From: Clostridia bacterium
GTDB lineage: Bacteria; Bacillota; Peptococcia; DRI-13; UBA5745
Reading direction: 5' to 3'
Length of the DNA: 64,000 nt
Assembly: GCA_018434325.1 (NCBI GenBank)
Contig: JAHDPO010000013.1
Span: 124,001-188,000 of the forward strand
Shown here: one piece after another, positions 1 to 64,000 of the stretch
How the letters are laid out: every line of letters begins with the position of its first letter
Numbering within the stretch: position 1 is the first letter of the stretch
Program-made: the position numbers and the translations under genes
The notes under the pieces: generated by a model
Seen by the model: only the letters and a program-made list of their open reading frames with translations
Databases searched by the model: none
What the model was told of the DNA's origin: nothing

Positions 1-2
1 GG

Positions 3-746
3 CTATTGCTCCAAAAAAAGCCGGAGCAGAGCCGCTGTCTGCAAACGGCTTGTCTCCTCTACCGGCAGGCATTGCACCAGAGGGTGCCTCTTTACCCGGT
101 CAAGGAAAGGATCAGATTTTTCCTTGATTACGCCCAACACCCGATAAGGGCCTTCCAGAATCTCCAGTACCCGGTTTTGAAAGAGGTAAGCTTCTTTCTC
201 TAAGAAGCCCAGTTCATCCATCAGCACCAGGCTTCCTGCCGGGATGTGCGCCAATAAGGCCACGCCGGCGGTGTCGAAAGCTTGCGGATAAGCCGCCAAT
301 ATGCCGGCGGGGCCGCAGAGGCCCACGAGGCTAGGGCCGGGGCCGGCGGTGGCGGTGGCGGGACTGCTGAAGCTGCCAAGGCTGCCAAGACCGCCAAGAT
401 TGCCGCCAAGGGAACCGGGCGGGATGCCGTTAACAGAGGCGGCACTTTTGCCGCCGATAGAATCAGCGGCATCGGCAGCATTGGCCGGCTGGCCCATATC
501 CGGCGGGCCCAGCAGCACCTGATGGGTGGCTTGGCTGCCGCCGCTGTAGCCGCAGCTGTAGCTGCTGTAGCTGCTGTCCGGCTTGGGCGAAACGGGCTGC
601 GGCGCGCCTTGATCCGGCAGGAAAGGCTGGGCCAAGGCCAGCTTTTTTGTAGAGAAGCCGGCAGGAACGATACCAGCCTGGCGAAGGGCGGCACGAATCA
701 ATGTAGTCTTGCCGGCGCCGCTGGGGCCGTAGAGAAAAAGATGCAT
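3..746 (-). CDS. P-loop nucleoside-triphosphatase, THEP1/NTPase_1-like, with low-complexity insert
   Basis: Probable NTP-hydrolysing protein of unknown substrate. A Walker A motif GPSGAGKT lies at residues 7-14, and a Walker B-like stretch (LVLMDELGFLE) lies near residues 174-184. The C-terminal half (EKEAYLFQNRVLEIL, then a conserved GVIKEKSDPF segment) resembles the THEP1/NTPase_1 family. That family is usually near 175 residues; this protein has 247. The excess is a Pro/Ser/Gly/Ala-rich stretch at about residues 36-125 that looks unstructured. It faces away from the MocA-like gene across ~1 kb of repeats. Similar NTPases occur beside molybdenum-hydroxylase maturation genes, so a molybdenum-cofactor role is possible but inferred. 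The gene is complete, with its TAG stop at the window edge. Confidence 0.75.
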   Translation of the reverse strand: MHLFLYGPSGAGKTTLIRAALRQAGIVPAGFSTKKLALAQPFLPDQGAPQPVSPKPDSSYSSYSCGYSGGSQATHQVLLGPPDMGQPANAADAADSIGGKSAASVNGIPPGSLGGNLGGLGSLGSFSSPATATAGPGPSLVGLCGPAGILAAYPQAFDTAGVALLAHIPAGSLVLMDELGFLEKEAYLFQNRVLEILEGPYRVLGVIKEKSDPFLDRVKRHPLVQCLPVEETSRLQTAALLRLFLEQ

Positions 747-884
747 AGCATAACTCCTTCCACTTTGCTTCTCCGTTACCTCTATTGTAATAGATAATAA
801 TAATCAAATCAATTAATCAATTGATAATGCCGCAGCAGATAATTTGCCGGCAGAAATTTTTCCAATTCATGATATGGCCTGAAA

Positions 885-1025
885 TGAGCAAAATTGCAAG
901 TTTAAAGTGTCCGAAACATCGCTTGGGGACTGCATTCGACTGAACTTGGCTATATCCAGTGTATCATCAAGATAATGCACACTATCTTTAACAAACTGCA
1001 CACTTTAAACCTGCATTTTTGCTCA
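885..1025. repeat. 141-bp inverted-repeat element, copy 1 (MITE-like)
   Basis: Two 26-bp arms, 885-910 and 1000-1025, are inverted copies of each other with 24 of 26 positions matching. The left arm begins TGAGCAAAATTGCAAG and the right arm ends TTTTTGCTCA. They enclose an 89-bp core. A second element with the same arm length and the same 89-bp core length sits at 61286-61426. No clear target-site duplication is seen. It could be a non-autonomous mobile element or a structured regulatory repeat. Confidence 0.75.
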
Positions 1026-1231
1026 ATAATTTGAGGCTTGGCCACCTTTTTCAGCAGTCCTCTTTAAATCTGCATTTTTGCATAAAACGAACCGGGCCGT
1101 AATTGGGAGGTCCCTCAAAAGGGCTAAACTTGTATGACTAAACTTGTATGGTATAAATCTAATATATAGCTAGAATATAGTTGGAGTCCCACAGATAAGG
1201 CGGGACAAATGAAAAGCCAAGTCAATAGAGA

Positions 1232-1440
1232 GTCGGATGCTCAAAATTGCAACTTTTCCACAGGTGCACCTCGAATTTAGCCTGAAATCAGAGGCGGAAT
1301 GCTCAAAACTCGAAGTTGTGTGGGAAAATGAGCCTGAAACTAGCCTGAAGCATAGGCTAACCAGGGCAAAATGGGGTGCAAAACTTGCAAAATTGAGCAG
1401 TTCGCGGTCATGCTGGTGTAAAAGCTGCAAAATTGAGCGA
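1232..1440. repeat. Degenerate repeat cluster related to the 141-bp element arms
   Basis: Several short related words recur here in both orientations: GCTCAAAATTGCAAC near 1239, GCTCAAAACTCGAAG near 1301, ACTTGCAAAATTGAGC near 1382 and GCTGCAAAATTGAGCG near 1425. They resemble the TGAGCAAAATTGCAAG arm of the element at 885-1025 and look like decayed copies. No gene is seen. Confidence 0.45.
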
Positions 1441-1557
1441 TCTGACATCACGTCAAAACGGCAGCTCCCCGATTGCATAAAAAAGGTGCCCTCATCAATC
1501 TCCTGCTTGGTTTATTATTTCTGAGCAGTAGGCCTTCATTACGTTGGCCGCCCTGCC

Positions 1558-1633
1558 GCCCTACTGCGCCACTGCGTATCGATGCCCCATCACAGCGCTA
1601 CTGCCCTACTGCGTCACTGCGCATCAATGCCCC
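1558..1633. repeat. Imperfect 31-bp direct repeat in GC-rich leader of the MocA-like gene
   Basis: A 31-bp word beginning GCCCTACTGCG occurs at 1558-1588 and again at 1603-1633 with three differences, a period of 45 bp. A further 11-bp tandem word (CGCGGCCCCAT, twice) follows near 1655-1676. The stretch is much richer in C and G than its surroundings and ends about 50 bp before the MocA ribosome site. Confidence 0.6.
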
Positions 1634-1735
1634 GCCAAGCCCCGCTGTCCCGTCGCGGCCCCATCGCGGCCCCATCATTGCGCGGGGCGCCGCCGTGCCA
1701 GCCATACCATCCCGGACTTAAAGGAGCTCACATTA

Positions 1736-2380
1736 ATGAAAGAAAAAAATATTGCGGCGGTGGTCATGGCTTCCGGCTTCTCCCGGCGCTTGGGGACCAA
1801 CAAGCTGCTGCTGCCTTTGGATGAAACGACCAGAGTGATCGACAAAGTGCTTGATCGGATAAAAGAAATGGACTATGCCGCCGTAGCGGTAGTATCTCAA
1901 TACGACGAGGTTCTGGAACAGGCTGCCCGGCAAGGGTTTGCGGCGGTAGCCAATACAGAGGCCATTGAAGGAAAAAGCAGCTCCATCCGGCTGGGGGTGG
2001 CGGCTTTGGAAGCTATGGCGGCAAATGGCCAAATTCCTTTGCCCGACGGCATGATTTTTTTCACCGGCGACCAGCCGCTGCTGACCAAGGAGCTGCTGAC
2101 GGCTTTAAACGCCGCTTTTCAGGAGCAGCCCTATAAAATGATTTTTCCCGCTTATGACGGCAAGCCCGGCTCGCCGGCAATTTTTCCCATGGATATGGCT
2201 CCCCACCTCAAGAAGCTGCAGGGAGAAGAAGGCGGCATGAAGGCAGCTTTGGAGCAAAAGGAGCGGATTTATTATCTGCCGGCAGGAGCCTCCTGGCAGA
2301 ATTGGGACTTGGATACCTTTGAGGATTGGGAAAAAATCAAACTTTTTTATTGTAATCTGAGCCGGGAACACGTAAAATAG
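1736..2380 (+). CDS. MobA/MocA-like molybdenum cofactor nucleotidyltransferase
   Basis: Probable NTP transferase of the MobA-like family, closest in type to MocA, which attaches CMP to molybdopterin for xanthine-dehydrogenase-family enzymes. The N-terminal signature AVVMASGFSRRLGTNKLLLP (residues 7-26) is the nucleotide-binding loop. FFTGDQPLLT near residue 108 is the metal-binding region, and a Gly/Pro-rich acceptor loop (YDGKPGSPAIFP) follows. At 214 residues it has the family's usual length. The ATG at 1736 is chosen because AAGGAG lies 10 bp upstream; the open frame continues further 5' but through repeats. The yqeB/yqeC/selD set at 37-41 kb fits a selenium-dependent molybdenum hydroxylase system. 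MobA (GMP transfer) is the alternative. Confidence 0.8.
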   Translation: MKEKNIAAVVMASGFSRRLGTNKLLLPLDETTRVIDKVLDRIKEMDYAAVAVVSQYDEVLEQAARQGFAAVANTEAIEGKSSSIRLGVAALEAMAANGQIPLPDGMIFFTGDQPLLTKELLTALNAAFQEQPYKMIFPAYDGKPGSPAIFPMDMAPHLKKLQGEEGGMKAALEQKERIYYLPAGASWQNWDLDTFEDWEKIKLFYCNLSREHVK

Positions 2381-2383
2381 GAA

Positions 2384-2410
2384 TGCGATTCACGAATGGC
2401 TTGAATCGCA
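2384..2410. other. Perfect 8-bp hairpin between the MocA-like gene and typA
   Basis: TGCGATTC at 2384-2391 and GAATCGCA at 2403-2410 form a perfect 8-bp stem with an 11-nt loop. A second small stem GATTCC/GGAATC follows at once. No U-tract follows, so a terminator is doubtful; it may affect typA leader folding. Confidence 0.4.
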
Positions 2411-2461
2411 AGAGATTCCCTGGAATCCCTTTGGAATAAATCTGGATACGAGGAGCGATAT

Positions 2462-4288
2462 ATGTCAGGCAGTAATAAGATCCGCAATGTGGCCATCATT
2501 GCCCACGTGGATCACGGTAAGACCACCTTGGTGGATAAGCTTTTAGCCCAGGCGGGCGGGTTAAAATCCCACGGCGCTGTGGCGGAGCGAATCATGGATT
2601 CCAACGATTTGGAAAGAGAAAGAGGCATCACCATCCTGGCCAAAAATACGGCCATACAATACGGGGATTACGTAATCAATATTGTGGATACACCGGGCCA
2701 CGCCGATTTTGGCGGCGAGGTGGAGCGGATCATGAAAATGGTGGACGGCGTGCTGCTGGTAGTGGACGCCTTTGAAGGCTGCATGCCTCAGACCAGGTTT
2801 GTGCTGCGCAAAGCTATCGAGCAAGGCTTAAAGCCCATTGTGGTAGTCAATAAAATGGACAGAGAAAACGCCCGGCCGGCGGAAGTGGTGGACGAGGTGC
2901 TGGATCTGCTCATTGATTTGGGTGTGGAAGACGACGAGGACCTGGATTTTCCCGTGGTCTATGCTTCGGCCATCGGCGGCTGGGCCAGCACCCGCTATAC
3001 GGAAGCCGGCAAAGATATGGTGCCGATTTATGAGAGCATTATTCATTGCGTGCCGGCGCCCAAGGTAGAAGAGGGCAGTCTGCAGTTTCAGGCTATGCTT
3101 TTGGATTACAACGATTATCTGGGCCGCATCGCCATTGGCCGGGTCAGCCGCGGTACGTTGAAAGCCGGGGCTATGGTGGAAGTCGCCAAGCGGGACGGCG
3201 CCAAAGAGCAGGCCAGAATCACGAAGCTTTTTGGCTTCCGGGGTTTGGAGCGCATCGAGACGGAAGAAGTAGCTGCCGGCGATATTGCCGCCGTAGCGGG
3301 CCTGGGCAAGATCAATGTAGGTGAAACCATAGGCGAATTAGGCGCCGTGGAGGCCCTTCCGCTTTTAAAAATCGATGAGCCTACCCTGCAAATGAGCTTT
3401 TTGGTAAATAACTCTCCTTTTGCCGGCAGAGAGGGCGAGCCCATTACGGCCAGGAAGCTGGCGGCAAGGCTGATGCGGGAAACGGAAACCGACGTCTCTC
3501 TAAGAGTAGAGGAGACGGACCGGCCGGAGATATTCAAGGTCAGCGGCCGGGGGGAGCTGCACCTGTCTATTCTCATTGAAAATATGCGCCGGGAGGGCAT
3601 GGAATTTCAGGTATCAATGCCTCAGGTCATTTATAAAGAAATCGACGGCGTCAAATGCGAGCCCTTCGAGTATATGGTAGCCGATGTGCCCGAGGAAGCC
3701 GTAGGTACGGTGATGGAGAAGATGGGCAGCCGTAAAGGCGAATTGCTCAGCATGGAGACCCGGAGCGGCTGGACCAGATTGGAATACTCCATACCGGCCA
3801 GGGGCCTTGTGGGCTTCCGGACGGAATTTCTCACCGATACCAAAGGCTACGGCATATTGAACCATACCTATGACGACTATAAGCCTTATAAAGGCGAAAT
3901 CAACCGCCGCAAAAACGGAGCTTTGGTTGCCTGGGAGACGGGTACGGCCCGGACCTACGGCTTAATTAACGTGGAAAGCCGGGGGATCTTGTTTATCAGT
4001 CCCGGCGCCGAAGTATACGAGGGCATGATCGTAGGCGAAAACAGCCGGGATCAGGATTTGGTGGTCAATGTCTGTAAGGAAAAACAGGCCTCCAATATGC
4101 GTTCTTCCACAAAGGATGAGACAGTGAAGCTGAAAGTGCCCAGAACCTTAAGCCTGGAGCAGTCTATCGAGTATATCAGCGACGACGAGCTGGTGGAAGT
4201 AACGCCGAAATCCATTCGTTTGCGTAAATTGGTTCTGCATAAAGGCGAGCGGGAGAAATACGAGAAAAGCCGCCGCCAGTCGGAATAA
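2462..4288 (+). CDS. typA: Ribosome-associated translational GTPase TypA/BipA
   Basis: Elongation-factor-like GTPase that binds the ribosome and helps 50S assembly and stress adaptation. G1 is AHVDHGKT at residues 14-21, G3 is DTPGHAD near residue 77, and G4 is NKMD near residue 131. The conserved C-terminal BipA region is present, including [17 protein letters not shown] and the NMRSSTKDE segment. At 608 residues the length is normal for the family. GAGGAG precedes the ATG by about 7 bp. It lies downstream of the MocA-like gene but the 81-bp gap with hairpins suggests a separate unit. Confidence 0.97.
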
Positions 4289-4400
4289 TCCAGTATGTTC
4301 CTGCCGTTTTTTGGCTATCCTAAGCTTATAAGGCCAATCCCGGACCAAGAGCCGGGACCGGACCTGCCGAGGAAAGCAAATATACGGGAGGGGAGTCGCT

Positions 4401-4547
4401 ATGCCTGACGGGTTTATGGAATGCCGGGCAATTAATTGCAAGTTTTATCAAAACGGTTGTTGCAGCGGTCAGCGCAAGAAAGAGAGCCATCCTTACGAAG
4501 CCGGTGTAAGCATGGTTTGCCATTGCCCGGATTTTCAGCCCATGTAA
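4401..4547 (+). CDS. Small Cys-rich protein (48 aa), unknown function
   Basis: A 48-codon frame with ATG at 4401, a strong GGGAGGGGAG ribosome site about 6 bp upstream, and a TAA 18 bp before ispE. The peptide starts MPDGFMECRAINCKFYQ and ends CHCPDFQPM. It has six cysteines, at residues 8, 13, 20, 21, 40 and 42, spaced like a small zinc or Fe-S binding knuckle. I do not recognise a named family. The intact frame, the ribosome site and its fit between typA and ispE argue that it is real. Function could be metal binding or redox; this is inference. Confidence 0.65.
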   Translation: MPDGFMECRAINCKFYQNGCCSGQRKKESHPYEAGVSMVCHCPDFQPM

Positions 4548-4565
4548 CACAAAAAGGAAGAGCCG

Positions 4566-5630
4566 ATGAGAACCGTCACGGTAAAGGCCTTTGCCAAAGT
4601 AAATATGACCCTGGAAATCGGGGAAAAACGCCGGGATGGCTACCACCAGCTGGAAACCTTATTCCGGGGTATTTCTCTGCACGATTTAGTGGTTCTGAGC
4701 GGGAAGGAGCATGGCATACATTTGATATGTGAGGCTCCTTCGTCGTGGGGTTTACCGGAGGACAGGAGGAACCTGGCCTGGCAGGCGGCAGAGCTGCTGT
4801 GCCGGGCTTTTCCCTGTAAAATCCCGGGGGTGGCGATTAAGATCCGCAAAAGGATTCCGGCGGCGGCAGGCCTGGCCGGCGGCAGCAGCGACGCCGCTGC
4901 GGTTTTGCTGGGGATGAACTGTCTGTACGATTTGGGATTATCGGCAGAAGAGTTGAAGGATTTTGCCGGCCGGTTGGGGGCCGATGTGGCCTTTTGCCTG
5001 AAACCGCTGGCGGCCTTGGGCCGGGGCCGGGGCGAAGAGCTTTTGCCGGCGCCGCCGGGGCCGACCTTATGGGTCGTGCTGCTGAAGCCGCCTTTCGGCC
5101 TTGCCACAAAGGATGTTTACGCGGCTTGGGACAGGCAGGGGCAGGAAGCAGAGGCGGCCAAAGGGCTCAAACCTCACAAGCCTCTCAAACCTCAACTGCC
5201 GCTGCTGCTGAAGGGGTTGGAGGAGCATGATCTCCGGCTGATTTGGGACAATATGTTTAACGATTTGGAAAAGCCGGCTTTTTCTCTGGCCGGGGACTTA
5301 AAAGAATATAAAGAGCGGCTGGCTGAAGCGATGGAGGAGGCTGGGGGATTCGCAGAGGAATCCGTTGCCGAATCTGCAGAGGAATCTGCTGCCGGGCCGG
5401 CGGCAGGCAAAATCCTGCTTTGCGGCAGCGGCCCCACCTTGGCGGTTTTTTTTGATCGTGAAGTTTTCGCCCGCCGCTTGGAAGAAAGACTGCGCAAAGT
5501 ATTTGCCGGATCGGCGGCGGAGGAGGGGCCGGGAATTTTTTTGGCCCGAACCACAGATGCTTCCGATCTGGCTGAAAGAATAATCCGAAGAGATAATGAA
5601 GGAAGGGATCAACATGATGGCGAATACTGA
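4566..5630 (+). CDS. ispE: 4-diphosphocytidyl-2-C-methyl-D-erythritol kinase
   Basis: GHMP kinase of the MEP isoprenoid pathway: phosphorylates the 2-hydroxyl of CDP-methylerythritol with ATP. The N-terminal AFAKVNMTLEIGEKRRDGYH block is typical, as is the ATP loop IPAAAGLAGGSSDAAAV near residues 97-113. A C-terminal LLCGSGPTLAVFF Gly-rich motif closes the fold. The protein has 354 residues against about 280-300 for most homologues. The surplus lies in a Lys/Pro/Leu-rich stretch near residue 200 and an EES(V/A)AE-type repeat near residues 258-275. The last 17 bp overlap glmU. The ATG follows AAAAAGGAAGAG. Confidence 0.95.
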   Translation: MRTVTVKAFAKVNMTLEIGEKRRDGYHQLETLFRGISLHDLVVLSGKEHGIHLICEAPSSWGLPEDRRNLAWQAAELLCRAFPCKIPGVAIKIRKRIPAAAGLAGGSSDAAAVLLGMNCLYDLGLSAEELKDFAGRLGADVAFCLKPLAALGRGRGEELLPAPPGPTLWVVLLKPPFGLATKDVYAAWDRQGQEAEAAKGLKPHKPLKPQLPLLLKGLEEHDLRLIWDNMFNDLEKPAFSLAGDLKEYKERLAEAMEEAGGFAEESVAESAEESAAGPAAGKILLCGSGPTLAVFFDREVFARRLEERLRKVFAGSAAEEGPGIFLARTTDASDLAERIIRRDNEGRDQHDGEY

Positions 5631-7002
5631 TAGGAATGGAACAGTGGCCGTGATCCTGGCGGCAGGAAAAGGAACCAGAATGAAATCCGATCTGCCCAAG
5701 GTGCTGCACCCGCTGCTGGGCGAGCCCATGATTACTTATGTTGTCAGGGCCCTGGAGCAGGCCGGCGTCGGCGATATTTTGGCGGTGCTGGGCCATGGCG
5801 GCAGCCAGGTGGAGCAGGTTTTGCAGGAGCGGGTGCGGCCTGTTTACCAGGAAGAACAGCTGGGTACAGGTCATGCCCTTTTGATGGCGCTGCCTCAGCT
5901 TCTGACTTATGGCGGCGGCGATTGCCTGGTGGTCTGCGGCGATACGCCTTTGCTTGCCGGCGAAACTTTAGCTGAGCTGAGATTGCGCCGCAGCCAGGCC
6001 GGAGCCCAGGCTACGGTGCTGACGGCCGTATTGGATGATCCCAAGGGCTACGGCCGCATTATCAAAGAAGAGGACCGGGTAACGGCCATTGTGGAAGAAA
6101 AAGACGCCGACGAAAGCCAGCGTCAAGTCCGGGAGGTCAATGCCGGCGCCTATTGCTTTGACTTAAACTGGCTGGGCAAGGCGCTGGAGCAGCTGACCCC
6201 CGCCAATGCTCAAGGCGAATATTATCTTACCGACGTTATTTCCTATCTGGCCGCTCAAGGCCAGCTGGTCACTTCCTACCAGGTGGCTGATCCTGAGGAA
6301 ATTTGGGGCATCAATGACCGCCTGCAATTGGCTAAAGCCCAGGACCGGCTGCGCCACCGGATATTGGCCGGCCATATGCTGGCCGGCGTTACGGTGGAAG
6401 AGCCTGGCGCCACCATTGTAGGGCCGCTGGTAGAGATCGGCCGGGATACGGTTTTGGAAACCGGCTGCCAGATTTTTGGCAAAACGGTGATCGGCGAAGC
6501 TTGTGTTATTGGACCCCGCAGCCGCATTACCGACTGCCGCATCGGCAAAGGCACTGCCGTCAACCAGTCGACGATGACGGAATGTGTGGCCGGCGAAAAA
6601 TGCCAGATCGGGCCTTATACTTACTTGCGGCCCGGCTGCCTGCTGGCCGATAAAGTGAAGGCCGGCGGCTTTGTGGAAATGAAGAAAGTCACAGCCGATA
6701 CCGATGCCAAAATTCCTCACCTCAGCTATATGGGCGACTGCACCATCGGCAAAAAAGTCAATGTGGGAGCCGGCACCATCACCTGCAACTATGATGGCGT
6801 CAACAAGTTTCCCACGGTTATCGGCGAGGGCGCCTTCATCGGTAGCAACACCAATTTGGTGGCGCCGGTGAATGTGGGCCCGGGGGCCTATACCGCCGCC
6901 GGCTCCACCATTACGGAGGATGTGCCCGCCAATTCCCTGGGTGTGGCCAGGGGCAGACAAACCAATATTTTGGACTGGAAAAACCGGCCCTCAAAAAAAT
7001 AA
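5614..7002 (+). CDS. glmU: Bifunctional UDP-GlcNAc pyrophosphorylase / GlcN-1-P acetyltransferase
   Basis: Makes UDP-N-acetylglucosamine for peptidoglycan and other envelope polymers: acetylates glucosamine-1-phosphate, then adds UMP. The uridylyltransferase domain opens with VILAAGKGTRMKSDLPKVLH. The C-terminal half is a left-handed beta-helix with hexapeptide repeats and the conserved GAGTITCNYDGVNK acetyltransferase motif. The start at 5614 (MMANTDRNG) is preferred because GGAAGGGA sits about 5 bp upstream. An in-frame ATG at 5596 with a weaker site would add six residues. It overlaps ispE and lies 39 bp from prs, so ispE-glmU-prs is probably one transcript. Confidence 0.96.
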   Translation: MMANTDRNGTVAVILAAGKGTRMKSDLPKVLHPLLGEPMITYVVRALEQAGVGDILAVLGHGGSQVEQVLQERVRPVYQEEQLGTGHALLMALPQLLTYGGGDCLVVCGDTPLLAGETLAELRLRRSQAGAQATVLTAVLDDPKGYGRIIKEEDRVTAIVEEKDADESQRQVREVNAGAYCFDLNWLGKALEQLTPANAQGEYYLTDVISYLAAQGQLVTSYQVADPEEIWGINDRLQLAKAQDRLRHRILAGHMLAGVTVEEPGATIVGPLVEIGRDTVLETGCQIFGKTVIGEACVIGPRSRITDCRIGKGTAVNQSTMTECVAGEKCQIGPYTYLRPGCLLADKVKAGGFVEMKKVTADTDAKIPHLSYMGDCTIGKKVNVGAGTITCNYDGVNKFPTVIGEGAFIGSNTNLVAPVNVGPGAYTAAGSTITEDVPANSLGVARGRQTNILDWKNRPSKK

Positions 7003-7041
7003 ATCAAAATAGGAAAACATAGAGAAGGAGAGTGGGATAGA

Positions 7042-7989
7042 ATGGTCAGATATAAGAATATCAAAATTTTTACCGGCAATGCTAATCCCCGGCTTGCCTC
7101 GGAGATCACCGAATATTTGGGAATGGAGCTGAGCCACGCCTCCGTCACCTCGTTCAGTGACGGGGAGATTTGCCTCAGCATCGGCGAAAGCGTCCGGGGA
7201 GCAGACTGCTACATTATTCAGCCTACCTGCACGCCGGTTAATGACAACCTAGTGGAGCTGCTGATTATGATCGATGCTCTGCGCCGGGCTTCCGCCAAAA
7301 GAATCACGGCCGTTTTGCCTTATTACGGATATGCCCGGCAGGACAGGAAGAGCAAGGCCAGAGATCCCATTACGGCAAAGCTGGTTGCCAACTTGATCAC
7401 TCAGGCCGGCGCCCGGCGGGTGCTTTCCGTGGATCTTCATGCCGGTCAGATTCAGGGCTTTTTTGATATTCCTGTAGACCATCTTCATGCCGCTCCCTTG
7501 CTGTCGGATTATTTCAAGCACCGCCTGGATTTGCAGGATGTGGTAGTCGTATCGCCGGATATCGGCGGCGTGGCTCGTTCCCGGGCCTTGGCGGAAAGCC
7601 TCCATGTGCCGCTGGCCATCATCGACAAGCGGCGGCCTAAGCCCAATGTAGCGGAAATCATGCATATTATTGGCGAAGTCAAGGACAAAAGAGCCATCAT
7701 GATCGATGATATCATCGATACCGGCGGCACCATCGCTTTAGGCGCCAAAACCCTGATGGACTTCGGCGCTAAAGAAGTCTTTGCCTGCTGTACCCATCCC
7801 GTGCTGTCGGGGCCGGCTATTCAGCGGCTCCAGGATTCCGTGTTAACGGAGGTAGTGGTGACCAACACCATACCTTTGACGCCGGACAAGCAGATCGAGA
7901 AAATCAAGACCATATCCATCGCCCCGCTGATTGGCGAAGCGATTATCCGCATTCATGAGGATATTTCCGTAAGCAAATTGTTCGTATAA
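7042..7989 (+). CDS. prs: Ribose-phosphate pyrophosphokinase
   Basis: Transfers pyrophosphate from ATP to ribose-5-phosphate to give PRPP for purine, pyrimidine, histidine and NAD synthesis. The family blocks are present: [13 protein letters not shown] at the N-terminus, [20 protein letters not shown] for ATP and Mg binding, [13 protein letters not shown], and the PRPP loop DDIIDTGGT near residues 219-227. The length of 315 residues is standard. AGAAGGAGAG precedes the ATG. Position between glmU and pth is the usual Bacillota order. Confidence 0.97.
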
Positions 7990-8012
7990 CGTTTTTTGGG
8001 GAGGGAAACCGT

Positions 8013-8612
8013 TTGAAACTGATTGTGGGATTGGGAAATCCCGGTCTTACGTATGCCCATACCAGGCATAATGTAGGCTTTATGATGGTGGACCGGTTGG
8101 CGGAGCTTTGGGACGGGGCCTGCGAAAAAAAGCAGGGCCAGGCTTTGGTTCGAACCGCTAATGCGGCAGGCCAGCGCTTGTTGCTGGTAAAGCCCCAGAC
8201 CTTTATGAATCTCAGCGGCGATTCCCTTTGGGAATTGGTGAGTTTTTACAAGGACGGCATCGAGGACCTCATCGTTATTCACGATGATCTGGATATGCCT
8301 TTAGGTAAATTACGCTTCAAAAGTGACGGCGGCACCGGCGGTCACCGGGGATTAAAATCCATTACCCAGCGTTTGGGCACCGACAAATACGACCGGCTGA
8401 AAATCGGCGTCGACCGGCCGCCGGATTTCATGACGACGGAAGCTTACGTGTTGCAAGCCTTTTCCATTGAAGAGAAAGGACTGTTGGACAAGGTTCTTGA
8501 CAAAGGAGCCGAGGGGCTTCGCTACTGGCTGACGGAAGGCTGCGTACCGGCTATGAATAAGTTTAACTCCACTGACCTGCGGCCCCTGCCGCCGGCAGAA
8601 AATAATGAATAA
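8013..8612 (+). CDS. pth: Peptidyl-tRNA hydrolase
   Basis: Releases tRNA from peptidyl-tRNA that has dropped off the ribosome. The start block LIVGLGNPGLTYAHTRHNVGF includes the catalytic His (about residue 20). KPQTFMNLSG and VIHDDLDMPLGKLRFK are the other conserved blocks, and GGTGGHRGLKSI follows. At 199 residues the length is normal. A TTG start codon at 8013 is used, with GGGGAGGGAAA just upstream; no ATG is better placed. It lies 23 bp after prs and 33 bp before mfd. Confidence 0.96.
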   Translation: MKLIVGLGNPGLTYAHTRHNVGFMMVDRLAELWDGACEKKQGQALVRTANAAGQRLLLVKPQTFMNLSGDSLWELVSFYKDGIEDLIVIHDDLDMPLGKLRFKSDGGTGGHRGLKSITQRLGTDKYDRLKIGVDRPPDFMTTEAYVLQAFSIEEKGLLDKVLDKGAEGLRYWLTEGCVPAMNKFNSTDLRPLPPAENNE

Positions 8613-8645
8613 AGGACAGGTGGAACGAGTTCCACCGAAAAATAG

Positions 8646-11600
8646 ATGAAGGATAGGTGGAACTTGGATACGGGGATATCGCTGCTGCAGGCCTTCTTAA
8701 AAAAACAATCCGAGTATAATTTTGTGATTCAGCAGGCCGGCGAAAAAAGTCATAATTTGATTCATGGCTTGTCCGGCAGCCAAAGAGGCTTTTTAACTGC
8801 TGCTATAGCCGAAAGCCAGGGCAAGGACATCCTGTTTACGGCGGAAAATACCCAGAAGGCCAGGGAGATCATCGATGATCTCAGTTTTTGGCTGCCGCAC
8901 TATCAAGTTCTTTACTTCCCGGCTTTGGACATCATCCCTTTTGAAGTGCTGGCCCAAAGCAAGGAAACCCGTTGGAAGCGCCTGGAGGTAATTCAGGCTC
9001 TTTTGTATGCCCAGGGCCCTGTGGCGGTAGTGGCCACAGTAGAAGCTTTGCGTAAGACCATGCTGCCCAAGGAGCAGCTGCGCTGCCATTTCCGGGCGCT
9101 ACGCGTGGGGGAAATCCTGGAGGTTATGGAGCTGGTAGCCTGGCTGGTGGAGCGGGGCTATGAACGGGTGGAAAGGGTGGAGGAAAAAGGCCAGATTGCT
9201 CTTCGGGGCGGCATATTGGATGTGTTTTGCCCTACGGCCTTAAAGCCCTGGCGTTTGGAATTCTTTGACGAAGAGCTGGATTCCATCCGCAGCTTCGCGC
9301 CGGATTCCCAGCGTTCTACGGATAAAGTTCAGGAGATTCTGCTCGCTCCCGCCAGCGAATGCATTTTTTCGCCAGAGCAAAAGGCCAGCATTATTGCAGG
9401 GCTTCAGGGCGAGGGAAAGATCCCGGCCAAAAAACGCAAGAAGAAAACCGGTTTAGAAGCCGGCAATGAGGAAGAAAAAGGCGGCGTCCAGGAAGGCAGC
9501 AGAGCGGAGCAGCTGGTGGAATTGCTGAAGGAAGGCTGTTTCTTTCCCGGCCATGAGCAGTTGCTGCCTTATGCCGGCGTTGCGCCTTTCCTGATCAGCG
9601 ATTATTTCGGCCGGCCGCTGCTGCCAGTAATGGCAGAGCCCTCCCGTCAGAAGGAGGCCAGCCAGCTTTGGGAAAAAGAATACAGCGAAACCTGCCTTGA
9701 CCTGTTGGAAAAAGGCCGCATCTGCCCCGGACAAATGCGCACTTACCTGTCCCTGGACGATTTGGTGCGGCAAATCGGCGGCAAAAGACTGCTGTTCTTG
9801 GCCCTGCTGCCGAAGCGGCCCAGCTGGTTTGAGGACATCAATACCCTGGGCTTGACGGCAAAGAGCGTTTCTTTATTTTTAAAGAAAGTGCAGCTTTTAG
9901 CCGATGAGCTGACGGAATGGCGGCGGCAGCAATACTGCATGATGATTCTGGTAGGCAGCAAGGAACGGGGACAAAGACTCCAGGAAAGCCTGCGCAGTAT
10001 GGGGCTGGAAAGCAGCTGGAGCGACGGCAGCTTTAATCCCGCCGGCGGCGGTATCTTTATTTTGCCGGGTAAGATATCCGGCGGCTTTGACCTGCCCGGT
10101 CTTAAGCTGGCGGTAGTCTCGGAGCATGAGCTGTTTTTCCAGCCCAAGAAAAAAGCAACGAAGAAGATTTTCCGGGAAGGCAAAAAGCAGCTTTTCCTGG
10201 AGGATTTAAAACCCGGCGACTATATTGTCCATATTAATTACGGTATCGGCCGCTATGAAGGCATTGAGAATATCACGGTGGATCAGGCCCAGCGGGATTA
10301 TCTGGTCATCAGCTACAGCGGCTCCGACCGCCTTTATGTGCCCACAGATCAGGCGGAACTGTTGCAGAAATATACGGGGCAGGAGGGCAACCGGCCGAAA
10401 TTATCAAAGCTGGGGGGCAGCGAGTGGGTCCGCACCAAAGCGAAAGCCAGGAAAGCCGTAGACGATATGGCCGAAGAGCTGCTGGAGCTTTATGCCGCCC
10501 GGGAAGCCTTGCCGGGCATAACCTTTGGTGAAGATACTCCCTGGCAAAAGGAGTTTGAGGAGTCTTTCCCCTTTGAAGAAACCCAGGATCAGTTGCGTTC
10601 CATTGAAGAGGTAAAGCAAGATATGGAAAAGACCCGGCCCATGGACCGGCTGCTTTGCGGCGACGTGGGCTACGGCAAAACCGAGGTGGCTATGCGGGCC
10701 GCTTTCAAAGCCGCTTCTTCCGGCTTTCAGGTAGCCATACTGGTGCCGACGACGGTTTTGGCCCAGCAGCATTACAATACTTTCCGGGAACGCTTTGAAG
10801 GCTTTGCTTTGGAGGTGGGGGTGCTCAACAGATTCCGCCGCCCCGCTGAGCAAAAGGATACGCTGAAACGGCTGGCTCAGGGCAGAGTGGATATTTTGAT
10901 CGGCACCCACCGGGTTTTATCTCAGGATGTGCAGTTCAAGAATCTGGGACTTTTAATTGTGGACGAAGAACAGCGCTTCGGCGTCAGTCATAAAGAAAAA
11001 ATAAAAAAACTTAAGCAATCGGTGGATGTGCTGACCCTGACGGCTACACCCATTCCCCGAACTCTCCATATGGCCATGTCGGGCCTGCGGGATCTGAGCG
11101 TTATTGAAACGGCGCCGGAAGACCGCTATCCTGTGCAAACCTATGTGGTGGAATATTCAGCGCCTTTGATCCGGGAAGCTATTCGCCGGGAGCTGGGCCG
11201 GGGGGGCCAGGTTTATTATGTGCATAACCGGATCGAGGATATCGACAGGGTTCGGGAAGGTATTGCCGCCATTGTGCCGGAAGCCAGGGTGGCTTCAGCC
11301 CATGGCCGGATGACGGAGGCGGCTCTGGAAGGGATCATGTTCGATTTCATGGAGGGAGACATCGATGTCCTGGTCTGCACCACGATTATCGAATCGGGCC
11401 TTGACATCAGCAATGCCAATACGGTGATCATCAATAATGCGGATCGCCTGGGGCTGGCCCAGCTGTATCAGATCCGGGGCCGGGTAGGCCGTTCCAACCG
11501 GGTGGCCTACGCTTATCTCACCTATACGAAAGATAAAACCATTTCCGAGGTAGCCGAAAAAAGAATGGCGGCTATCCGGGAGTTTACGGAGCTGGGAGCG

Positions 11601-12248
11601 GGCTATAAAATTGCCATGCGTGACTTGGAGATCCGGGGGGCCGGCAATCTTTTAGGGGCGGAGCAGCACGGCCAGATCGCAGCCGTGGGTTTTGACCTGT
11701 ATTGCCGGATGCTGGAGGACGCCATGAAAAAGAAACGGCGGGAGAAGCTGCTGGGTCATGCTTTGCCGGACAGCCCCGAAGAAGAGCTGGAAACCGTGAC
11801 TATCGATCTTCAGGTCAAAGCCTATATACCCATCGAATATATGGAGGACGAAAGCGCCAAAATCGATTTTTACCAGCGGATCAATAACGCCAGGAATAAT
11901 GAGGACATTGATGAGCTGCGGGAAGAAATGGTTGATCGCTTCGGCGATTTGCCGGATCCTCTGGAGAACCTGCTGGCCATTGGTTTTATTAAGGCTGTGG
12001 CTAAGGAGGCCAAAATTGCCGGCGTCATCCAGGAGCCGAAGCAGATCAAAATCATGATGGCCCAGGATCATGGGCTGAAGGGCCCGGAGCTGATGGAGCT
12101 GGTTAAAAGCTTTAACCGCCGTATTTCTTTCAATGCCACGGATAAGCTGGAAATCATTATTCAGCTGGCGAAGCTGGAAGAGCAGAATGTCATCGGATTT
12201 TTAACGAAAGTAGTGCAGGCGTTATTGGCTCTTGTCAAAAAGGCCTGA
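8646..12248 (+). CDS. mfd: Transcription-repair coupling factor (ATP-dependent translocase)
   Basis: Removes RNA polymerase stalled at DNA lesions and recruits UvrA. The N-terminal UvrB-like region is present (residues ~1-400). The RNA-polymerase-interacting domain begins near ELKPGDYIVHINYGIGRYEG. The translocase motor carries GDVGYGKTEVA (Walker A), DEEQRFG (motif II) and TATPIPRTLHMAMSG (motif III), and a TRCF C-terminal domain closes it. The length of 1200 residues is typical. The ATG at 8646 has no clear ribosome site; TTG at 8664, behind AGGATAGGTGG, is an alternative. A 14-bp hairpin follows the stop codon closely. Confidence 0.97.
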   Translation: MKDRWNLDTGISLLQAFLKKQSEYNFVIQQAGEKSHNLIHGLSGSQRGFLTAAIAESQGKDILFTAENTQKAREIIDDLSFWLPHYQVLYFPALDIIPFEVLAQSKETRWKRLEVIQALLYAQGPVAVVATVEALRKTMLPKEQLRCHFRALRVGEILEVMELVAWLVERGYERVERVEEKGQIALRGGILDVFCPTALKPWRLEFFDEELDSIRSFAPDSQRSTDKVQEILLAPASECIFSPEQKASIIAGLQGEGKIPAKKRKKKTGLEAGNEEEKGGVQEGSRAEQLVELLKEGCFFPGHEQLLPYAGVAPFLISDYFGRPLLPVMAEPSRQKEASQLWEKEYSETCLDLLEKGRICPGQMRTYLSLDDLVRQIGGKRLLFLALLPKRPSWFEDINTLGLTAKSVSLFLKKVQLLADELTEWRRQQYCMMILVGSKERGQRLQESLRSMGLESSWSDGSFNPAGGGIFILPGKISGGFDLPGLKLAVVSEHELFFQPKKKATKKIFREGKKQLFLEDLKPGDYIVHINYGIGRYEGIENITVDQAQRDYLVISYSGSDRLYVPTDQAELLQKYTGQEGNRPKLSKLGGSEWVRTKAKARKAVDDMAEELLELYAAREALPGITFGEDTPWQKEFEESFPFEETQDQLRSIEEVKQDMEKTRPMDRLLCGDVGYGKTEVAMRAAFKAASSGFQVAILVPTTVLAQQHYNTFRERFEGFALEVGVLNRFRRPAEQKDTLKRLAQGRVDILIGTHRVLSQDVQFKNLGLLIVDEEQRFGVSHKEKIKKLKQSVDVLTLTATPIPRTLHMAMSGLRDLSVIETAPEDRYPVQTYVVEYSAPLIREAIRRELGRGGQVYYVHNRIEDIDRVREGIAAIVPEARVASAHGRMTEAALEGIMFDFMEGDIDVLVCTTIIESGLDISNANTVIINNADRLGLAQLYQIRGRVGRSNRVAYAYLTYTKDKTISEVAEKRMAAIREFTELGAGYKIAMRDLEIRGAGNLLGAEQHGQIAAVGFDLYCRMLEDAMKKKRREKLLGHALPDSPEEELETVTIDLQVKAYIPIEYMEDESAKIDFYQRINNARNNEDIDELREEMVDRFGDLPDPLENLLAIGFIKAVAKEAKIAGVIQEPKQIKIMMAQDHGLKGPELMELVKSFNRRISFNATDKLEIIIQLAKLEEQNVIGFLTKVVQALLALVKKA

Positions 12249-12254
12249 ATCGTT

Positions 12255-12289
12255 CTTCCATAAATTTCTATACTTGAAATTTATGGAAG
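12255..12289 (+). terminator. Perfect 14-bp hairpin after mfd
   Basis: CTTCCATAAATTTC at 12255-12268 pairs perfectly with 12276-12289 across a 7-nt loop, six bases after the mfd stop. The U-tract normal for an intrinsic terminator is missing, so it may be an mRNA 3'-end stabiliser rather than a true terminator. Confidence 0.5.
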
Positions 12290-12341
12290 CAATACTATTC
12301 TGCGATTAAAATATGGAAAATCTGGCAACTCTTGATTGCCA

Positions 12342-12455
12342 CTGCGCCAAAGGCGCAGGCAGAATAGCATATATGCCAATCTGCGTGGGCAAAGCCCACT
12401 GCCGCACTCTGTGCGGCAAATTAAAAACGAAAGGTTTTTAATTGCAGATTAGTAT
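12342..12455 (+). repeat. Multi-hairpin intergenic repeat (BIME-like), copy 1
   Basis: Four perfect hairpins follow one another: CTGCGCC-aaa-GGCGCAG (12342-12358), GTGGGC-aaa-GCCCAC (12385-12399), GCCGCAC-tct-GTGCGGC (12401-12417) and AATTAAAAAC/GTTTTTAATT (12419-12443). The stretch 12380-12455 recurs in reverse orientation at 41373-41448, with about 74 of 76 positions identical, next to the nifJ stop codon. It fills most of the 311-bp gap between mfd and the prsA-like gene. No gene is seen. Confidence 0.8.
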
Positions 12456-12464
12456 CAGTTTTCC

Positions 12465-12493
12465 TTCAAAACTTGCTTCAAATGCGTTATAAT
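12465..12493 (+). promoter_or_regulatory. Probable sigma-A promoter of the prsA-like gene
   Basis: TTCAAA at 12465-12470, 17 bp, then a consensus TATAAT at 12488-12493. The -10 box lies 66 bp upstream of the chosen start, after the hairpin repeat cluster. Confidence 0.5.
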
Positions 12494-12559
12494 ATATTTT
12501 ATTGGGCAAGCCCTTTGACTGCTGCCCGAAGATAAATAGAGGATATGAGGAGAAATCAA

Positions 12560-13744
12560 ATGAAAAATAGCAAGAAGATTGTTTCTGTACTTTGCATTGC
12601 GGCTATGGCCTTAAGCTTGCTGACGGCCTGCGGCAGCGGTTCCGCCGGTTCCCAGGAGCCTCAGACCCAGGTGCCTGCCGCCATCGGCGGCGTCAGCACC
12701 GGCGAGCATAAAGTCATTGCTACGGTAAACGGCGAAGATATCTATGAAGACGTGTATATGGAGTGGTATCTGGAGACCATGTCCTTAAGCCTGGGACTGG
12801 ATATGTCCGCAGAGCTGGATGCTCAGGTTACCAGCTTCCTGGACAGCTATAAGCTGAGCTATCTGGCCAGCTATGCCGAGCAGATTGCTCTTAAGCAGGA
12901 AGCAAAAAAAGAAAAGGTTGAAGTAGCCGATAAAGAAGTTGAAGACTACATCAAAGAACTGATGAATATGTATCAGACGGACGAAGCAGGCTTCAAGGAT
13001 ATTCAGACTATGATGGGCTTTACCGACGCCACTATCCGCCGCTACATCAAGGATCAGATGACCATTCAGCATCTTTATGAGACCAAGACGGAGAGCGTTA
13101 CGGAGCCGGAGCAAAGTCCCGAGGAATATTACAACGCCTATCCCGGCGAGTTTAAAATCGACGAGACCAGAACGGTACGCCATATTTTGATCGAAGCTCA
13201 GGAAGAAGAAGCTAAAGCAGCGGCCCGGCAGGAGGCGGAGGAGATCATTAAGAGCCTCAATGAAGGCGCCGATTTTGCCGCTTTGGTGACAGAAAAGAGC
13301 GATGATAAAGGATCGGCAGCTGCCGGCGGCGTTATCGGGCCCTTCAATTCTGCCGGCGTTATGGACGGCGGCGGCTCCCTGGTAGCTCCCTTTACGGAGG
13401 CTTCCTACGCTCTGCAAAAGACGGGCGACATCACCCAGGAGCCGGTGGAATCTCAATTCGGCTACCACATCATCATTCTCGACGATATTTCTCCCGCCCG
13501 CACGAAATCCTTTGACGAGGTCAAAGAAGACCTGGCCACCAGGCTGCTGCAGGACGCCAAGGACAAATATTTTGACAATTATTATACGGAAATCGTGGAC
13601 AAGGCTGAAATAACCTTTGCAGAAGGTTATGATCCTGCCTCTTTATATTCCCAGAGTATTCCCGAGGTCGGCCAAAGCGAGGGTGAAGACGGGGCCAGCC
13701 AAGGCGAAAGCGAAGGCGCCGGGGATACCGTGCCTAAGGATTAA
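12560..13744 (+). CDS. PrsA/SurA-type peptidyl-prolyl isomerase lipoprotein
   Basis: Probable extracytoplasmic foldase. A signal peptide with lipobox (AMALSLLTACGSGS, Cys near residue 23) predicts a lipid-anchored protein. A SurA-like N-terminal chaperone region follows. The parvulin rotamase domain runs from about residue 200 (TVRHILIEAQ) to QFGYHIIILDD near residue 308. The C-terminal tail is Glu/Gly/Ser-rich and likely disordered. The ATG at 12560 is chosen because GAGGAG lies 7 bp upstream; an in-frame ATG 15 bp earlier has no such site. The housekeeping context is compatible with a general secretion foldase. Confidence 0.88.
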   Translation: MKNSKKIVSVLCIAAMALSLLTACGSGSAGSQEPQTQVPAAIGGVSTGEHKVIATVNGEDIYEDVYMEWYLETMSLSLGLDMSAELDAQVTSFLDSYKLSYLASYAEQIALKQEAKKEKVEVADKEVEDYIKELMNMYQTDEAGFKDIQTMMGFTDATIRRYIKDQMTIQHLYETKTESVTEPEQSPEEYYNAYPGEFKIDETRTVRHILIEAQEEEAKAAARQEAEEIIKSLNEGADFAALVTEKSDDKGSAAAGGVIGPFNSAGVMDGGGSLVAPFTEASYALQKTGDITQEPVESQFGYHIIILDDISPARTKSFDEVKEDLATRLLQDAKDKYFDNYYTEIVDKAEITFAEGYDPASLYSQSIPEVGQSEGEDGASQGESEGAGDTVPKD

Positions 13745-13789
13745 GACGAAAAAAGCTTGCCAATAGAGGCAAACAAAGGAGGATCCGGA

Positions 13790-14224
13790 ATGCTTAAGCA
13801 ATTGATTGCCGATGGCTTTGGGCAGACAGAGGATTATAATTGTGCGGAAAAAATCATGCGGGGCGCCAATGAAGCTTATGGTTTAAACCTCAGTGAAGAA
13901 GGGATGAGGCTGGCCGGCGGCTTTGGCGGCGGGTTGGCTATTGAGAGCACTTGCGGCGCCCTTTGCGGGGCCGTCATGGCCTTGAGCCATTTGCTGATTG
14001 ATACCGTAGCTCACCAATCCGAGGAATTAAAGCCCAGGACGAAGGAGCTGCTGGAAGGTTTTCAGGCAGAAATGGGCAGCATATACTGCGATGCCCTCAA
14101 AGAAGGCTACCGCACACCGGAAAAGAAATGCCAGGTCGTTATCGAAAAGGCGGCGGAGCATTTAGACAGACTGGTAAGCCAGATACAGGAGGAAAAACAG
14201 GTTGAAGATCCAGGCAGCAATTAA
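13790..14224 (+). CDS. C_GCAxxG_C_C family protein
   Basis: Member of a small redox-type family named after its cysteine pattern; biochemical function unknown. Visible cysteines: one in DYNCAEKI, two in STCGALCGAVMAL, one in GSIYCDAL and one in KKCQVVIE. A Gly-rich GGFGGGLA lies before the CGALCG motif. The start at 13790 has a perfect AAAGGAGG ribosome site; an upstream in-frame start at 13757 lacks one. At 144 residues it matches the family. The last 23 bp overlap the CAP-domain gene, so the two are likely cotranscribed and translationally coupled. Confidence 0.85.
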   Translation: MLKQLIADGFGQTEDYNCAEKIMRGANEAYGLNLSEEGMRLAGGFGGGLAIESTCGALCGAVMALSHLLIDTVAHQSEELKPRTKELLEGFQAEMGSIYCDALKEGYRTPEKKCQVVIEKAAEHLDRLVSQIQEEKQVEDPGSN

Positions 14225-15749
14225 AGGAGCGGCTAAATCAGCGGCTAAAACGGCAGCTAAAAAGGCAGTTCTGAACAGGCGTATACGGGAATTGATCTTT
14301 GGCAGCCTTTGCCTGGCTTTGCTGAGCGCTCCTTTACCGCTGGCGGCGGCGGAGCTGACTGAGGCGGAAAGCCCGGCCACTGCTGCGGCAACTGTTGCAA
14401 CTGCCGCAATTGCCCAAGATACGGCCGACGGCGATACTGTTGGCACGGTCAGCACGGTCAGCACCATGAATACCGTTAGCGCCACCGCCACTGCCGGCGC
14501 TGCCAATACCGCTGCGACTACCGGCAGCACCCTTGCCGAAACTACGGGAACCGAAAGCCAGAAGACCGGCCAGCCTGCAATCAAGCTGTATTTGGACGAT
14601 CAGGAGATATTTCTCACGGACCCCATCCAAAACAAAAATGGCCGCACCTATTACCCTTTGCGCTCCTATCTGGAAGCTTTGGGGGCCAAGGTGGCCTGGC
14701 AGCAAAGCAACGGCACCGTCAGTGCCGTCAGGAACAGGATTGAGACGGTTTACGCCTTGAACTCCCCTGTCTATTCCATCAACGGCAGAGCAAATACCAT
14801 GGCGGATGCCGCCCTTTATATCGACCAGTCCATCAACCGGGTCTATGTTCCCATCCGCTATGGGGCTGAGGCTTTTGGATTTCAGGTGGAATGGACGAAG
14901 ACGGCCGAAGCTGAGGCCATCCATCTGCGCAGCACCCCCGTTTCCAAGGGCGAGCTGACCGACAATGAGATGACCATCAACGGCAAGCTGATCTGGCTGG
15001 GCCAGACGGAAAGCCAGCTGACGGAGAGCCTGGGCCGCCCCAACCGCATTGATGAGTCGGCTTACGGTCTGCAATGGCATATTTATAACCGGGATTACAA
15101 GGAATTTGTGATGGTAGGCATGAAGGATCAGCGGGTGAGAGCTTTCTTTACCAATTGCCTGACCTTTGGCCTCAAAAACAACCTTGGCTACGGTTCCGCC
15201 AAAAAAGATGCGGAGGCTGCCCAGTTTAACGGCGACACAATGGAGCTGTGGTTTGACCCGCATAATAAGGATTCCCTGTACGCTGTGTTTTGTATGACGG
15301 AGTTTCCCAGCCCGGCGGAGCAGTTAGCCATTTTTGCAAAAAATCCCGACCGGCTGCTGCGTACCTACGAGCAGGAATGCGTGGATATTACCAATGCCTT
15401 CCGCATAGCCAACGGCAAAAAAGAGGTGGGCTACAACAATTATGCCGCCAAAGTAGCCTTGGCCCATGCCAAAGATATGGCGGAGCGCAATTACTTGAAC
15501 CATTTGAATCCCGAGGGTCTTGACCCCATGAAGCGCATGGAAGCCGCGGGACTCAATGTCTACAAAGTATCGGAAAACCTGGCGGGAGGCTTTGCCGACG
15601 CCATCCAGGTGCTCAAAGGCTGGGTGGATTCTGCCGGCCATCGCCAGGGCATGCTGGAGGACAATCAATATTTAGGTGTGGGCGCATACTACAAGAAAGC
15701 CAGCAAATACAGTTTTTATTTCGTTCAGGAGTTTATCACTCTGGATTAA
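14202..15749 (+). CDS. Exported protein with copper-amine-oxidase-like stalk domain and CAP domain
   Basis: Probable surface or secreted protein. The N-terminal signal segment is a hydrophobic stretch (FGSLCLALLSAPLPLAAA, residues ~30-47) after a Lys/Ala-rich start. A Thr/Ala/Val low-complexity linker follows at residues ~50-120. Next is a copper amine oxidase N-domain-like module (LYLDDQEIFLTD ... RVYVPIRYGAEAFG), a form common in Bacillota wall proteins. A CAP-associated region and a C-terminal CAP/SCP domain (VALAHAKDMAERNYLNH, SAGHRQGMLE) complete it. The TTG at 14202 is used because AGGAGG lies 10 bp upstream. The role of CAP domains in bacteria is unsettled. Confidence 0.85.
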   Translation: MKIQAAIKGAAKSAAKTAAKKAVLNRRIRELIFGSLCLALLSAPLPLAAAELTEAESPATAAATVATAAIAQDTADGDTVGTVSTVSTMNTVSATATAGAANTAATTGSTLAETTGTESQKTGQPAIKLYLDDQEIFLTDPIQNKNGRTYYPLRSYLEALGAKVAWQQSNGTVSAVRNRIETVYALNSPVYSINGRANTMADAALYIDQSINRVYVPIRYGAEAFGFQVEWTKTAEAEAIHLRSTPVSKGELTDNEMTINGKLIWLGQTESQLTESLGRPNRIDESAYGLQWHIYNRDYKEFVMVGMKDQRVRAFFTNCLTFGLKNNLGYGSAKKDAEAAQFNGDTMELWFDPHNKDSLYAVFCMTEFPSPAEQLAIFAKNPDRLLRTYEQECVDITNAFRIANGKKEVGYNNYAAKVALAHAKDMAERNYLNHLNPEGLDPMKRMEAAGLNVYKVSENLAGGFADAIQVLKGWVDSAGHRQGMLEDNQYLGVGAYYKKASKYSFYFVQEFITLD

Positions 15750-15784
15750 TAGGAAGCCGGGCCTGAATCCCGGTAAAGGAGCGG

Positions 15785-15820
15785 GGTGGACAGTTTTGGC
15801 TGTCCACCTCTCTGTTTTTT
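15785..15820 (+). terminator. Intrinsic terminator after the CAP-domain gene
   Basis: GGTGGACAG (15785-15793) pairs perfectly with CTGTCCACC (15800-15808) across a 6-nt loop, followed by TCTCTGTTTTTT. It ends the unit that begins at the prsA-like gene. Confidence 0.88.
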
Positions 15821-15964
15821 GGTGTAAACCCTGCAGTCAGAGTGGAACTAATTTCAATTAAAAAGAGCGGCTTTGAATAAAATGTGCGTAAATATTGATT
15901 TGTCGTGTAGAAAACGCATTTTATTAAAACCTTATTCATTTTAGATAGTGCACAAGTTCAATTT

Positions 15965-15992
15965 TTGTACAGCGTACAATTGGTCCGTACAA
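15965..15992. promoter_or_regulatory. TTGTAC/GTACAA operator-like repeats upstream of gdhA
   Basis: TTGTACAGCGTACAA (15965-15979) is a perfect 6-bp inverted repeat with a 3-bp spacer, and GTACAATT recurs 13 bp later (15987-15994). It lies about 120 bp upstream of the gdhA -10 box, in the 420-bp gap between the CAP-domain gene and gdhA. The regulator is unknown. Confidence 0.5.
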
Positions 15993-16046
15993 TTTGGCTG
16001 ACCTGCCAATAGGCAGGATGATGGCAAAAACGATGGCTGACAGGAT

Positions 16047-16082
16047 AATGTATACGTCCATGTATACGGGCATGTATACGCA
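16047..16082 (+). promoter_or_regulatory. Triple 12-bp direct repeat ATGTATACG upstream of gdhA
   Basis: Three successive 12-bp units, each carrying ATGTATACG, at 16047-16058, 16059-16070 and 16071-16082. The core GTATAC is itself palindromic. The array ends about 8 bp before the weak -35 region, a position that suits an activator or repressor. The same TGTATACG word lies at the predicted nifJ transcription start. Confidence 0.65.
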
Positions 16083-16089
16083 GAAGGCC

Positions 16090-16118
16090 TTTTATCAAGA
16101 AAAAACCATTGTTATAAT
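16090..16118 (+). promoter_or_regulatory. Probable gdhA promoter
   Basis: A consensus TATAAT at 16113-16118 with a poor -35 (TTTTAT at 16090-16095, 17-bp spacing). A weak -35 directly beside an operator array suggests activator dependence. The -10 box is 52 bp upstream of the gdhA start. Confidence 0.55.
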
Positions 16119-16169
16119 AATTACTGTCAGAACATCGGTATTTTTAATTAGAAGTCGGGAGGATTTATC

Positions 16170-17522
16170 ATGAGCGGCGTGTTAAAAAACGAGTATTTAA
16201 AGAAAATCTTTGATGAAGTTATGGAGAGGGATCCCAATGAGCCGGAATTTCAACAGGCTGTCTTCGAGGTGCTGGAATCTCTGGAGCCGGTGGTGGAAAA
16301 ACGGCCGGATATTGTGAAGACCAATGTTATCCGCCGCCTGGTAGAGCCGGAACGACTGATTATCTTCCGGGTGCCCTGGATGGACGACGCCGGCAATACG
16401 CGGGTAAACCGGGGTTTTCGGGTGCAATATAACAGTGCTATCGGTCCCTACAAAGGGGGCTTGCGTTTTCATCCTTCCGTTAATGCTTCGATTATTAAAT
16501 TCCTGGGCTTTGAACAATGCTTCAAAAATTGCCTGACCACCATGCCCATGGGCGGCGGCAAAGGCGGTTCCGACTTTGATCCCAAAGGCAAATCCGAGAA
16601 TGAAATTATGCGGTTTTGCCAAAGCTTTATGACGGAGCTGTACCGCCATGTGGGCCAGTTCACCGACGGCCCCGCCGGCGATATCGGCGTAGGCGCCCGG
16701 GAAATCGGCTATCTTTTTGGCCAGCACAAACGGATCACCAATGAGTTCAACGGCACCATGAGCGGCAAAGGTATCCCCTACGGCGGCTCTTTAGGCCGTA
16801 AATCCGCCACCGGTTACGGTTTATGCTACTTTACGGCCAATGCTCTGGCTGATAAGAATGACAGCTTTGCCGGTAAGACCGTCATCGTTTCCGGCTCCGG
16901 CAACGTGGCCATCTATGCCTGCGAGAAAGCCCAGGAGATGGGCGCGAAGGTAGTGGCCATGAGCGACTCCTGCGGCTACATCTACGACGAAAAGGGTATT
17001 GATGTTGAAATAATCAAATCCCTCAAAGAAGTAAAGCGCTGCCGGCTTTCCGAATACGCTCAGGAGGTTCCCGGTTCCGTCTATACGGAGGGCTGCTGCA
17101 ATATTTGGAGCATTCCCTGCGATATCGCTTTGCCTTGCGCTACCCAGAATGAAATTGACATCAAAGCTGCCAAGCTACTGGTGGCAAACGGCTGCCAATG
17201 CGTGGCGGAAGGTTCCAACATGTCTTCCACCGCAGAAGCTGCTTACTACCTGATCGAGTCCGGCATTTTGTACGCTCCTTCCAAGGCGGCCAACGCCGGC
17301 GGCGTAGCTGTCTCCTGGCTGGAGATGAGCCAAAACTCTACCCGTCTGCCTTGGACGGAAGAAGAGATCGATGCCAAGCTCCAGAAGATCATGAAGGACA
17401 TTTATACGAATGTTTCTACTGCGGCTAAAGAGTATGGCCTGGAAGGCAATTTTGTGGCCGGCGCCAATATCGCCAGCTTCCTCAAAATTGCTGAGGCCAT
17501 GATGGCTCAAGGCTGCTGCTAA
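16170..17522 (+). CDS. gdhA: NADP-type glutamate dehydrogenase
   Basis: Interconverts 2-oxoglutarate plus ammonia with glutamate. Belongs to the 450-residue hexameric class. The catalytic Lys block MPMGGGKGGSDFDPKG lies near residues 125-140. Substrate-binding GPYKGGLRFHPSVN is near residue 91, and the Rossmann motif VSGSGNVA is near residue 237. NADP preference is inferred from the family type, not proven here. The ATG follows GGGAGGA. The upstream region carries an inverted repeat and a triple direct repeat, and a terminator follows, so the gene is probably monocistronic and strongly regulated. Confidence 0.95.
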   Translation: MSGVLKNEYLKKIFDEVMERDPNEPEFQQAVFEVLESLEPVVEKRPDIVKTNVIRRLVEPERLIIFRVPWMDDAGNTRVNRGFRVQYNSAIGPYKGGLRFHPSVNASIIKFLGFEQCFKNCLTTMPMGGGKGGSDFDPKGKSENEIMRFCQSFMTELYRHVGQFTDGPAGDIGVGAREIGYLFGQHKRITNEFNGTMSGKGIPYGGSLGRKSATGYGLCYFTANALADKNDSFAGKTVIVSGSGNVAIYACEKAQEMGAKVVAMSDSCGYIYDEKGIDVEIIKSLKEVKRCRLSEYAQEVPGSVYTEGCCNIWSIPCDIALPCATQNEIDIKAAKLLVANGCQCVAEGSNMSSTAEAAYYLIESGILYAPSKAANAGGVAVSWLEMSQNSTRLPWTEEEIDAKLQKIMKDIYTNVSTAAKEYGLEGNFVAGANIASFLKIAEAMMAQGCC

Positions 17523-17544
17523 AGCTTACCCCCTCTTGGTCTTG

Positions 17545-17575
17545 CCGGCTGGAATACGTTTCAGCCGGTTTTTTT
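17545..17575 (+). terminator. Intrinsic terminator of gdhA
   Basis: CCGGCTG (17545-17551) pairs with CAGCCGG (17562-17568), followed at once by seven T residues. Confidence 0.88.
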
Positions 17576-17690
17576 ATGTGCCAAAAACAGCCGAGCATTT
17601 GCCCGCGTATTCACTGCCAGGCATCCGGGTTAGGGTTAGCATCCGGATGGAGCGGCCGGCATCTCAAGGGGGGAAGCTCTGCAATTCCGT

Positions 17691-18056
17691 TTATACCTGG
17701 CTCAGCCGCTGGACGGCCTCGTCTTCGGTGCCGACAAAGAAGACGTTGCAGCCGCTATTGCTCTCATAAATGAAGTCATGAAGCGGCTTGCTGGTATACT
17801 GCGAATAGTCGCCCACAATGGCGAGCTTCATTCGGTAGTTTACAAATTTCTGCAGAATTTCACCGGCAAGTCCGCTGCTTAAAATGAAAAACTCGTCGGC
17901 GACAGCGTCCTTTTCCACGACGACGCGTTTGCTGCCGTTGTCGTAATATATGGTGGCGATCAGATCCAGCGCCGATTGCACGTCGGTGATGAGCTTTTCC
18001 CCACTCTCTGCAATGGCGATCAAGACGCCTTTTTGTTCTGTCTTCCGTATATTCAT
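17691..18056 (-). CDS. DUF4180 domain protein
   Basis: A 121-residue protein that matches the DUF4180 family along its whole length. The conserved central block DEFFILSSGLAGEILQKF and the C-terminal block KLAIVGDYSQYTSKPLHDFIYE are both present. Function is unknown. The start ATG at 18056 follows AAGGGTG. It is convergent with gdhA and divergent from the Ldh2-type gene. Confidence 0.85.
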   Translation of the reverse strand: MNIRKTEQKGVLIAIAESGEKLITDVQSALDLIATIYYDNGSKRVVVEKDAVADEFFILSSGLAGEILQKFVNYRMKLAIVGDYSQYTSKPLHDFIYESNSGCNVFFVGTEDEAVQRLSQV

Positions 18057-18191
18057 AGTCGTTCACCCTTTTCGTTTATTGATAAACCAATTATATCATG
18101 CCCGCAAAAGCGGAAGCCAGGAACGTGAACCGAAAAGTTTTGCCGGAAAACCCGGGCCTGTGATAAAATAGCTCAAAAGGAGGCGTATGCA

Positions 18192-19265
18192 TTGATCAGA
18201 ATAAGCGATAAACAGCTATATAATATCATGGTGATCCTATTAAAAGGCGCCGGACTTACGGAAGAGCATTGCCGGCAGGTAGCGGATAATTTAATTCAGG
18301 CCGACTTGCGGGGGGTCAATACTCACGGCGTGATGCGGCTTCATTTATATCTCAACCGTCTTCATACGGGTGCGGCTAAAGCCCGGCCGGATATAAGGGT
18401 GCTGAAAGAACGGAAGGCTACGGCTTTGATCGACGGCGACAACGGCTTAGGCCAAATCAGCGGCCTGCGGGCCATGGAAATGGCTATCGAAAAGGCGGCG
18501 GTTTGCGGCATCGGCACGGTATCCGTGGTCAATGGCCATCATTTTGGAGCCGGAGCTTACTATGCCTGTCTGGCCGGCCAAAAAGATATGATCGGCATTG
18601 CCGTGACCAATACTCCGCCGTTGATGGCGCCCTGGGGCGGCCGTAAAGCCATGGTAGGCAATAATCCCTTTGCCGTCTACGTACCGGCAGGGAAGGAATA
18701 TCCTATTTTGCTGGACATGGCTCTCAGTCAAGTAGCCCAGGGAAAAGTATCTATGGCCCTGACCAAGGGGGAGAAAATTCCTAAGGATTGGGCCCTGGAC
18801 AGAGAAGGCGTACCCACCGATGATCCCCAAGAAGCGATGAAAGGCGTCCTGCTTTCTGCCGGCGGATATAAAGGCTACGGTCAGGCTGTGGTGATCGATA
18901 TGCTGGCCGGTTTATTGGGCGGCGCCGGCGCCGGGCTGAATGTCTTCAGCATGATGGGGTATCCGGACAAGCCTCAGAATTCAGGCCAGCTTTATATGGC
19001 AATCGATATCGGCGCTTATCGGGACCCGGCGGAATTCAAAAAAGATGTGGACGATTATATACGGGCCATTAAAGCCAGTCCCAAAGCTAAGGGCGCGGCA
19101 GAGATCTTTTTGCCGGGAGAGCAGAGCTGGCGGCGGATGGAAGAAAACAAAGAGCAGGGTATTTTATTGCCGCAAGAACTCTTTAATGAATTGGCTTGCT
19201 CCGGTGACCGCTTTGGCGTGGATATTCGACCTTTGATCCCAACAGAGGAGAATAGCTGCCAATAA
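18192..19265 (+). CDS. Ldh2/MDH-type NAD(P)-dependent 2-hydroxyacid dehydrogenase
   Basis: Member of the malate/L-lactate/ureidoglycolate dehydrogenase family, which has its own fold and oxidises L-2-hydroxy acids. Family blocks: HFGAGAYYA near residue 117, TNTPPLMAPWGG near 137, and GNNPFAVYVPA near 157. DMALSQVAQGKVS and GYKGYGQAVVIDMLAGLL follow. At 357 residues it is of normal length. A TTG start at 18192 is used, with AAAGGAGG about 11 bp upstream. The exact substrate (malate, lactate, sulfolactate or ureidoglycolate) cannot be told. It stands alone on its strand. Confidence 0.85.
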   Translation: MIRISDKQLYNIMVILLKGAGLTEEHCRQVADNLIQADLRGVNTHGVMRLHLYLNRLHTGAAKARPDIRVLKERKATALIDGDNGLGQISGLRAMEMAIEKAAVCGIGTVSVVNGHHFGAGAYYACLAGQKDMIGIAVTNTPPLMAPWGGRKAMVGNNPFAVYVPAGKEYPILLDMALSQVAQGKVSMALTKGEKIPKDWALDREGVPTDDPQEAMKGVLLSAGGYKGYGQAVVIDMLAGLLGGAGAGLNVFSMMGYPDKPQNSGQLYMAIDIGAYRDPAEFKKDVDDYIRAIKASPKAKGAAEIFLPGEQSWRRMEENKEQGILLPQELFNELACSGDRFGVDIRPLIPTEENSCQ

Positions 19266-19280
19266 CTTACAATAATACCC

Positions 19281-19309
19281 TTGACTTCCAAAAATATCCA
19301 TATTATAAT
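19281..19309 (+). promoter_or_regulatory. Near-consensus sigma-A promoter of the YdbC-like gene
   Basis: TTGACT at 19281-19286, 17 bp, TATAAT at 19304-19309, 73 bp before the start codon. Confidence 0.75.
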
Positions 19310-19381
19310 GGAACAAAGAGTAGAGCGGCCGCCTATTCAGCCATTAATCGAGGATGGGTATTTAAGGAGGGATGGGTCAGC

Positions 19382-19735
19382 ATGACGAATATTACTTACG
19401 AGGTATTGGATAAGCTGGGGATTTTATCGGAGACGCCCCGGGGCTGGACGAAGGAGCTGCGGCTGATTAATTGGAATAACCGGGGGCCCAGGTACGATTT
19501 GCGGGAGTGGTCACCGGGAGATAAGAAGGCCAGCCGGGGCATTACCATGTCGCTAAAGGAGATGAGGATTCTCCAGGAAGCCTTAATGGAGATTGAACTG
19601 CCGGATCCGGAGGAAGAAGAGGAGCGGGAAGCGGGCGCCGAGGCGGGATTAGAGGCAAAAGCAACGGCCGGAGGACAAGCAAAAGCAACGGCAGAAGCGG
19701 AAGCGGAAGCAAACACAGAAGCGGAGAGCGGGTAA
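19382..19735 (+). CDS. YdbC/PC4-like single-strand DNA-binding protein
   Basis: The N-terminal 70 residues match the YdbC family, a bacterial relative of the eukaryotic coactivator PC4 that binds single-stranded DNA as a dimer. Conserved pieces: VLDKLGILSETPRGWTKELR, then YDLREWSPGDKKASRGIT. The C-terminal ~45 residues are a Glu/Ala/Gly/Thr low-complexity tail (EAEAEAEAN-type), beyond what the family needs. GGAGGGATGGG precedes the ATG. It has its own promoter and is convergent with feoB. Confidence 0.85.
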   Translation: MTNITYEVLDKLGILSETPRGWTKELRLINWNNRGPRYDLREWSPGDKKASRGITMSLKEMRILQEALMEIELPDPEEEEEREAGAEAGLEAKATAGGQAKATAEAEAEANTEAESG

Positions 19736-19810
19736 GCAGGCGGGATACTGCGGCCGCCGGCTGATCGGAGAACGCCTGTGGCTATAAATGAATTATCCTT
19801 TGACCGACAT

Positions 19811-19844
19811 AAAAAAGCTGGAGTGCCGCTACACACTCCAGCTT
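19811..19844 (-). terminator. Intrinsic terminator of feoAB
   Basis: An 11-bp perfect stem (19815-19825 with 19834-19844; AAGCTGGAGTG/CACTCCAGCTT), followed in the leftward direction by six T residues. It lies 12 bp beyond the feoB stop and may also end the convergent YdbC-like transcript. Confidence 0.85.
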
Positions 19845-19856
19845 CTTGCCTCTTTA

Positions 19857-22052
19857 CTATTGATTGGATTCGTTTTTCTTTTCGGAAGTGCAGCCGGAGG
19901 CATAAGCACAGCCGGCGCAGCACCCGGAGCAGCCTCCGGAGCATGAGGCTTTCTTCTTTTGCCGTCTCATGTAAATCAGCACGGCAAGGACAATCAGCAA
20001 CAGCCCCGCTGCCAAAAGCCAATCCACCGGATTCATACCGCCGGCCGCCGGACCAAAGATTCCAATCAGCTGATAGACGATGAAGGCGACTACCCAGGCG
20101 GTAGCGGTCTGAAAAGCCATGACGCCGATAGTTACGGCCATGGAGCCCATTTCCCGGCGAGTGGCGGCCATAGCGGCCACACAGGGCATGTAGAGCAGGG
20201 AGAAGCAGAGGAAAGCATAAGCGGAGGCTGGCGTAAACATCTGAGTCAGGCTTTGAGTGATATTGCTCTCGCTGGCGCCGGTGAGGATGGCCAAGGTGCT
20301 GATCATGGTTTCCTTAGCCATCAGGCCGGTGACTAAGGCCGTAGAAGCCCGCCAATCACCGAAGCCTAAGGGGGCAAATATGGGGGAAGCCAGCCGGCCC
20401 AGATCCGCCAGCAAACTCAGGTCATTGTCGGCTACCAGATTAAAACGAATATCAAAATTAGATAAAAACCAGATGATGATCGTGGCCAGGAAAATCACGG
20501 TAAAGGCTCTGGTGATAAAGTCCTTGGCCTTTTCCCACATATGGAGCACAACGGATTTAGCGTAGGGCATCCGGTACACCGGCAGCTCCATGACAAAAGG
20601 CACGGGGTTGCCGCTAAAAATAGTATGGCTCATGATCAGGCCCATGACGACCGCCACCAGGATACCCAGCAAGTAAAGGGATAAAAGCACCAGGGGCCGG
20701 TGGTCCACGAAGAAGGCGGCAGTAAAAACGGCGTAAACCGGCATTTTGGCGCTGCAGGAGATAAAAGGCGTCAGAATGATGGTCATTTTCCGGTCCCGCT
20801 CACTGGCCAGGGTCCTGGTGGACATGATGGCTGGTACAGAGCAGCCAAAGCCGATGAGCATCGGCACGAAGGAACGGCCGGATAAACCGATTTTGCGCAG
20901 CAGTTTGTCCATGACAAAGGCCACTCTGGCCATATAGCCGCTGTCTTCCAAAAGGGAGAGGAAGAAAAACAGCACCATGATATTGGGCAGGAAGGACAGG
21001 ACACTGCCGACGCCGGCAAAAACGCCGTCAATCAGCAGGGAATGCATCCAGCCGGCCACTTGAGCTTCGGTGAGCCAGCCGTCGAAAGCAGCAGTGATGG
21101 CGTCGATGCCGGCCATCATCAGGTCACTGAGCCAGGCTCCGGCCACGTTGAAGGTCAGCCAGAACGTAGTCAGCATAATGGCAAGAAAAACGGGAAGGGC
21201 CAGGTATTTGTGGGTAAGAAGGTTATCGATCCTGTCGGAACGGACTCTTTCCGGGCTGCTGGAAGGCTTATTGACGGCTTGGCTTACCAAAGCCTCAATA
21301 AAATCATAGCGCATATCGGCTAAAGCAGCTTCCCGGTCGGTGCCCAGTTCTTTTTCCATCTCCTCCACAATATGCTCCATAATATGAAGATCCTGTTCCG
21401 GCAAGCCAAGGAGCTGACGCATGGGCTGGTCTCCTTCCACCAGCTTGGTGGCGGCAAAGCGAATAGGAATCTTCTGGGCCGTGGCCTTGAACTCCACCAG
21501 ATGGCCGATAGAGTGGATGCATTTATGGAGCGGGCCTTTACAAAAATCGCGATATGGCTTGAGATTGCCGGCTTCCACAGTCTTGACGGCCCGGGCCACT
21601 AGCTCGTCTACGCCCTGATTTTTGCTGGCGACGATGGGTACCACCGGCAGGCCCAAAACTTCCTCCATTTTCTTGACATTGATGGAGCCGCCGCCTTTTT
21701 CCAGCTCGTCCATCATATTGAGAGCCAGAATAATGGGGATATTTAATTCCATCAGCTGCAAAGTTAAATAAAGATTGCGCTCGATATTGGTGGCGTCCAC
21801 AATATTGATAATGCCGTCAGGCTTATCCTTGAGCAGGAAATCACGGGTTACCACCTCTTCGGCCGTGTAAGGAGAGAGGGAGTAGATGCCCGGCAAGTCA
21901 ATGAGGAGCATATCTTTTTGTTTGCGGATCTTGCCCTCTTTTTTCTCAACGGTAACGCCGGGGAAATTGCCCACATGCTGATTAGAGCCGGTGAGCTGAT
22001 TAAAAAGAGTGGTTTTGCCGCTGTTTTGATTGCCGATTAATGCAAAGATCAT
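19857..22052 (-). CDS. feoB: Ferrous iron transporter FeoB with Cys-rich C-terminal extension
   Basis: Inner-membrane Fe(II) uptake protein with an N-terminal G domain. G1 is GNQNSGKT (residues 7-14), G3 is DLPGIYSLSPYT near residue 52, and G4 is NMMDELEKG near residue 111. A polytopic membrane region from about residue 280 carries the Gate/Nucleoside-recognition domains. The last ~60 residues are a single hydrophobic helix followed by a Cys-rich tail (CSGGCSGCCAGC), resembling the small FeoB-associated Cys-rich protein usually encoded separately. At 731 residues it is slightly long. Overlaps feoA by 4 bp (ATGA). Confidence 0.96.
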   Translation of the reverse strand: MIFALIGNQNSGKTTLFNQLTGSNQHVGNFPGVTVEKKEGKIRKQKDMLLIDLPGIYSLSPYTAEEVVTRDFLLKDKPDGIINIVDATNIERNLYLTLQLMELNIPIILALNMMDELEKGGGSINVKKMEEVLGLPVVPIVASKNQGVDELVARAVKTVEAGNLKPYRDFCKGPLHKCIHSIGHLVEFKATAQKIPIRFAATKLVEGDQPMRQLLGLPEQDLHIMEHIVEEMEKELGTDREAALADMRYDFIEALVSQAVNKPSSSPERVRSDRIDNLLTHKYLALPVFLAIMLTTFWLTFNVAGAWLSDLMMAGIDAITAAFDGWLTEAQVAGWMHSLLIDGVFAGVGSVLSFLPNIMVLFFFLSLLEDSGYMARVAFVMDKLLRKIGLSGRSFVPMLIGFGCSVPAIMSTRTLASERDRKMTIILTPFISCSAKMPVYAVFTAAFFVDHRPLVLLSLYLLGILVAVVMGLIMSHTIFSGNPVPFVMELPVYRMPYAKSVVLHMWEKAKDFITRAFTVIFLATIIIWFLSNFDIRFNLVADNDLSLLADLGRLASPIFAPLGFGDWRASTALVTGLMAKETMISTLAILTGASESNITQSLTQMFTPASAYAFLCFSLLYMPCVAAMAATRREMGSMAVTIGVMAFQTATAWVVAFIVYQLIGIFGPAAGGMNPVDWLLAAGLLLIVLAVLIYMRRQKKKASCSGGCSGCCAGCAYASGCTSEKKNESNQ

Positions 22053-22279
22053 GAATTGGCCACCTCCACGGTGATGTTTGCCGCCTCATCCTTGCGCAGC
22101 GTAAGAGAATAACCCCGCAGAAACAACTCCAAAGGATCGCCGAGAGGAGCGGTTTTTCGTAAGGTTACTCTTGTTTTGGGAGTCAATCCCATATCCAGCA
22201 AGCGTCGGCGCAATACACCATGGCCGGCGATGGCAGTAATAACGGCGCTTTGTCCGATAGCCAGTTGATCTAAAGTCAT
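22049..22279 (-). CDS. feoA: FeoA family protein (SH3-like)
   Basis: A 76-residue cytoplasmic SH3-like protein that accompanies FeoB in iron(II) uptake. The typical blocks LDQLAIGQSAVITAI, RRRLLDMGLTPKTRV and GDPLELFLRGYSLTLRK are present. GGAGGA precedes the ATG, and the stop overlaps the feoB start. An AT-rich stretch lies just upstream (22290-22340). A Fur-type box may be there but is not clear enough to call. Confidence 0.94.
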   Translation of the reverse strand: MTLDQLAIGQSAVITAIAGHGVLRRRLLDMGLTPKTRVTLRKTAPLGDPLELFLRGYSLTLRKDEAANITVEVANS

Positions 22280-22470
22280 GTTCTCCTCCGTTAATAAGCC
22301 ATAATTGTTAGTCTATGCAAATTAATTTTATCCGTTATTGGGAAAAGTGCAAGAGGGAAGTTTTTGCACGGAGATTTTCAAACGCTGGAGATTTTCAAAA
22401 TAAGTTCTTCTTCTAAACCGGCCGTCGAGACGTTATAATAGGAAGGCAGGATTTTTAAAGAAGGAGGAGG

Positions 22471-22968
22471 ATGTTATTGCAGTCGATTTATGAATGGCTA
22501 TCTTTTGCCGGGCAGGAAACGGCTTTATTCATCGTTGCCATGATCCCGCTGATCGAACTCAGAGGAGCGGTAATTTTGGGAGCGGCCCTCAATATGCCCT
22601 GGTACAAAGTGTTTATCATCAGCGTCATCGGCAATTTGCTGCCGATACCTTTTATCATACTGTTTATCAAACGCATACTATACATGTTAAAAAGGTTTCC
22701 GCTGTTTTCCGGCTTCATTCATTGGTATGAAGCCAGGCTGATCAAGCACAGCTTAAAATTTGAGAAGGTTTCTTTTTGGGCTCTGGCTATCTTTGTAGGC
22801 ATCCCTTTGCCGGGCACCGGCGCCTGGACCGGCGGCGGCGTGGCGGCCTTGTTAAACATGAGACTGCGGGAAGCCTTCCCTGCCATCGCCATCGGCGTGG
22901 TGATCGCAGGTGTGATCATGACGGCGGCCGCTTATGGCCTGGCCGGCATGCTGAAGGTATTCCTTTGA
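22471..22968 (+). CDS. COG2426 small multidrug export-type membrane protein
   Basis: A 165-residue protein with four to five predicted membrane segments. It matches the Sm_multidrug_ex (COG2426) family in the block IVAMIPLIELRGAVILGAAL and in FVGIPLPGTGAWTGGGVAALL. The transported substrate is unknown despite the family name. ATG at 22471 sits only ~3 bp after AAGGAGGAGG; the in-frame TTG at 22477 has better spacing and may be the true start. Divergent from feoA. Confidence 0.8.
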   Translation: MLLQSIYEWLSFAGQETALFIVAMIPLIELRGAVILGAALNMPWYKVFIISVIGNLLPIPFIILFIKRILYMLKRFPLFSGFIHWYEARLIKHSLKFEKVSFWALAIFVGIPLPGTGAWTGGGVAALLNMRLREAFPAIAIGVVIAGVIMTAAAYGLAGMLKVFL

Positions 22969-23004
22969 TTTTTTGTACAGACAGGCACTCAATAGAATCA
23001 AAAA

Positions 23005-23033
23005 GGCAGCGCTGTTGCAGTCGCTGCCTTTTA
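23005..23033. terminator. Bidirectional terminator between the exporter gene and ilvE
   Basis: GGCAGCG (23005-23011) pairs with CGCTGCC (23022-23028). TTTTA follows rightward, and AAAA precedes, so it can serve both convergent genes. Confidence 0.75.
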
Positions 23034-23075
23034 TCGTCGTAAGATGGGCGGCTATATAATTTTTTGCCGCAAGCC

Positions 23076-24140
23076 TTATTTGATTTCGTAGGTCCAGCCA
23101 AAGGGATCAGGCAGCTTGCCCCATTGGATACCGGTGAGGGTATCGTAAAGCTTTTGGGCCACAGGACCGATTTTGCCGTCGCTTACTTGCAGTTTCTCAC
23201 CGTGGATATTAAACAAACCGATGGGAGAGATGACGGCGGCGGTGCCGGTACCGAAGGCTTCCTCCAGGTCGCCGGATTTGGCGGCGTCTAAAAGCTCGTC
23301 GACGGAAATCTTACGCTCAGTGACGGTATAGCCCCAGGACTGCAAAAGCTGGATGGAGCTGTCTCTGGTGATGCCGGGCAAAACGCTGTCGCCCAATTCG
23401 GGGGCTACGATCTCGCCTTTGATCTTGAACATGACGTTCATGGTGCCGACTTCTTCGATATATTTCCGCTCGGCACCGTCCAGCCACAGCACCTGGGTAT
23501 AGCCCAGCTCCTTGGCTTTCTTCTGGGCGATGAGGGAAGCGGCGTAATTGCCGCCGCATTTGGTGGAGCCGGTGCCGCCCTTGGCTGCCCGCACATATTC
23601 GTCTTCCACATAAATGCTGACGGGATTCAAGCCTTCTTTATAATAAGCACCTACGGGAGAGAGGATTACCATAAATTTAAAATAATCAGGCATCCGCACG
23701 CCGACATTGGACTGATCGGAATACATGAAGGGACGGATATATAAAGAAGTTCCTTCCGCTTGAGGCACCCAGGACTGATCCTGCTTGATCAGGCGGCAGA
23801 TAGCCTCCACGAAATCATCCTCCGGCAGAACCGGCATGCAAAAGCGCTGGCCTGAACGGTTTAATCTCTGGGCATTGGCAAAGGGCCGGAACATCCGAAT
23901 CTTGCCGTCGGGGCAAGTGTAGGCCTTCATGCCTTCAAAAATCTCTACGGCATAATGCAATACCATAGCGGAAGGGTCCATGCTGACAGGGCCGTAAGGG
24001 ACGATACGGGCGTCGTGCCAACCTTTTTCTGTAGCGTAATCCATGATAAACATGTGGTCTGTGAAATATTCACCAAAGCCCAGATTGCTTTCATCGGGCT
24101 TTGCCTTAGGATTGATATTTTCGATAACGCGTATATCCAT
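23076..24140 (-). CDS. ilvE: Branched-chain amino acid aminotransferase
   Basis: PLP-dependent fold-type IV aminotransferase that moves amino groups between Leu, Ile, Val and 2-oxoglutarate. At 354 residues it belongs to the longer ilvE class. Blocks seen: HYAVEIFEGMKAY, GTSLYIRPFMYSD, the Lys-containing GTGSTKCGGNYAASL (PLP lysine near residue 190), and EEVGTMNVMF. GDLEEAFGTGTAAVISPIG is the usual C-terminal signature. GGAGGC precedes the start. A TGTATAC-containing inverted motif lies ~90 bp upstream. Monocistronic by position. Confidence 0.96.
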   Translation of the reverse strand: MDIRVIENINPKAKPDESNLGFGEYFTDHMFIMDYATEKGWHDARIVPYGPVSMDPSAMVLHYAVEIFEGMKAYTCPDGKIRMFRPFANAQRLNRSGQRFCMPVLPEDDFVEAICRLIKQDQSWVPQAEGTSLYIRPFMYSDQSNVGVRMPDYFKFMVILSPVGAYYKEGLNPVSIYVEDEYVRAAKGGTGSTKCGGNYAASLIAQKKAKELGYTQVLWLDGAERKYIEEVGTMNVMFKIKGEIVAPELGDSVLPGITRDSSIQLLQSWGYTVTERKISVDELLDAAKSGDLEEAFGTGTAAVISPIGLFNIHGEKLQVSDGKIGPVAQKLYDTLTGIQWGKLPDPFGWTYEIK

Positions 24141-24228
24141 TGCCTGATGCCTCCTAATTACTTACAAGAATATTACTCCTATAATACCCCTTTAGCCGGG
24201 CAAAGAAAAGACTTTTTTCCCGCTTTTT

Positions 24229-24248
24229 TGTATACTTGCGTGCATACA
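24229..24248. promoter_or_regulatory. TGTATAC/GCATACA operator-like repeat upstream of ilvE
   Basis: TGTATAC (24229-24235), six bases, then GCATACA, a near-perfect inverted repeat in the 218-bp gap upstream of ilvE. It shares the TGTATAC word with the gdhA and nifJ upstream regions. Confidence 0.4.
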
Positions 24249-24358
24249 TGGATTTTTACAATGAAGAAGGGGCCTTGAAGGGTTGGCACTGCGGCAAACC
24301 TTTTCAAAAGCCCCTTATATTTATCTGCTTGTTTCCTGGATGGCGACGGCTGAAAAAC

Positions 24359-24856
24359 TTATTTTTCTTCTTTGGCTTCCTCTGTGGTCTCTTTTTTGTC
24401 CATCATGGTGTAATTAAAAACGCAACGGTGCTGGCCGGGGGTGGTAAGGCATTCCGGGCGGTCCAGCTTCATGCCGAAGCCTTCGTAAAGCGGATAATCG
24501 ATGGCGCAATACAAAGCGCCGATTTTCATGCCCTCTTCGCCGTACTGAGCCCAAGTCTCCTGCATGGGGCAGTAAGTGACGATGCCCTGCTCATCCCGGG
24601 CCCAATCGGGAGTGGCAAAATCCTTAATCTTCGCATAATTGGCTTTGCCCCAAGGCTCAATACCCTGCTCTTTGGCGTCTTTATGCATGGCTTCCACCCG
24701 GGAAGCCGCCATTTTATTGATAGCAGACAATACTGCCTCGGCGCCCTCTTTCTCGCCAAGGCGCTCGATCATTTCTTTGGCCATGAAATAATGCATTTCT
24801 GCCATCAGCTTAGATACTCTCATGGGAATAGGCTGACTGGATTTAATATCGCTCAT
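24359..24856 (-). CDS. L-2-amino-thiazoline-4-carboxylate hydrolase-family protein
   Basis: A 165-residue protein of the ATC-hydrolase-like family (PF14196 type). The family is named for the enzyme that opens 2-aminothiazoline-4-carboxylate on the way to cysteine, but most members have no tested activity. Visible blocks: YFMAKEMIERLGEKEG, EQGIVTYCPMQETWA and the conserved IGALYCAIDYPLYEGF. The tail is Lys/Glu-rich. Its start overlaps the ftsH stop by 4 bp and has AAAAGGAGG upstream, so it is translated with ftsH. Why a protease and this enzyme should be coupled is not known. Confidence 0.75.
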   Translation of the reverse strand: MSDIKSSQPIPMRVSKLMAEMHYFMAKEMIERLGEKEGAEAVLSAINKMAASRVEAMHKDAKEQGIEPWGKANYAKIKDFATPDWARDEQGIVTYCPMQETWAQYGEEGMKIGALYCAIDYPLYEGFGMKLDRPECLTTPGQHRCVFNYTMMDKKETTEEAKEEK

Positions 24857-26676
24857 TGGTTATCTGCCTCCTTTTCATTTAATATAGCCATAAACTCTTC
24901 GCCAGTCAAGGTCTCTTTGTCCAAAAGATACTGAGCCAGCTCGTTGAGCTTGCCGGCATTATCCTTCAAAATACCCAAGGCTTTGTCATGGGCTTTCCTG
25001 ATGATGATCATAACCTCCTGATCCACTTGGGCCGCGGTGGTTTCCGAACAGGCTAAGGCCGTATCGCCGCCCAAATATTGATTGGTGACCGTTTCCAGAG
25101 CCATCATGCCAAAGGTATCGCTCATGCCGAAACGGGTGACCATGGCCCGGGCAAGCTTGGTGGACTGCTCAATGTCGTTGGCGGCGCCGGAGGTGACGGA
25201 GCCGAAGATCAGCTCTTCCGCCGCCCGGCCACCGGTAAGGGTCACGATTCTATTGAAGGCTTCCTCTTTGCTCATCAGGCGGCTTTCTTCTTCAGCCACC
25301 TGCATCGTATAGCCTAAAGCCCCGGAGGTGCGGGGAATGATGGTGATCTTGGTCACCGGCGCCGAATCTTTCTGTTTGGCGGCTACCAGGGCGTGGCCGA
25401 TTTCGTGGTAGGCTACAATTTGCTTTTCTTTAGGCGAAACCACAGCGTTTTTGCGCTGATAGCCGGCTAATACCGTTTCCACCGCTTCTTCCAAATCAGC
25501 TTGCTCCACCTGATCCCGGTGCAGGCGCACCGCCCGCAGAGCCGCTTCGTTGATCATATTGGCCAAATCGGCGCCGGAAGCGCCGGCAGTGGCCCGGGCA
25601 ATGGCGTTGAAGTTTACATTGGCGGCCAGATTAATTTTTTTGGCATGAACATTTAGGATAGCTTCCCGGCCGGCCAAGTCAGGCAGTTCCACCGGCACCC
25701 GCCGGTCAAAACGGCCCGGACGCAGCAAAGCCTTATCCAGAGAATCCGGCCGGTTGGTGGCCGCCAGAATGACAACGCCTTTTTTGCCGTCGAAGCCGTC
25801 CATTTCCGTCAGCAGCTGGTTCAGTGTCTGCTCTCTTTCGTCGTTGCCGCCGAGGCCGGACGCATTATCACGGCGTTTGCCGATGGTGTCGATTTCATCG
25901 ATAAATACGATACAGGGAGCTTTTTCATTGGCTTGCTTGAAAAGATCCCTGACCTTGGCTGCGCCCATGCCCACAAACATCTCCACAAATTCTGAGCCGG
26001 AAATGGAAAAGAAGGGCACATTAGCCTCACCGGCGGCAGCTTGAGCCAGCAGCGTTTTGCCCGTGCCGGGAGGCCCTACCAGCAGAGCGCCTTTGGGCAA
26101 GGTAGCGCCGATTTTTGTGTATTTTTCGGGGGCATGGAGAAAATCCACGATTTCCTTAAGAGCCTCTTTGGCTTCATCCTGGCCCGCCACATCGGCGAAG
26201 GTTTTGCCGGTTTGGGCAGGCACATAGACCCGGGCGTTGCTCTTGCCGAAGGACATAAAATTGCCGGCGCCGGCCCCCATTTTTTTCACCATGTAGCGGG
26301 AAAGGAATTGCCCCAGCGCAATGAAAATAGCCAGCGTCAGCACCCAGCTGACCAGGGGAGACATCTGCTTCGGCAGAATTTGCTTGGATTCGGCGCCGGA
26401 GGCCAGCAGCCGGTCCACCAGGCCGGGGTCGTTCATGGGCACGGTGACGTAAGTGGTATCGTCCTTATTGGAGCGGAAAGCGATTTTTGTTGCGGTCACT
26501 TCGACTTCAGAGACCTGTTTTTGGGTCAGCATATTGACGAAGGTGGTATAGGCCACGTTTTCCACCACCGGTTTATTAAATAAAGGCATGATAAAAATAT
26601 TAAACAAAAGCCAAATCAGCATGGCAATACCGTAATAGTAAAGCAACGGCTGAGAAGGTTTTTTATGTTCTTTCAT
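24853..26676 (-). CDS. ftsH: ATP-dependent zinc metalloprotease FtsH
   Basis: Membrane AAA+ protease that extracts and degrades membrane and regulatory proteins. Two membrane helices are seen, at residues ~13-33 and ~108-127. The AAA domain carries GPPGTGKT (201-208), [10 protein letters not shown] and the second region of homology. The zinc site HEIGH lies near residue 425. At 607 residues it is slightly short at the C-terminus compared with many homologues. AAAGGAGG precedes the ATG. An inverted repeat GTCAAA-tt-TTTGAC lies just upstream of the ribosome site. Confidence 0.97.
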
Positions 26677-26693
26677 TAAGATTGCCCTCCTTT

Positions 26694-26707
26694 GTCAAAT
26701 TTTTGAC
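26694..26707. promoter_or_regulatory. Inverted repeat GTCAAA-tt-TTTGAC in the ftsH leader
   Basis: A perfect 6-bp inverted repeat with a 2-bp spacer, immediately upstream of the ftsH ribosome site. GTCAAA resembles half of a CtsR-type heptad, but the arrangement is inverted rather than direct, so the regulator is not assigned. Confidence 0.4.
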
Positions 26708-26761
26708 GAGCCTTTATAGTATGCTCCGTCAAGCCTCAAAACTATTGATTATCTAAGATAA

Positions 26762-26790
26762 ACAATATAAAATATAATAATGTTTGTCAA
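26762..26790 (-). promoter_or_regulatory. Probable ftsH promoter
   Basis: On the minus strand TTGACA (26785-26790), 17 bp, TATTGT (26762-26767), leaving an ~80-nt leader that includes the GTCAAA inverted repeat. Confidence 0.55.
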
Positions 26791-26850
26791 TAAAGCCAGG
26801 GCGAAGGTCTGATGAACATTGGGTGAACAATCACAAAGGATGGAGAGAGA

Positions 26851-27486
26851 ATGACCGGTCACAAGAAAATAAAACAGGAGCGGCGGCTTCTGGAGCTGCC
26901 GACGGGCCCTGTGGAATATACGCTTAGCTGGAAAGCCGTTAAAAGAATCAATTTACGGGTTGGTCGGCAGGGCGAGGTCAGCGTATCCCTGCCCCTGCGG
27001 CTGCCGGCAGCCAGAGCCGATGCTTTCATCCGTGAAAAAGCCGCTTGGCTGGATCAGGTCTGGCTGAAGCAAAAGCAGCGGCAAGAAGCTCAAAAGGATA
27101 ATTTTACCGGGCCGGAGCCCTGGGCCGGGCTTACGGCCAAGGAAAGAAAAGCCCGGGCGCAGGCTTGTCTGCCGCTTTTTGAAGAAGTTTGCCGCCGCTG
27201 GCTGCCTTTTTTCAAGCCCTGGCAGGTGCCGATGCCTCAAATCAAAGTTCGGCTGATGAAAAGCCGCTGGGGCAGCTGCCATCATAAGAAAGGGGTGATC
27301 ACTTTAAATACCATGCTGGCCCAAGCCCCTTTAGCCTGCCTGGAATACGTCGTCGTCCATGAACTGGCTCATTTTGTGATACCCAATCATTCCCAATCCT
27401 TCCATGAAGTGATGGCTAGAGTGATGCCGGACTACCAGGCCCGCAGAAAACTATTAACTGACGCTAACATCCTGGCGGCCATGTGA
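26851..27486 (+). CDS. YgjP-like (DUF45) zinc metallopeptidase
   Basis: A 211-residue protein of the YgjP/DUF45 family, gluzincin-type peptidases of unknown substrate. The HEXXH motif is in VVHELAHFVIPNHS near residues 170-183, and the preceding block MKSRWGSCHHKKGVITLNTML is diagnostic. GGAGAGA precedes the ATG. Divergent from ftsH across 174 bp. Confidence 0.85.
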   Translation: MTGHKKIKQERRLLELPTGPVEYTLSWKAVKRINLRVGRQGEVSVSLPLRLPAARADAFIREKAAWLDQVWLKQKQRQEAQKDNFTGPEPWAGLTAKERKARAQACLPLFEEVCRRWLPFFKPWQVPMPQIKVRLMKSRWGSCHHKKGVITLNTMLAQAPLACLEYVVVHELAHFVIPNHSQSFHEVMARVMPDYQARRKLLTDANILAAM

Positions 27487-27512
27487 AAAATCGGACAAAA
27501 AAAATAAAAAGT

Positions 27513-27542
27513 TTGCAGGATTTTATTCCTGTTTTGTAGAAT
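27513..27542 (+). promoter_or_regulatory. Possible promoter of the antiporter operon
   Basis: TTGCAG (27513-27518), 18 bp, TAGAAT (27537-27542), about 40 bp upstream of the first antiporter gene. The -35 is weak. Confidence 0.4.
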
Positions 27543-27582
27543 GTAAAACGTCAAAATATTTATCATCAAATGCGGAATCGAG

Positions 27583-28053
27583 GTGTCTATGCCCCTGATT
27601 TTATTTTTATTATGGATATTGTTAAACGGCAGGGTAACCGCTGATGTAATAGCAAGCGGTATAGCGGTCGCCTTTTTGGCATGCCTTTTTTGCCGTAAAT
27701 ATATGGGTTATCATTGGCAAAAAGATCGAATCATGATGAAAAAGGCCGGCAAACTGGCCCGGTATACGCTGACGCTGGTCTGGGAGATGATCCTTGCCAA
27801 TATTCAGGTGATCAAGCTGGTCTTATCACCGCGGATCAACATACGCCCTTGTATCATTCATTTTCAGCCGCCGATTAAATCTACCTTCGCCAGGGTGCTT
27901 TTGGCCAATTCCATTACGCTGACCCCCGGCACCATCACCGGCATCCTGACGGATAAGGGGTACAGCGTCCACGCCCTGACGCCGGAAATTGCCAAGAGTG
28001 TGGAGGATTCCATATTCATTCGCTTAGCCAGAGAATTGGAGGATGAAGACTGA
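27583..28053 (+). CDS. mrpE: Mrp-type Na+/H+ antiporter subunit E
   Basis: Small membrane subunit (156 residues) of a multi-subunit cation/proton antiporter. The N-terminal two-helix block (ILFLLWILLNGRV) and the SITLTPGTITGIL segment (residues ~108-120) are the family hallmarks. The GTG at 27583 starts the frame; an in-frame ATG at 27589 sits too close to GAGGTG for certainty. It overlaps the F subunit by one base and opens a nine-gene operon. Confidence 0.88.
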   Translation: MSMPLILFLLWILLNGRVTADVIASGIAVAFLACLFCRKYMGYHWQKDRIMMKKAGKLARYTLTLVWEMILANIQVIKLVLSPRINIRPCIIHFQPPIKSTFARVLLANSITLTPGTITGILTDKGYSVHALTPEIAKSVEDSIFIRLARELEDED

Positions 28054-28436
28054 TGGGCTTTTTATCTGCCGCCAACCGGCATCTTCTGCTTTTCTCGTTG
28101 ATTTTTTTAAGCATTACCCTTGGTTTTTGTTTGCTGCGGGGTATTTTAGGCCCTAAGTTTACCGACCGGGTGGTAGCCGTCAATATGATCGGCACAAAAA
28201 CCATTTTGCTGATCGCCGCCTTGGCCTTGCTTTTGAGAGAACCCTATCTGCTGGATGTTTGCCTGATTTACGCCCTGATCAGCTTTTTATCGGTGGTAGT
28301 CCTTTCAAAAACTTACATGACGGCTTACAACCGCAAGCAGGCTGCTCAAAAGCCCTGTACAGCCCTGGCCGCCGACAGCGCGGCGGAGTCCGGATCTTCC
28401 CCTGACGCCGGCAAAAGCAGCGGAGGGGCCGTATGA
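28053..28436 (+). CDS. mrpF: Mrp-type antiporter subunit F
   Basis: 127 residues with three predicted membrane helices. The conserved LRGILGPKFTDRVVAVNMIGT block (residues ~28-48) and the LLDVCLIYALISFLSVV helix identify MrpF. The last ~35 residues are an Ala/Ser/Gly-rich hydrophilic tail not needed by the family. Its stop overlaps the start of the G subunit (ATGA). Confidence 0.9.
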   Translation: MGFLSAANRHLLLFSLIFLSITLGFCLLRGILGPKFTDRVVAVNMIGTKTILLIAALALLLREPYLLDVCLIYALISFLSVVVLSKTYMTAYNRKQAAQKPCTALAADSAAESGSSPDAGKSSGGAV

Positions 28437-28768
28437 TCAGAATGATATTGGCTGCCATATTGATTGGAGCCGGCCTTTTCGTATTGGCCGTGGCTACTTT
28501 AGGGATCTTCCGCTTTCACTATGTATTAAATAGGATTCACGTAGCCGCTAAATGCGATACTTTGGGGGCCATGCTGTTTTTGTCGGGATTAGCTGTGCTG
28601 GAGGGCTTTAGCTTTTCCACACTTAAGCTTATTCTCATTATAGTTTTTCTTTGGTTTACCAATCCGGTAGCCAGCCATTTAGTTACCAGGGTGGAGTTTC
28701 AGACGGCGGCGGAGCTGGAGGATGAGTGCAAGGTTATCTGCAGCGGCGGGGAAAGAGAGGGCCAATGA
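28433..28768 (+). CDS. mrpG: Mrp-type antiporter subunit G
   Basis: 111 residues with three membrane helices. GIFRFHYVLNRIHVAAKCDTLG (the R-H-x-x-xKxDTxG region of MrpG) is clear, followed by LILIIVFLWFTNPVASHLV. Start and stop both overlap neighbours by 4 bp, a sign of tight translational coupling within the operon. Confidence 0.9.
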   Translation: MIRMILAAILIGAGLFVLAVATLGIFRFHYVLNRIHVAAKCDTLGAMLFLSGLAVLEGFSFSTLKLILIIVFLWFTNPVASHLVTRVEFQTAAELEDECKVICSGGEREGQ

Positions 28769-29028
28769 TTTTTTTTGAGATACTGCTTTTGGTTTTTCTT
28801 ATTGTTTGCGCCGTTGCCGTAGCTCTTACCCGTCAGCTTTGGCAGGCCATCATTATTTTTATGAGCTATTCTCTGGTGATGTCCGTGGTCTGGGTGTTTT
28901 TGCAGGCGCCGGATCTGGCCGTCACCGAGGCAGCCGTAGGCGCGGGGATTACCAGTATCCTGTTTTATCTGGCTTTAAAGCGGATCAATGCCATGCAGGA
29001 AGGCAAAAAAGGAGGCAAAAGCAAATAA
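28765..29028 (+). CDS. MbhD/DUF4040-type subunit (equivalent to part of the MrpA C-terminus)
   Basis: 87 residues with three membrane helices. ALTRQLWQAIIIFMSYSLVMS and QAPDLAVTEAAVGAGI match the MbhD/DUF4040 domain, which in classical Mrp systems forms part of the long MrpA C-terminus. Here it is a separate gene. The ATG at 28765 overlaps the G-subunit stop; the frame is open further upstream but inside mrpG. Its stop TAATG overlaps the next start. Confidence 0.85.
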   Translation: MIFFEILLLVFLIVCAVAVALTRQLWQAIIIFMSYSLVMSVVWVFLQAPDLAVTEAAVGAGITSILFYLALKRINAMQEGKKGGKSK

Positions 29029-29807
29029 TGCAATTAAGCTCTGTTGAATTAAAGCTTTTGCGGCGCTTCCGTAAGATTTATACAATAATTGCTTTTTTAG
29101 TCAGCCTGGCTATGGCCGCCGTATTACTGCTGACGGTATTTAACTTGCCGGCCTTCGGCAAAGCAGGCAATCCCGCGGAAAACGAAGTAATCGGCCGCTA
29201 TATCGGCAAGGGTTTGGAAGAAACGGGGGCTGTCAATATTGTGGCGGCGGTGATTCTTGATTACCGGGCTTTCGATACTTTGGGTGAGACATTGGTGCTT
29301 TTTTCGGCTCTGGTTGCCGTAATAATGCTTCTCAAAGATGAGCCGGGCGTATTCACCCGCCGCTACCGGGAGCGCAGCCAATTCGAGCCGGAAAAAGATC
29401 AGATCTTTCGTTCAGTGGCTGCCCTGCTGATCCCTTGCTTACTGGTGTTCAGTATATACATCATAGTAAATGGTCATTTGTCCGCCGGCGGCGGCTTTGC
29501 CGGCGGCGCTATTTTGGGAGCTACCTTTATTTTGTACAACATAGCTTACGGCATAGAAAAAGCCCGCAGGTTTCTCAATGAGAAGAGTTTTCTCCGCTTC
29601 ATTACGGCCGCTCTTTTGTTTTACTGCATAGCCAAGGGATATTCTTTTTTCACCGGCGGTAACCATCTGCCTTCCGTTATACCTTTGGGTTTGCCCGGCA
29701 GCATTTTTAGCGGCGGCCTGATCCTGCCCCTCAATATTACGGTAGGCATAGTCGTTGCTTGCGTAGTCTACGGCGCCTTTTGCCTGTTTAACCGGGGAGG
29801 CTTATGA
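29028..29807 (+). CDS. MbhE plus MrpB-type antiporter subunit (fused)
   Basis: 259 residues. The first ~100 residues (with AAVILDYRAFDTLGETLVLFSA) match the MbhE-type portion that normally ends MrpA. The rest matches the MnhB domain (VFSIYIIVNGHLSAGGGFAGGAILGAT, residues ~140-165). This looks like MbhE and MrpB joined in one chain. The ATG at 29028 forms a TAATG overlap with the preceding gene. GHLSAGGGF is the family's Gly-rich signature. Confidence 0.85.
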   Translation: MQLSSVELKLLRRFRKIYTIIAFLVSLAMAAVLLLTVFNLPAFGKAGNPAENEVIGRYIGKGLEETGAVNIVAAVILDYRAFDTLGETLVLFSALVAVIMLLKDEPGVFTRRYRERSQFEPEKDQIFRSVAALLIPCLLVFSIYIIVNGHLSAGGGFAGGAILGATFILYNIAYGIEKARRFLNEKSFLRFITAALLFYCIAKGYSFFTGGNHLPSVIPLGLPGSIFSGGLILPLNITVGIVVACVVYGAFCLFNRGGL

Positions 29808-30181
29808 TGGAGTTTCATTTGTTTACGAATTATGTGGAGATAGCGGCGGTAATTCTGTTTTCCGTCGGTTTTACGACCTTGCTTTTCCATCAAAACCTGA
29901 TGAAGAAGATCATCGGCTTCAATATCATGGATACGGCCATCTTTTTATTCTTGGCGGCCAAGGGCTATATTGCCGGCAGAATGGCGCCAATCCTGGTAGA
30001 GGGGGCTAACGACCCTGCCCTTTATATCAATCCGGTGCCCAGCGCCCTTGTGCTTACGGGCATCGTGGTGTCCGTAAGCGTTACGGCCTTTGCCCTGGCT
30101 TTAGTGCTGCGTTTATACGAAAGATACGGTACTCTCCATTTGGATGAGATTTTATATTTGACCCGAGGGGAGCACGACTGA
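29804..30181 (+). CDS. mrpC: MrpC/NuoK-like antiporter subunit
   Basis: 125 residues with three membrane helices, homologous to MrpC and NuoK. Blocks seen: FTTLLFHQNLMKKIIGFNIMDTAIFLF and NPVPSALVLTGIVVSVSVTAFALAL, the latter typical of MrpC. The Start overlaps the MrpB-like stop by 4 bp. TTG of the next gene begins directly after its stop. Confidence 0.9.
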   Translation: MMEFHLFTNYVEIAAVILFSVGFTTLLFHQNLMKKIIGFNIMDTAIFLFLAAKGYIAGRMAPILVEGANDPALYINPVPSALVLTGIVVSVSVTAFALALVLRLYERYGTLHLDEILYLTRGEHD

Positions 30182-31687
30182 TTGGCTTTAGCCCACAATA
30201 TTCCTTTTATCAGCATTATGATAACCATACTGGCTGCTGTGACTTCTCTGTTGGCAGACAAAAACAGGGCGGCCAGGCTGTGCATTGGAGCGCTCACCGT
30301 AGTGGCCTTTTTATCCGCCATATTATTTGCTTATCTTTGGCAGACGGGGACCAGCTTCACGTTTTCTATGGGCCATTTTCCGGCCCCCTGGGGCAACGAG
30401 CTGCAGGCCGGCCTCTTTGAAGCCTTAATGGCCCTTACGTTTACCGTGGTGATGATTCTATCTCTGGTGGCAGGCAGAGAGCGGGTAGTGGCGGATATTG
30501 CCCCATCCCGGCAGGGAATGTATTATTTGCTCTGCAGCCTGCTGACTTGCTCTTTGCTGGCCTTGATTTATACCAATGATATTTTTACGGCCTATGTTTT
30601 CGTGGAAATCAATACGCTGGCGGCCTGCGGCATCGTGGCTGCCAAGGATACAGGTGAGACCATCACTGCCACCATCCGCTATCTGGTGATGAGCCTGCTG
30701 GGCTCCGGCTTGATTCTCATTGCCGTTTCCTTGCTTTATGCCATTACCGGCCATCTGCTGATGAATGATCTGCTCAGCAGCATGACTGAGCTGGCGGCTT
30801 CCGGCGATTATGCCATGCCTTGTATGGTGATCATGCTTTTTCTTGCCATCGGCCTGGCTATTAAGAGCGCCCTTTTTCCATTTCATACCTGGCTGCCTTC
30901 GGCTCACGGCTCGGCTACGGCGGCTTCCAGCGCCATTTTGTCCGGCATCGTGCTCAAGGGCTATATTATTCTTCTGCTGAAAATCTTTTACCGGGTCTTC
31001 GGCCTGTCCTTTGCCCGGGATTTAAGGGTGGCAGACCTGCTTTTCGTCTTTGGTCTTTTAGGTATGATTATGGGCAGCGTTTTTGCCGTTAGGGAGAAAA
31101 ATTTAAAGCATATGCTGGCTTATTCTTCGGTAGCTCAAGTGGGCTATATCTTTATGGGCATCGGCCTCAGTACCGACATCGGTATGGTGGCGGCCTGCTT
31201 TCATATCCTGGCCCATGCCATAACGAAGCCTTTGCTCTTTTTGGCTGCCGACGGTCTGATGGACGTATCCGGTCACAGCAAAAATATTTTTAATATGCAG
31301 GGAGCCGCCCGCCGCAATATTTTAGCCGGTATAGCCTTTACCATAGGCGCTTTATCGATGATCGGCATCCCCATGTTTTCCGGCTTCGTTTCGAAGTTTT
31401 ATTTTGTCCAGGGATCCTTTCAAAATCCCGATAAAATGCTGGTTACCTTGATTGTTCTGGCCCTCAGCACCGTGCTGAATGCCATGTATTATCTGCCGGT
31501 ATTGGTAACCCTCTATCTTAGCAATGACGAGCAGTCTCCTCATCGCCACAGGCAGTCGGCCAATTCCCGCAATTATCAAAGCGTCATGATTATTTTTATC
31601 CTGTTGAATTTTATTTTAGGTATGTTCTATGAGCCGGTGATCAAGGCTTTGGAGCAAGGTTTGTTGATGCTAGGAGGTGCCCATTGA
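30182..31687 (+). CDS. Antiporter-type subunit 1 (MrpD/NuoN-like)
   Basis: 501-residue polytopic protein of the proton-antiporter family shared by Mrp, Mbh and complex I. The key charged membrane residues are present: Glu in YVFVEINTL, Lys in LAIKSALFPFHTWLPSAH, Lys in SGIVLKGYI and Lys in HAITKPLLFLAAD. TTG start at 30182, one base after the MrpC stop. Overlaps the next subunit by 4 bp. Proton or sodium specificity cannot be told. First of four consecutive such subunits. Confidence 0.9.
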   Translation: MALAHNIPFISIMITILAAVTSLLADKNRAARLCIGALTVVAFLSAILFAYLWQTGTSFTFSMGHFPAPWGNELQAGLFEALMALTFTVVMILSLVAGRERVVADIAPSRQGMYYLLCSLLTCSLLALIYTNDIFTAYVFVEINTLAACGIVAAKDTGETITATIRYLVMSLLGSGLILIAVSLLYAITGHLLMNDLLSSMTELAASGDYAMPCMVIMLFLAIGLAIKSALFPFHTWLPSAHGSATAASSAILSGIVLKGYIILLLKIFYRVFGLSFARDLRVADLLFVFGLLGMIMGSVFAVREKNLKHMLAYSSVAQVGYIFMGIGLSTDIGMVAACFHILAHAITKPLLFLAADGLMDVSGHSKNIFNMQGAARRNILAGIAFTIGALSMIGIPMFSGFVSKFYFVQGSFQNPDKMLVTLIVLALSTVLNAMYYLPVLVTLYLSNDEQSPHRHRQSANSRNYQSVMIIFILLNFILGMFYEPVIKALEQGLLMLGGAH

Positions 31688-33168
31688 TCAATGAAACAAT
31701 GATACTGGCTTTATCCCCCTTGCTGCCCTTTGGGGCGGCGCTGCTGCTGCCTTTTTTAAAGTTAGAAAAAAAGAATTACAAATTGATGTATACGCTGGGC
31801 GTCACCTTCTGCAATTTACTGATAGCATTTTATATTGTCAGGCATTTGCAGGGACGATCTCTGGTTTTGTTCAAGATTACCGAAAACATGCCCATCCTGC
31901 TGCGGGCCGACGGACTATCGGCGCTATACCTGCTTTTGGCTTCCTTCCTTTGGCTGGGAGTTACGTTGTACTCTCATGGCTATATTGCCCATGACCGCTT
32001 TGAAAACCGTTATTATGCCTTTTTGACCGCGGTTTTAGGATCGCTGATGGGCTTGGGCTTGTCCGGCAATATTATTACTTTTTATCTGTTTTACGAACTG
32101 ATGACTTTTCTAGCCTTTCCCCTGATTTGTCACGAGATGACTGAGGAGCCGGTAAAAGCCGCTATCACCTTTTTGATTTACTCCATATTCGGAGCTACCC
32201 TGGTGCTGGTCGGTATCGCTTTATTGAACGGCTTGGGGGATATTGCGCTATTTAGCCCCGGCGGCATACTGGAGCCGGCGGCTTTAGAAAAAAGCACTTA
32301 TCTTATCATTGCGGTGATGCTGATGCTGTTTGGCTTCGGCTGCAAGGCAGGCATGTTTCCTTTGCAGGCCTGGCTGCCGATTGCCCATCCGGCGGCGCCG
32401 GCGCCCATCAGCGCCGTGCTTTCGGCTTTGATTACCAAAGCCGGCGTTCTTGGCGTCATCCGGGTGATTTATTATATGGTGGGACCGGCCTACCTGAGGG
32501 GCACCTGGCTGCATAGCTTCTGGCTGGCCATTACCCTGCTTACGGTATTTTTGGGATCGATGCTGGCTTTTCGGGAGCCCTTGCTGAAAAAACGCCTGGC
32601 TTATTCCAGTGTCAGCCAGCTTTCCTATATCTTATTTGGTTTGGCAGTGCTTGAACCTACAGGCTTCACCGGCGCTTTATTGCAGATGGTGTCCCATGCC
32701 TTTGCCAAGCTGGTGCTTTTCCTTTGTGTAGGAGCAATCATTCATCAGGCTCATTTTCATCATGTGGGAGAATTGAAGGGCATCGGCAAGAAAATGCCGG
32801 TGGTCATGTGGTGCTTCACCTTGTCCTCCCTTTCGCTGATCGGCATTCCGCCTTTAGGCGGCTTTCTCAGCAAATGGCATCTGATTGCAGGAGCCCTGAA
32901 CGCCGATATCGGTATTTTTTCCTGGCTGGGACCGGTAGTGCTGCTGGTCAGCGCTTTCCTCACTGCCGGTTATCTGCTGCCTATTATAATCGACGCCTTT
33001 TTTCCCGGCGCCGATTATGACTACAACAACCTGACCAATCTTGATCCCGGCTGGCAGATGAAAGGACCTTTAGTCGTTTTCGCCGCCTTCGCCCTTTTTC
33101 AAGCCAGTTTGCCTTCCCGCCTGGTCAGCTTTATTGCGGCTATGGCCGGCGGCTTGATGGGGGTGTAG
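31684..33168 (+). CDS. Antiporter-type subunit 2 (MrpD-like)
   Basis: 494 residues, about 14 predicted membrane helices. Conserved Glu in FYLFYELMTFLAF, Lys in GFGCKAGMFPLQAWLPIAHP, Lys in ALITKAGVLGVIRV and Lys in HAFAKLVLFLCV. A TTG start at 31684 overlaps the preceding stop. It is clearly diverged from the other three antiporter subunits, so not a recent tandem copy. Confidence 0.9.
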   Translation: MINETMILALSPLLPFGAALLLPFLKLEKKNYKLMYTLGVTFCNLLIAFYIVRHLQGRSLVLFKITENMPILLRADGLSALYLLLASFLWLGVTLYSHGYIAHDRFENRYYAFLTAVLGSLMGLGLSGNIITFYLFYELMTFLAFPLICHEMTEEPVKAAITFLIYSIFGATLVLVGIALLNGLGDIALFSPGGILEPAALEKSTYLIIAVMLMLFGFGCKAGMFPLQAWLPIAHPAAPAPISAVLSALITKAGVLGVIRVIYYMVGPAYLRGTWLHSFWLAITLLTVFLGSMLAFREPLLKKRLAYSSVSQLSYILFGLAVLEPTGFTGALLQMVSHAFAKLVLFLCVGAIIHQAHFHHVGELKGIGKKMPVVMWCFTLSSLSLIGIPPLGGFLSKWHLIAGALNADIGIFSWLGPVVLLVSAFLTAGYLLPIIIDAFFPGADYDYNNLTNLDPGWQMKGPLVVFAAFALFQASLPSRLVSFIAAMAGGLMGV

Positions 33169-33173
33169 CGTCT

Positions 33174-34655
33174 TTGAACTCTACTTTGATGCTGATCCTG
33201 CCCATTTTGATCCCGATTATTTGCGGCGGCAGCATGGCTTTTATCAATTTTGATGATGAACGAAAGCGTAATATTTACGTATTCTATATCGTTGTTATTA
33301 CGTCATTTTTCACCTTTGCCGTCAACTTTTGGGGCCCCGACGCCCCCATCACCTTTGTAGGCTTTGGATCAAAAATGGCGATTGCTTTCAAAGTGGACGG
33401 CCTGGGCCGCCTGTTTAGCTCCATGGTGGCTATTCTTTGGCCCCTGGCCACGGTCTACGCCTTTGAATATATGGAGCATGAAGGCAATGAAAAAAGATTT
33501 TACGCCTTTTATACCGTTACGTATGGCGTTACCCTGGCGATTTCTTATGCCGCTAACTTTTTGACCATGTACCTGTTTTACGAAATGCTGACCCTGGTGA
33601 CCTTGCCGCTGGTGATTCATTCCATGAGCCAGCAGGCCTTTGCTGCCGGCAGAAAATATATTTCCTATTCTATTGGCGGCGCCACACTGGTATTTATTTG
33701 CCTCGTCTTTATTGCCAGCTATGGGGACACTTTAGACTTCCGTTTAGGCGGCGTTTTTTCCGCCGATATCATAGCCAATTACGGCGGGCTGCTTTTGCAG
33801 GTTTTCACCATGGCCTTTATTGGCTTAAGCGTTAAGGCGGCCTTGTTTCCCTTTCATGGCTGGCTGCCCTCGGCAACGGTAGCTCCGACAACCGTAACGG
33901 CGCTGCTTCATGCCGTAGCGGTGGTCAAGGCCGGCGCTTTTGCCACCATGCGGCTGACTTACTATATTTTCGGTACGGAGCTGCTGTGGGGTACCTGGGC
34001 CCAGCAGACGGTAATGGCTTTGACGCTGATTACTATTTTGTACGGCTCCGCCCGGGCCTGGTACACCAGCCATTTCAAGCGGCGTTTGGCGTATTCCACC
34101 GTCAGCCAGCTCTCCTATGTGCTTTTTGGCGTTACACTGATGACGCCGGAGGGTTTGGCGGCCGCCATGATGTATATGGTAGCCCACGGCTTCATCAAGA
34201 TCCTGCTCTTTTATTGCTGCGGCGCCGTCAATATCATGGCCCACCGTTATGATGTCCGGGAGCTGGAGGGCTTAGGCCGTTATATGCCGTTGACTTTTGG
34301 TGCCTTTACCGTAGGCGCTTTGGCTTTGATTGGTTTGCCGCCTACCGCCGGCTTTGTGGCAAAACTACAGCTGCTGACGGCCCTGGCTCAAAGCGGCAGC
34401 GGCCTGGCTTTAGGAGGCATCGCCGTTTTCATTTTATCTATGCTGCTGACGGCGGCTTACTTGTTTGCCGTGATCAGGGCTGCTTATTTTCCCAAAACAA
34501 AAGAAGCTTTTCCGGAAGGAGAGCGTGTCCCTAAAGATCCGGGGGCCAGCATGCTCCTGCCTTTAGGAGCGCTGGCTGTTATGGTGGTTATGATAGGAAT
34601 GGCCAGCCGGCCTTTAGTGGAATGGATTACTTTGGTCAGTCAAGGATTAAGATGA
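33174..34655 (+). CDS. Antiporter-type subunit 3 (MrpD/NuoM-like)
   Basis: 493 residues. Conserved Glu in TMYLFYEMLTLVTLPL, Lys in GLSVKAALFPFHGWLPSATV, Lys in AVAVVKAGAFATMRL and Lys in HGFIKILLFYCCGAVN. TTG start at 33174, six bp after the preceding stop. Carries the conserved WLPSAT(V)APTTVTALLHA segment seen in NuoL-type subunits. Confidence 0.9.
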   Translation: MNSTLMLILPILIPIICGGSMAFINFDDERKRNIYVFYIVVITSFFTFAVNFWGPDAPITFVGFGSKMAIAFKVDGLGRLFSSMVAILWPLATVYAFEYMEHEGNEKRFYAFYTVTYGVTLAISYAANFLTMYLFYEMLTLVTLPLVIHSMSQQAFAAGRKYISYSIGGATLVFICLVFIASYGDTLDFRLGGVFSADIIANYGGLLLQVFTMAFIGLSVKAALFPFHGWLPSATVAPTTVTALLHAVAVVKAGAFATMRLTYYIFGTELLWGTWAQQTVMALTLITILYGSARAWYTSHFKRRLAYSTVSQLSYVLFGVTLMTPEGLAAAMMYMVAHGFIKILLFYCCGAVNIMAHRYDVRELEGLGRYMPLTFGAFTVGALALIGLPPTAGFVAKLQLLTALAQSGSGLALGGIAVFILSMLLTAAYLFAVIRAAYFPKTKEAFPEGERVPKDPGASMLLPLGALAVMVVMIGMASRPLVEWITLVSQGLR

Positions 34656-34665
34656 GGAGGATGGC

Positions 34666-36918
34666 ATGACAGGTAATCTGTCTTTGTTTTTATTAATCAT
34701 ATGGCCGGCAGCCGGCGCCTTGCTGGCTTTTTGGCTGGGCCGCCGCAATAAGAGAAGGCGGGATTATTTTTCCATGCTGGTTGCCTTTTTGGAGCTGGCT
34801 CTTGCCTTATTTGTCTTAACCGAGGCCGGCCAGGGAGCCGTTTTTTTCCGCTGGGATTCTTTCGGCGGTTTTGGCCTGGAGCTAAAAAGTGATGGACTCC
34901 GGGGTATTTACTGTGTCGTTACTTCCTTCATGTGGCTGACCACCTTAATGTTTTCCCGGGAATATTTTCATCATTACCGCAACAGAAACCGCTATCATTT
35001 TTTCACTCTTTTGACCCTGTCTTTTACCATCGGCGTCTTTTTGTCTGCCGATCTGGTGACCACCTTTCTCTTTTTTGAGATGATGTCCTTCACTTCTTTG
35101 GTCATGGTGATCAACAACGAAAAGCCGCCGGCTATAGCGGCGGCAAAGCTCTATATTTTTATGGCTCTGGGCTGCGGTCTCGTTATGCTTCTGGGCATCC
35201 AGATGCTGGCTGAGCTTATGGGCACAGTAAATTTTGACGAGCTTTTTACGTTGTGCAGCGCCATGGCTGACAAAAGCAGCCTTTTCTTGCCGGCGCTTTT
35301 GATGCTCGTAGGCTTCGGCGCTAAAGCCGGTATGTTTCCCCTGCACATCTGGCTGCCGGAAGCTCATCCCGTGGCTCCCGCACCGGCCAGCGCCCTGCTT
35401 TCCGGAGTGCTGACGAAAGCCGGCGTCCTGGGTGTATTGGCCATAACCACCAATTTGTTTTACCATGACGGCGGTTGGGGTTTGCTGATTCTGGCGCTGG
35501 GCACGATTACCATGGTGCTGGGAGCAGTGCTGGGCCTCTTTACTATGGATCTGAAAAGGATTTTAGCCTGCTCCTCCGTATCCCAGATCGGTTTTATTCT
35601 GGTAGGGACAGGCATGCAGGGCCTGCTGGGCCACCATAACGCCTTGGCCGTAAGAGGCACCTTCCTGCATATGATCAATCATTCTCTGATCAAGCTGGCT
35701 CTCTTCTTAGTGGCCGGCGCCATCAACATCAACATCCATGAGCTGAACCTCAACAAGATCCGGGGCTTTGGCCGGGGTAAGCCGATTCTGCATTTTGTGT
35801 TTTTAATGGGGGCCCTGAGCATTATGGGTATTCCCTTAAGCAGCGGCTATATCAGCAAGACGCTGCTCCACGAAAGCATCGTCGAGTATATTCATTTGCT
35901 GGAAGGGCTGGGCCAGAGCACTTTGTTTTATCAAGGGGTGGAATGGCTGTTCTTGCTAACCGGCGGCTTCACCGTCGCCTATATGTTGAAGATTTACCTG
36001 GCCCTGTTCTGGGAAACCAACGAAGGCCATCAGGAAGAGTTTGACGCCTTTGACCATCATTATTTGCGGCGAAAGAGCAACGTGGCTTTAGTGGCCTCGG
36101 CGGCTCCTCTGCCGGTATTGGGTCTTCTTCCTTATCAGACCATGAATCCCTTGGCTGATTTAGGCCAAAGCTTTATGCATGGGCACAGTCCCGACCATGC
36201 CGTCCATTACTTTGCCTGGATCAACCTTCAGGGCGCTGTTTACTCCATCCTGATCGGCCTGCTGATCTATTTCTTCTTTGTCCGCAAGGTGCTGATGGGC
36301 CGGCTGCCGCTTGGCGAAGGAGCCGGAGTTGGGGCTAAGGCCGGTGCTAAGGCTGGAGCCGGCGGCAGGCAAAGGGGCTATCTTAACCGCTGGCCGCAGT
36401 GGCTGGATTTAAATCAGAGGCTGTATCAGCCTTTATTCGGGCGAATATTACCCGGCTTGGGCCACTTTTTAGCTAAAGGCATTTATATAGCGGCGGAAAA
36501 AGGCTTTGACGTGATGCTGGCTCTGTCTGTGTCCGCAGGCATCATCCTGGCCGGCAAAGTCCATCACCTTGCCGCCTTGAGCTTTGGAGGCGGCCTGGCC
36601 CTGCTGTTGACAGGTGGGCTGACCGCCGGCCGGTTGATTTACGGTATTACCCAAAAGGGCATCGATGACGTGATTACCCAGGGCGATCAGCTGATCCGCC
36701 GGTTCTTTGCGGCGGTGGACCGGGCTGCCGCTGCCTACCATGAGGCGGTAAGCCGCCGGGTTGATCAGCATTCGGAGTTTACCTTCAGCTCCATTCCCAA
36801 GGAACGCAAGGAAGAATACGATACCTGGCGGGGCATCAACAGCAGTTTATCCTACAGCTTGCTGCTTTTTGGCATCGGTTTGCTGGCAGCCATGATCTTT
36901 TTGCTAAGCCGCTGGTAA
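34666..36918 (+). CDS. Antiporter-type subunit 4, long form (MrpA/HyfB-like)
   Basis: 750 residues, the longest of the four. Conserved Glu in TFLFFEMMSFTSLVM, Lys in GFGAKAGMFPLHIWLPEAHP, Lys in GVLTKAGVLGVLAI and Lys in NHSLIKLALFLVAGAIN. After the ~500-residue antiporter core comes an extra membrane region, an Ala/Gly/Lys low-complexity loop (residues ~550-568) and a C-terminal hydrophilic helix region with a final membrane anchor. GAGGAGG precedes the ATG. It ends the operon; no NDH or hydrogenase core subunits follow. Confidence 0.88.
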   Translation: MTGNLSLFLLIIWPAAGALLAFWLGRRNKRRRDYFSMLVAFLELALALFVLTEAGQGAVFFRWDSFGGFGLELKSDGLRGIYCVVTSFMWLTTLMFSREYFHHYRNRNRYHFFTLLTLSFTIGVFLSADLVTTFLFFEMMSFTSLVMVINNEKPPAIAAAKLYIFMALGCGLVMLLGIQMLAELMGTVNFDELFTLCSAMADKSSLFLPALLMLVGFGAKAGMFPLHIWLPEAHPVAPAPASALLSGVLTKAGVLGVLAITTNLFYHDGGWGLLILALGTITMVLGAVLGLFTMDLKRILACSSVSQIGFILVGTGMQGLLGHHNALAVRGTFLHMINHSLIKLALFLVAGAININIHELNLNKIRGFGRGKPILHFVFLMGALSIMGIPLSSGYISKTLLHESIVEYIHLLEGLGQSTLFYQGVEWLFLLTGGFTVAYMLKIYLALFWETNEGHQEEFDAFDHHYLRRKSNVALVASAAPLPVLGLLPYQTMNPLADLGQSFMHGHSPDHAVHYFAWINLQGAVYSILIGLLIYFFFVRKVLMGRLPLGEGAGVGAKAGAKAGAGGRQRGYLNRWPQWLDLNQRLYQPLFGRILPGLGHFLAKGIYIAAEKGFDVMLALSVSAGIILAGKVHHLAALSFGGGLALLLTGGLTAGRLIYGITQKGIDDVITQGDQLIRRFFAAVDRAAAAYHEAVSRRVDQHSEFTFSSIPKERKEEYDTWRGINSSLSYSLLLFGIGLLAAMIFLLSRW

Positions 36919-37022
36919 GCTTGAGGTTTCAGGCAAGTTTTCCTTTTAAATGGGCTATGGATGAGTTATAATAGGAATGAATCGCTGTAATATAAGCAAA
37001 GTACAAGAGGAGGCTGAGCATT

Positions 37023-37208
37023 ATGCCAAGAATTTATGTGGAGTGGTTTCCCCGGTCAAAAGATATACAGGACGCTTTGGCGAAGAAAATCACGGAGGAT
37101 GTGGTAGAAATCGTCGGCGTAGAGGCAGATTCCGTACAGATCGTCTTCAAGGAAAATCCTAAGGAAAACGTTTATAAAGCCGGCATTTCTGCTACGATAA
37201 AGTTTTAA
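37023..37208 (+). CDS. 4-oxalocrotonate tautomerase-family protein
   Basis: 61 residues starting MPRIYVEWFPRSKDIQ; after Met removal the N-terminal Pro would be the general base of the 4-OT family. ADSVQIVFKENPKENVYKAG is the conserved C-terminal half. The natural substrate is unknown. GAGGAGG precedes the ATG. It has its own terminator and lies between the antiporter operon and selD, with no obvious functional link to either. Confidence 0.85.
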   Translation: MPRIYVEWFPRSKDIQDALAKKITEDVVEIVGVEADSVQIVFKENPKENVYKAGISATIKF

Positions 37209-37219
37209 GGCAATAGGGG

Positions 37220-37247
37220 GGAGCTTTTAAAGCTCCTCTCTTTTTTA
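37220..37247 (+). terminator. Intrinsic terminator of the tautomerase gene
   Basis: GGAGCTTT-T-AAAGCTCC palindrome (37220-37236), followed by TCTCTTTTTT. The pairing core is GGAGC/GCTCC. Confidence 0.8.
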
Positions 37248-37309
37248 TTAGCGGAGAATGGGCAATAATATCGTTGACAAAGACATGTCCTGATGATAAG
37301 GTAAATTTG

Positions 37310-37334
37310 TCGTTATGATAATTATTCATAACGA
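37310..37334. promoter_or_regulatory. Perfect 9-bp inverted repeat in the selD leader
   Basis: TCGTTATGA (37310-37318), 7 bp, TCATAACGA (37326-37334). It overlaps a candidate -10 (TATGAT at 37314-37319) and follows a TTGACA at 37274-37279, so it may be a repressor site or an mRNA hairpin for selD. The regulator is unknown. Confidence 0.5.
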
Positions 37335-37366
37335 ATAAAAGGATTTAAAAGATAAAGGGGAAGACC

Positions 37367-38443
37367 ATGGGATTTTTATCGGAATGCACCTCAGGCGGCT
37401 GCGGCGCTAAAATCGGCCCCGGCGAATTGGCGGAATTATTGAAAGGTGTGCCCGGCTTTGGCGGTATGATGGACCCGAAGCTGCTGGTGGGCTTTGCATC
37501 CGCCGATGATGCCGCAGTATACCAAATTACGCCGGATTTGGCCTTAGTATCCACTGTGGATTTTTTTTCACCGATGATCGATGATCCTTATCAATTCGGA
37601 GAGATCGCTGCTGCCAATGCGTTAAGCGATATTTATGCCATGGGGGCTGCGCCTCTTTTTGCCTTAAACTTGGTCTGCTTTCCTCAAAAGATGGATAAGG
37701 GAATCCTGAAGGCTATTCTGGCCGGCGGGGCGGCTAAGGTCAAGGAAGCAGGGGCGGTAATTGCCGGCGGTCACTCCATTTATGATCACGAGCCGAAGTA
37801 TGGCTTGGCGGTTACCGGCCAGGTTCATCCCGGCAAAATTTTGCGTAATGACAGCTGCCGGGAAGGCGATTGTCTGATTCTCACCAAGCCTTTAGGGGTA
37901 GGGTTGGTGACGTCCGCTGCCCGGGCGGGCTTGGCTGAACCTCGGATTTACGAGGCGGCTCTGGCTTCCATGACCCGGCTGAACCGCTATGCTGCCGAAA
38001 AAATGAAGGATTTTCCCGTCAGCGCCTGTACCGATATCACGGGCTTCGGCTTATTGGTTCACGGCATGGAAATGGCCGGCCCAAACCATACTTTGGTCAT
38101 TGACACGGACTCTTTGCCCCTTTTGCCGGGCGCTTATGATTTTGCCGCCGATTATTATGCCACCGCTGCCGGGCAGCGTAATTTTAATTATTTCGGGGAC
38201 AAGTTTATCTTGGAAGATATTTCCCCGGCAATAAAGGAAATCCTTTTCGATCCTCAAACTTCCGGCGGCCTGCTGATCAGTGTGCCGGCCGATAAAGCGC
38301 AAGCTCTTTGCGACGCCATCTGCCAAGATGACCCCCAAGCCAGGATCATCGGTCAGGTGGTGGCCAGAGAAGACAGGCCTGCGGCCTCAACCTGCTATCC
38401 GGAGAAAGCGGGGGGCGCAGGTGTTCCGATAATTTTAGTATAA
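37367..38443 (+). CDS. selD: Selenophosphate synthase
   Basis: Makes monoselenophosphate from selenide and ATP, the selenium donor for selenoproteins and for selenium-dependent molybdenum hydroxylases. The catalytic N-terminal block TSGGCGAKIGPGEL carries Cys (not selenocysteine) and Lys. The Asp-rich ADDAAVYQI, STVDFFSPMIDDPYQFG and AANALSDIYAMGA blocks follow, then AGGHSI and FDPQTSGGLL. 358 residues. The AAAGGGGAAG site precedes the ATG. The sequence encoding its last ~20 residues is partly duplicated downstream. Confidence 0.96.
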   Translation: MGFLSECTSGGCGAKIGPGELAELLKGVPGFGGMMDPKLLVGFASADDAAVYQITPDLALVSTVDFFSPMIDDPYQFGEIAAANALSDIYAMGAAPLFALNLVCFPQKMDKGILKAILAGGAAKVKEAGAVIAGGHSIYDHEPKYGLAVTGQVHPGKILRNDSCREGDCLILTKPLGVGLVTSAARAGLAEPRIYEAALASMTRLNRYAAEKMKDFPVSACTDITGFGLLVHGMEMAGPNHTLVIDTDSLPLLPGAYDFAADYYATAAGQRNFNYFGDKFILEDISPAIKEILFDPQTSGGLLISVPADKAQALCDAICQDDPQARIIGQVVAREDRPAASTCYPEKAGGAGVPIILV

Positions 38444-38552
38444 TATTGGGGCGCAGATGGGCCTATGGCCTCAATCTGCTATCCTACGGACACAATCCGC
38501 TATCCGAGGAGACTAAGCACGCGGATGTTCCGTAGATATTGGGGCGCAGATG
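38376..38552. repeat. Degenerate tandem duplication of the selD 3' end
   Basis: The 25-bp word at 38376-38400, inside the selD tail, recurs at 38460-38484 with three changes, and a weaker third copy lies near 38491-38505. A 17-bp word (ATATTGGGGCGCAGATG) occurs at 38443-38459 and 38536-38552. The 173-bp gap before yedF therefore consists largely of decayed copies of the selD end. Confidence 0.65.
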
Positions 38553-38616
38553 TCGGTTATTTTAGTCTGATATTAGCGTATTTTAGCGTACGTGACCGAT
38601 AAAGGAGGATGGATCT

Positions 38617-39276
38617 ATGATTAATGTGATTGGTAAGCCTTGTCCCATACCGGTGATCGAAGCCAAGAAAGCTTTGCGTCTGGCAGCCCCGGGGGAGCAG
38701 GTACGGATTCTTGTCGATAATGACGTAGCCCGGCAAAACCTTCAGAAAATGGCGGAGGGTATGGGCTGCGGTTTCAGCTATGGGCCGGCGGCGGGAGAAG
38801 GCCAGGACAATATCGAGGTTGTCATCACCGCGGCGGCCGAAGCCGGCAAAAACGGCGGCGCTGCCGGCAGCGCTATCAGCGGCGAGTCCGCCGATGCGGT
38901 ATTGGAGGCTGCCCGGCGGCTGCAGGATGAAGAGGGCAAGGGCCTGGTGGTGGCCATCGGCAGCGAATGCATGGGCCGGGGTGAGGATGAACTGGGCCGT
39001 TCTCTGATGAAAGCCTTCATCTATTCGCTGACGGAGCTGGATGCGGCGCCGGAATACCTTTTATTTTTCAACAGCGGCGTTAAGCTGGCTCTGGAAGGAG
39101 CCGGCACCCTGGCGGATCTCCGCACTCTGGCGGATAAAGGCGTCAATATCAACAGCTGCGGCGCTTGTCTCAACTATTATGGTCTCACCGAAAAATTGGC
39201 CATCGGCAATATCACCAACATGTATGCCATTACTACGACCATGTCCCAGGCCCGGCGGCTGATTAATCTCAGCTGA
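38617..39276 (+). CDS. yedF: Selenium metabolism protein YedF (TusA-like plus DsrE-like)
   Basis: 219 residues. The N-terminal TusA/SirA-like domain carries the persulfide-type motif GKPCPIPVIEAKKAL (Cys near residue 9). The C-terminal DsrE/F-like half has LVVAIGSECMGRGEDELGR and the NINSCGACLNYYG motif. YedF proteins are thought to bind selenium and accompany SelD. The linker (residues ~68-90) is Gly/Ala/Ser-rich. AAAGGAGG precedes the ATG. The gene sits between selD and yqeC. Confidence 0.9.
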   Translation: MINVIGKPCPIPVIEAKKALRLAAPGEQVRILVDNDVARQNLQKMAEGMGCGFSYGPAAGEGQDNIEVVITAAAEAGKNGGAAGSAISGESADAVLEAARRLQDEEGKGLVVAIGSECMGRGEDELGRSLMKAFIYSLTELDAAPEYLLFFNSGVKLALEGAGTLADLRTLADKGVNINSCGACLNYYGLTEKLAIGNITNMYAITTTMSQARRLINLS

Positions 39277-39344
39277 TCCCGGTTTGCTTATTTTCCATTA
39301 GTCTCCCTTACCACGGCAGCCGTTTTTACGGAGAAAGGATTGCT

Positions 39345-40106
39345 ATGCCCCGACTTACGGATATTCTCCAATTCCCGCAGGGGGAAGTCGTCACTATCGT
39401 AGGCAGCGGCGGCAAGACCTCCCTGATGTGGCTTTTGGCGGCGGCTCATAGACAAGCTAAGGTTTTCGTCACTACAACCACCAAGATTCGGCGGCCCGAT
39501 GCCTGGCAATATGAAGATTTCCGCAATAATGAAACGTTGCCGCAGCTGCCTTTTGGCCAGGGGATCACTCTGGCCGGCGACGAGATTGCCGGCAGTGAAG
39601 GAAAGCTTGGCATCTTGCTGCCTGAGGTTTTCGAGGCAGCTCTGCCGTATTTTGACTATACGTTCATTGAAGGCGACGGTTCCCGCAATCTGCCGCTGAA
39701 AGGCTGGGCGAAGCAGGAACCGGTGGTGCCGCAAGCGACTACCTGCACCATAGGCGTTGTCACCTTGTGGCCTCTGGGGCATAAAATTAATGAGGAAATC
39801 GTACACCGCTTACCCTTGTTTTCGGAAATCAGCGGCGCTGCTGAAGGAGATGTTCTGACTTTGGAACATATCGCTGCTGCTATCGCTCATCCCTTGGGTC
39901 TGTTCAAGGGTAGCAGGGGCCGCAAGATACTTTACATCAATCAGGTGGAGAATTGGCTGGCGGAAAATCAGGCGCTCAAACTTTTGACGGCGCTGAGGCC
40001 GGCTTTTGTGCAGGAACTTTCTCTGGTCACCGCCGGCAGCGTCCGGCGCAATGAAGGTCATATTTTATGGCAAATGGGCAAAGGGGAGAATCGCTATGGG
40101 CGGTAA
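39345..40106 (+). CDS. yqeC: Selenium-dependent hydroxylase accessory protein YqeC
   Basis: 253 residues. A P-loop-like VVTIVGSGGKTSLMWLLA (residues ~14-31) is followed by VFVTTTTKI and FIEGDGSRNLPLKGWAKQEP, the family signature. Known from comparative genomics as a maturation factor of selenium-dependent molybdenum hydroxylases; the chemistry is not defined. The start at 39345 follows GGAGAAAGG. Overlaps yqeB by 11 bp. Confidence 0.88.
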   Translation: MPRLTDILQFPQGEVVTIVGSGGKTSLMWLLAAAHRQAKVFVTTTTKIRRPDAWQYEDFRNNETLPQLPFGQGITLAGDEIAGSEGKLGILLPEVFEAALPYFDYTFIEGDGSRNLPLKGWAKQEPVVPQATTCTIGVVTLWPLGHKINEEIVHRLPLFSEISGAAEGDVLTLEHIAAAIAHPLGLFKGSRGRKILYINQVENWLAENQALKLLTALRPAFVQELSLVTAGSVRRNEGHILWQMGKGENRYGR

Positions 40107-40938
40107 AGATAACAAAAAAATAACGGCTGTGCTGCGGGGAGGCGGCGATCTGGCTACCGGCGTGGCGCAGAAGCTATGGCGTACCGGCTTTCAGCTGATC
40201 ATCCTGGAGACGCCGGCGCCCACCACCATCCGACGGACAGTGGCTCTCAGTAGCGCCATGGCGGAAGGCGTTTACCAGGTGGAGGATATGACGGCCCGGC
40301 GGATCAAATCGCCGGCGGAGCGCTATGAGCTCTGGCAAAAAGGTGAAATACCGATATTGGCAGATCCCCGAGCCAGCGCATTGTGGGAAATCAAGCCTGA
40401 TGTATTGATCGACGCCATCATAGCCAAAAAGAATTTAGGCACTTACCGCACGATGGCTCCTTTGACCATCGCCTTAGGTCCCGGTTTTTCGGCGCCGAAG
40501 GATGTGGATGTGGTTATTGAGACCATGCGGGGCCACAATCTGGGTCGCCTGATTACCGAGGGAGAGCCCCAGGCCAATACGGGTGTACCGGGGGAGCTGG
40601 GGGGAAAAACAGCGGAGCGGGTAATCCATACGCCGGCAGCCGGTATTGTCCGCCATCTGAGCCAAATCGGCCGGCAGGTGGAAAAAGGCGAACCTCTGTT
40701 TTATCTGGAAGATCTCGTTTTTCCCGATGATCCCGCTAAAAGGATTATTGTGACATCACCGTTGCAAGGCACCCTGCGGGGGTTGATTGCCGAAGGCCTT
40801 GAGGTTCCCAAAGGCCTGAAATGCGCCGATGTGGACCCCCGGCCGCCCCAGGAAGTAGATTGCTATACGATTTCCGATAAAGCCCGCTGTTTGGGAGGGG
40901 CTGTGCTGGAAGCCTGCCTTTATTTGAAAAAAGATTAA
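40096..40938 (+). CDS. yqeB: Selenium-dependent molybdenum hydroxylase system protein YqeB
   Basis: 280 residues of the YqeB (EF2563) family. An N-terminal Rossmann-type VLRGGGDLATGVAQKLWR is followed by VLIDAIIAKKNLGT and the IALGPGFSAPKDVDVVIETMRGH block, conserved in the family. The ATG at 40096 follows AAGGGGAG; the frame is open upstream, but only within yqeC. With selD, yedF, yqeC and the MocA-like gene it forms a nearly complete maturation set. The hydroxylase itself is not in the window. Confidence 0.9.
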   Translation: MGGKDNKKITAVLRGGGDLATGVAQKLWRTGFQLIILETPAPTTIRRTVALSSAMAEGVYQVEDMTARRIKSPAERYELWQKGEIPILADPRASALWEIKPDVLIDAIIAKKNLGTYRTMAPLTIALGPGFSAPKDVDVVIETMRGHNLGRLITEGEPQANTGVPGELGGKTAERVIHTPAAGIVRHLSQIGRQVEKGEPLFYLEDLVFPDDPAKRIIVTSPLQGTLRGLIAEGLEVPKGLKCADVDPRPPQEVDCYTISDKARCLGGAVLEACLYLKKD

Positions 40939-40959
40939 AGTCTAATACTCAAAATAAGA

Positions 40960-40987
40960 CCTGCCGCTATGGCAGGTTTTTCTCTTT
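40960..40987 (+). terminator. Intrinsic terminator of the selD-yqeB unit
   Basis: CCTGCC-gctat-GGCAGG (40960-40976), followed by TTTTTCTCTTTT, 22 bp after the yqeB stop. Confidence 0.88.
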
Positions 40988-41066
40988 TGGGGATTAAAAA
41001 AACATTTTAATCGCATAATAGCATAAGCAGCGAACACTGAAGCAAAGCATTGAGGAGGCGACAAAG

Positions 41067-41252
41067 GTGGAATACAACACGGAAGATTATTTAAAAAAGG
41101 CTCTGCTGGAAGCCCAGGAAAGGGTCAGGGATTATATGCTTTATTCGGACAAAATCGAGGATGAAGAGCTCAGCGCTTTTTTTGCCGACTACGCCGAAAA
41201 CGAAGGCCATCAAGCCCGCAAGCTCCAGGAATATCTCAAAGGCTTACAGTAA
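41067..41252 (+). CDS. Small helical protein, unknown function
   Basis: 61 residues with GTG start at 41067 behind TGAGGAGGCG. It is strongly helical and charged. The segment YAENEGHQARKLQEYL has an E-x-x-H spacing reminiscent of ferritin-like helices, but there is only one such helix pair and no second motif, so no metal site is claimed. It is followed within 30 bp by a strong terminator, which supports a real short transcript. Confidence 0.6.
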   Translation: MEYNTEDYLKKALLEAQERVRDYMLYSDKIEDEELSAFFADYAENEGHQARKLQEYLKGLQ

Positions 41253-41280
41253 TCCTACAAATGATAGCCGTAATGCAAAA

Positions 41281-41318
41281 GCCCCGCCCTCGCTGTGACA
41301 GCGAAGGCGGGGCTTTTT
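41281..41318. terminator. Strong terminator after the small helical protein
   Basis: GCCCCGCC (41281-41288) pairs with GGCGGGGC (41306-41313), with an inner TCGCT/AGCGA pair, then five T residues; AAAA precedes it. It can act in both directions, including for nifJ. Confidence 0.88.
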
Positions 41319-41372
41319 GAGTTGCCTGAGTTGTTGGAAGAAATATCTCGAAGATGTGCCCGGTGAGCGATT

Positions 41373-41448
41373 ATACTAATCTGCAATTAAAAACCTTTAG
41401 TTTTTAATTTGTCGCACAGAGTGCGGCAGTGGGCTTTGCCCACGCAGA
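41373..41448 (-). repeat. 76-bp multi-hairpin repeat, copy 2
   Basis: Reverse-orientation copy of 12380-12455, about 74 of 76 positions identical. It contains the same three hairpins: the AT-rich 10-bp stem, the GTGCGGC-type stem (with one changed base) and GTGGGC/GCCCAC. Its edge lies six bases from the nifJ stop codon. A short flanking word GCAGAATAGTAT also appears near 12290 and 54697. Confidence 0.8.
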
Positions 41449-41454
41449 ATAGTA

Positions 41455-44985
<3,531 letters not shown>

Positions 44986-45047
44986 TTATTGTGAATTAAA
45001 TAACAAACCCAACCCAACCAAGAATTTACTTTTACACGTATACAGCC

Positions 45048-45076
45048 ATTATATTAAGGAAATACCCGTCTGTCAA
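45048..45076 (-). promoter_or_regulatory. Consensus sigma-A promoter of nifJ, with TGTATACG at the start site
   Basis: On the minus strand TTGACA (45071-45076), 17 bp, TATAAT (45048-45053), both perfect. TGTATACG, the word repeated three times upstream of gdhA, begins 3 bp after the -10, about where transcription would start. Confidence 0.85.
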
Positions 45077-45224
45077 CGGTTAGCTCTTAATGCATAAAAT
45101 TATAATAATATTGTTATTCAATTCTTCTATTCCTGATTTTGTTTGAATTGGCAGAAAAGTTGTAAATGAAAAAATAATAGAAAAGTGGGAGAAAGATGGT
45201 CCGCCGGGTCACTGCCGGGCATGC

Positions 45225-46184
45225 CTATTTCCTTTGTTCGGCCTCCGGTGAAAAGGGCGGGGGTAATAGTTCTTCAAACATATTGGCGATGCATTTCAAT
45301 GCCGCCTGTTCCTGGTGATGGAGGCTGGAGACTTTTTGATGGATAAGACAAAGAACCATGTCGTTATCCGTGATAAGTCCCGGGAAAGAGACGGCCCGCA
45401 GCCGCCGGTTGTCCACGCTGTGATCATAGTGGAAAGCAAAACCGCTAAGCACCGTGAGCATGCCGTGATCAAAAACAGCCTGCTTCACCAACGGAACATT
45501 GGGAAAAATGGTGAAGTGGTTGCTGGCGTCCAAAAGGTGGGAAAAGAAGATGGTGTTTTCGCCCAAATGAAAGTGGGGCAGGATGGCAAACTGCTGATTT
45601 TGCAATTCGGATACGTTGATAACCGGTTTGTTGGCCAGAGGGCAGTCTTCCCGCATGACCAGATAAAGATGATCCTGAAATAATTGGGTAACTTTGATTT
45701 GATACTTTTGGGCCACGGCAATAAACTCACGCAAGCTTTTTTTGCTGTAGTAAGTGAGGCCGATGTTGGCGTGGTTCTGCACAATGCTGGGGCCAACGTC
45801 GGAGCCTACCATCTCGTGAAAAATTAAGCTGCCCCGGGGTACTCTTTTACGAAAACAGCGGATCAGCTCCAGGGAAAGGGAACAGGTTATGCTGGGGGAG
45901 CTGATGATGTTCACCGGCAGCGGCGAACAGTCTTCTCCGTTGAGGTTCATGGATATGGACCAGCGGGACCAGATATCCCAGGCTATGGCCAGAGTTTCCT
46001 TGCCCCTTGCGGTGGGAATTACTCCTTCCCGGCTGCGCTGAAAAACAGCAAAGCCAAGCTCCTCTTCCAGGCGGCTGACAATGGAGCTGAGGGCCGTCTG
46101 GCTCAGGTAGAGCTCTTTGGCTGCCGCAGAAATGGAGTGATGGGCGTCGATTACCAGCAGATAATATAAATGCTCCACTCTCAT
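45225..46184 (-). CDS. LysR-family transcriptional regulator 1
   Basis: 319 residues. The N-terminal winged helix-turn-helix (SISAAAKELYLSQTALSSIV, residues ~17-36; ELGFAVFQRSREGVIPTARG) is typical. The C-terminal ~220 residues form the periplasmic-binding-type effector domain. It overlaps the stop of the second LysR gene by 4 bp, so both are made from one transcript. The usual LysR arrangement and position next to the catabolic locus suggest it controls that locus; the effector is unknown. Confidence 0.9.
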   Translation of the reverse strand: MRVEHLYYLLVIDAHHSISAAAKELYLSQTALSSIVSRLEEELGFAVFQRSREGVIPTARGKETLAIAWDIWSRWSISMNLNGEDCSPLPVNIISSPSITCSLSLELIRCFRKRVPRGSLIFHEMVGSDVGPSIVQNHANIGLTYYSKKSLREFIAVAQKYQIKVTQLFQDHLYLVMREDCPLANKPVINVSELQNQQFAILPHFHLGENTIFFSHLLDASNHFTIFPNVPLVKQAVFDHGMLTVLSGFAFHYDHSVDNRRLRAVSFPGLITDNDMVLCLIHQKVSSLHHQEQAALKCIANMFEELLPPPFSPEAEQRK

Positions 46185-47173
46185 AGGCTCGTCCTCTCCT
46201 CTTGCGGGCTTTCAGCCGCCTGAGCACCCGGAGGCGCCGGCAGGCACAATTCCTCAATGTATTCTTTAATGCAGTCAACCAAGATGCGCTCCTGGTAGCG
46301 AAGATGCTGCATACCCCGGTGCAGCAGGCAAAGGCTGAGCTCCGGAACGCCTTGGCTTTCACATAAGGGAAGGGCCACCTGATGGTTGGGATCGTAGACG
46401 CCGGAGCAATAAAGGGTGAACCAGGTGGCGAACCCCACCATGTTTTGCTCCATAATCAAGCTGCGCATCAGGGAGTAATTGTTGATGGCAACCTGATGGT
46501 TTATATCCCGCACCAGATCCTTAAACAACGGACCCAGGCCGCTGGAGCTGCATGTGGTGATGACGCAAAACTGGGCGTTTTGGAAATCTTCTTTTGTGAC
46601 AGCCTGCCGCCGGGCCAGGGGATTATCCTTATTGACCAGCAGGAAAAAGCGGGTTTTTAGAAGTGGCAGGGCAATAATGCCGGAGCGGTCGGAGGCCTGT
46701 TGGAGATTGCGGAGCTCTTTTTCGGTAAAAAAGGTCAGACCCACATTGGCGGTATGCCGTACAAGCAAGGGGGGGATGTCCAGGCGGGGCCATTCCTCCA
46801 TGGTGAGATCAGCGGGGAGAGCAAAGGCATTATACCGCCGGGCAATTTCAAGGGATGAGGCCGCACAGGCGCCGGGGGACATAAGGAGGCTGATAGGCTG
46901 GGTACGGGGGCGGGGACGGTCTTGCCGGGAAAGGTTAAGCAGCTCTTCTGATTTGATATCGATATCCCGGGCCAGGGAAAGAAATTGCTTCCCTTTGGTG
47001 GTGGGGACCATGCCGCTGGGCGTACGGTAAAAGATGGAGAAGCCCAGCTCCCGCTCCACAGCATTGATGATGGAGCTGAGCGTTGTTTGCGGCAAGCGCA
47101 GGACACGGGCTGCGGAAGAGATAGATTTGTGCCGGTCAATCTCCAGAAGATAATGATAATTCTCTAGATGCAT
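46181..47173 (-). CDS. LysR-family transcriptional regulator 2
   Basis: 330 residues from the preferred start at 47173 (MHLENYHYLLEID), which has AGGAGGGGG about 6 bp upstream; the frame opens seven codons earlier without such a site. The HTH reads SISSAARVLRLPQTTLSSII. Similar in layout to LysR 1 but well diverged. Two LysR proteins translated together could act as a heteromer or respond to two intermediates; this is inference. Confidence 0.9.
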   Translation of the reverse strand: MHLENYHYLLEIDRHKSISSAARVLRLPQTTLSSIINAVERELGFSIFYRTPSGMVPTTKGKQFLSLARDIDIKSEELLNLSRQDRPRPRTQPISLLMSPGACAASSLEIARRYNAFALPADLTMEEWPRLDIPPLLVRHTANVGLTFFTEKELRNLQQASDRSGIIALPLLKTRFFLLVNKDNPLARRQAVTKEDFQNAQFCVITTCSSSGLGPLFKDLVRDINHQVAINNYSLMRSLIMEQNMVGFATWFTLYCSGVYDPNHQVALPLCESQGVPELSLCLLHRGMQHLRYQERILVDCIKEYIEELCLPAPPGAQAAESPQEERTSL

Positions 47174-47209
47174 GCCATCCCCCTCCTGCTCCATACGTTC
47201 TTTGAATAG

Positions 47210-47250
47210 CCCAACAGGAGGGACCGAAAAAATCGGTTCCTCCTGTTGGG
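47210..47250. other. Strong hairpin between opine-dehydrogenase-type gene and LysR 2
   Basis: CCCAACAGGAGG (47210-47221) pairs perfectly with CCTCCTGTTGGG (47239-47250), with an inner CCGA/TCGG pair. No T-tract follows in the leftward direction, so it may reduce read-through or protect the upstream mRNA rather than terminate fully. Confidence 0.6.
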
Positions 47251-47272
47251 TGGATTATTCATTTCTGAACGG

Positions 47273-48340
47273 CTAGATTTGTCTGTAAATTTCCTCCAGG
47301 GTCATGTCTGCCGGGAAACCAAGGTTCTCCAGGGTGCGGCCATCGTTTATATAATCCCGGTCATTGATGGCTCCGGCCACGCCCAGGAAGGCGGCCAGCA
47401 CCGGCATTTCCAGACCCAGACGTTTAGCTGCCGATAAGGCAAAAGAGCCGCCGCAGCTGCAATCCTCGTGAAGGTAGCGGTGATCCAGGGCATTGGGGCC
47501 GTCCATATACTTATAGAAAACATGGACTTCCGGATGGGCTTCCAGATTCTGAATCTTTTCGATCATGCCCATAGGATTGCCGTGTTCGGGCAGACCCATA
47601 GCCTGGAGCACAGCCAGGCGCTCGGCCCGGATTTTGCTTACGCATTTAACTACATTAGGCGTAAAAGCGTATTTGAACAGGGAATATTCGTCGCCTTTAT
47701 GGTCGATCTCCGCTGCGGAGAGTACGGTACTGGCAATGTGGTTGATGACATTGCCGGCGTTCATGACGCCTTCGAATATATTTTGGTTTGCAGAATATTC
47801 TACCACACCCTCCAGGTCCTTGAGAACCCGTTCCGTATCGGCAGCGGGAAGGGAAGCAACTTTGCCCTTGAGATTCAGCGGCAGGCCTGCGGTTACTTCC
47901 CCTTTGGCGGAGAGGCGGCAGGGGCAGAAATTGCCTTCCTTTTCCGTTAGGGTGACCTTGGCGGTAACGCCCAACTCCCGGAAAACCTTGCGGAAGATAA
48001 AGGAGCCAAGATTGCCGGGGATAATGAGGATATGCTGGCCATCCTCCAGATAGGGAGCGATGCGCCGGGCAATTTCTTCATGCCGGTCAGACATGACGTG
48101 TACGAAAACAGCCTGAGCGCCGGCCATGGCTTCCGCCGGATCGGTGGTCAGCTTAGTGGGTTTGCCGGCACCGTGCATCATGCCCCGCAGCGTAATACCG
48201 CCCAAATGTTCAATATCCGTAAAACGCTCCGCAAAGCGGCGGTCATCGTGAAAGGTTACTTGAAAGCCCCGCTGGGCCATAACGGCAGCCACGGCGTGGC
48301 CGGTGGCGCCGGCGCCGATAACGGTGATCCGTTCAATCAT
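47273..48340 (-). CDS. Octopine/nopaline dehydrogenase-family protein
   Basis: 355 residues. N-terminal Rossmann fold with VIGAGATGHAVAAVMAQRG (residues 7-25), then a C-terminal helical domain of the octopine/nopaline dehydrogenase type; NAGNVINHIASTVLSAAEID carries the conserved His. Family members reversibly join an amino acid and a 2-oxo acid by NAD(P)H-dependent reductive amination, but many catabolic homologues are untested. GGAGATTG precedes the start. It lies 45 bp from the permease on the same strand, so uptake and oxidation of the same compound is a fair guess. Confidence 0.82.
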   Translation of the reverse strand: MIERITVIGAGATGHAVAAVMAQRGFQVTFHDDRRFAERFTDIEHLGGITLRGMMHGAGKPTKLTTDPAEAMAGAQAVFVHVMSDRHEEIARRIAPYLEDGQHILIIPGNLGSFIFRKVFRELGVTAKVTLTEKEGNFCPCRLSAKGEVTAGLPLNLKGKVASLPAADTERVLKDLEGVVEYSANQNIFEGVMNAGNVINHIASTVLSAAEIDHKGDEYSLFKYAFTPNVVKCVSKIRAERLAVLQAMGLPEHGNPMGMIEKIQNLEAHPEVHVFYKYMDGPNALDHRYLHEDCSCGGSFALSAAKRLGLEMPVLAAFLGVAGAINDRDYINDGRTLENLGFPADMTLEEIYRQI

Positions 48341-48385
48341 TTATCGCAATCTCCTTTACAAATGTAGGTTTGTCACAGCTAAACA

Positions 48386-49873
48386 TTAACCGAGGATGAG
48401 ATAGCCCAGGGTAAACAGGGGGGCAGCCACCAGCAGACAGGCCAGGCAGCCGACCAGCGTTACCTTGATACGCATACCGCCGTTTTGCAGGGAGGGCTGG
48501 GAATGGAAGATCGAGGCGGGAGCGGAGGCGCCGGGCAGAACCATGCCGATGTTGATCATGTAAATCATAGCGGCGCCGGCAAACTGAGGATTCATGCCGC
48601 TGGACATAACGAAGGGCGCGATGATGGGGATCATGGCGGCGCCGAAGGCGATGTTGGAGCCCAGGTTGGTAAGGACCAGGGACAGCACCATGGTGAAGAC
48701 CAGGATGAAGGTGCCGCCCTTGCCGGCAAAGATCGGTGTAAACACACCAGTGAGCCAGGGCAGGATGCCGGTAGCCTCGTTGGTAACAGCGGCGGCCAGG
48801 GGCAGCGTAACGGCGCACATCAGGATGACCTCCCAGCTGATGGCCGTATCTTTGACCTTTCTGAATTCAATGGTAGGCTTGCCGTCGCCCTCGCCGCTGG
48901 GCAGAACCAGCAGGACGGCGGCGCAGATGCAGTACATGCCGGCCACGGTCATGGTGTTATTGATGAAGTTTGCAAAAGCGGTGCCGATCAAGGTGTTGCC
49001 CAGGATACAGAGAAAAACCGTAATAATGTAAAGGACGAGAATGCGCTTGGCCCGGGGACGCAGAATCTTGCTCTCTTCTCCCATCTTATCCACGTCAAAG
49101 CGTTTCATGATACTGTAATCTACCTTGAAGACCCACTTGCTGAGGAAAACATAGACCGTCAGAATCAGTACCGTAGAGGGAAGGGTGAAGACAGCCATGA
49201 GACCCATGTTCAGCTGCACGGAGGTCACCTCCGACCAGGTGTTGGCCAAGCCCAGCATCCAGCTCTGGTAGGGAACCATGGCGCCGCCCAAAATGGTGCA
49301 CAGCATGATGCCGGCAAAGCCCACATAACGGAAAGAGCAGTCCTTTTCGTAGCCGCAGTTGTCGGCGATATCCTGCCAGATGCCGTAGAGGATGAGAGAA
49401 AGCACGATCTGGTTAACAACGATGCAGGACAGGCCGAAAACAACAAAGAAAGACCAGACATAAAGCAGGGGCTTGCCCTTAAAAATTTTTTTGGATAACG
49501 ACCAGCGTACAAACCACTTGCCGAAGCCGTAATAGGACAGGGAGCCGGCGGCAATGAAGCCCACTATGCTTTGGAACACTACGTTGTGGCCCATCATGGA
49601 GGTGATGGCGGCGCTCATGGAGGTGTAGCCGCTGATGCCATAAGCGATAACGGCAAATAAGGACGGCCAGATGATGTCACAGGATGAGTAACCGTAAACG
49701 ACGCCTAAGAAAACACCCAGCACTTTCATACCCACAGGGGTCAGGGTGCTGAAGGGGGGCAGGAGGCCAAAGCCGAACATCAGAAATAAAGTAATTGCAA
49801 TATTGACGATTTTAACAGGGCTATATCCCCTTTTAATCGCCGTGGTCGTGGTAATAGTTGTTGTTGTCGCCAT
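48386..49873 (-). CDS. SLC13/DASS-type anion permease
   Basis: 495 residues with about 12 predicted membrane helices, similar to the divalent anion:Na+ symporter family that imports di- and tricarboxylates or sulfate. The repeat halves include FQSIVGFIAAGSLSYYGFGKW and the later TNLGSNIAFGAAMIPIIAPF with the SNT-like Asn/Ser-rich segment. The start at 49873 (MATTTT) follows AAAGGAG; the frame opens 58 codons upstream, but that extension is not membrane-like. Divergent from the isomerase genes. Confidence 0.8.
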   Translation of the reverse strand: MATTTTITTTTAIKRGYSPVKIVNIAITLFLMFGFGLLPPFSTLTPVGMKVLGVFLGVVYGYSSCDIIWPSLFAVIAYGISGYTSMSAAITSMMGHNVVFQSIVGFIAAGSLSYYGFGKWFVRWSLSKKIFKGKPLLYVWSFFVVFGLSCIVVNQIVLSLILYGIWQDIADNCGYEKDCSFRYVGFAGIMLCTILGGAMVPYQSWMLGLANTWSEVTSVQLNMGLMAVFTLPSTVLILTVYVFLSKWVFKVDYSIMKRFDVDKMGEESKILRPRAKRILVLYIITVFLCILGNTLIGTAFANFINNTMTVAGMYCICAAVLLVLPSGEGDGKPTIEFRKVKDTAISWEVILMCAVTLPLAAAVTNEATGILPWLTGVFTPIFAGKGGTFILVFTMVLSLVLTNLGSNIAFGAAMIPIIAPFVMSSGMNPQFAGAAMIYMINIGMVLPGASAPASIFHSQPSLQNGGMRIKVTLVGCLACLLVAAPLFTLGYLILG

Positions 49874-49962
49874 TGTGTGACTCCTTTTCTTAAAAAGATG
49901 AAGAGGTGCAGACGGATTAAGAGAGTTCCGATCCAACCCTTGTCTCAATGGAACGATAACAT

Positions 49963-49992
49963 ATTCTACCATTTTTATGATGAGGAGTTCAA
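49963..49992 (-). promoter_or_regulatory. Probable promoter of the leftward permease unit
   Basis: On the minus strand TTGAAC (49987-49992), 18 bp, TAGAAT (49963-49968). It lies in the 274-bp divergent gap between permease and isomerase genes, the natural place for LysR control. Confidence 0.4.
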
Positions 49993-50041
49993 GCATGCAG
50001 ACTATTGGGACTTTCGGCATGGGGTAACGCTTTTTGGTATT

Positions 50042-50069
50042 TTCCAAATTTTTGTATTTGCGCTATGAT
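50042..50069 (+). promoter_or_regulatory. Possible promoter of the rightward catabolic operon
   Basis: TTCCAA (50042-50047), 16 bp, TATGAT (50064-50069), about 80 bp upstream of the first isomerase-like gene. The weak -35 would fit activation. Confidence 0.3.
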
Positions 50070-50147
50070 GATCAAAGAGAGTTTCATTCAGCCAAGGCCG
50101 TGGAAACGAAGAGTTAATGCAAAAGTATGTCAGAAAGGAAAAGTGAC

Positions 50148-50867
50148 ATGTACGGTTGGAGAGCGAAAATCGGGCTTATCACGCCCATGAGTGAAAACGC
50201 GGAGCACGCCTTTCACATCTACGCTCCGGAGGGGGTGTCTGTTTGCTCCTTAAAAATCAATTTTCCCGGTCCCACGCCGGAAGGGTTGATCTATCTGACC
50301 GACCAGCTGGAAGACACCGCTGCCATGTATAAGGGGCGGAATCTGGATTTGGTCGTGTTTGGCTGTACCTCCGGCAGCTGCATAAAGGGCTACGGCTGGG
50401 ATAAAGAATGCAGGTCGCGCATTGAGCGGGCCTGCGGCATCCCTGGTCTGACTACCAGCACGGCAGTGCTGGAAGGACTGGGTGCCCTGGGAGCCAAAAA
50501 GGTAGCGGTGCTGACGCCCTATCCGGAAGCGACTAACGAAGCGGAAAAGAAGTTCCTGGAAGACAATGGCTTTGAAGTCACCAATATCGTAGGCATGAAT
50601 ATGAGCCAGTTTACCGGCAAGGGAATGAGCTTTGAGGATGCGGATGAGCATTTTCTCTATCAGCATTCCGTCCATATGGATCTAAAAGGCGCGGATACCT
50701 TCTTTTTAAGCTGCATGGGCCTTACCACCATGGAAATTATTGACGCGCTGGAAACCCGGCTGGGCCTGCCGGTAATCACCAGCCATCAGGCCACCCTGTG
50801 GTCGGCCCTGCGCCATTGCCGCATCGGCGCCAAGCTGCCTAAGCTGGGCCGGTTGTTCACCCTGTAA
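50148..50867 (+). CDS. Maleate isomerase/Asp-Glu racemase-family protein 1
   Basis: 239 residues of the Asp/Glu racemase superfamily. Two cysteines sit at the catalytic places: Cys73 in FGCTSGSC and Cys189 in FFLSCMGLT, matching the pair used by maleate cis-trans isomerases and two-base racemases. Arylmalonate decarboxylases keep only the second, so a decarboxylase is less likely. TSTAVLEGLGALGAKKVAVLTPY is the family core. The start at 50148 (MYGWRA) matches the paralogue downstream and has AAAGGAAAAG upstream; the frame opens seven codons earlier. The substrate is unknown. Confidence 0.8.
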   Translation: MYGWRAKIGLITPMSENAEHAFHIYAPEGVSVCSLKINFPGPTPEGLIYLTDQLEDTAAMYKGRNLDLVVFGCTSGSCIKGYGWDKECRSRIERACGIPGLTTSTAVLEGLGALGAKKVAVLTPYPEATNEAEKKFLEDNGFEVTNIVGMNMSQFTGKGMSFEDADEHFLYQHSVHMDLKGADTFFLSCMGLTTMEIIDALETRLGLPVITSHQATLWSALRHCRIGAKLPKLGRLFTL

Positions 50868-50894
50868 ACTTGATATATGGAAAGGGCTGATTAT

Positions 50895-51602
50895 ATGTAT
50901 GCTTGGCGAGCCAGAATCGGCGTTATCGCCCCTCTTGACGATCAGGTGGAATACGCTTTCAATAAGTACGCACCGGAAGGCGTAGCCTTTAACAGTACCA
51001 GACTTTATTTCCCCGGTCCCACGCCGGAAGGCCTGATCTTCCTGTCGGACCAACTGGAAGAGACGGCAAAAATCTACCGTAAGCAGCACCACGACGTGGT
51101 TCTTTTCGGCTGCACCTCCGGCAGCTGCATTAAAGGCTATGGGTTTGACAAAGAATGCATTGAGCGCATTGAGCGGGCCTGCGGCTGGCCGGGGCTGACC
51201 ACCAGCACCGCTGTGCTGGAAGCCTACAAAGCCCTTGGCCTTAAAAAGACCGTTGTGATGACCCCTTATCCGGAGGAGACCAACCAGGCGGAAAAGAAAT
51301 TCCTGGAGGACAACGGCCTGGAGGTTACTTCCATCACCGGAATCGGCTTCAATAAAGAGGGGGATTACAGCTACGCCAGCAAATGGCACCTGTACCGCAA
51401 TGCCAAGAAGCTGAAAACCGAAGGGGCGGAAGTATTTTTCCTTAGCTGTATGGGCCTTGCCACGATGGAGCTTGTGCAAATCCTGGAAGAGGATCTGGGT
51501 ATGCCGGTGATCACCAGCCATCAAGCCAGCCTCTGGGCCTGCCTGCGCCACGCCGGTATCAACGATAAGCTTCCCGGTCTGGGCAAGCTGTTCACACTAT
51601 AA
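50895..51602 (+). CDS. Maleate isomerase/Asp-Glu racemase-family protein 2
   Basis: 235-residue paralogue of the preceding gene, sharing MYxWRAxIG, FPGPTPEGLI, FGCTSGSCIKGYG and TSTAVLE, and keeping both catalytic cysteines (Cys73 and Cys185). It differs most in the region around residues 150-170, near the second cysteine. The start at 50895 has GGAAAGG upstream; the frame opens six codons earlier. The pair may form a heteromer or act on two stereoisomers. Confidence 0.8.
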   Translation: MYAWRARIGVIAPLDDQVEYAFNKYAPEGVAFNSTRLYFPGPTPEGLIFLSDQLEETAKIYRKQHHDVVLFGCTSGSCIKGYGFDKECIERIERACGWPGLTTSTAVLEAYKALGLKKTVVMTPYPEETNQAEKKFLEDNGLEVTSITGIGFNKEGDYSYASKWHLYRNAKKLKTEGAEVFFLSCMGLATMELVQILEEDLGMPVITSHQASLWACLRHAGINDKLPGLGKLFTL

Positions 51603-51625
51603 ATAGACCATAAGGAGGATCTAAC

Positions 51626-53005
51626 ATGGGCTTCAATTATCACGGTATTACGACAGATATGACGAAACAGTTGTGCCATTTTATTAAAAATTTGCAATAT
51701 ACGGACATTCCTCCCGCAGTAATCGAGCGGGCTAAGATGAACATCATGCAGACCGTAGGCGTTTGCCTGTGCAGCGCCGAACTCAAGCAGATCAAAGACG
51801 CTATTGAAATAGCCAAGGAGATGTCCCCCGGCGGCGAAGCGGTTGCCACCCTGTGGGCCGACGGCCAGAAGGTAAGCTGGGAATCCGCCGCTTTCCTGGC
51901 CGGCACTATGGGCGACTGCCTGGATTGGGAAGACTGTTCCGTAACCGGCCACCCCTCCGCCGGCGTCATCACCACCGCCATCGTGGCCGGTGAAGCGCTG
52001 AAAAAGAGCGGCAAAGAAGTGCTTACCGCCATCGTGGCAGGTTATGAAGTGTATCAGCGCATTGCCCTGGCCGGCCGCAGCAACATCGTCAGCTATAACA
52101 CCTTCGGCAACCTTACGGTGCTGATGAAGCTGCTGGATTTGCCCGAAGAGAAGATGAACCGGGCCTTCGGTATCGGCACGGCCTGCGCCATTATCGCCTG
52201 CAACGTTCATGAAGCTACGATGTCCGACTCGCTGAACTATCTCTATGGCTATAAGAACCAAAACGCCGTTACCATGATTAAAACGGCATTGCTGGGCATT
52301 GAAAACATGGAAGACGCCTTCGATGATCCCACCGCTTATTTGCGCCATTGCGGTTATCAGGAGCCGGAATGGCTCACCAAAGAACTGGGCGAGACCTGGA
52401 TGATGATGAACATGATCCTGATCAAACATTGGCCGGCCAACGTCTTTGTACAGACCTATACGGAGCTGGCCAGCCGCCTTGTTACCAAGTATAAGTACAA
52501 TCCCGACGATGTGGAGGAGATCATCATTCGCCCCTCTGTGGCTTTCCGGCACTGGTATTCGGATGACGGCTATGATTCCGTTACCCAGGCCCAATTCTCC
52601 ATCCCCTATTGCACGGCTTGCGCCATGTACTATCCTGAGCCCGGCGCCATCTGGTACCAGCCCGCAACCATGCGGGATCCCAAAATTGCTGCGCTGATGA
52701 ACAAAGTCAAAGCCGATGGCTTCGTGGAGATGAAGGGCCTGAAGTTCATTAAGGATCTCATTGACGGCCAGCATCCTGAAAAGTTCATGATCGTGCGGCT
52801 GAAAAATGGCGCCGAGTATGTGGAGAGCGCATTCACCCACCCCGGCCACCCCAACTACATGCTCACCCGGGATGAGTTTAAGGACCGTTTCCGCTTGGAA
52901 ACCAAGAATGTCCTCAGCCCGGACAAGACGGAAGCCGCTATCGACTTCATCTGCCGTTTCGAAGCCTGCGAGGATGCCGCAGCGCTGCCCGCGCTTCTCT
53001 ATTAA
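51626..53005 (+). CDS. MmgE/PrpD-family protein 1
   Basis: 459 residues, full length for the 2-methylcitrate dehydratase/aconitate decarboxylase/iminodisuccinate epimerase superfamily. The conserved core LDWEDCSVTGHPSAGVITTAI (residues ~93-113) and AIVAGYEVYQRIA follow the family pattern. KHWPANVFVQ is the later substrate-site Lys block. The family covers dehydration, decarboxylation and epimerisation of poly-carboxylates, so the reaction cannot be fixed. AAGGAGG precedes the ATG; 23 bp from the previous gene. Confidence 0.85.
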   Translation: MGFNYHGITTDMTKQLCHFIKNLQYTDIPPAVIERAKMNIMQTVGVCLCSAELKQIKDAIEIAKEMSPGGEAVATLWADGQKVSWESAAFLAGTMGDCLDWEDCSVTGHPSAGVITTAIVAGEALKKSGKEVLTAIVAGYEVYQRIALAGRSNIVSYNTFGNLTVLMKLLDLPEEKMNRAFGIGTACAIIACNVHEATMSDSLNYLYGYKNQNAVTMIKTALLGIENMEDAFDDPTAYLRHCGYQEPEWLTKELGETWMMMNMILIKHWPANVFVQTYTELASRLVTKYKYNPDDVEEIIIRPSVAFRHWYSDDGYDSVTQAQFSIPYCTACAMYYPEPGAIWYQPATMRDPKIAALMNKVKADGFVEMKGLKFIKDLIDGQHPEKFMIVRLKNGAEYVESAFTHPGHPNYMLTRDEFKDRFRLETKNVLSPDKTEAAIDFICRFEACEDAAALPALLY

Positions 53006-53098
53006 TAAGGCGCTTGATGAGGCGCTGCCGGAAACCGGCCTTATAAGGCCGCATTGCAAAAACAGGAAAATTTCCAAGATTATTTGGGGAGGTACAAA

Positions 53099-54571
53099 AT
53101 GCGCTATAATCGATTCCACAAAGATAATAATTTTCTTACACCTACTACCTATACCCAGGAGCTTAGCGAATATACAGTAAATCTCAAATATGAGGACATT
53201 CCCGCCGAGGTGATTGAGCGGGCTAAGATGATCATGCTTCAGACCATCGGCGTTACTCTGGCCGCCCGGCCTACCCAGATCGCCGACAAAGCGCGCCGGA
53301 TGGGCCGTGAGGCCAACGGCGGAGAAGGAGGCCCTGTCACGGTCTGGGGCGGCGGCGAAAAGCTGGCGGCGGTGAACGCCGGGTTGGTGGTAGGCACTAT
53401 GGCCGATGCGCTGGATTGGGAGGACTGCTCCTGGACCGGCCACCCCTCTGCGGGGATAATTCCCTGCGCCTGGTTGGCGGCGGAAGAAAAACACAAGAGC
53501 GGCAAGGATATGCTCACCGCCATCGTAGCCGGCTACGAAGTATACCAGCGGATCGCTATGGCTGTGCAGCCCTCTGACCAGCGTTGGAAGACCAAAGGCT
53601 GGGGCCTGACCAGCTGGCAGATCTTCGGGGCAATTATCCCCATTGCCAAGCTGTATGGCTTCGATCCCCGCAAGGTAAACCAGGCTATCGGCGTGGGCTG
53701 CGAGTGCAGCACCATTCCCACGGCCTACCATGCCACCACGATGTCCGACTTCTATCATTATGAGCACGGCTATCGCAACCGGGATGGGTTCACCATTGCC
53801 AAGAGCGTGGAAAAGGGAATCTATAACCAGATGGACGCCCTGGATGAACCCCGCTGCTATACCAGCGTAATCTGCGGCGATGATGCAAAAAGCGGTTCCA
53901 CTGATCCCGCCGTTGATTCCGGCGAAGCGGATGTAACCTGGCTGACCCGGGATTTGGGCAGCCGCTACTTGATCATGAGCACCTTGCTGAAGCACTGGCC
54001 CGCCAACATGTGGGTGCAGACCACGGCGGAAATCGTACACGATATGGCCAAGGAACATGGCTTTGGGCCTGAGGACGTGGAAGAGATCATCGTGGATCCT
54101 CCCGTGAGCCAGCGCATGTGGGCGCCGGAAGAGGGCTTCACCTCCGTAACCCATGCTCAGTTTTCCCTGCCCTTTGTTGTGGCTTCCCTGCTTTATGATC
54201 CCAACCCCGGCGCTCATTGGTATACCCCTGAGAAGATGAAGGATCCCAAGATCATCGCCCTGGCCAGGCGGGTGCGGGGCGGCGATTCCCCTGCGGATTC
54301 CCCTCTCACCGGCTTTAAGGAATTCCGGGCCGGCACCTATCCCATGAAGACGGTTACCATCACCTTGAAGGATGGAACGAAGCATGTAGACAAGATGGAT
54401 TGCCATCCGGGCCACCCCAACAATATGATGAGCAGGGAGGAGTTTGTGGAGCGTTTCCGTATCCAGGCCTCTCCCGTTCTTCAGGGCGATAAGCTGGAGA
54501 AGGCAATAGAAGTGCTGTGCAATATCGAGAACTGTGAGGATATTGCCAGCCTGTCCGATCTGCTCAACTGA
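53099..54571 (+). CDS. MmgE/PrpD-family protein 2
   Basis: 490-residue paralogue of the preceding protein, sharing the LDWEDCSWTGHPSAGIIP core, TAIVAGYEVYQRIAMA and LLKHWPANMWVQ. It is longer by an insert near residues 255-280. The start at 53099 (MRYNRFHKD) has GGGGAGG upstream; the frame opens 15 codons earlier without support. A terminator follows, closing this transcript part. MmgE/PrpD proteins are usually homodimers; adjacent diverged copies raise the chance of a heterodimer or two steps. Confidence 0.85.
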   Translation: MRYNRFHKDNNFLTPTTYTQELSEYTVNLKYEDIPAEVIERAKMIMLQTIGVTLAARPTQIADKARRMGREANGGEGGPVTVWGGGEKLAAVNAGLVVGTMADALDWEDCSWTGHPSAGIIPCAWLAAEEKHKSGKDMLTAIVAGYEVYQRIAMAVQPSDQRWKTKGWGLTSWQIFGAIIPIAKLYGFDPRKVNQAIGVGCECSTIPTAYHATTMSDFYHYEHGYRNRDGFTIAKSVEKGIYNQMDALDEPRCYTSVICGDDAKSGSTDPAVDSGEADVTWLTRDLGSRYLIMSTLLKHWPANMWVQTTAEIVHDMAKEHGFGPEDVEEIIVDPPVSQRMWAPEEGFTSVTHAQFSLPFVVASLLYDPNPGAHWYTPEKMKDPKIIALARRVRGGDSPADSPLTGFKEFRAGTYPMKTVTITLKDGTKHVDKMDCHPGHPNNMMSREEFVERFRIQASPVLQGDKLEKAIEVLCNIENCEDIASLSDLLN

Positions 54572-54658
54572 CCTTGGTCGCCGCTTCAGCCTTCCTGATC
54601 TTAGTGACAACTTTTAGAAGCCGCAAAGCACTAGTCGCTTAGCAGGAATTTCCCAAAG

Positions 54659-54696
54659 GGGGATACGGTGCAGGAAGCGCCGTATCCCCTGTTTTT
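54659..54696 (+). terminator. Intrinsic terminator between PrpD 2 and the FAD oxidoreductase
   Basis: A 10-bp stem GGGGATACGG/CCGTATCCCC (54659-54668 with 54680-54689), followed by TGTTTTT. The redox genes downstream may be a separate or partial read-through unit. Confidence 0.85.
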
Positions 54697-54740
54697 GCAG
54701 AATAGTATAAGAAGTGAAATGGACCCTACAGGAGGAGTAA

Positions 54741-56012
54741 ATGAATAAAATTGCTATTATAGGGTTTGGCGCCGCCGGATACTGCGCGGCGGCGGCAGCC
54801 CGCAAATGCGACCCGGACGCCTTGATCGATGTTTATACAGACGACGGCAGGGGACCCTATAATCCCATGCTGGCCACCTATTATGTTAAAGGCGCCATTG
54901 ATTATGAGGCCATGTTCCCCTTTGGCTCCCTGGATGAAATTGAGGAACGCCTGAATCTTTGTATTTACCGGAATAGTGCGGTGACCGGCCTTGATGGGGA
55001 GACGAAAACAATTTTCCTCTCCGATGGGACAAAAGCAGCCTACGATAATATCCTCATCAGCACCGGCGCTGCCGCTTTTGTGCCGCCGATTCAGGGGGGA
55101 GACTTGCCCGGCGTTTTTAAAATGCGCACGGCAGAGGATGGGGTATATTTGAAAAAGCTGCTGGATAGCGGCAAAATCCGCTCCGGTCTGGTGGTGGGCG
55201 CCTCCTGGGTGGGCATCAAGGTGGTGGAGGATCTGGTAGAGCACGGGATCCCCTGCACTTTGGTGGATGGCGCGGACTGGGCTTTTTCCATTGCGGCTTT
55301 CCGGCAAACGGCGCAGCGGATCCACCGGGATTTGGAGCAGAAAGGAATTAAGCTGGCCTTTGGCCAGATGCTTTCCCATATTGAACAGGAAAAGGACGGC
55401 CGGATTACCGCCGTCATGAAAAATGGCTGCCGCTTTACAGCGGATGCCATTGCCATTTGCATCGGCGTCCGGCCTAACGCGGCTTTCTTAAAGGATAGCG
55501 GTGTCGCCGTAAACCGGGGCGTATTGGTGGATGAGCGGATGAGTACCAACCTGCCCGGCATTTATGCTGCGGGGGACTGCTGCGAGGCCTTTGAAATCCA
55601 ATCCGGTGAGCGCAAAAACATTGGTCTTTGGTTTAACGCCAGAAAACAGGGGGAAGTGGCCGGCGCCAATATGGCCGGCAGGAGGAAAGCCTTTGGCGGC
55701 AATGCCCTGCTCAATCTGGCCCATTACCTGGATTATGATTTCATTAGTATCGGTGATGTTGCTTCCTGCCGGGATGAGGACCAGGTTTATGAATATGAGG
55801 ATGACCGGTATTACATCCGGGCTGTGCGGGGCGAAAAGCTCAAATGCCTTAATATGATCGGCACGGGGGAGAGCAACGGCGTCGTCAAGAGCCTGTTTAT
55901 CAAGTGTTTTGAGAATAACCAGGCGGAAATGGATATGACCTCCATCTGCCATTTAAAGGGAAGCGGGTTTCCCGACAGCTTCATCGATTTTATAGGGAGG
56001 GATCAGCATTGA
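54741..56012 (+). CDS. FAD-dependent pyridine nucleotide-disulfide-type oxidoreductase
   Basis: 423 residues. FAD-binding IAIIGFGAAGYCAAAAA (residues 4-20), a second Rossmann GxGxxG-like stretch LVVGASWVGIKVVEDL for NAD(P)H (residues ~150-165), and the C-terminal FAD block GIYAAGDC. No redox-active CxxxxC pair is seen, so it resembles NADH oxidase/ferredoxin reductase types rather than disulfide reductases. GGAGGAG precedes the ATG. Its end overlaps the molybdenum enzyme by 4 bp, so it probably passes electrons between NAD(P)H and that enzyme. Confidence 0.85.
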   Translation: MNKIAIIGFGAAGYCAAAAARKCDPDALIDVYTDDGRGPYNPMLATYYVKGAIDYEAMFPFGSLDEIEERLNLCIYRNSAVTGLDGETKTIFLSDGTKAAYDNILISTGAAAFVPPIQGGDLPGVFKMRTAEDGVYLKKLLDSGKIRSGLVVGASWVGIKVVEDLVEHGIPCTLVDGADWAFSIAAFRQTAQRIHRDLEQKGIKLAFGQMLSHIEQEKDGRITAVMKNGCRFTADAIAICIGVRPNAAFLKDSGVAVNRGVLVDERMSTNLPGIYAAGDCCEAFEIQSGERKNIGLWFNARKQGEVAGANMAGRRKAFGGNALLNLAHYLDYDFISIGDVASCRDEDQVYEYEDDRYYIRAVRGEKLKCLNMIGTGESNGVVKSLFIKCFENNQAEMDMTSICHLKGSGFPDSFIDFIGRDQH

Positions 56013-58147
56013 ATGAGCTGGAAAAGAAGATAAAAGCAAAAATTCCCGGCGAAGACACGGGGATTGAGATTAAACGCTCCCTTTGCGCCATTTGCAGCCC
56101 CGGCTGTCATTGCGGCTTAGATTGCTATGTCAAGGACGGCAAGCTGCTCAAGGTGGAGGGGACGCTGGAGCACCCCTATAACCGGGGCAAGCTTTGCACC
56201 AAGGGGGCGGCCACCCGGAATTATATTTATCGGGAAGACCGCGTCCGCACCCCCCTCAAGCGTGTGGGCCCCCGGGGAGAGGGTAAGTTTGAGCCCATTA
56301 GCTGGGATGAAGCCTACCGGATCATCGCGGAAAAGCTGGGTACGGTGAAAGAAAAGTACTCGCCCCATTCCGTGGCCTTCTTTAGCGGCTACTGCAAATG
56401 GTACCGCCCCATCCTGCACCGCTTCTGCTACACCTTTGGTTCCGTCAACTTTGGCACCGATGACAGCACCTGCTTTAAATCCATGGACATTGCCAATTCC
56501 CTTACCATCGGCGCCCCCGGCGGCCCCAACATTCCCAACACCAATACCTTCCTGGGCTGGAACTATGGCGGCTACTACTCAAACCATTTAAGCGTAGGTC
56601 CTGTGCAGGCCCTGAAGGAACGGGGGGGCAAGGTCATTATTATTGACGTGCGCTACTCGCCGGCCGCCAAGAATTTTGCGGATATCTTCCTGCAAATCAA
56701 GCCCGGCACCGACGGGGCCCTGGCTCTTGGCATGGGCAAGCTGATTATCGATAACGGCTGGGCGGACATGGATTATATCGGAAAGTACACCTATGGCTTC
56801 GATAAATATAAGGAGCTGGTGCAGAATTATCCCCTGGATAAGGTTTGTGAGATTACCGGTTTAAATCCCGATGATGTGTTTGAGGCCACCAAGCTTTATG
56901 CCACCAACGGTCCTGCCTGCATAAATTTCTCCGCTTCCGCCCTGACCCATCGGATCAACGGCCTGCAGACTCACCGGGCCATCATTTGCCTTGGGGCCCT
57001 GACCGGCAATTTTGACCGCCCGGGCGGCAATGTACCCAGCTTTGCCAGCTATATCCATAAGCGGGGCGGATTTACCACCCGGGAAATGGAATTCCGGGAG
57101 GAAAAGCGGCCCTTTGACCAGCTCCGTATCGGCGAGACCCGCTTCCCCGCTTGGGACGAATATTGCGACGAGTTTCAGGCCATGGACTTGCTGCGCCAGA
57201 TTGAGGAGGAAACACCCTACCCGATCAAAGCAATTGTGGGCTTTGGCATGAACGCCAAAATGTTCCCCGAAACGGATAAGCTGGTGAAAGCCTTTGATAA
57301 GCTGGACTTCTTTGTGGATGCGGATATGTTCATGACCTATACGGCAAAGTATGCGGATATCGTCCTGCCCTCTTGTTCCTCCCTGGAGCGGGGCGAAATG
57401 AAGGCCTATGAGGGCGGCTATCTTGCCTTTACCAAGCCCGCTATTCCGCCGCTGTATGAATCCAAGTCCGATGTGGATATGCTCTGCGAGCTGGCCCGGG
57501 TGATGGACCTTGACGACGATTTGATCAAGGCCGGTTATGAAGTCTGCTGCGATTGGATGATTGAGGGCAACGGGGTAACGGTTGCGGATTTGAAGGCTTC
57601 CGATCTGCCCGTAAAAATTCAGACGGCAAAACCGGTAGTTCCCGGCGCCTATCTGGAAAAGGGCTGCAGGACGCCTTCTGGCAAAATCGAGTTTTATTCC
57701 AAGGCTATTGCGGCTTACGATCCCAAATATGGCCTGAATCCGCTGCCGGATTATGTTGACCCCCTTTTTGATGAAAACGATCCCGAAACAAAGGAAAAGT
57801 ATCCCTTCCATATGATTGCCGGTATCCGCATCCCCAATACGATTCACTCCCGGGTCCATGAGGTCCCCTGGCTGCGCAGCCTGCGGCCTGATCCCCTTTG
57901 TGAGATCAATCAGGAGGACGCCAGGAACCTGGGCATCAATGACGGCGATGCTGTGGAAGTGAGCAGCCCCTATGGTACGGTTCGGCTGAAAGCTATGATT
58001 ACGGCCAAGCTGCAGCCCGGCGTACTGGCCATGGCCCATGGCTATACGGAGGCCAATGCAAATGTGCTGGTAGGCCGCGATCATCTTGATCCGTACTCCG
58101 GTTATCCCGGATTCAAGAGTTTGCGCTGCTCTATTCGCAAGTATTAG
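56009..58147 (+). CDS. Molybdopterin oxidoreductase (DMSO reductase family), catalytic subunit
   Basis: 712 residues. N-terminal [4Fe-4S] motif with Cys26, Cys29, Cys33 and a fourth Cys in GKLCTKG. Then the bis-MGD binding folds and a C-terminal molydop-binding domain (HSRVHEVPWLRSL, GDAVEVSSPYG). The likely molybdenum or tungsten ligand is the Cys in DDSTCFKSMD (near residue 155). No twin-arginine signal is present, so it is cytoplasmic. The reaction is unknown; reductases, dehydroxylases, transhydroxylases and hydratases all occur in this family. The overlap with FAD gene and the Fe-S gene after it points to a three-part complex. Confidence 0.88.
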   Translation: MNELEKKIKAKIPGEDTGIEIKRSLCAICSPGCHCGLDCYVKDGKLLKVEGTLEHPYNRGKLCTKGAATRNYIYREDRVRTPLKRVGPRGEGKFEPISWDEAYRIIAEKLGTVKEKYSPHSVAFFSGYCKWYRPILHRFCYTFGSVNFGTDDSTCFKSMDIANSLTIGAPGGPNIPNTNTFLGWNYGGYYSNHLSVGPVQALKERGGKVIIIDVRYSPAAKNFADIFLQIKPGTDGALALGMGKLIIDNGWADMDYIGKYTYGFDKYKELVQNYPLDKVCEITGLNPDDVFEATKLYATNGPACINFSASALTHRINGLQTHRAIICLGALTGNFDRPGGNVPSFASYIHKRGGFTTREMEFREEKRPFDQLRIGETRFPAWDEYCDEFQAMDLLRQIEEETPYPIKAIVGFGMNAKMFPETDKLVKAFDKLDFFVDADMFMTYTAKYADIVLPSCSSLERGEMKAYEGGYLAFTKPAIPPLYESKSDVDMLCELARVMDLDDDLIKAGYEVCCDWMIEGNGVTVADLKASDLPVKIQTAKPVVPGAYLEKGCRTPSGKIEFYSKAIAAYDPKYGLNPLPDYVDPLFDENDPETKEKYPFHMIAGIRIPNTIHSRVHEVPWLRSLRPDPLCEINQEDARNLGINDGDAVEVSSPYGTVRLKAMITAKLQPGVLAMAHGYTEANANVLVGRDHLDPYSGYPGFKSLRCSIRKY

Positions 58148-58158
58148 GAGGCGAAATA

Positions 58159-58704
58159 ATGAAACACGTTTTTACCTTTGATCCGGACCGCTGCTGCGCC
58201 TGCTCGTCCTGCATGATTGCCTGCACGGATCAGAACGATATCGACCTGAAGGCCGGCGAAAAATGCTTCCGCAAAACCTACGATACGGAAGTGGCCTTTA
58301 AGGAGGGTGGGATTTACTGCGCCTACCTTTCCACCGCCTGCATGCACTGTGAGGATGCTCCCTGCATTGCCGCCTGTCCGGTGGGATGCATCAGCAAGGA
58401 TTCCGATACCGGATTTACCATTTATGACAATACAAATTGCATAGGCTGCAAAAGCTGCGCTATGGCCTGCCCCTTTGGCGCCCCCCGCTACAATGGGGCG
58501 GATGGCAAGATGGTCAAGTGCGATGGCTGCTATATACGAGTAAAGCACGGCATGAAGCCGGCCTGCGTCCGGGCCTGCTCCTTTGGCGCCCTGGATTGCA
58601 TAATGGAGGAAGAGTACCGCAACAGCGGCAGCGACAAGGCCTGCAACGTACTGATCGATCAGGCCAATCTGCGCAAAAAGGAAGCCCTGCGCCGCTGGAG
58701 ATAA
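58159..58704 (+). CDS. Four-cluster 4Fe-4S electron-transfer subunit (DmsB/HycB type)
   Basis: 181 residues with four ferredoxin-like cysteine groups: CCACSSCMIAC, CMHCEDAPCIAACPVGC, CIGCKSCAMACPFG and CDGCYIR with CVRACSFGALDC. This is the layout of beta subunits of molybdenum oxidoreductases. No membrane anchor is present. GGAGGC precedes the ATG, 11 bp after the catalytic subunit. It likely links the FAD subunit to the molybdenum site. Confidence 0.9.
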   Translation: MKHVFTFDPDRCCACSSCMIACTDQNDIDLKAGEKCFRKTYDTEVAFKEGGIYCAYLSTACMHCEDAPCIAACPVGCISKDSDTGFTIYDNTNCIGCKSCAMACPFGAPRYNGADGKMVKCDGCYIRVKHGMKPACVRACSFGALDCIMEEEYRNSGSDKACNVLIDQANLRKKEALRRWR

Positions 58705-58747
58705 AACGAAAGCCGTGAAATATCGTATGATGTCATGTTGAATGCAG

Positions 58748-58957
58748 GACAAGAGCATGAGTAAACAATCGGCGAACACGATGGGGAGGCAGCTTGGAGA
58801 AAAGGCCATGTCAGCTGCAGCGAACATTCGAAGCCGGCTAAATTTCCATGAATTATCGATTACTATAATAATTTAAGCCGGCGTAGAGTGAGCGTAGCTG
58901 ATTTGGCCTTTTTGTAAAGCCTCCCATGTTTACAAAACGTTTACTCATGCTCTTGTC
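58748..58957. repeat. ~210-bp long imperfect palindrome
   Basis: A perfect 19-bp outer stem (58748-58766 with 58939-58957; GACAAGAGCATGAGTAAAC and complement) continues inward as an imperfect stem, with matching blocks GGGAGGC, AAAAGGCCA, TCAGCT and GCCGGCT-AAATT in the two arms. It fills most of the 304-bp gap between the Fe-S gene and the ornithine-cyclodeaminase-type gene. TATCGTATG lies outside on both sides (58721-58729 and 58972-58980). It looks like a MITE or a large RNA hairpin; no gene is seen. Confidence 0.75.
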
Positions 58958-59008
58958 GCGATGTAAAATGTTATCGTATGGAATGGAATATGAAGGGAGG
59001 GCCTTACT

Positions 59009-59992
59009 GTGGTTCACGAGAGCATACTGTTTTTAAGCGAGGACGACGTTCTCTCCATGCTCACACCCCAGGACGCCATTGAGGCGGCGGAAAGCATCTT
59101 TTACCATATTGGCACAGGTGAGGTTACCGTTGGGGAGATGGCCTTAATGTTTACCGATGAAAGCAAACGGAACAATTTCCACTCCATGCCGGCGATTCTT
59201 CACTACAAGAATGTTGCGGGGGTAAAGTGGATAAGTACTTACGGCGCTCCCGCGCCGGGCTATCCCTTTTGCCATGGCACCATCGTGCTGCTGAGCGATA
59301 CCCATACCGGCTCGCCCATTGCTGTCGTAGGCGGCACAAACATCACCGCCCTGCGTACCGCCGGCGGCCACGGCGTTGTGCAGGCCAAGCATCTGGCAAA
59401 CCCCGAACCCGGGGTTTTGACGGTGCTGGGCTGCGGCGCCCAGGCCCAAGCCGGCATTCGGGGCTTCCTTACGCAGTTTAGCTCAATCAAGGAGGTGCGT
59501 CTGTTCAGCCGCAGCCGTCCTCCCATGGAGAAGGTAAAGGAAACCTACAAGGACCGGGCCCAGGTGGTGATTTGCCCATCGCCCCAAGAAGCTGCCCGGG
59601 GCAGCAACCTGATCCTGATCGCCTCCGGCGCTTACGAGCCCTTGCTATGGGCAGATATGGTTCAACCGGGAACCACCATTATCGGGATTGAAGGCTTCCG
59701 GGATATTGACCCTGTCCTGGGCAAGCGGGCTGATAAGTGGTACCTGGGTTACCGCGTACCGGATCAATACATTCTCGACAGCCTCAAACTAAATCCCGGC
59801 AAGCTGCAAGTAACGGATGTATTTGGGGATATGACGGAGCTGCTCACCGGGCGGGTTCCCGGCCGGGAGCGGGAGGATGAGATAATTATCTCCACCCATA
59901 TGGGGATGGGGGCCCACGATGTATATTGTGCGGAATTGCTGTACCGCCGGGCTTTGGAGTGGGGGATAGGGCAGCGGCTATGCTTAGCATAA
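59009..59992 (+). CDS. Ornithine cyclodeaminase/mu-crystallin-family protein
   Basis: 327 residues. NAD-binding Rossmann fold with VLGCGAQAQAGIRGFL (residues ~136-151). The family includes ornithine and lysine cyclodeaminases, alanine dehydrogenases and ketimine reductases, all acting on an amino or imino acid. N-terminal blocks SEDDVLSMLTPQDAIEA and VKWISTYGA are typical. GTG start at 59009 behind GGGAGG. It overlaps moeA by 13 bp. With the opine-dehydrogenase-type enzyme it suggests a nitrogen-bearing substrate; inference only. Confidence 0.85.
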   Translation: MVHESILFLSEDDVLSMLTPQDAIEAAESIFYHIGTGEVTVGEMALMFTDESKRNNFHSMPAILHYKNVAGVKWISTYGAPAPGYPFCHGTIVLLSDTHTGSPIAVVGGTNITALRTAGGHGVVQAKHLANPEPGVLTVLGCGAQAQAGIRGFLTQFSSIKEVRLFSRSRPPMEKVKETYKDRAQVVICPSPQEAARGSNLILIASGAYEPLLWADMVQPGTTIIGIEGFRDIDPVLGKRADKWYLGYRVPDQYILDSLKLNPGKLQVTDVFGDMTELLTGRVPGREREDEIIISTHMGMGAHDVYCAELLYRRALEWGIGQRLCLA

Positions 59993-61221
59993 AAACCGGG
60001 GCTATGCCTGGTGTAAACCCTGATTATAGGTCGGCCCGGGATCTGCTGCTTGCCCTGGCCCTGCCGGTAGACATGGAAAGAATACCCTTGTCGGAGGCTG
60101 CCGGCCGGGTTTTGGCCCGGGACCTGACGGCCGAGGAAAGCATACCGCCTTTTGACGCTTCTCCCTATGACGGCTACGCCTTTTGTGCCGCCGACGCAGA
60201 GCAGGCTTCCCGGGAAATGCCGGTCAAGCTGCGTATTTTGGAGGAGATACCGGCGGGGGCTGTTCCCTCGGTTTCGCTTACCCGGGGCACAGCGGTAAAA
60301 ATACTTACCGGCGCGCCTTTGCCGGCGGGCGCGGATGTGGTGGTTCCTTTTGAACGTACCGAATTCACCCAAGATGCGGTAACGATTTTTCAGGCCGCAA
60401 AAAGCGGGGAAAACATTGTGCGGGCCGGAGAGGATGTGCTCGCCGGGCAAAAACTGGCAGCGGCCGGCAGCATCATCGATGCCGGGCTTGCCGGCTGCCT
60501 GGCTTCCCAGGGCCGGGCAAACGTAGAAGTGTTCCGCCGGCCTGTTGTCGGCATTATTTCCACGGGCAACGAGGTGGTTGAAGCCCATGAAACCCCGGCG
60601 CCCGGCAAGATACGCAACTCAAACCGGCATACGCTGGAGACAGTCCTGTGGGGAGCCGGTTGTTTGCCCCGCAACCTGGGCCTGGCCGCTGACCGGGCGG
60701 AAGAGATTTGCCGCTATATTGAAGAGGGCCTTATCTCTTGCGACGCCCTGTTAATAACCGGCGGTGTATCCGTAGGGGATTACGATATGACCCCTGCGGC
60801 AATGGAAATGGCCCAAGTCCGGATGTTGGTCCGCGGCGTGCGGCTCAAGCCGGGTATGGCCTGCGCGTATGGGGAGAAAAGCGGCAAGCTGATTTGCGGG
60901 CTCTCCGGCAACCCGGCGTCGGCTCTCACCAACCTTTATGCCGTCGTCCTGCCTGCCATAAAAAAGCTGGCGGGGCGGCAGAATCCGGTTCCCGATGAAT
61001 TTCCGATGATTCTAGCTTCCGGATTTCCGAAAAAAAGTCCGGTGACCCGATTGCTGCGGGGCCGGTTGAATCTATCGGAAGGCAGGGCCCTGTTTATGCT
61101 GCCCCAGGAGCAAGGCAACGGAATACTTAGCAGCACCATCGGCTGCAATGCCATGGCTATTATTCCCGGCGGCAGCGGACCCGTTGCCGCCGGCACACTG
61201 CTGTCCGGGTTTTTGCTATAA
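59980..61221 (+). CDS. moeA: Molybdopterin molybdenumtransferase MoeA
   Basis: 413 residues. Inserts molybdate into adenylated molybdopterin. Conserved blocks: FDASPYDGYAF, TGAPLPAGADVVVPFERT, GIISTGNEVVE, ITGGVSVGDYDMT (the MPT-binding region) and GLSGNPASALTN. The ATG at 59980 has GGGGGATAGGG upstream and overlaps the previous gene by 13 bp. Its place at the end of the catabolic operon fits supply of cofactor to the molybdenum enzyme encoded upstream. It is complete, so a second, housekeeping copy elsewhere is possible. Confidence 0.94.
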   Translation: MLSIKTGAMPGVNPDYRSARDLLLALALPVDMERIPLSEAAGRVLARDLTAEESIPPFDASPYDGYAFCAADAEQASREMPVKLRILEEIPAGAVPSVSLTRGTAVKILTGAPLPAGADVVVPFERTEFTQDAVTIFQAAKSGENIVRAGEDVLAGQKLAAAGSIIDAGLAGCLASQGRANVEVFRRPVVGIISTGNEVVEAHETPAPGKIRNSNRHTLETVLWGAGCLPRNLGLAADRAEEICRYIEEGLISCDALLITGGVSVGDYDMTPAAMEMAQVRMLVRGVRLKPGMACAYGEKSGKLICGLSGNPASALTNLYAVVLPAIKKLAGRQNPVPDEFPMILASGFPKKSPVTRLLRGRLNLSEGRALFMLPQEQGNGILSSTIGCNAMAIIPGGSGPVAAGTLLSGFLL

Positions 61222-61285
61222 ACGGGCTGCATGGTTGGCACGGTTGCGCAAGTCAAAAGGAACAGTCACCAGGGGTACCCTCAAA

Positions 61286-61426
61286 TGAGCAAAAATGCAA
61301 GTTTAAAGTGTGCTGTCTCTCTACAATAGGGTGATCGTTCCGGCTGATGCGCTAGATACAGTGAAAAAGGGATGGTTAGCTTGATCCATGATGGGTTTGG
61401 ACACTTTAAACTTGCAATTTTGCGCA
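61286..61426. repeat. 141-bp inverted-repeat element, copy 2 (MITE-like)
   Basis: Arms 61286-61311 and 61401-61426 nearly match the arms of the element at 885-1025, with the same 26-bp arm and the same 89-bp core length. Within the cores GCTAGATACAGTG here aligns with GCTATATCCAGTG there at almost the same offset, while the rest has diverged. So the two are copies of one element, not chance palindromes. Confidence 0.75.
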
Positions 61427-61489
61427 AAATTGCTTCTGATGAAGCTGCAAGCTAAGAACAAGCTGCAAAAGGGTGAAAACTTGTAACTT

Positions 61490-61541
61490 GCCGGCTTGCA
61501 CCCCCCAATTCAATGGCCGGCTTGCACCCCCCAATTCAATG
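61490..61541. repeat. Perfect 26-bp tandem duplication
   Basis: A 26-bp unit beginning GCCGGCTTGCACCCCCC occurs at 61490-61515 and again, unchanged, at 61516-61541; a partial third start (GCCGCCTTGC) follows. An exact duplication suggests recent replication slippage. Confidence 0.9.
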
Positions 61542-61564
61542 GCCGCCTTGCGGCATTTTTGCTT

Positions 61565-61596
61565 AAAAAGGCGCCGGCTCCCCAGGGGGGGCCGGC
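61565..61596 (-). terminator. Probable terminator of the P5C dehydrogenase gene
   Basis: Reading leftward, GCCGGC (61591-61596) with C/G-rich arms pairs with GCCGGC (61573-61578), followed after three bases by TTTTT. It lies about 115 bp beyond the stop codon. Confidence 0.6.
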
Positions 61597-61710
61597 AAAG
61601 TAAAGAAGATGAGAGGGTGAGCGAAAATTAAACCAAGATCGGAGAGTAATCTAGTTATGATAAGCCACCGGCCGGGTTAGCGGCCGGTTAAGCCTCGCTC
61701 ATATCTGCAA

Positions 61711-63336
61711 TCAAGCTTCGGTCATGTAAGGATAGCCAATATCTTTTGCGGGGGCCAGCGTTTCTTTTACGGTTTGGACGCTGAGCCAGCGGTATAGATT
61801 CAGAGCGCTGCCGGCTTTATCGTTGGTGCCGGAGGCCCTGGCGCCGCCAAAAGGCTGCTGGCCCACTACGGCGCCGGTAGGCTTGTCATTAATGTAGAGA
61901 TTGCCGGCGGCTTGGCGAAGGGCGGCAGCCATTGCAGCGATAGCCAGCCTGTCGTTGGCGTAAATAGCGCCGGTAAGAGCGTAAGGCGAGGCTTCGTCAC
62001 AAGCCTGGAGGGTTTTTTCCAGCTCCTGGTCGGGATAGACGTAGACGCTAAGGACGGGGCCAAAGATCTCCTTAATCATGGTTTCCGTGTAAGGAGTCTG
62101 GGCCAGGATAACGGTGGGCTGTACGAAATAGCCCTTCGTATCGTCACAGCCGCCACAAAGAACTTCAGCTTCCGCAGAGTCTCGGGCCCGGCGGATAAAG
62201 CCGGCAATATTGTCGAAAGAGCTTTTGTCGATGACGGCTCCCATGAAATTACTGAAGTCGCGGACGTCGCCGACGTTAAGGCCGCTGATTTCCTTCATGA
62301 GCTTTTCCTGAACCTGAGGCCAAAGGCTTTCCGGTATGAAAGCCCGGGAAGCGGCGGAGCATTTCTGACCCTGATATTCAAAAGCGCCGCGAACCATGCC
62401 GGCCACTAAGGGATCCACATCGGCAGAAGGGTGGGCAAAAATGAAGTCTTTGCCGCCGGTCTCGCCCACCAGACGGGGGTAAGAGGTGTAGTTGGCGATG
62501 TTGCTGCCGACTTGCTGCCACATGGTCTGGAAGACTTCCGTAGAGCCGGTAAAGTGGATGCCTGCCAGCTTGGGATGATTGAGCACCCGGCTGAAATCCT
62601 TGCCCCGGCAGGGCAGAAAATTGATGACGCCGGCGGGCAGCCCTGCTTCCATGAGTATCTGCATAAAATAGTAGTTGGACAGCACTGCCGTGGTGGCCGG
62701 CTTCCAGATCACCGTATTGCCCAGCAGGGCGGGGGCAGTGCCCAGATTGCCGCCGATGGCGGTGAAATTGAAGGGGGTGACGGCAGCCACAAAGCCTTCC
62801 AGGGCCCGGTAGATCAGACGGTTCCAGACGCCCTTTGTATTATTGGGCTGCTGGCTGAAAATCTGTGCGGCATAATAAACATTAAACCGCAAAAAGTCGA
62901 TGAGCTCGCAGGCAGAGTCGATTTCTGCCTGATAAACGGTTTTGCTTTGGCCCAGCATGGTTGCGGCGTTCATTTTGTAGCGGTAAGGGCCGGAAATCAG
63001 CTCCGCCGCTTTGAGAAATATGCCGGCTCTATGCTCCCAGGACAAGGATTCCCAGGTATTGCGGGCTTCCAGCGCCGCATCGACAGCCAGCTTAAAATGC
63101 TGTTCTTCGGCCACAGCGCATTTGGCTAAAACGTGGCCATGGTCGTGGGGCATTACCACAGTATTGGTTTTCTCGGTATAGTATTCTTTGCCGCCGATAA
63201 TCAAAGGTATATTAAGGATTTGCGCTGACTGGCGGGCCAATTCCTCCTTCAGCCCTTTGCGCTCGCTGCTGCCGGGAAGATAAGACAGCACCGGCTCATT
63301 CACCGGGGCAGGAACGGTAAAATATGCGTTTTCCAT
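61711..63336 (-). CDS. pruA: L-glutamate gamma-semialdehyde (1-pyrroline-5-carboxylate) dehydrogenase
   Basis: 541 residues, aldehyde dehydrogenase superfamily, P5CDH type (RocA/PruA). Oxidises glutamate semialdehyde to glutamate with NAD+ in proline or arginine breakdown. Blocks: FTGSTEVFQTMW, LVGETGGKDFIFAH, GAFEYQGQKCSAASR (catalytic Cys in QKCSAAS) and EIFGPVLSVYVY. GGAGGAG precedes the ATG. It faces an AraC-type regulator across 192 bp; a proline or arginine partner gene is not in view. Confidence 0.9.
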   Translation of the reverse strand: MENAYFTVPAPVNEPVLSYLPGSSERKGLKEELARQSAQILNIPLIIGGKEYYTEKTNTVVMPHDHGHVLAKCAVAEEQHFKLAVDAALEARNTWESLSWEHRAGIFLKAAELISGPYRYKMNAATMLGQSKTVYQAEIDSACELIDFLRFNVYYAAQIFSQQPNNTKGVWNRLIYRALEGFVAAVTPFNFTAIGGNLGTAPALLGNTVIWKPATTAVLSNYYFMQILMEAGLPAGVINFLPCRGKDFSRVLNHPKLAGIHFTGSTEVFQTMWQQVGSNIANYTSYPRLVGETGGKDFIFAHPSADVDPLVAGMVRGAFEYQGQKCSAASRAFIPESLWPQVQEKLMKEISGLNVGDVRDFSNFMGAVIDKSSFDNIAGFIRRARDSAEAEVLCGGCDDTKGYFVQPTVILAQTPYTETMIKEIFGPVLSVYVYPDQELEKTLQACDEASPYALTGAIYANDRLAIAAMAAALRQAAGNLYINDKPTGAVVGQQPFGGARASGTNDKAGSALNLYRWLSVQTVKETLAPAKDIGYPYMTEA

Positions 63337-63356
63337 GGCAAGGCTCCTCCTTTTGT

Positions 63357-63385
63357 TGTATAATAACCTAGTAAAAGTATAGCAA
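63357..63385 (-). promoter_or_regulatory. Probable promoter of the P5C dehydrogenase gene
   Basis: On the minus strand TTGCTA (63380-63385), 17 bp, TATACA (63357-63362), ~20 bp before the start codon, giving a very short leader. Confidence 0.4.
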
Positions 63386-63528
63386 AGAGCCTGGATGATT
63401 TTTTGCCGGGCAACGCCTTTTCTTTAACCCGATCTCAGATTTGGGTAAAGAGACGAAAGCGGTGAAAAGAAAGAGCGGCAAAGAAACGGCAGGCAGTGGA
63501 AAAAGTGGGGCAAAGGAGGCGGCGGAAA

Positions 63529-64000
63529 ATGGCGAAACTGGATTGCCATGTATTAGGTATCCCTCAGACTGAGGCAGGCCACCGTCATGAGCATGCCCAT
63601 ATATTGCTGCCCCTGACCCGTTCTCTGGTGGTACGACTGGATGGCGGAGAGTACATCATTACTTCCAGCCATTTGGGCTTCGTTGCCCCCGGCCGTTTTC
63701 ATCATTGTCTGAGTCAGGAACAGGTGATTATTATCAATATTCCCTCTTCCATGATCAAAGCAAAAGACCTGGAGGTTTTGGAAAGCCAGATTTGCCTGCC
63801 TTTGACCGGGGCCTTTGTGCCCTTGACGGATCTGATCAAGGCCGAGGTCCAGCGCAATCCCGACAGCGATAGCGTCAGGTATTTGTTTTATTACCTTTAT
63901 GATAAGCTGGTGGAGCACAACGGCATCAAGTCCTTGCGGTATATCCGGGAGAATTTTGGGGAAAAGATCACAGTGGCACAATTGGCTAAGCTGGAGAATT
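63529..64000 (+). CDS. AraC-family transcriptional regulator, N-terminal part (cut by window end)
   Basis: 157 codons are visible from ATG at 63529, which has AAAGGAGG about 9 bp upstream; the frame runs off the window. The first ~80 residues look like a cupin sensor (HRHEHAHILLPLTRSL, then GFVAPGRFHHCL). The last visible segment SLRYIRENFGEKITVAQLAKLEN is the start of an AraC-type helix-turn-helix. Divergent from the P5C dehydrogenase gene, so a regulator of that gene is likely; the effector is unknown. Confidence 0.8.
   Translation, partial: MAKLDCHVLGIPQTEAGHRHEHAHILLPLTRSLVVRLDGGEYIITSSHLGFVAPGRFHHCLSQEQVIIINIPSSMIKAKDLEVLESQICLPLTGAFVPLTDLIKAEVQRNPDSDSVRYLFYYLYDKLVEHNGIKSLRYIRENFGEKITVAQLAKLEN

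Follow-up and report, generated by a model that had tools for sequence, protein, structure and literature searches.

Group 3 Mrp systems are defined as those that lack mrpA and possess only mrpD, of which there may be several copies (PMC8415708). The Mrp clusters of anaerobes are markedly unlike those of aerobes (reviewed in PMC5703873). The stand-alone Group 3 Mrp of P. furiosus (gene order mrpEFGBB'CD), for which a role in the pH response has been reported, has one MrpD and a fusion of MbhD with MbhE; the MBS complex of the same organism (structure 6u8y) has two antiporter-like subunits (MbsH and MbsH') and a redox module, and its subunit MbsE is a fusion of MbhE with MrpB (PMC8415708). In Nitrospira, a group 3 Mrp with an E-F-G-D-E-B-C core comes with two extra NuoM/NuoL-like genes (PMC7784846). 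The array of antiporter-like subunits is likewise expanded in four- and five-pump forms of complex I (Nitrospira 2M, rhizobial green, Manganitrophaceae; PMC9040806). For Mrp antiporters, the stoichiometry is stated to be unknown (PMC9568556), and the relationship between subunit number and ion stoichiometry is a question common to Mrp and complex I.

Here we describe a ten-gene operon located at positions 27583-36918 (+ strand) of the window, i.e. the whole 64,000-nucleotide stretch of a Clostridia bacterium genome that was analyzed (assembly GCA_018434325.1, contig JAHDPO010000013.1). The operon resembles the stand-alone Mrp of P. furiosus in the order E-F-G-(MbhD/E, B)-C-D and in the absence of mrpA and of redox genes but differs in that it encodes four antiporter-like proteins (hereafter A1 to A4) instead of one and fuses MbhE with MrpB rather than with MbhD. 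The MBS complex, which offers the closest solved MbhD, shares this fusion and the presence of more than one antiporter-like subunit, with two such subunits and a redox module against four and none in the present case. The core of the Nitrospira system is alike, whereas the expanded forms of complex I are, unlike this operon, redox-driven quinone enzymes. The E, F, G, B, C and MrpD subunits of the Bacillus Group 1 Mrp (7qru, 6z16) are homologous and the transport residues are alike; there, however, MrpA combines the antiporter domain carrying the histidine switch with MbhD and MbhE, whereas here these parts lie on different proteins, with the switch on A3, the terminal tail on A4, and neither of the two fused to MbhD or MbhE. 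In E. coli hydrogenase-4, the histidine-type HyfD and the long-tailed HyfB are separate proteins, like A3 and A4, but that enzyme is redox-driven, has three such subunits (HyfB, HyfD, HyfF), and HyfD does not group with A3 in the tree.

Gene composition and class of the operon

The genes are separated by intergenic gaps of -4 to +10 bases and encode, in this order, MrpE, MrpF, MrpG, MbhD, the MbhE-MrpB fusion, MrpC and A1 to A4. Protein families were assigned with Pfam and NCBIfam profiles (E-values in brackets below), and the matches to all ten proteins bear out the gene content and coordinates given in the initial annotation. The first three genes code for an MrpE-type subunit of 156 aa with a GTG start (27583..28053; PF01899, MNHE, 8e-30), an MrpF-type subunit of 127 aa (28053..28436; PF04066, MrpF_PhaF, 3.4e-16) and an MrpG-type subunit of 111 aa (28433..28768; PF03334, PhaG, 4.8e-23). 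These are followed by an MbhD-type (DUF4040) subunit of 87 aa (28765..29028; PF13244, MbhD, 1.1e-20), the MbhE-MrpB fusion of 259 aa (29028..29807; PF20501, MbhE, 1.4e-6, and PF04039, MnhB, 5.6e-24) and an MrpC/NuoK-type subunit of 125 aa (29804..30181; PF00420, Oxidored_q2, 3.7e-20, and the NCBIfam model for cation/H+ antiporter subunit C, 1.8e-31). For the fusion gene, the start at 29028 was adopted; the mechanical list of open reading frames contains a longer frame from 28806, which overlaps mbhD and was rejected.

The four remaining genes all match PF00361 (Proton_antipo_M). A1, which adjoins mrpC, is MrpD/MbsH/NuoN-like and has a TTG start (30182..31687, 501 aa; 5.5e-53); A2 lacks the TM8 histidine (31684..33168, 494 aa; 6.4e-54); A3 is the subunit with the TM8 "histidine switch" (33174..34655, 493 aa; 8.1e-52); and the terminal A4 has a NuoL/HyfB-like C-terminal extension (34666..36918, 750 aa; 1.3e-57, and 1.8e-76 for the HyfB model). 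All ten genes are on the + strand. Downstream of A4, a small tautomerase-like/DUF1904 gene (37023-37208), which was left out of the complex, precedes a + strand hairpin followed by a T run (37215..37241) with a 12-pair stem and a T-rich tail; this terminator-like element, detected as a consensus match only, is probably the 3' end of the operon transcript.

The MbhD and MbhE parts had been regarded as the C-terminal region of MrpA split off as separate genes. They are better read as MBS/MBH-type subunits: the best solved matches of the MbhD protein are MbsD and MbhD, and that of the fusion is MbsE (6u8y_E, E 2.4e-20). With no MrpA fused to MbhD/MbhE, four PF00361 genes, homologues of MrpB, C, E, F and G recognized by Pfam and NCBIfam profiles, and no redox module of the complex I type, the operon belongs to Group 3; the fusion of the MrpA antiporter domain to MbhD/MbhE that characterizes Groups 1 and 2, extended by MrpB in Group 2, is absent. 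The contrast with the classical two-subunit Mrp that was drawn in the initial annotation is real, but taken alone it is nothing new, in view of the Group 3 systems with multiple mrpD copies (PMC8415708) and of the Nitrospira clusters (PMC7784846). A search of the open-access literature yielded no account of stand-alone Mrp systems containing four or five antiporter-like subunits and, as far as that literature shows, the composition is a novel form within the published Group 3 class.

Residues and descent of the four antiporter-like subunits

Each of the four proteins retains the membrane glutamate and lysines, as had been claimed initially: in A1, A2, A3 and A4, respectively, these are E142, E138, E137 and E138 in TM5, K228, K221, K221 and K220 in TM7, and K405, K397, K397 and K398 in TM12. 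In alignments of approximately 70 orthologues per subunit, these residues are invariant or almost so, as are a TM8 lysine located six columns past the switch position and one TM11 histidine. The TM12 glutamate of E. coli NuoM is found in none of A1-A4, all of which have lysine instead. The ten proteins are 82-98% identical to those of a congener (G004), and the dN/dS values from this comparison (A1 0.070, A2 0.074, A3 0.065, A4 0.093) indicate that A1-A4 are under purifying selection; given these values and the conservation of gene order across families, chance can be excluded. Structures were predicted as single chains, and the structure matches confirm the fold only. The best solved match of A1 is 6u8y_H; for A3 (pLDDT 87.7), the second-best solved match is a NuoL, and MrpD and NuoL chains tie, confirming nothing beyond the fold; the nearest folds to A4 (pLDDT 80.6) are MrpA, MrpD and NuoL.

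In B. pseudofirmus MrpA, the TM8 residue His248 switches back and forth between Thr306 and Ser146, and a role as a proton gate has been proposed for it (PMC9568556). The corresponding residue of A3 is H246, with T143 and T309 as partners. Among 70 A3 orthologues, the histidine and the loop threonine are present in all 70, and the equivalent of Ser146 is Thr in 69 and Ser in one; in A1, A2 and A4, the switch position is occupied by Ser in all aligned orthologues. Thus A3 has the Ser/Thr-partnered TM8 histidine of the MrpA/NuoL-type subunits. The C-terminal extension is found on A4, not on A3, and is predicted to comprise TM15 (518-543), a poorly defined lateral stretch and a final helix (728-749), so that two hallmarks of MrpA/NuoL are split over two proteins, a division that had escaped the initial annotation. 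A lateral-helix insertion has been reported for four-pump complex I (PMC9040806); in contrast, when the A4 tail was compared across operons, no lengthening with the number of antiporter-like subunits was seen.

The descent of the four proteins was analyzed in a tree of 60 sequences (bootstrap/SH-aLRT supports given below) and in a larger quick tree; in both, none of the four groups with MrpA. In the 60-sequence tree, A2 and A3 are sister paralogues (100/100). They group first with histidine-type middle subunits encoded elsewhere, in other operons (100/99), and then with the middle subunit found in operons that have three (98/95). A1 and A4 fall into two distinct clades, each of which also contains proteins from stand-alone operons with two or three subunits (99/100 and 99/99), and MrpA, NuoL and HyfD form a clade of their own (100/99). 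Given the position of A2 and A3 in the tree, the fourth subunit most likely was born by duplication of the middle one. In AU tests, grouping the A3-type sequences alone with MrpA/NuoL/HyfD was rejected (p-AU 0.001), which speaks against A3 as a simple MrpA/NuoL orthologue, whereas the joint grouping of the A2 and A3 types with that clade was not (p 0.094). Given these two outcomes, the histidine shared by A3 and MrpA/NuoL could stem from (i) common descent followed by loss in A2 or (ii) convergence. A4 was also considered as a plain MrpA homologue, an assignment that was rejected given its own clade and the lack of the TM8 histidine.

Conservation of the operon and the number of subunits

Among 80 relatives taken from public genomes, 67 have the complete operon. 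Exactly the same composition, the existence of which in a known variant had been named initially as a finding that would count against the annotation, is present in 64 of these 67: the order is plain in 61, the listing of F and G is swapped by extended open reading frames in two, and A4 is represented by two open reading frames in one. The remaining loci comprise two from Treponema (L029 and L066), in which A1 is doubled and A3 is absent, and a Defluviitaleaceae locus with five subunits (three of the A1 type, A2 and A4). In addition, the operon of a congener (G002) has the composition E-F-G-D-EB-C-A1-A2-A4. Given that A3 is missing from the latter and from both Treponema loci, it is dispensable. 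The G002 operon is flanked by molybdopterin-biosynthesis-like genes and by nusG and ribosomal protein genes (names read from the sequence).

Given the conservation of the ten-gene operon in many anaerobic Clostridia, we consider it to be, as judged from comparison of sequences, a real variant of the Mrp family that has not been characterized earlier. It concerns many gut and rumen Clostridia, where it may be a main link between the H+ and Na+ circuits. Its distribution is patchy: strong A4 matches were found in only two of 31 genomes of the host's class, both from the source genus, which rules out an operon general to the class, and close A3 orthologues in four of 398 evenly drawn genomes of the phylum, the source genome included. 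This pattern suggests transfer or loss.

MbhE is present in 61 of 199 evenly drawn Bacillota genomes, and the clusters with MbhE outside MrpA were examined at 40 loci. Across these loci, redox-free clusters have from one to five antiporter-like subunits, three being the commonest number: one in L128, two in L130, L141, L153, L157 and L160, three in, for example, L126 and L138, four in L163, L129 (with A4 cut by the contig end) and probably L132, and five in L133, which spans two adjoining stretches. This graded series was absent from the initial annotation. The two- and three-subunit operons (L130 and L153; L126 and L138) share the E-F-G-D-E-B-C core and have orthologous A1 and A4, but differ from the present operon in that MbhE and MrpB are mostly separate, there is at most one middle subunit, and the histidine-type subunit is often absent.

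Such a series could be interpreted as a set of gears in which the H+/cation ratio depends on how many antiporter-like subunits, from one to five, are attached to a common cation module, with A3 as a removable histidine gate; this proposal is tentative, and we consider it rather doubtful. Should it hold, a pair of congeners with and without A3 would represent two gears of one machine. With the switch on a dispensable subunit, the redox-free series from one to five subunits would make stoichiometry measurable without electron transfer. We also consider it unlikely that A1-A4 are interchangeable parts, with one or two per complex (e.g. A1 and A4, with A2 or A3 swapped in), i.e. isoforms tuned to different conditions. 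The frequent occurrence of two-subunit (A1 and A4) and three-subunit operons in Bacillota, the lack of A3 in G002 and the failure of the A4 tail to lengthen with subunit number are compatible with such exchange. However, the four genes form one operon with a fixed order in 64 of the 67 complete loci, which favors joint assembly, and every transport residue is retained in all four proteins.

Redox modules, proposed function and ion specificity

The source genome (3.83 Mb, 98.3% complete) contains four PF00361 genes, all within the operon. The searches for a redox module covered complex-I-type modules, represented by PF00346 (NuoD/hydrogenase-type large subunit) and PF00146 (NuoH), and families of neighboring genes. 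Neither profile had a match in the source genome when it was searched whole, each being positive in 11 of 14 control genomes; the NuoH and NuoD cores of respiratory complex I are thus absent, and neither the operon nor the genome encodes the hydrogenase-like large subunit of MBH, MBS, Ech or Hyf. Furthermore, PF00346 was absent from 48 of 49 operon-bearing genomes searched whole, the exception having an Ech-like large subunit somewhere in the genome, and no neighboring gene family, antisense open reading frames aside, is common to more than 9 of the 81 loci. The largest recurrent "families" of neighbors are in fact antisense open reading frames within the operon. As a positive control, a similar scan detected the large subunit beside other Bacillota Mrp clusters (L124, L131, L142, L144).

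As far as large subunits of the complex I type are concerned, a hidden redox module adjoining the operon is thereby ruled out. The lack of hydrogenase or NDH core subunits that had been noted at the locus extends, for the complex I type, to the genome and to 48 of 49 relatives, and redox-core genes next to the operon in close relatives, which had been singled out as potential counterevidence, were looked for and are absent. The broader possibility, that the operon encodes the membrane part of a pump powered by redox chemistry, with an electron module encoded elsewhere or of a novel type, might seem attractive because MbhD and the MbhE-MrpB fusion are nearest to their MBS and MBH counterparts and because redox-linked Mrp clusters do occur in Bacillota. 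Given, however, the results for both profiles in the source genome, for PF00346 in the relatives, and the lack of conservation of the neighbors, it appears quite improbable.

Given the constant composition in 64 of 67 operons, the 48 of 49 genomes without the large subunit and the absence of a conserved neighbor, we favor, with a probability of roughly 0.6, the interpretation of the operon as a stand-alone Group 3 Mrp, i.e. an electrogenic Na+ or K+/H+ antiporter without a redox engine. The initial description of the locus stands: the operon is Mrp/Mbh-like and stand-alone, it has four subunits of the antiporter type, and a redox module is missing, genome-wide and in relatives. The likeliest function, as far as gene content allows prediction, would be the electrogenic exchange of Na+ (or K+) for H+ by way of a long proton array. 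MrpE, F, G and MrpB, together with MbhD and MbhE, would form the cation path, and MrpC would link this module to the array, in which A1 would lie beside MrpC in the manner of MrpD/NuoN, A2 and A3 would occupy the middle, and A4, with its NuoL/HyfB-like tail, would form the cap. Protons would enter from the outside, driven by the membrane potential, and proceed along the Glu-Lys axis, with A3 supplying the histidine gate, a feature of MrpA in classical Mrp. Additional subunits might raise the number of proton paths for each cation and thereby permit export at low membrane potential; a higher H+/Na+ ratio due to the extra subunits is unproven.

In the cell, such an antiporter would interconvert H+ and Na+ circuits. 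The source genome encodes an Rnf complex and c subunits of two ATPases: that of the F-type enzyme has A-E-A-T around the carboxylate and, on our reading of the motif, lacks the Gln and Ser of the Na+ types, and that of the V-type enzyme has LPGTQG together with Gln and Glu in the second hairpin, which we take to be the Na+-type motifs of Enterococcus hirae. Given Rnf and the two ATPases, of which the V-type enzyme has the presumed Na+-type motifs, a role in linking the two circuits is plausible.

The MrpF protein of the operon departs from that of B. pseudofirmus at one position: N44 aligns with Asp38 (alignment to 7qru_F), which is part of the Na+ path proposed in the B. pseudofirmus model (PMC9568556). 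Given this substitution, the cation path or the specificity may differ from that of B. pseudofirmus Mrp. An exchanger of the same build for a different ion, Ca2+ or other, for which one could invoke this Asn and the Ca2+/H+-exchanging Mrp reported from Thermomicrobium roseum (as cited in PMC5703873), is nevertheless highly unlikely, the least probable of the readings considered, given that MbhD and MbhE retain their glutamates and that the majority of the Mrp systems assayed transport Na+, Li+ or K+ (PMC5703873). Asn at position 44 is the consensus of the operon family, in contrast to the Asp of Group 1 and redox-linked clusters.

Antiporter-like subunits in related Mrp clusters

Five antiporter-like subunits are encoded in the stand-alone Mrp clusters (those without a redox module) L073, from a relative (911-12054), and L133, from Bacillota, and in L132, another stand-alone Bacillota cluster, genes of the A4 type, that is, for the terminal subunit with the NuoL/HyfB-like C-terminal extension, are repeated. 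A further type with three subunits is represented by L146, L149 and L158, with similar clusters in L147, L148, L150, L155 and L162; in the last subunit of this type, the conserved transport residue TM7 Lys is replaced by Asn (three members aligned).

MrpF and ATPases

Asp38 of B. pseudofirmus MrpF, a residue of the proposed Na+ path, is replaced by Asn in the family of the window operon, the MrpF of which (28053-28436) carries N44. Asn is also found at this position in most Bacillota stand-alone clusters, and Asp is kept in Group 1 and redox-linked clusters.

The genome that contains the window encodes both a V-type ATPase rotor subunit (L180, 1456-1947) and an F-type c subunit (L181, 1483-1758), with motifs that we take to be of the Na+ type and the H+ type, respectively.

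Genes downstream of the operon

The operon is followed by a small gene matching Tautomerase/DUF1904 (37023-37208, 61 aa), which has a separate promoter-like site (36945-36972); a strong terminator-like hairpin comes next, at 37215. Farther downstream, adjacent genes for a selenide water dikinase-like protein, a TusA-domain protein, YqeC and a YqeB-like protein (37367-40938) resemble a cluster for selenium-dependent molybdenum hydroxylase maturation.

A candidate ORF of 553 aa on the minus strand (48386-50047), for which no Pfam match was found, is overlapped by a 337-aa candidate on the opposite strand (48485-49498); either could be the real gene. Two adjacent MmgE/PrpD-family genes (51626-53005 and 53054-54571) are located near a molybdopterin oxidoreductase gene (56009-58147), all within 51626-58147.
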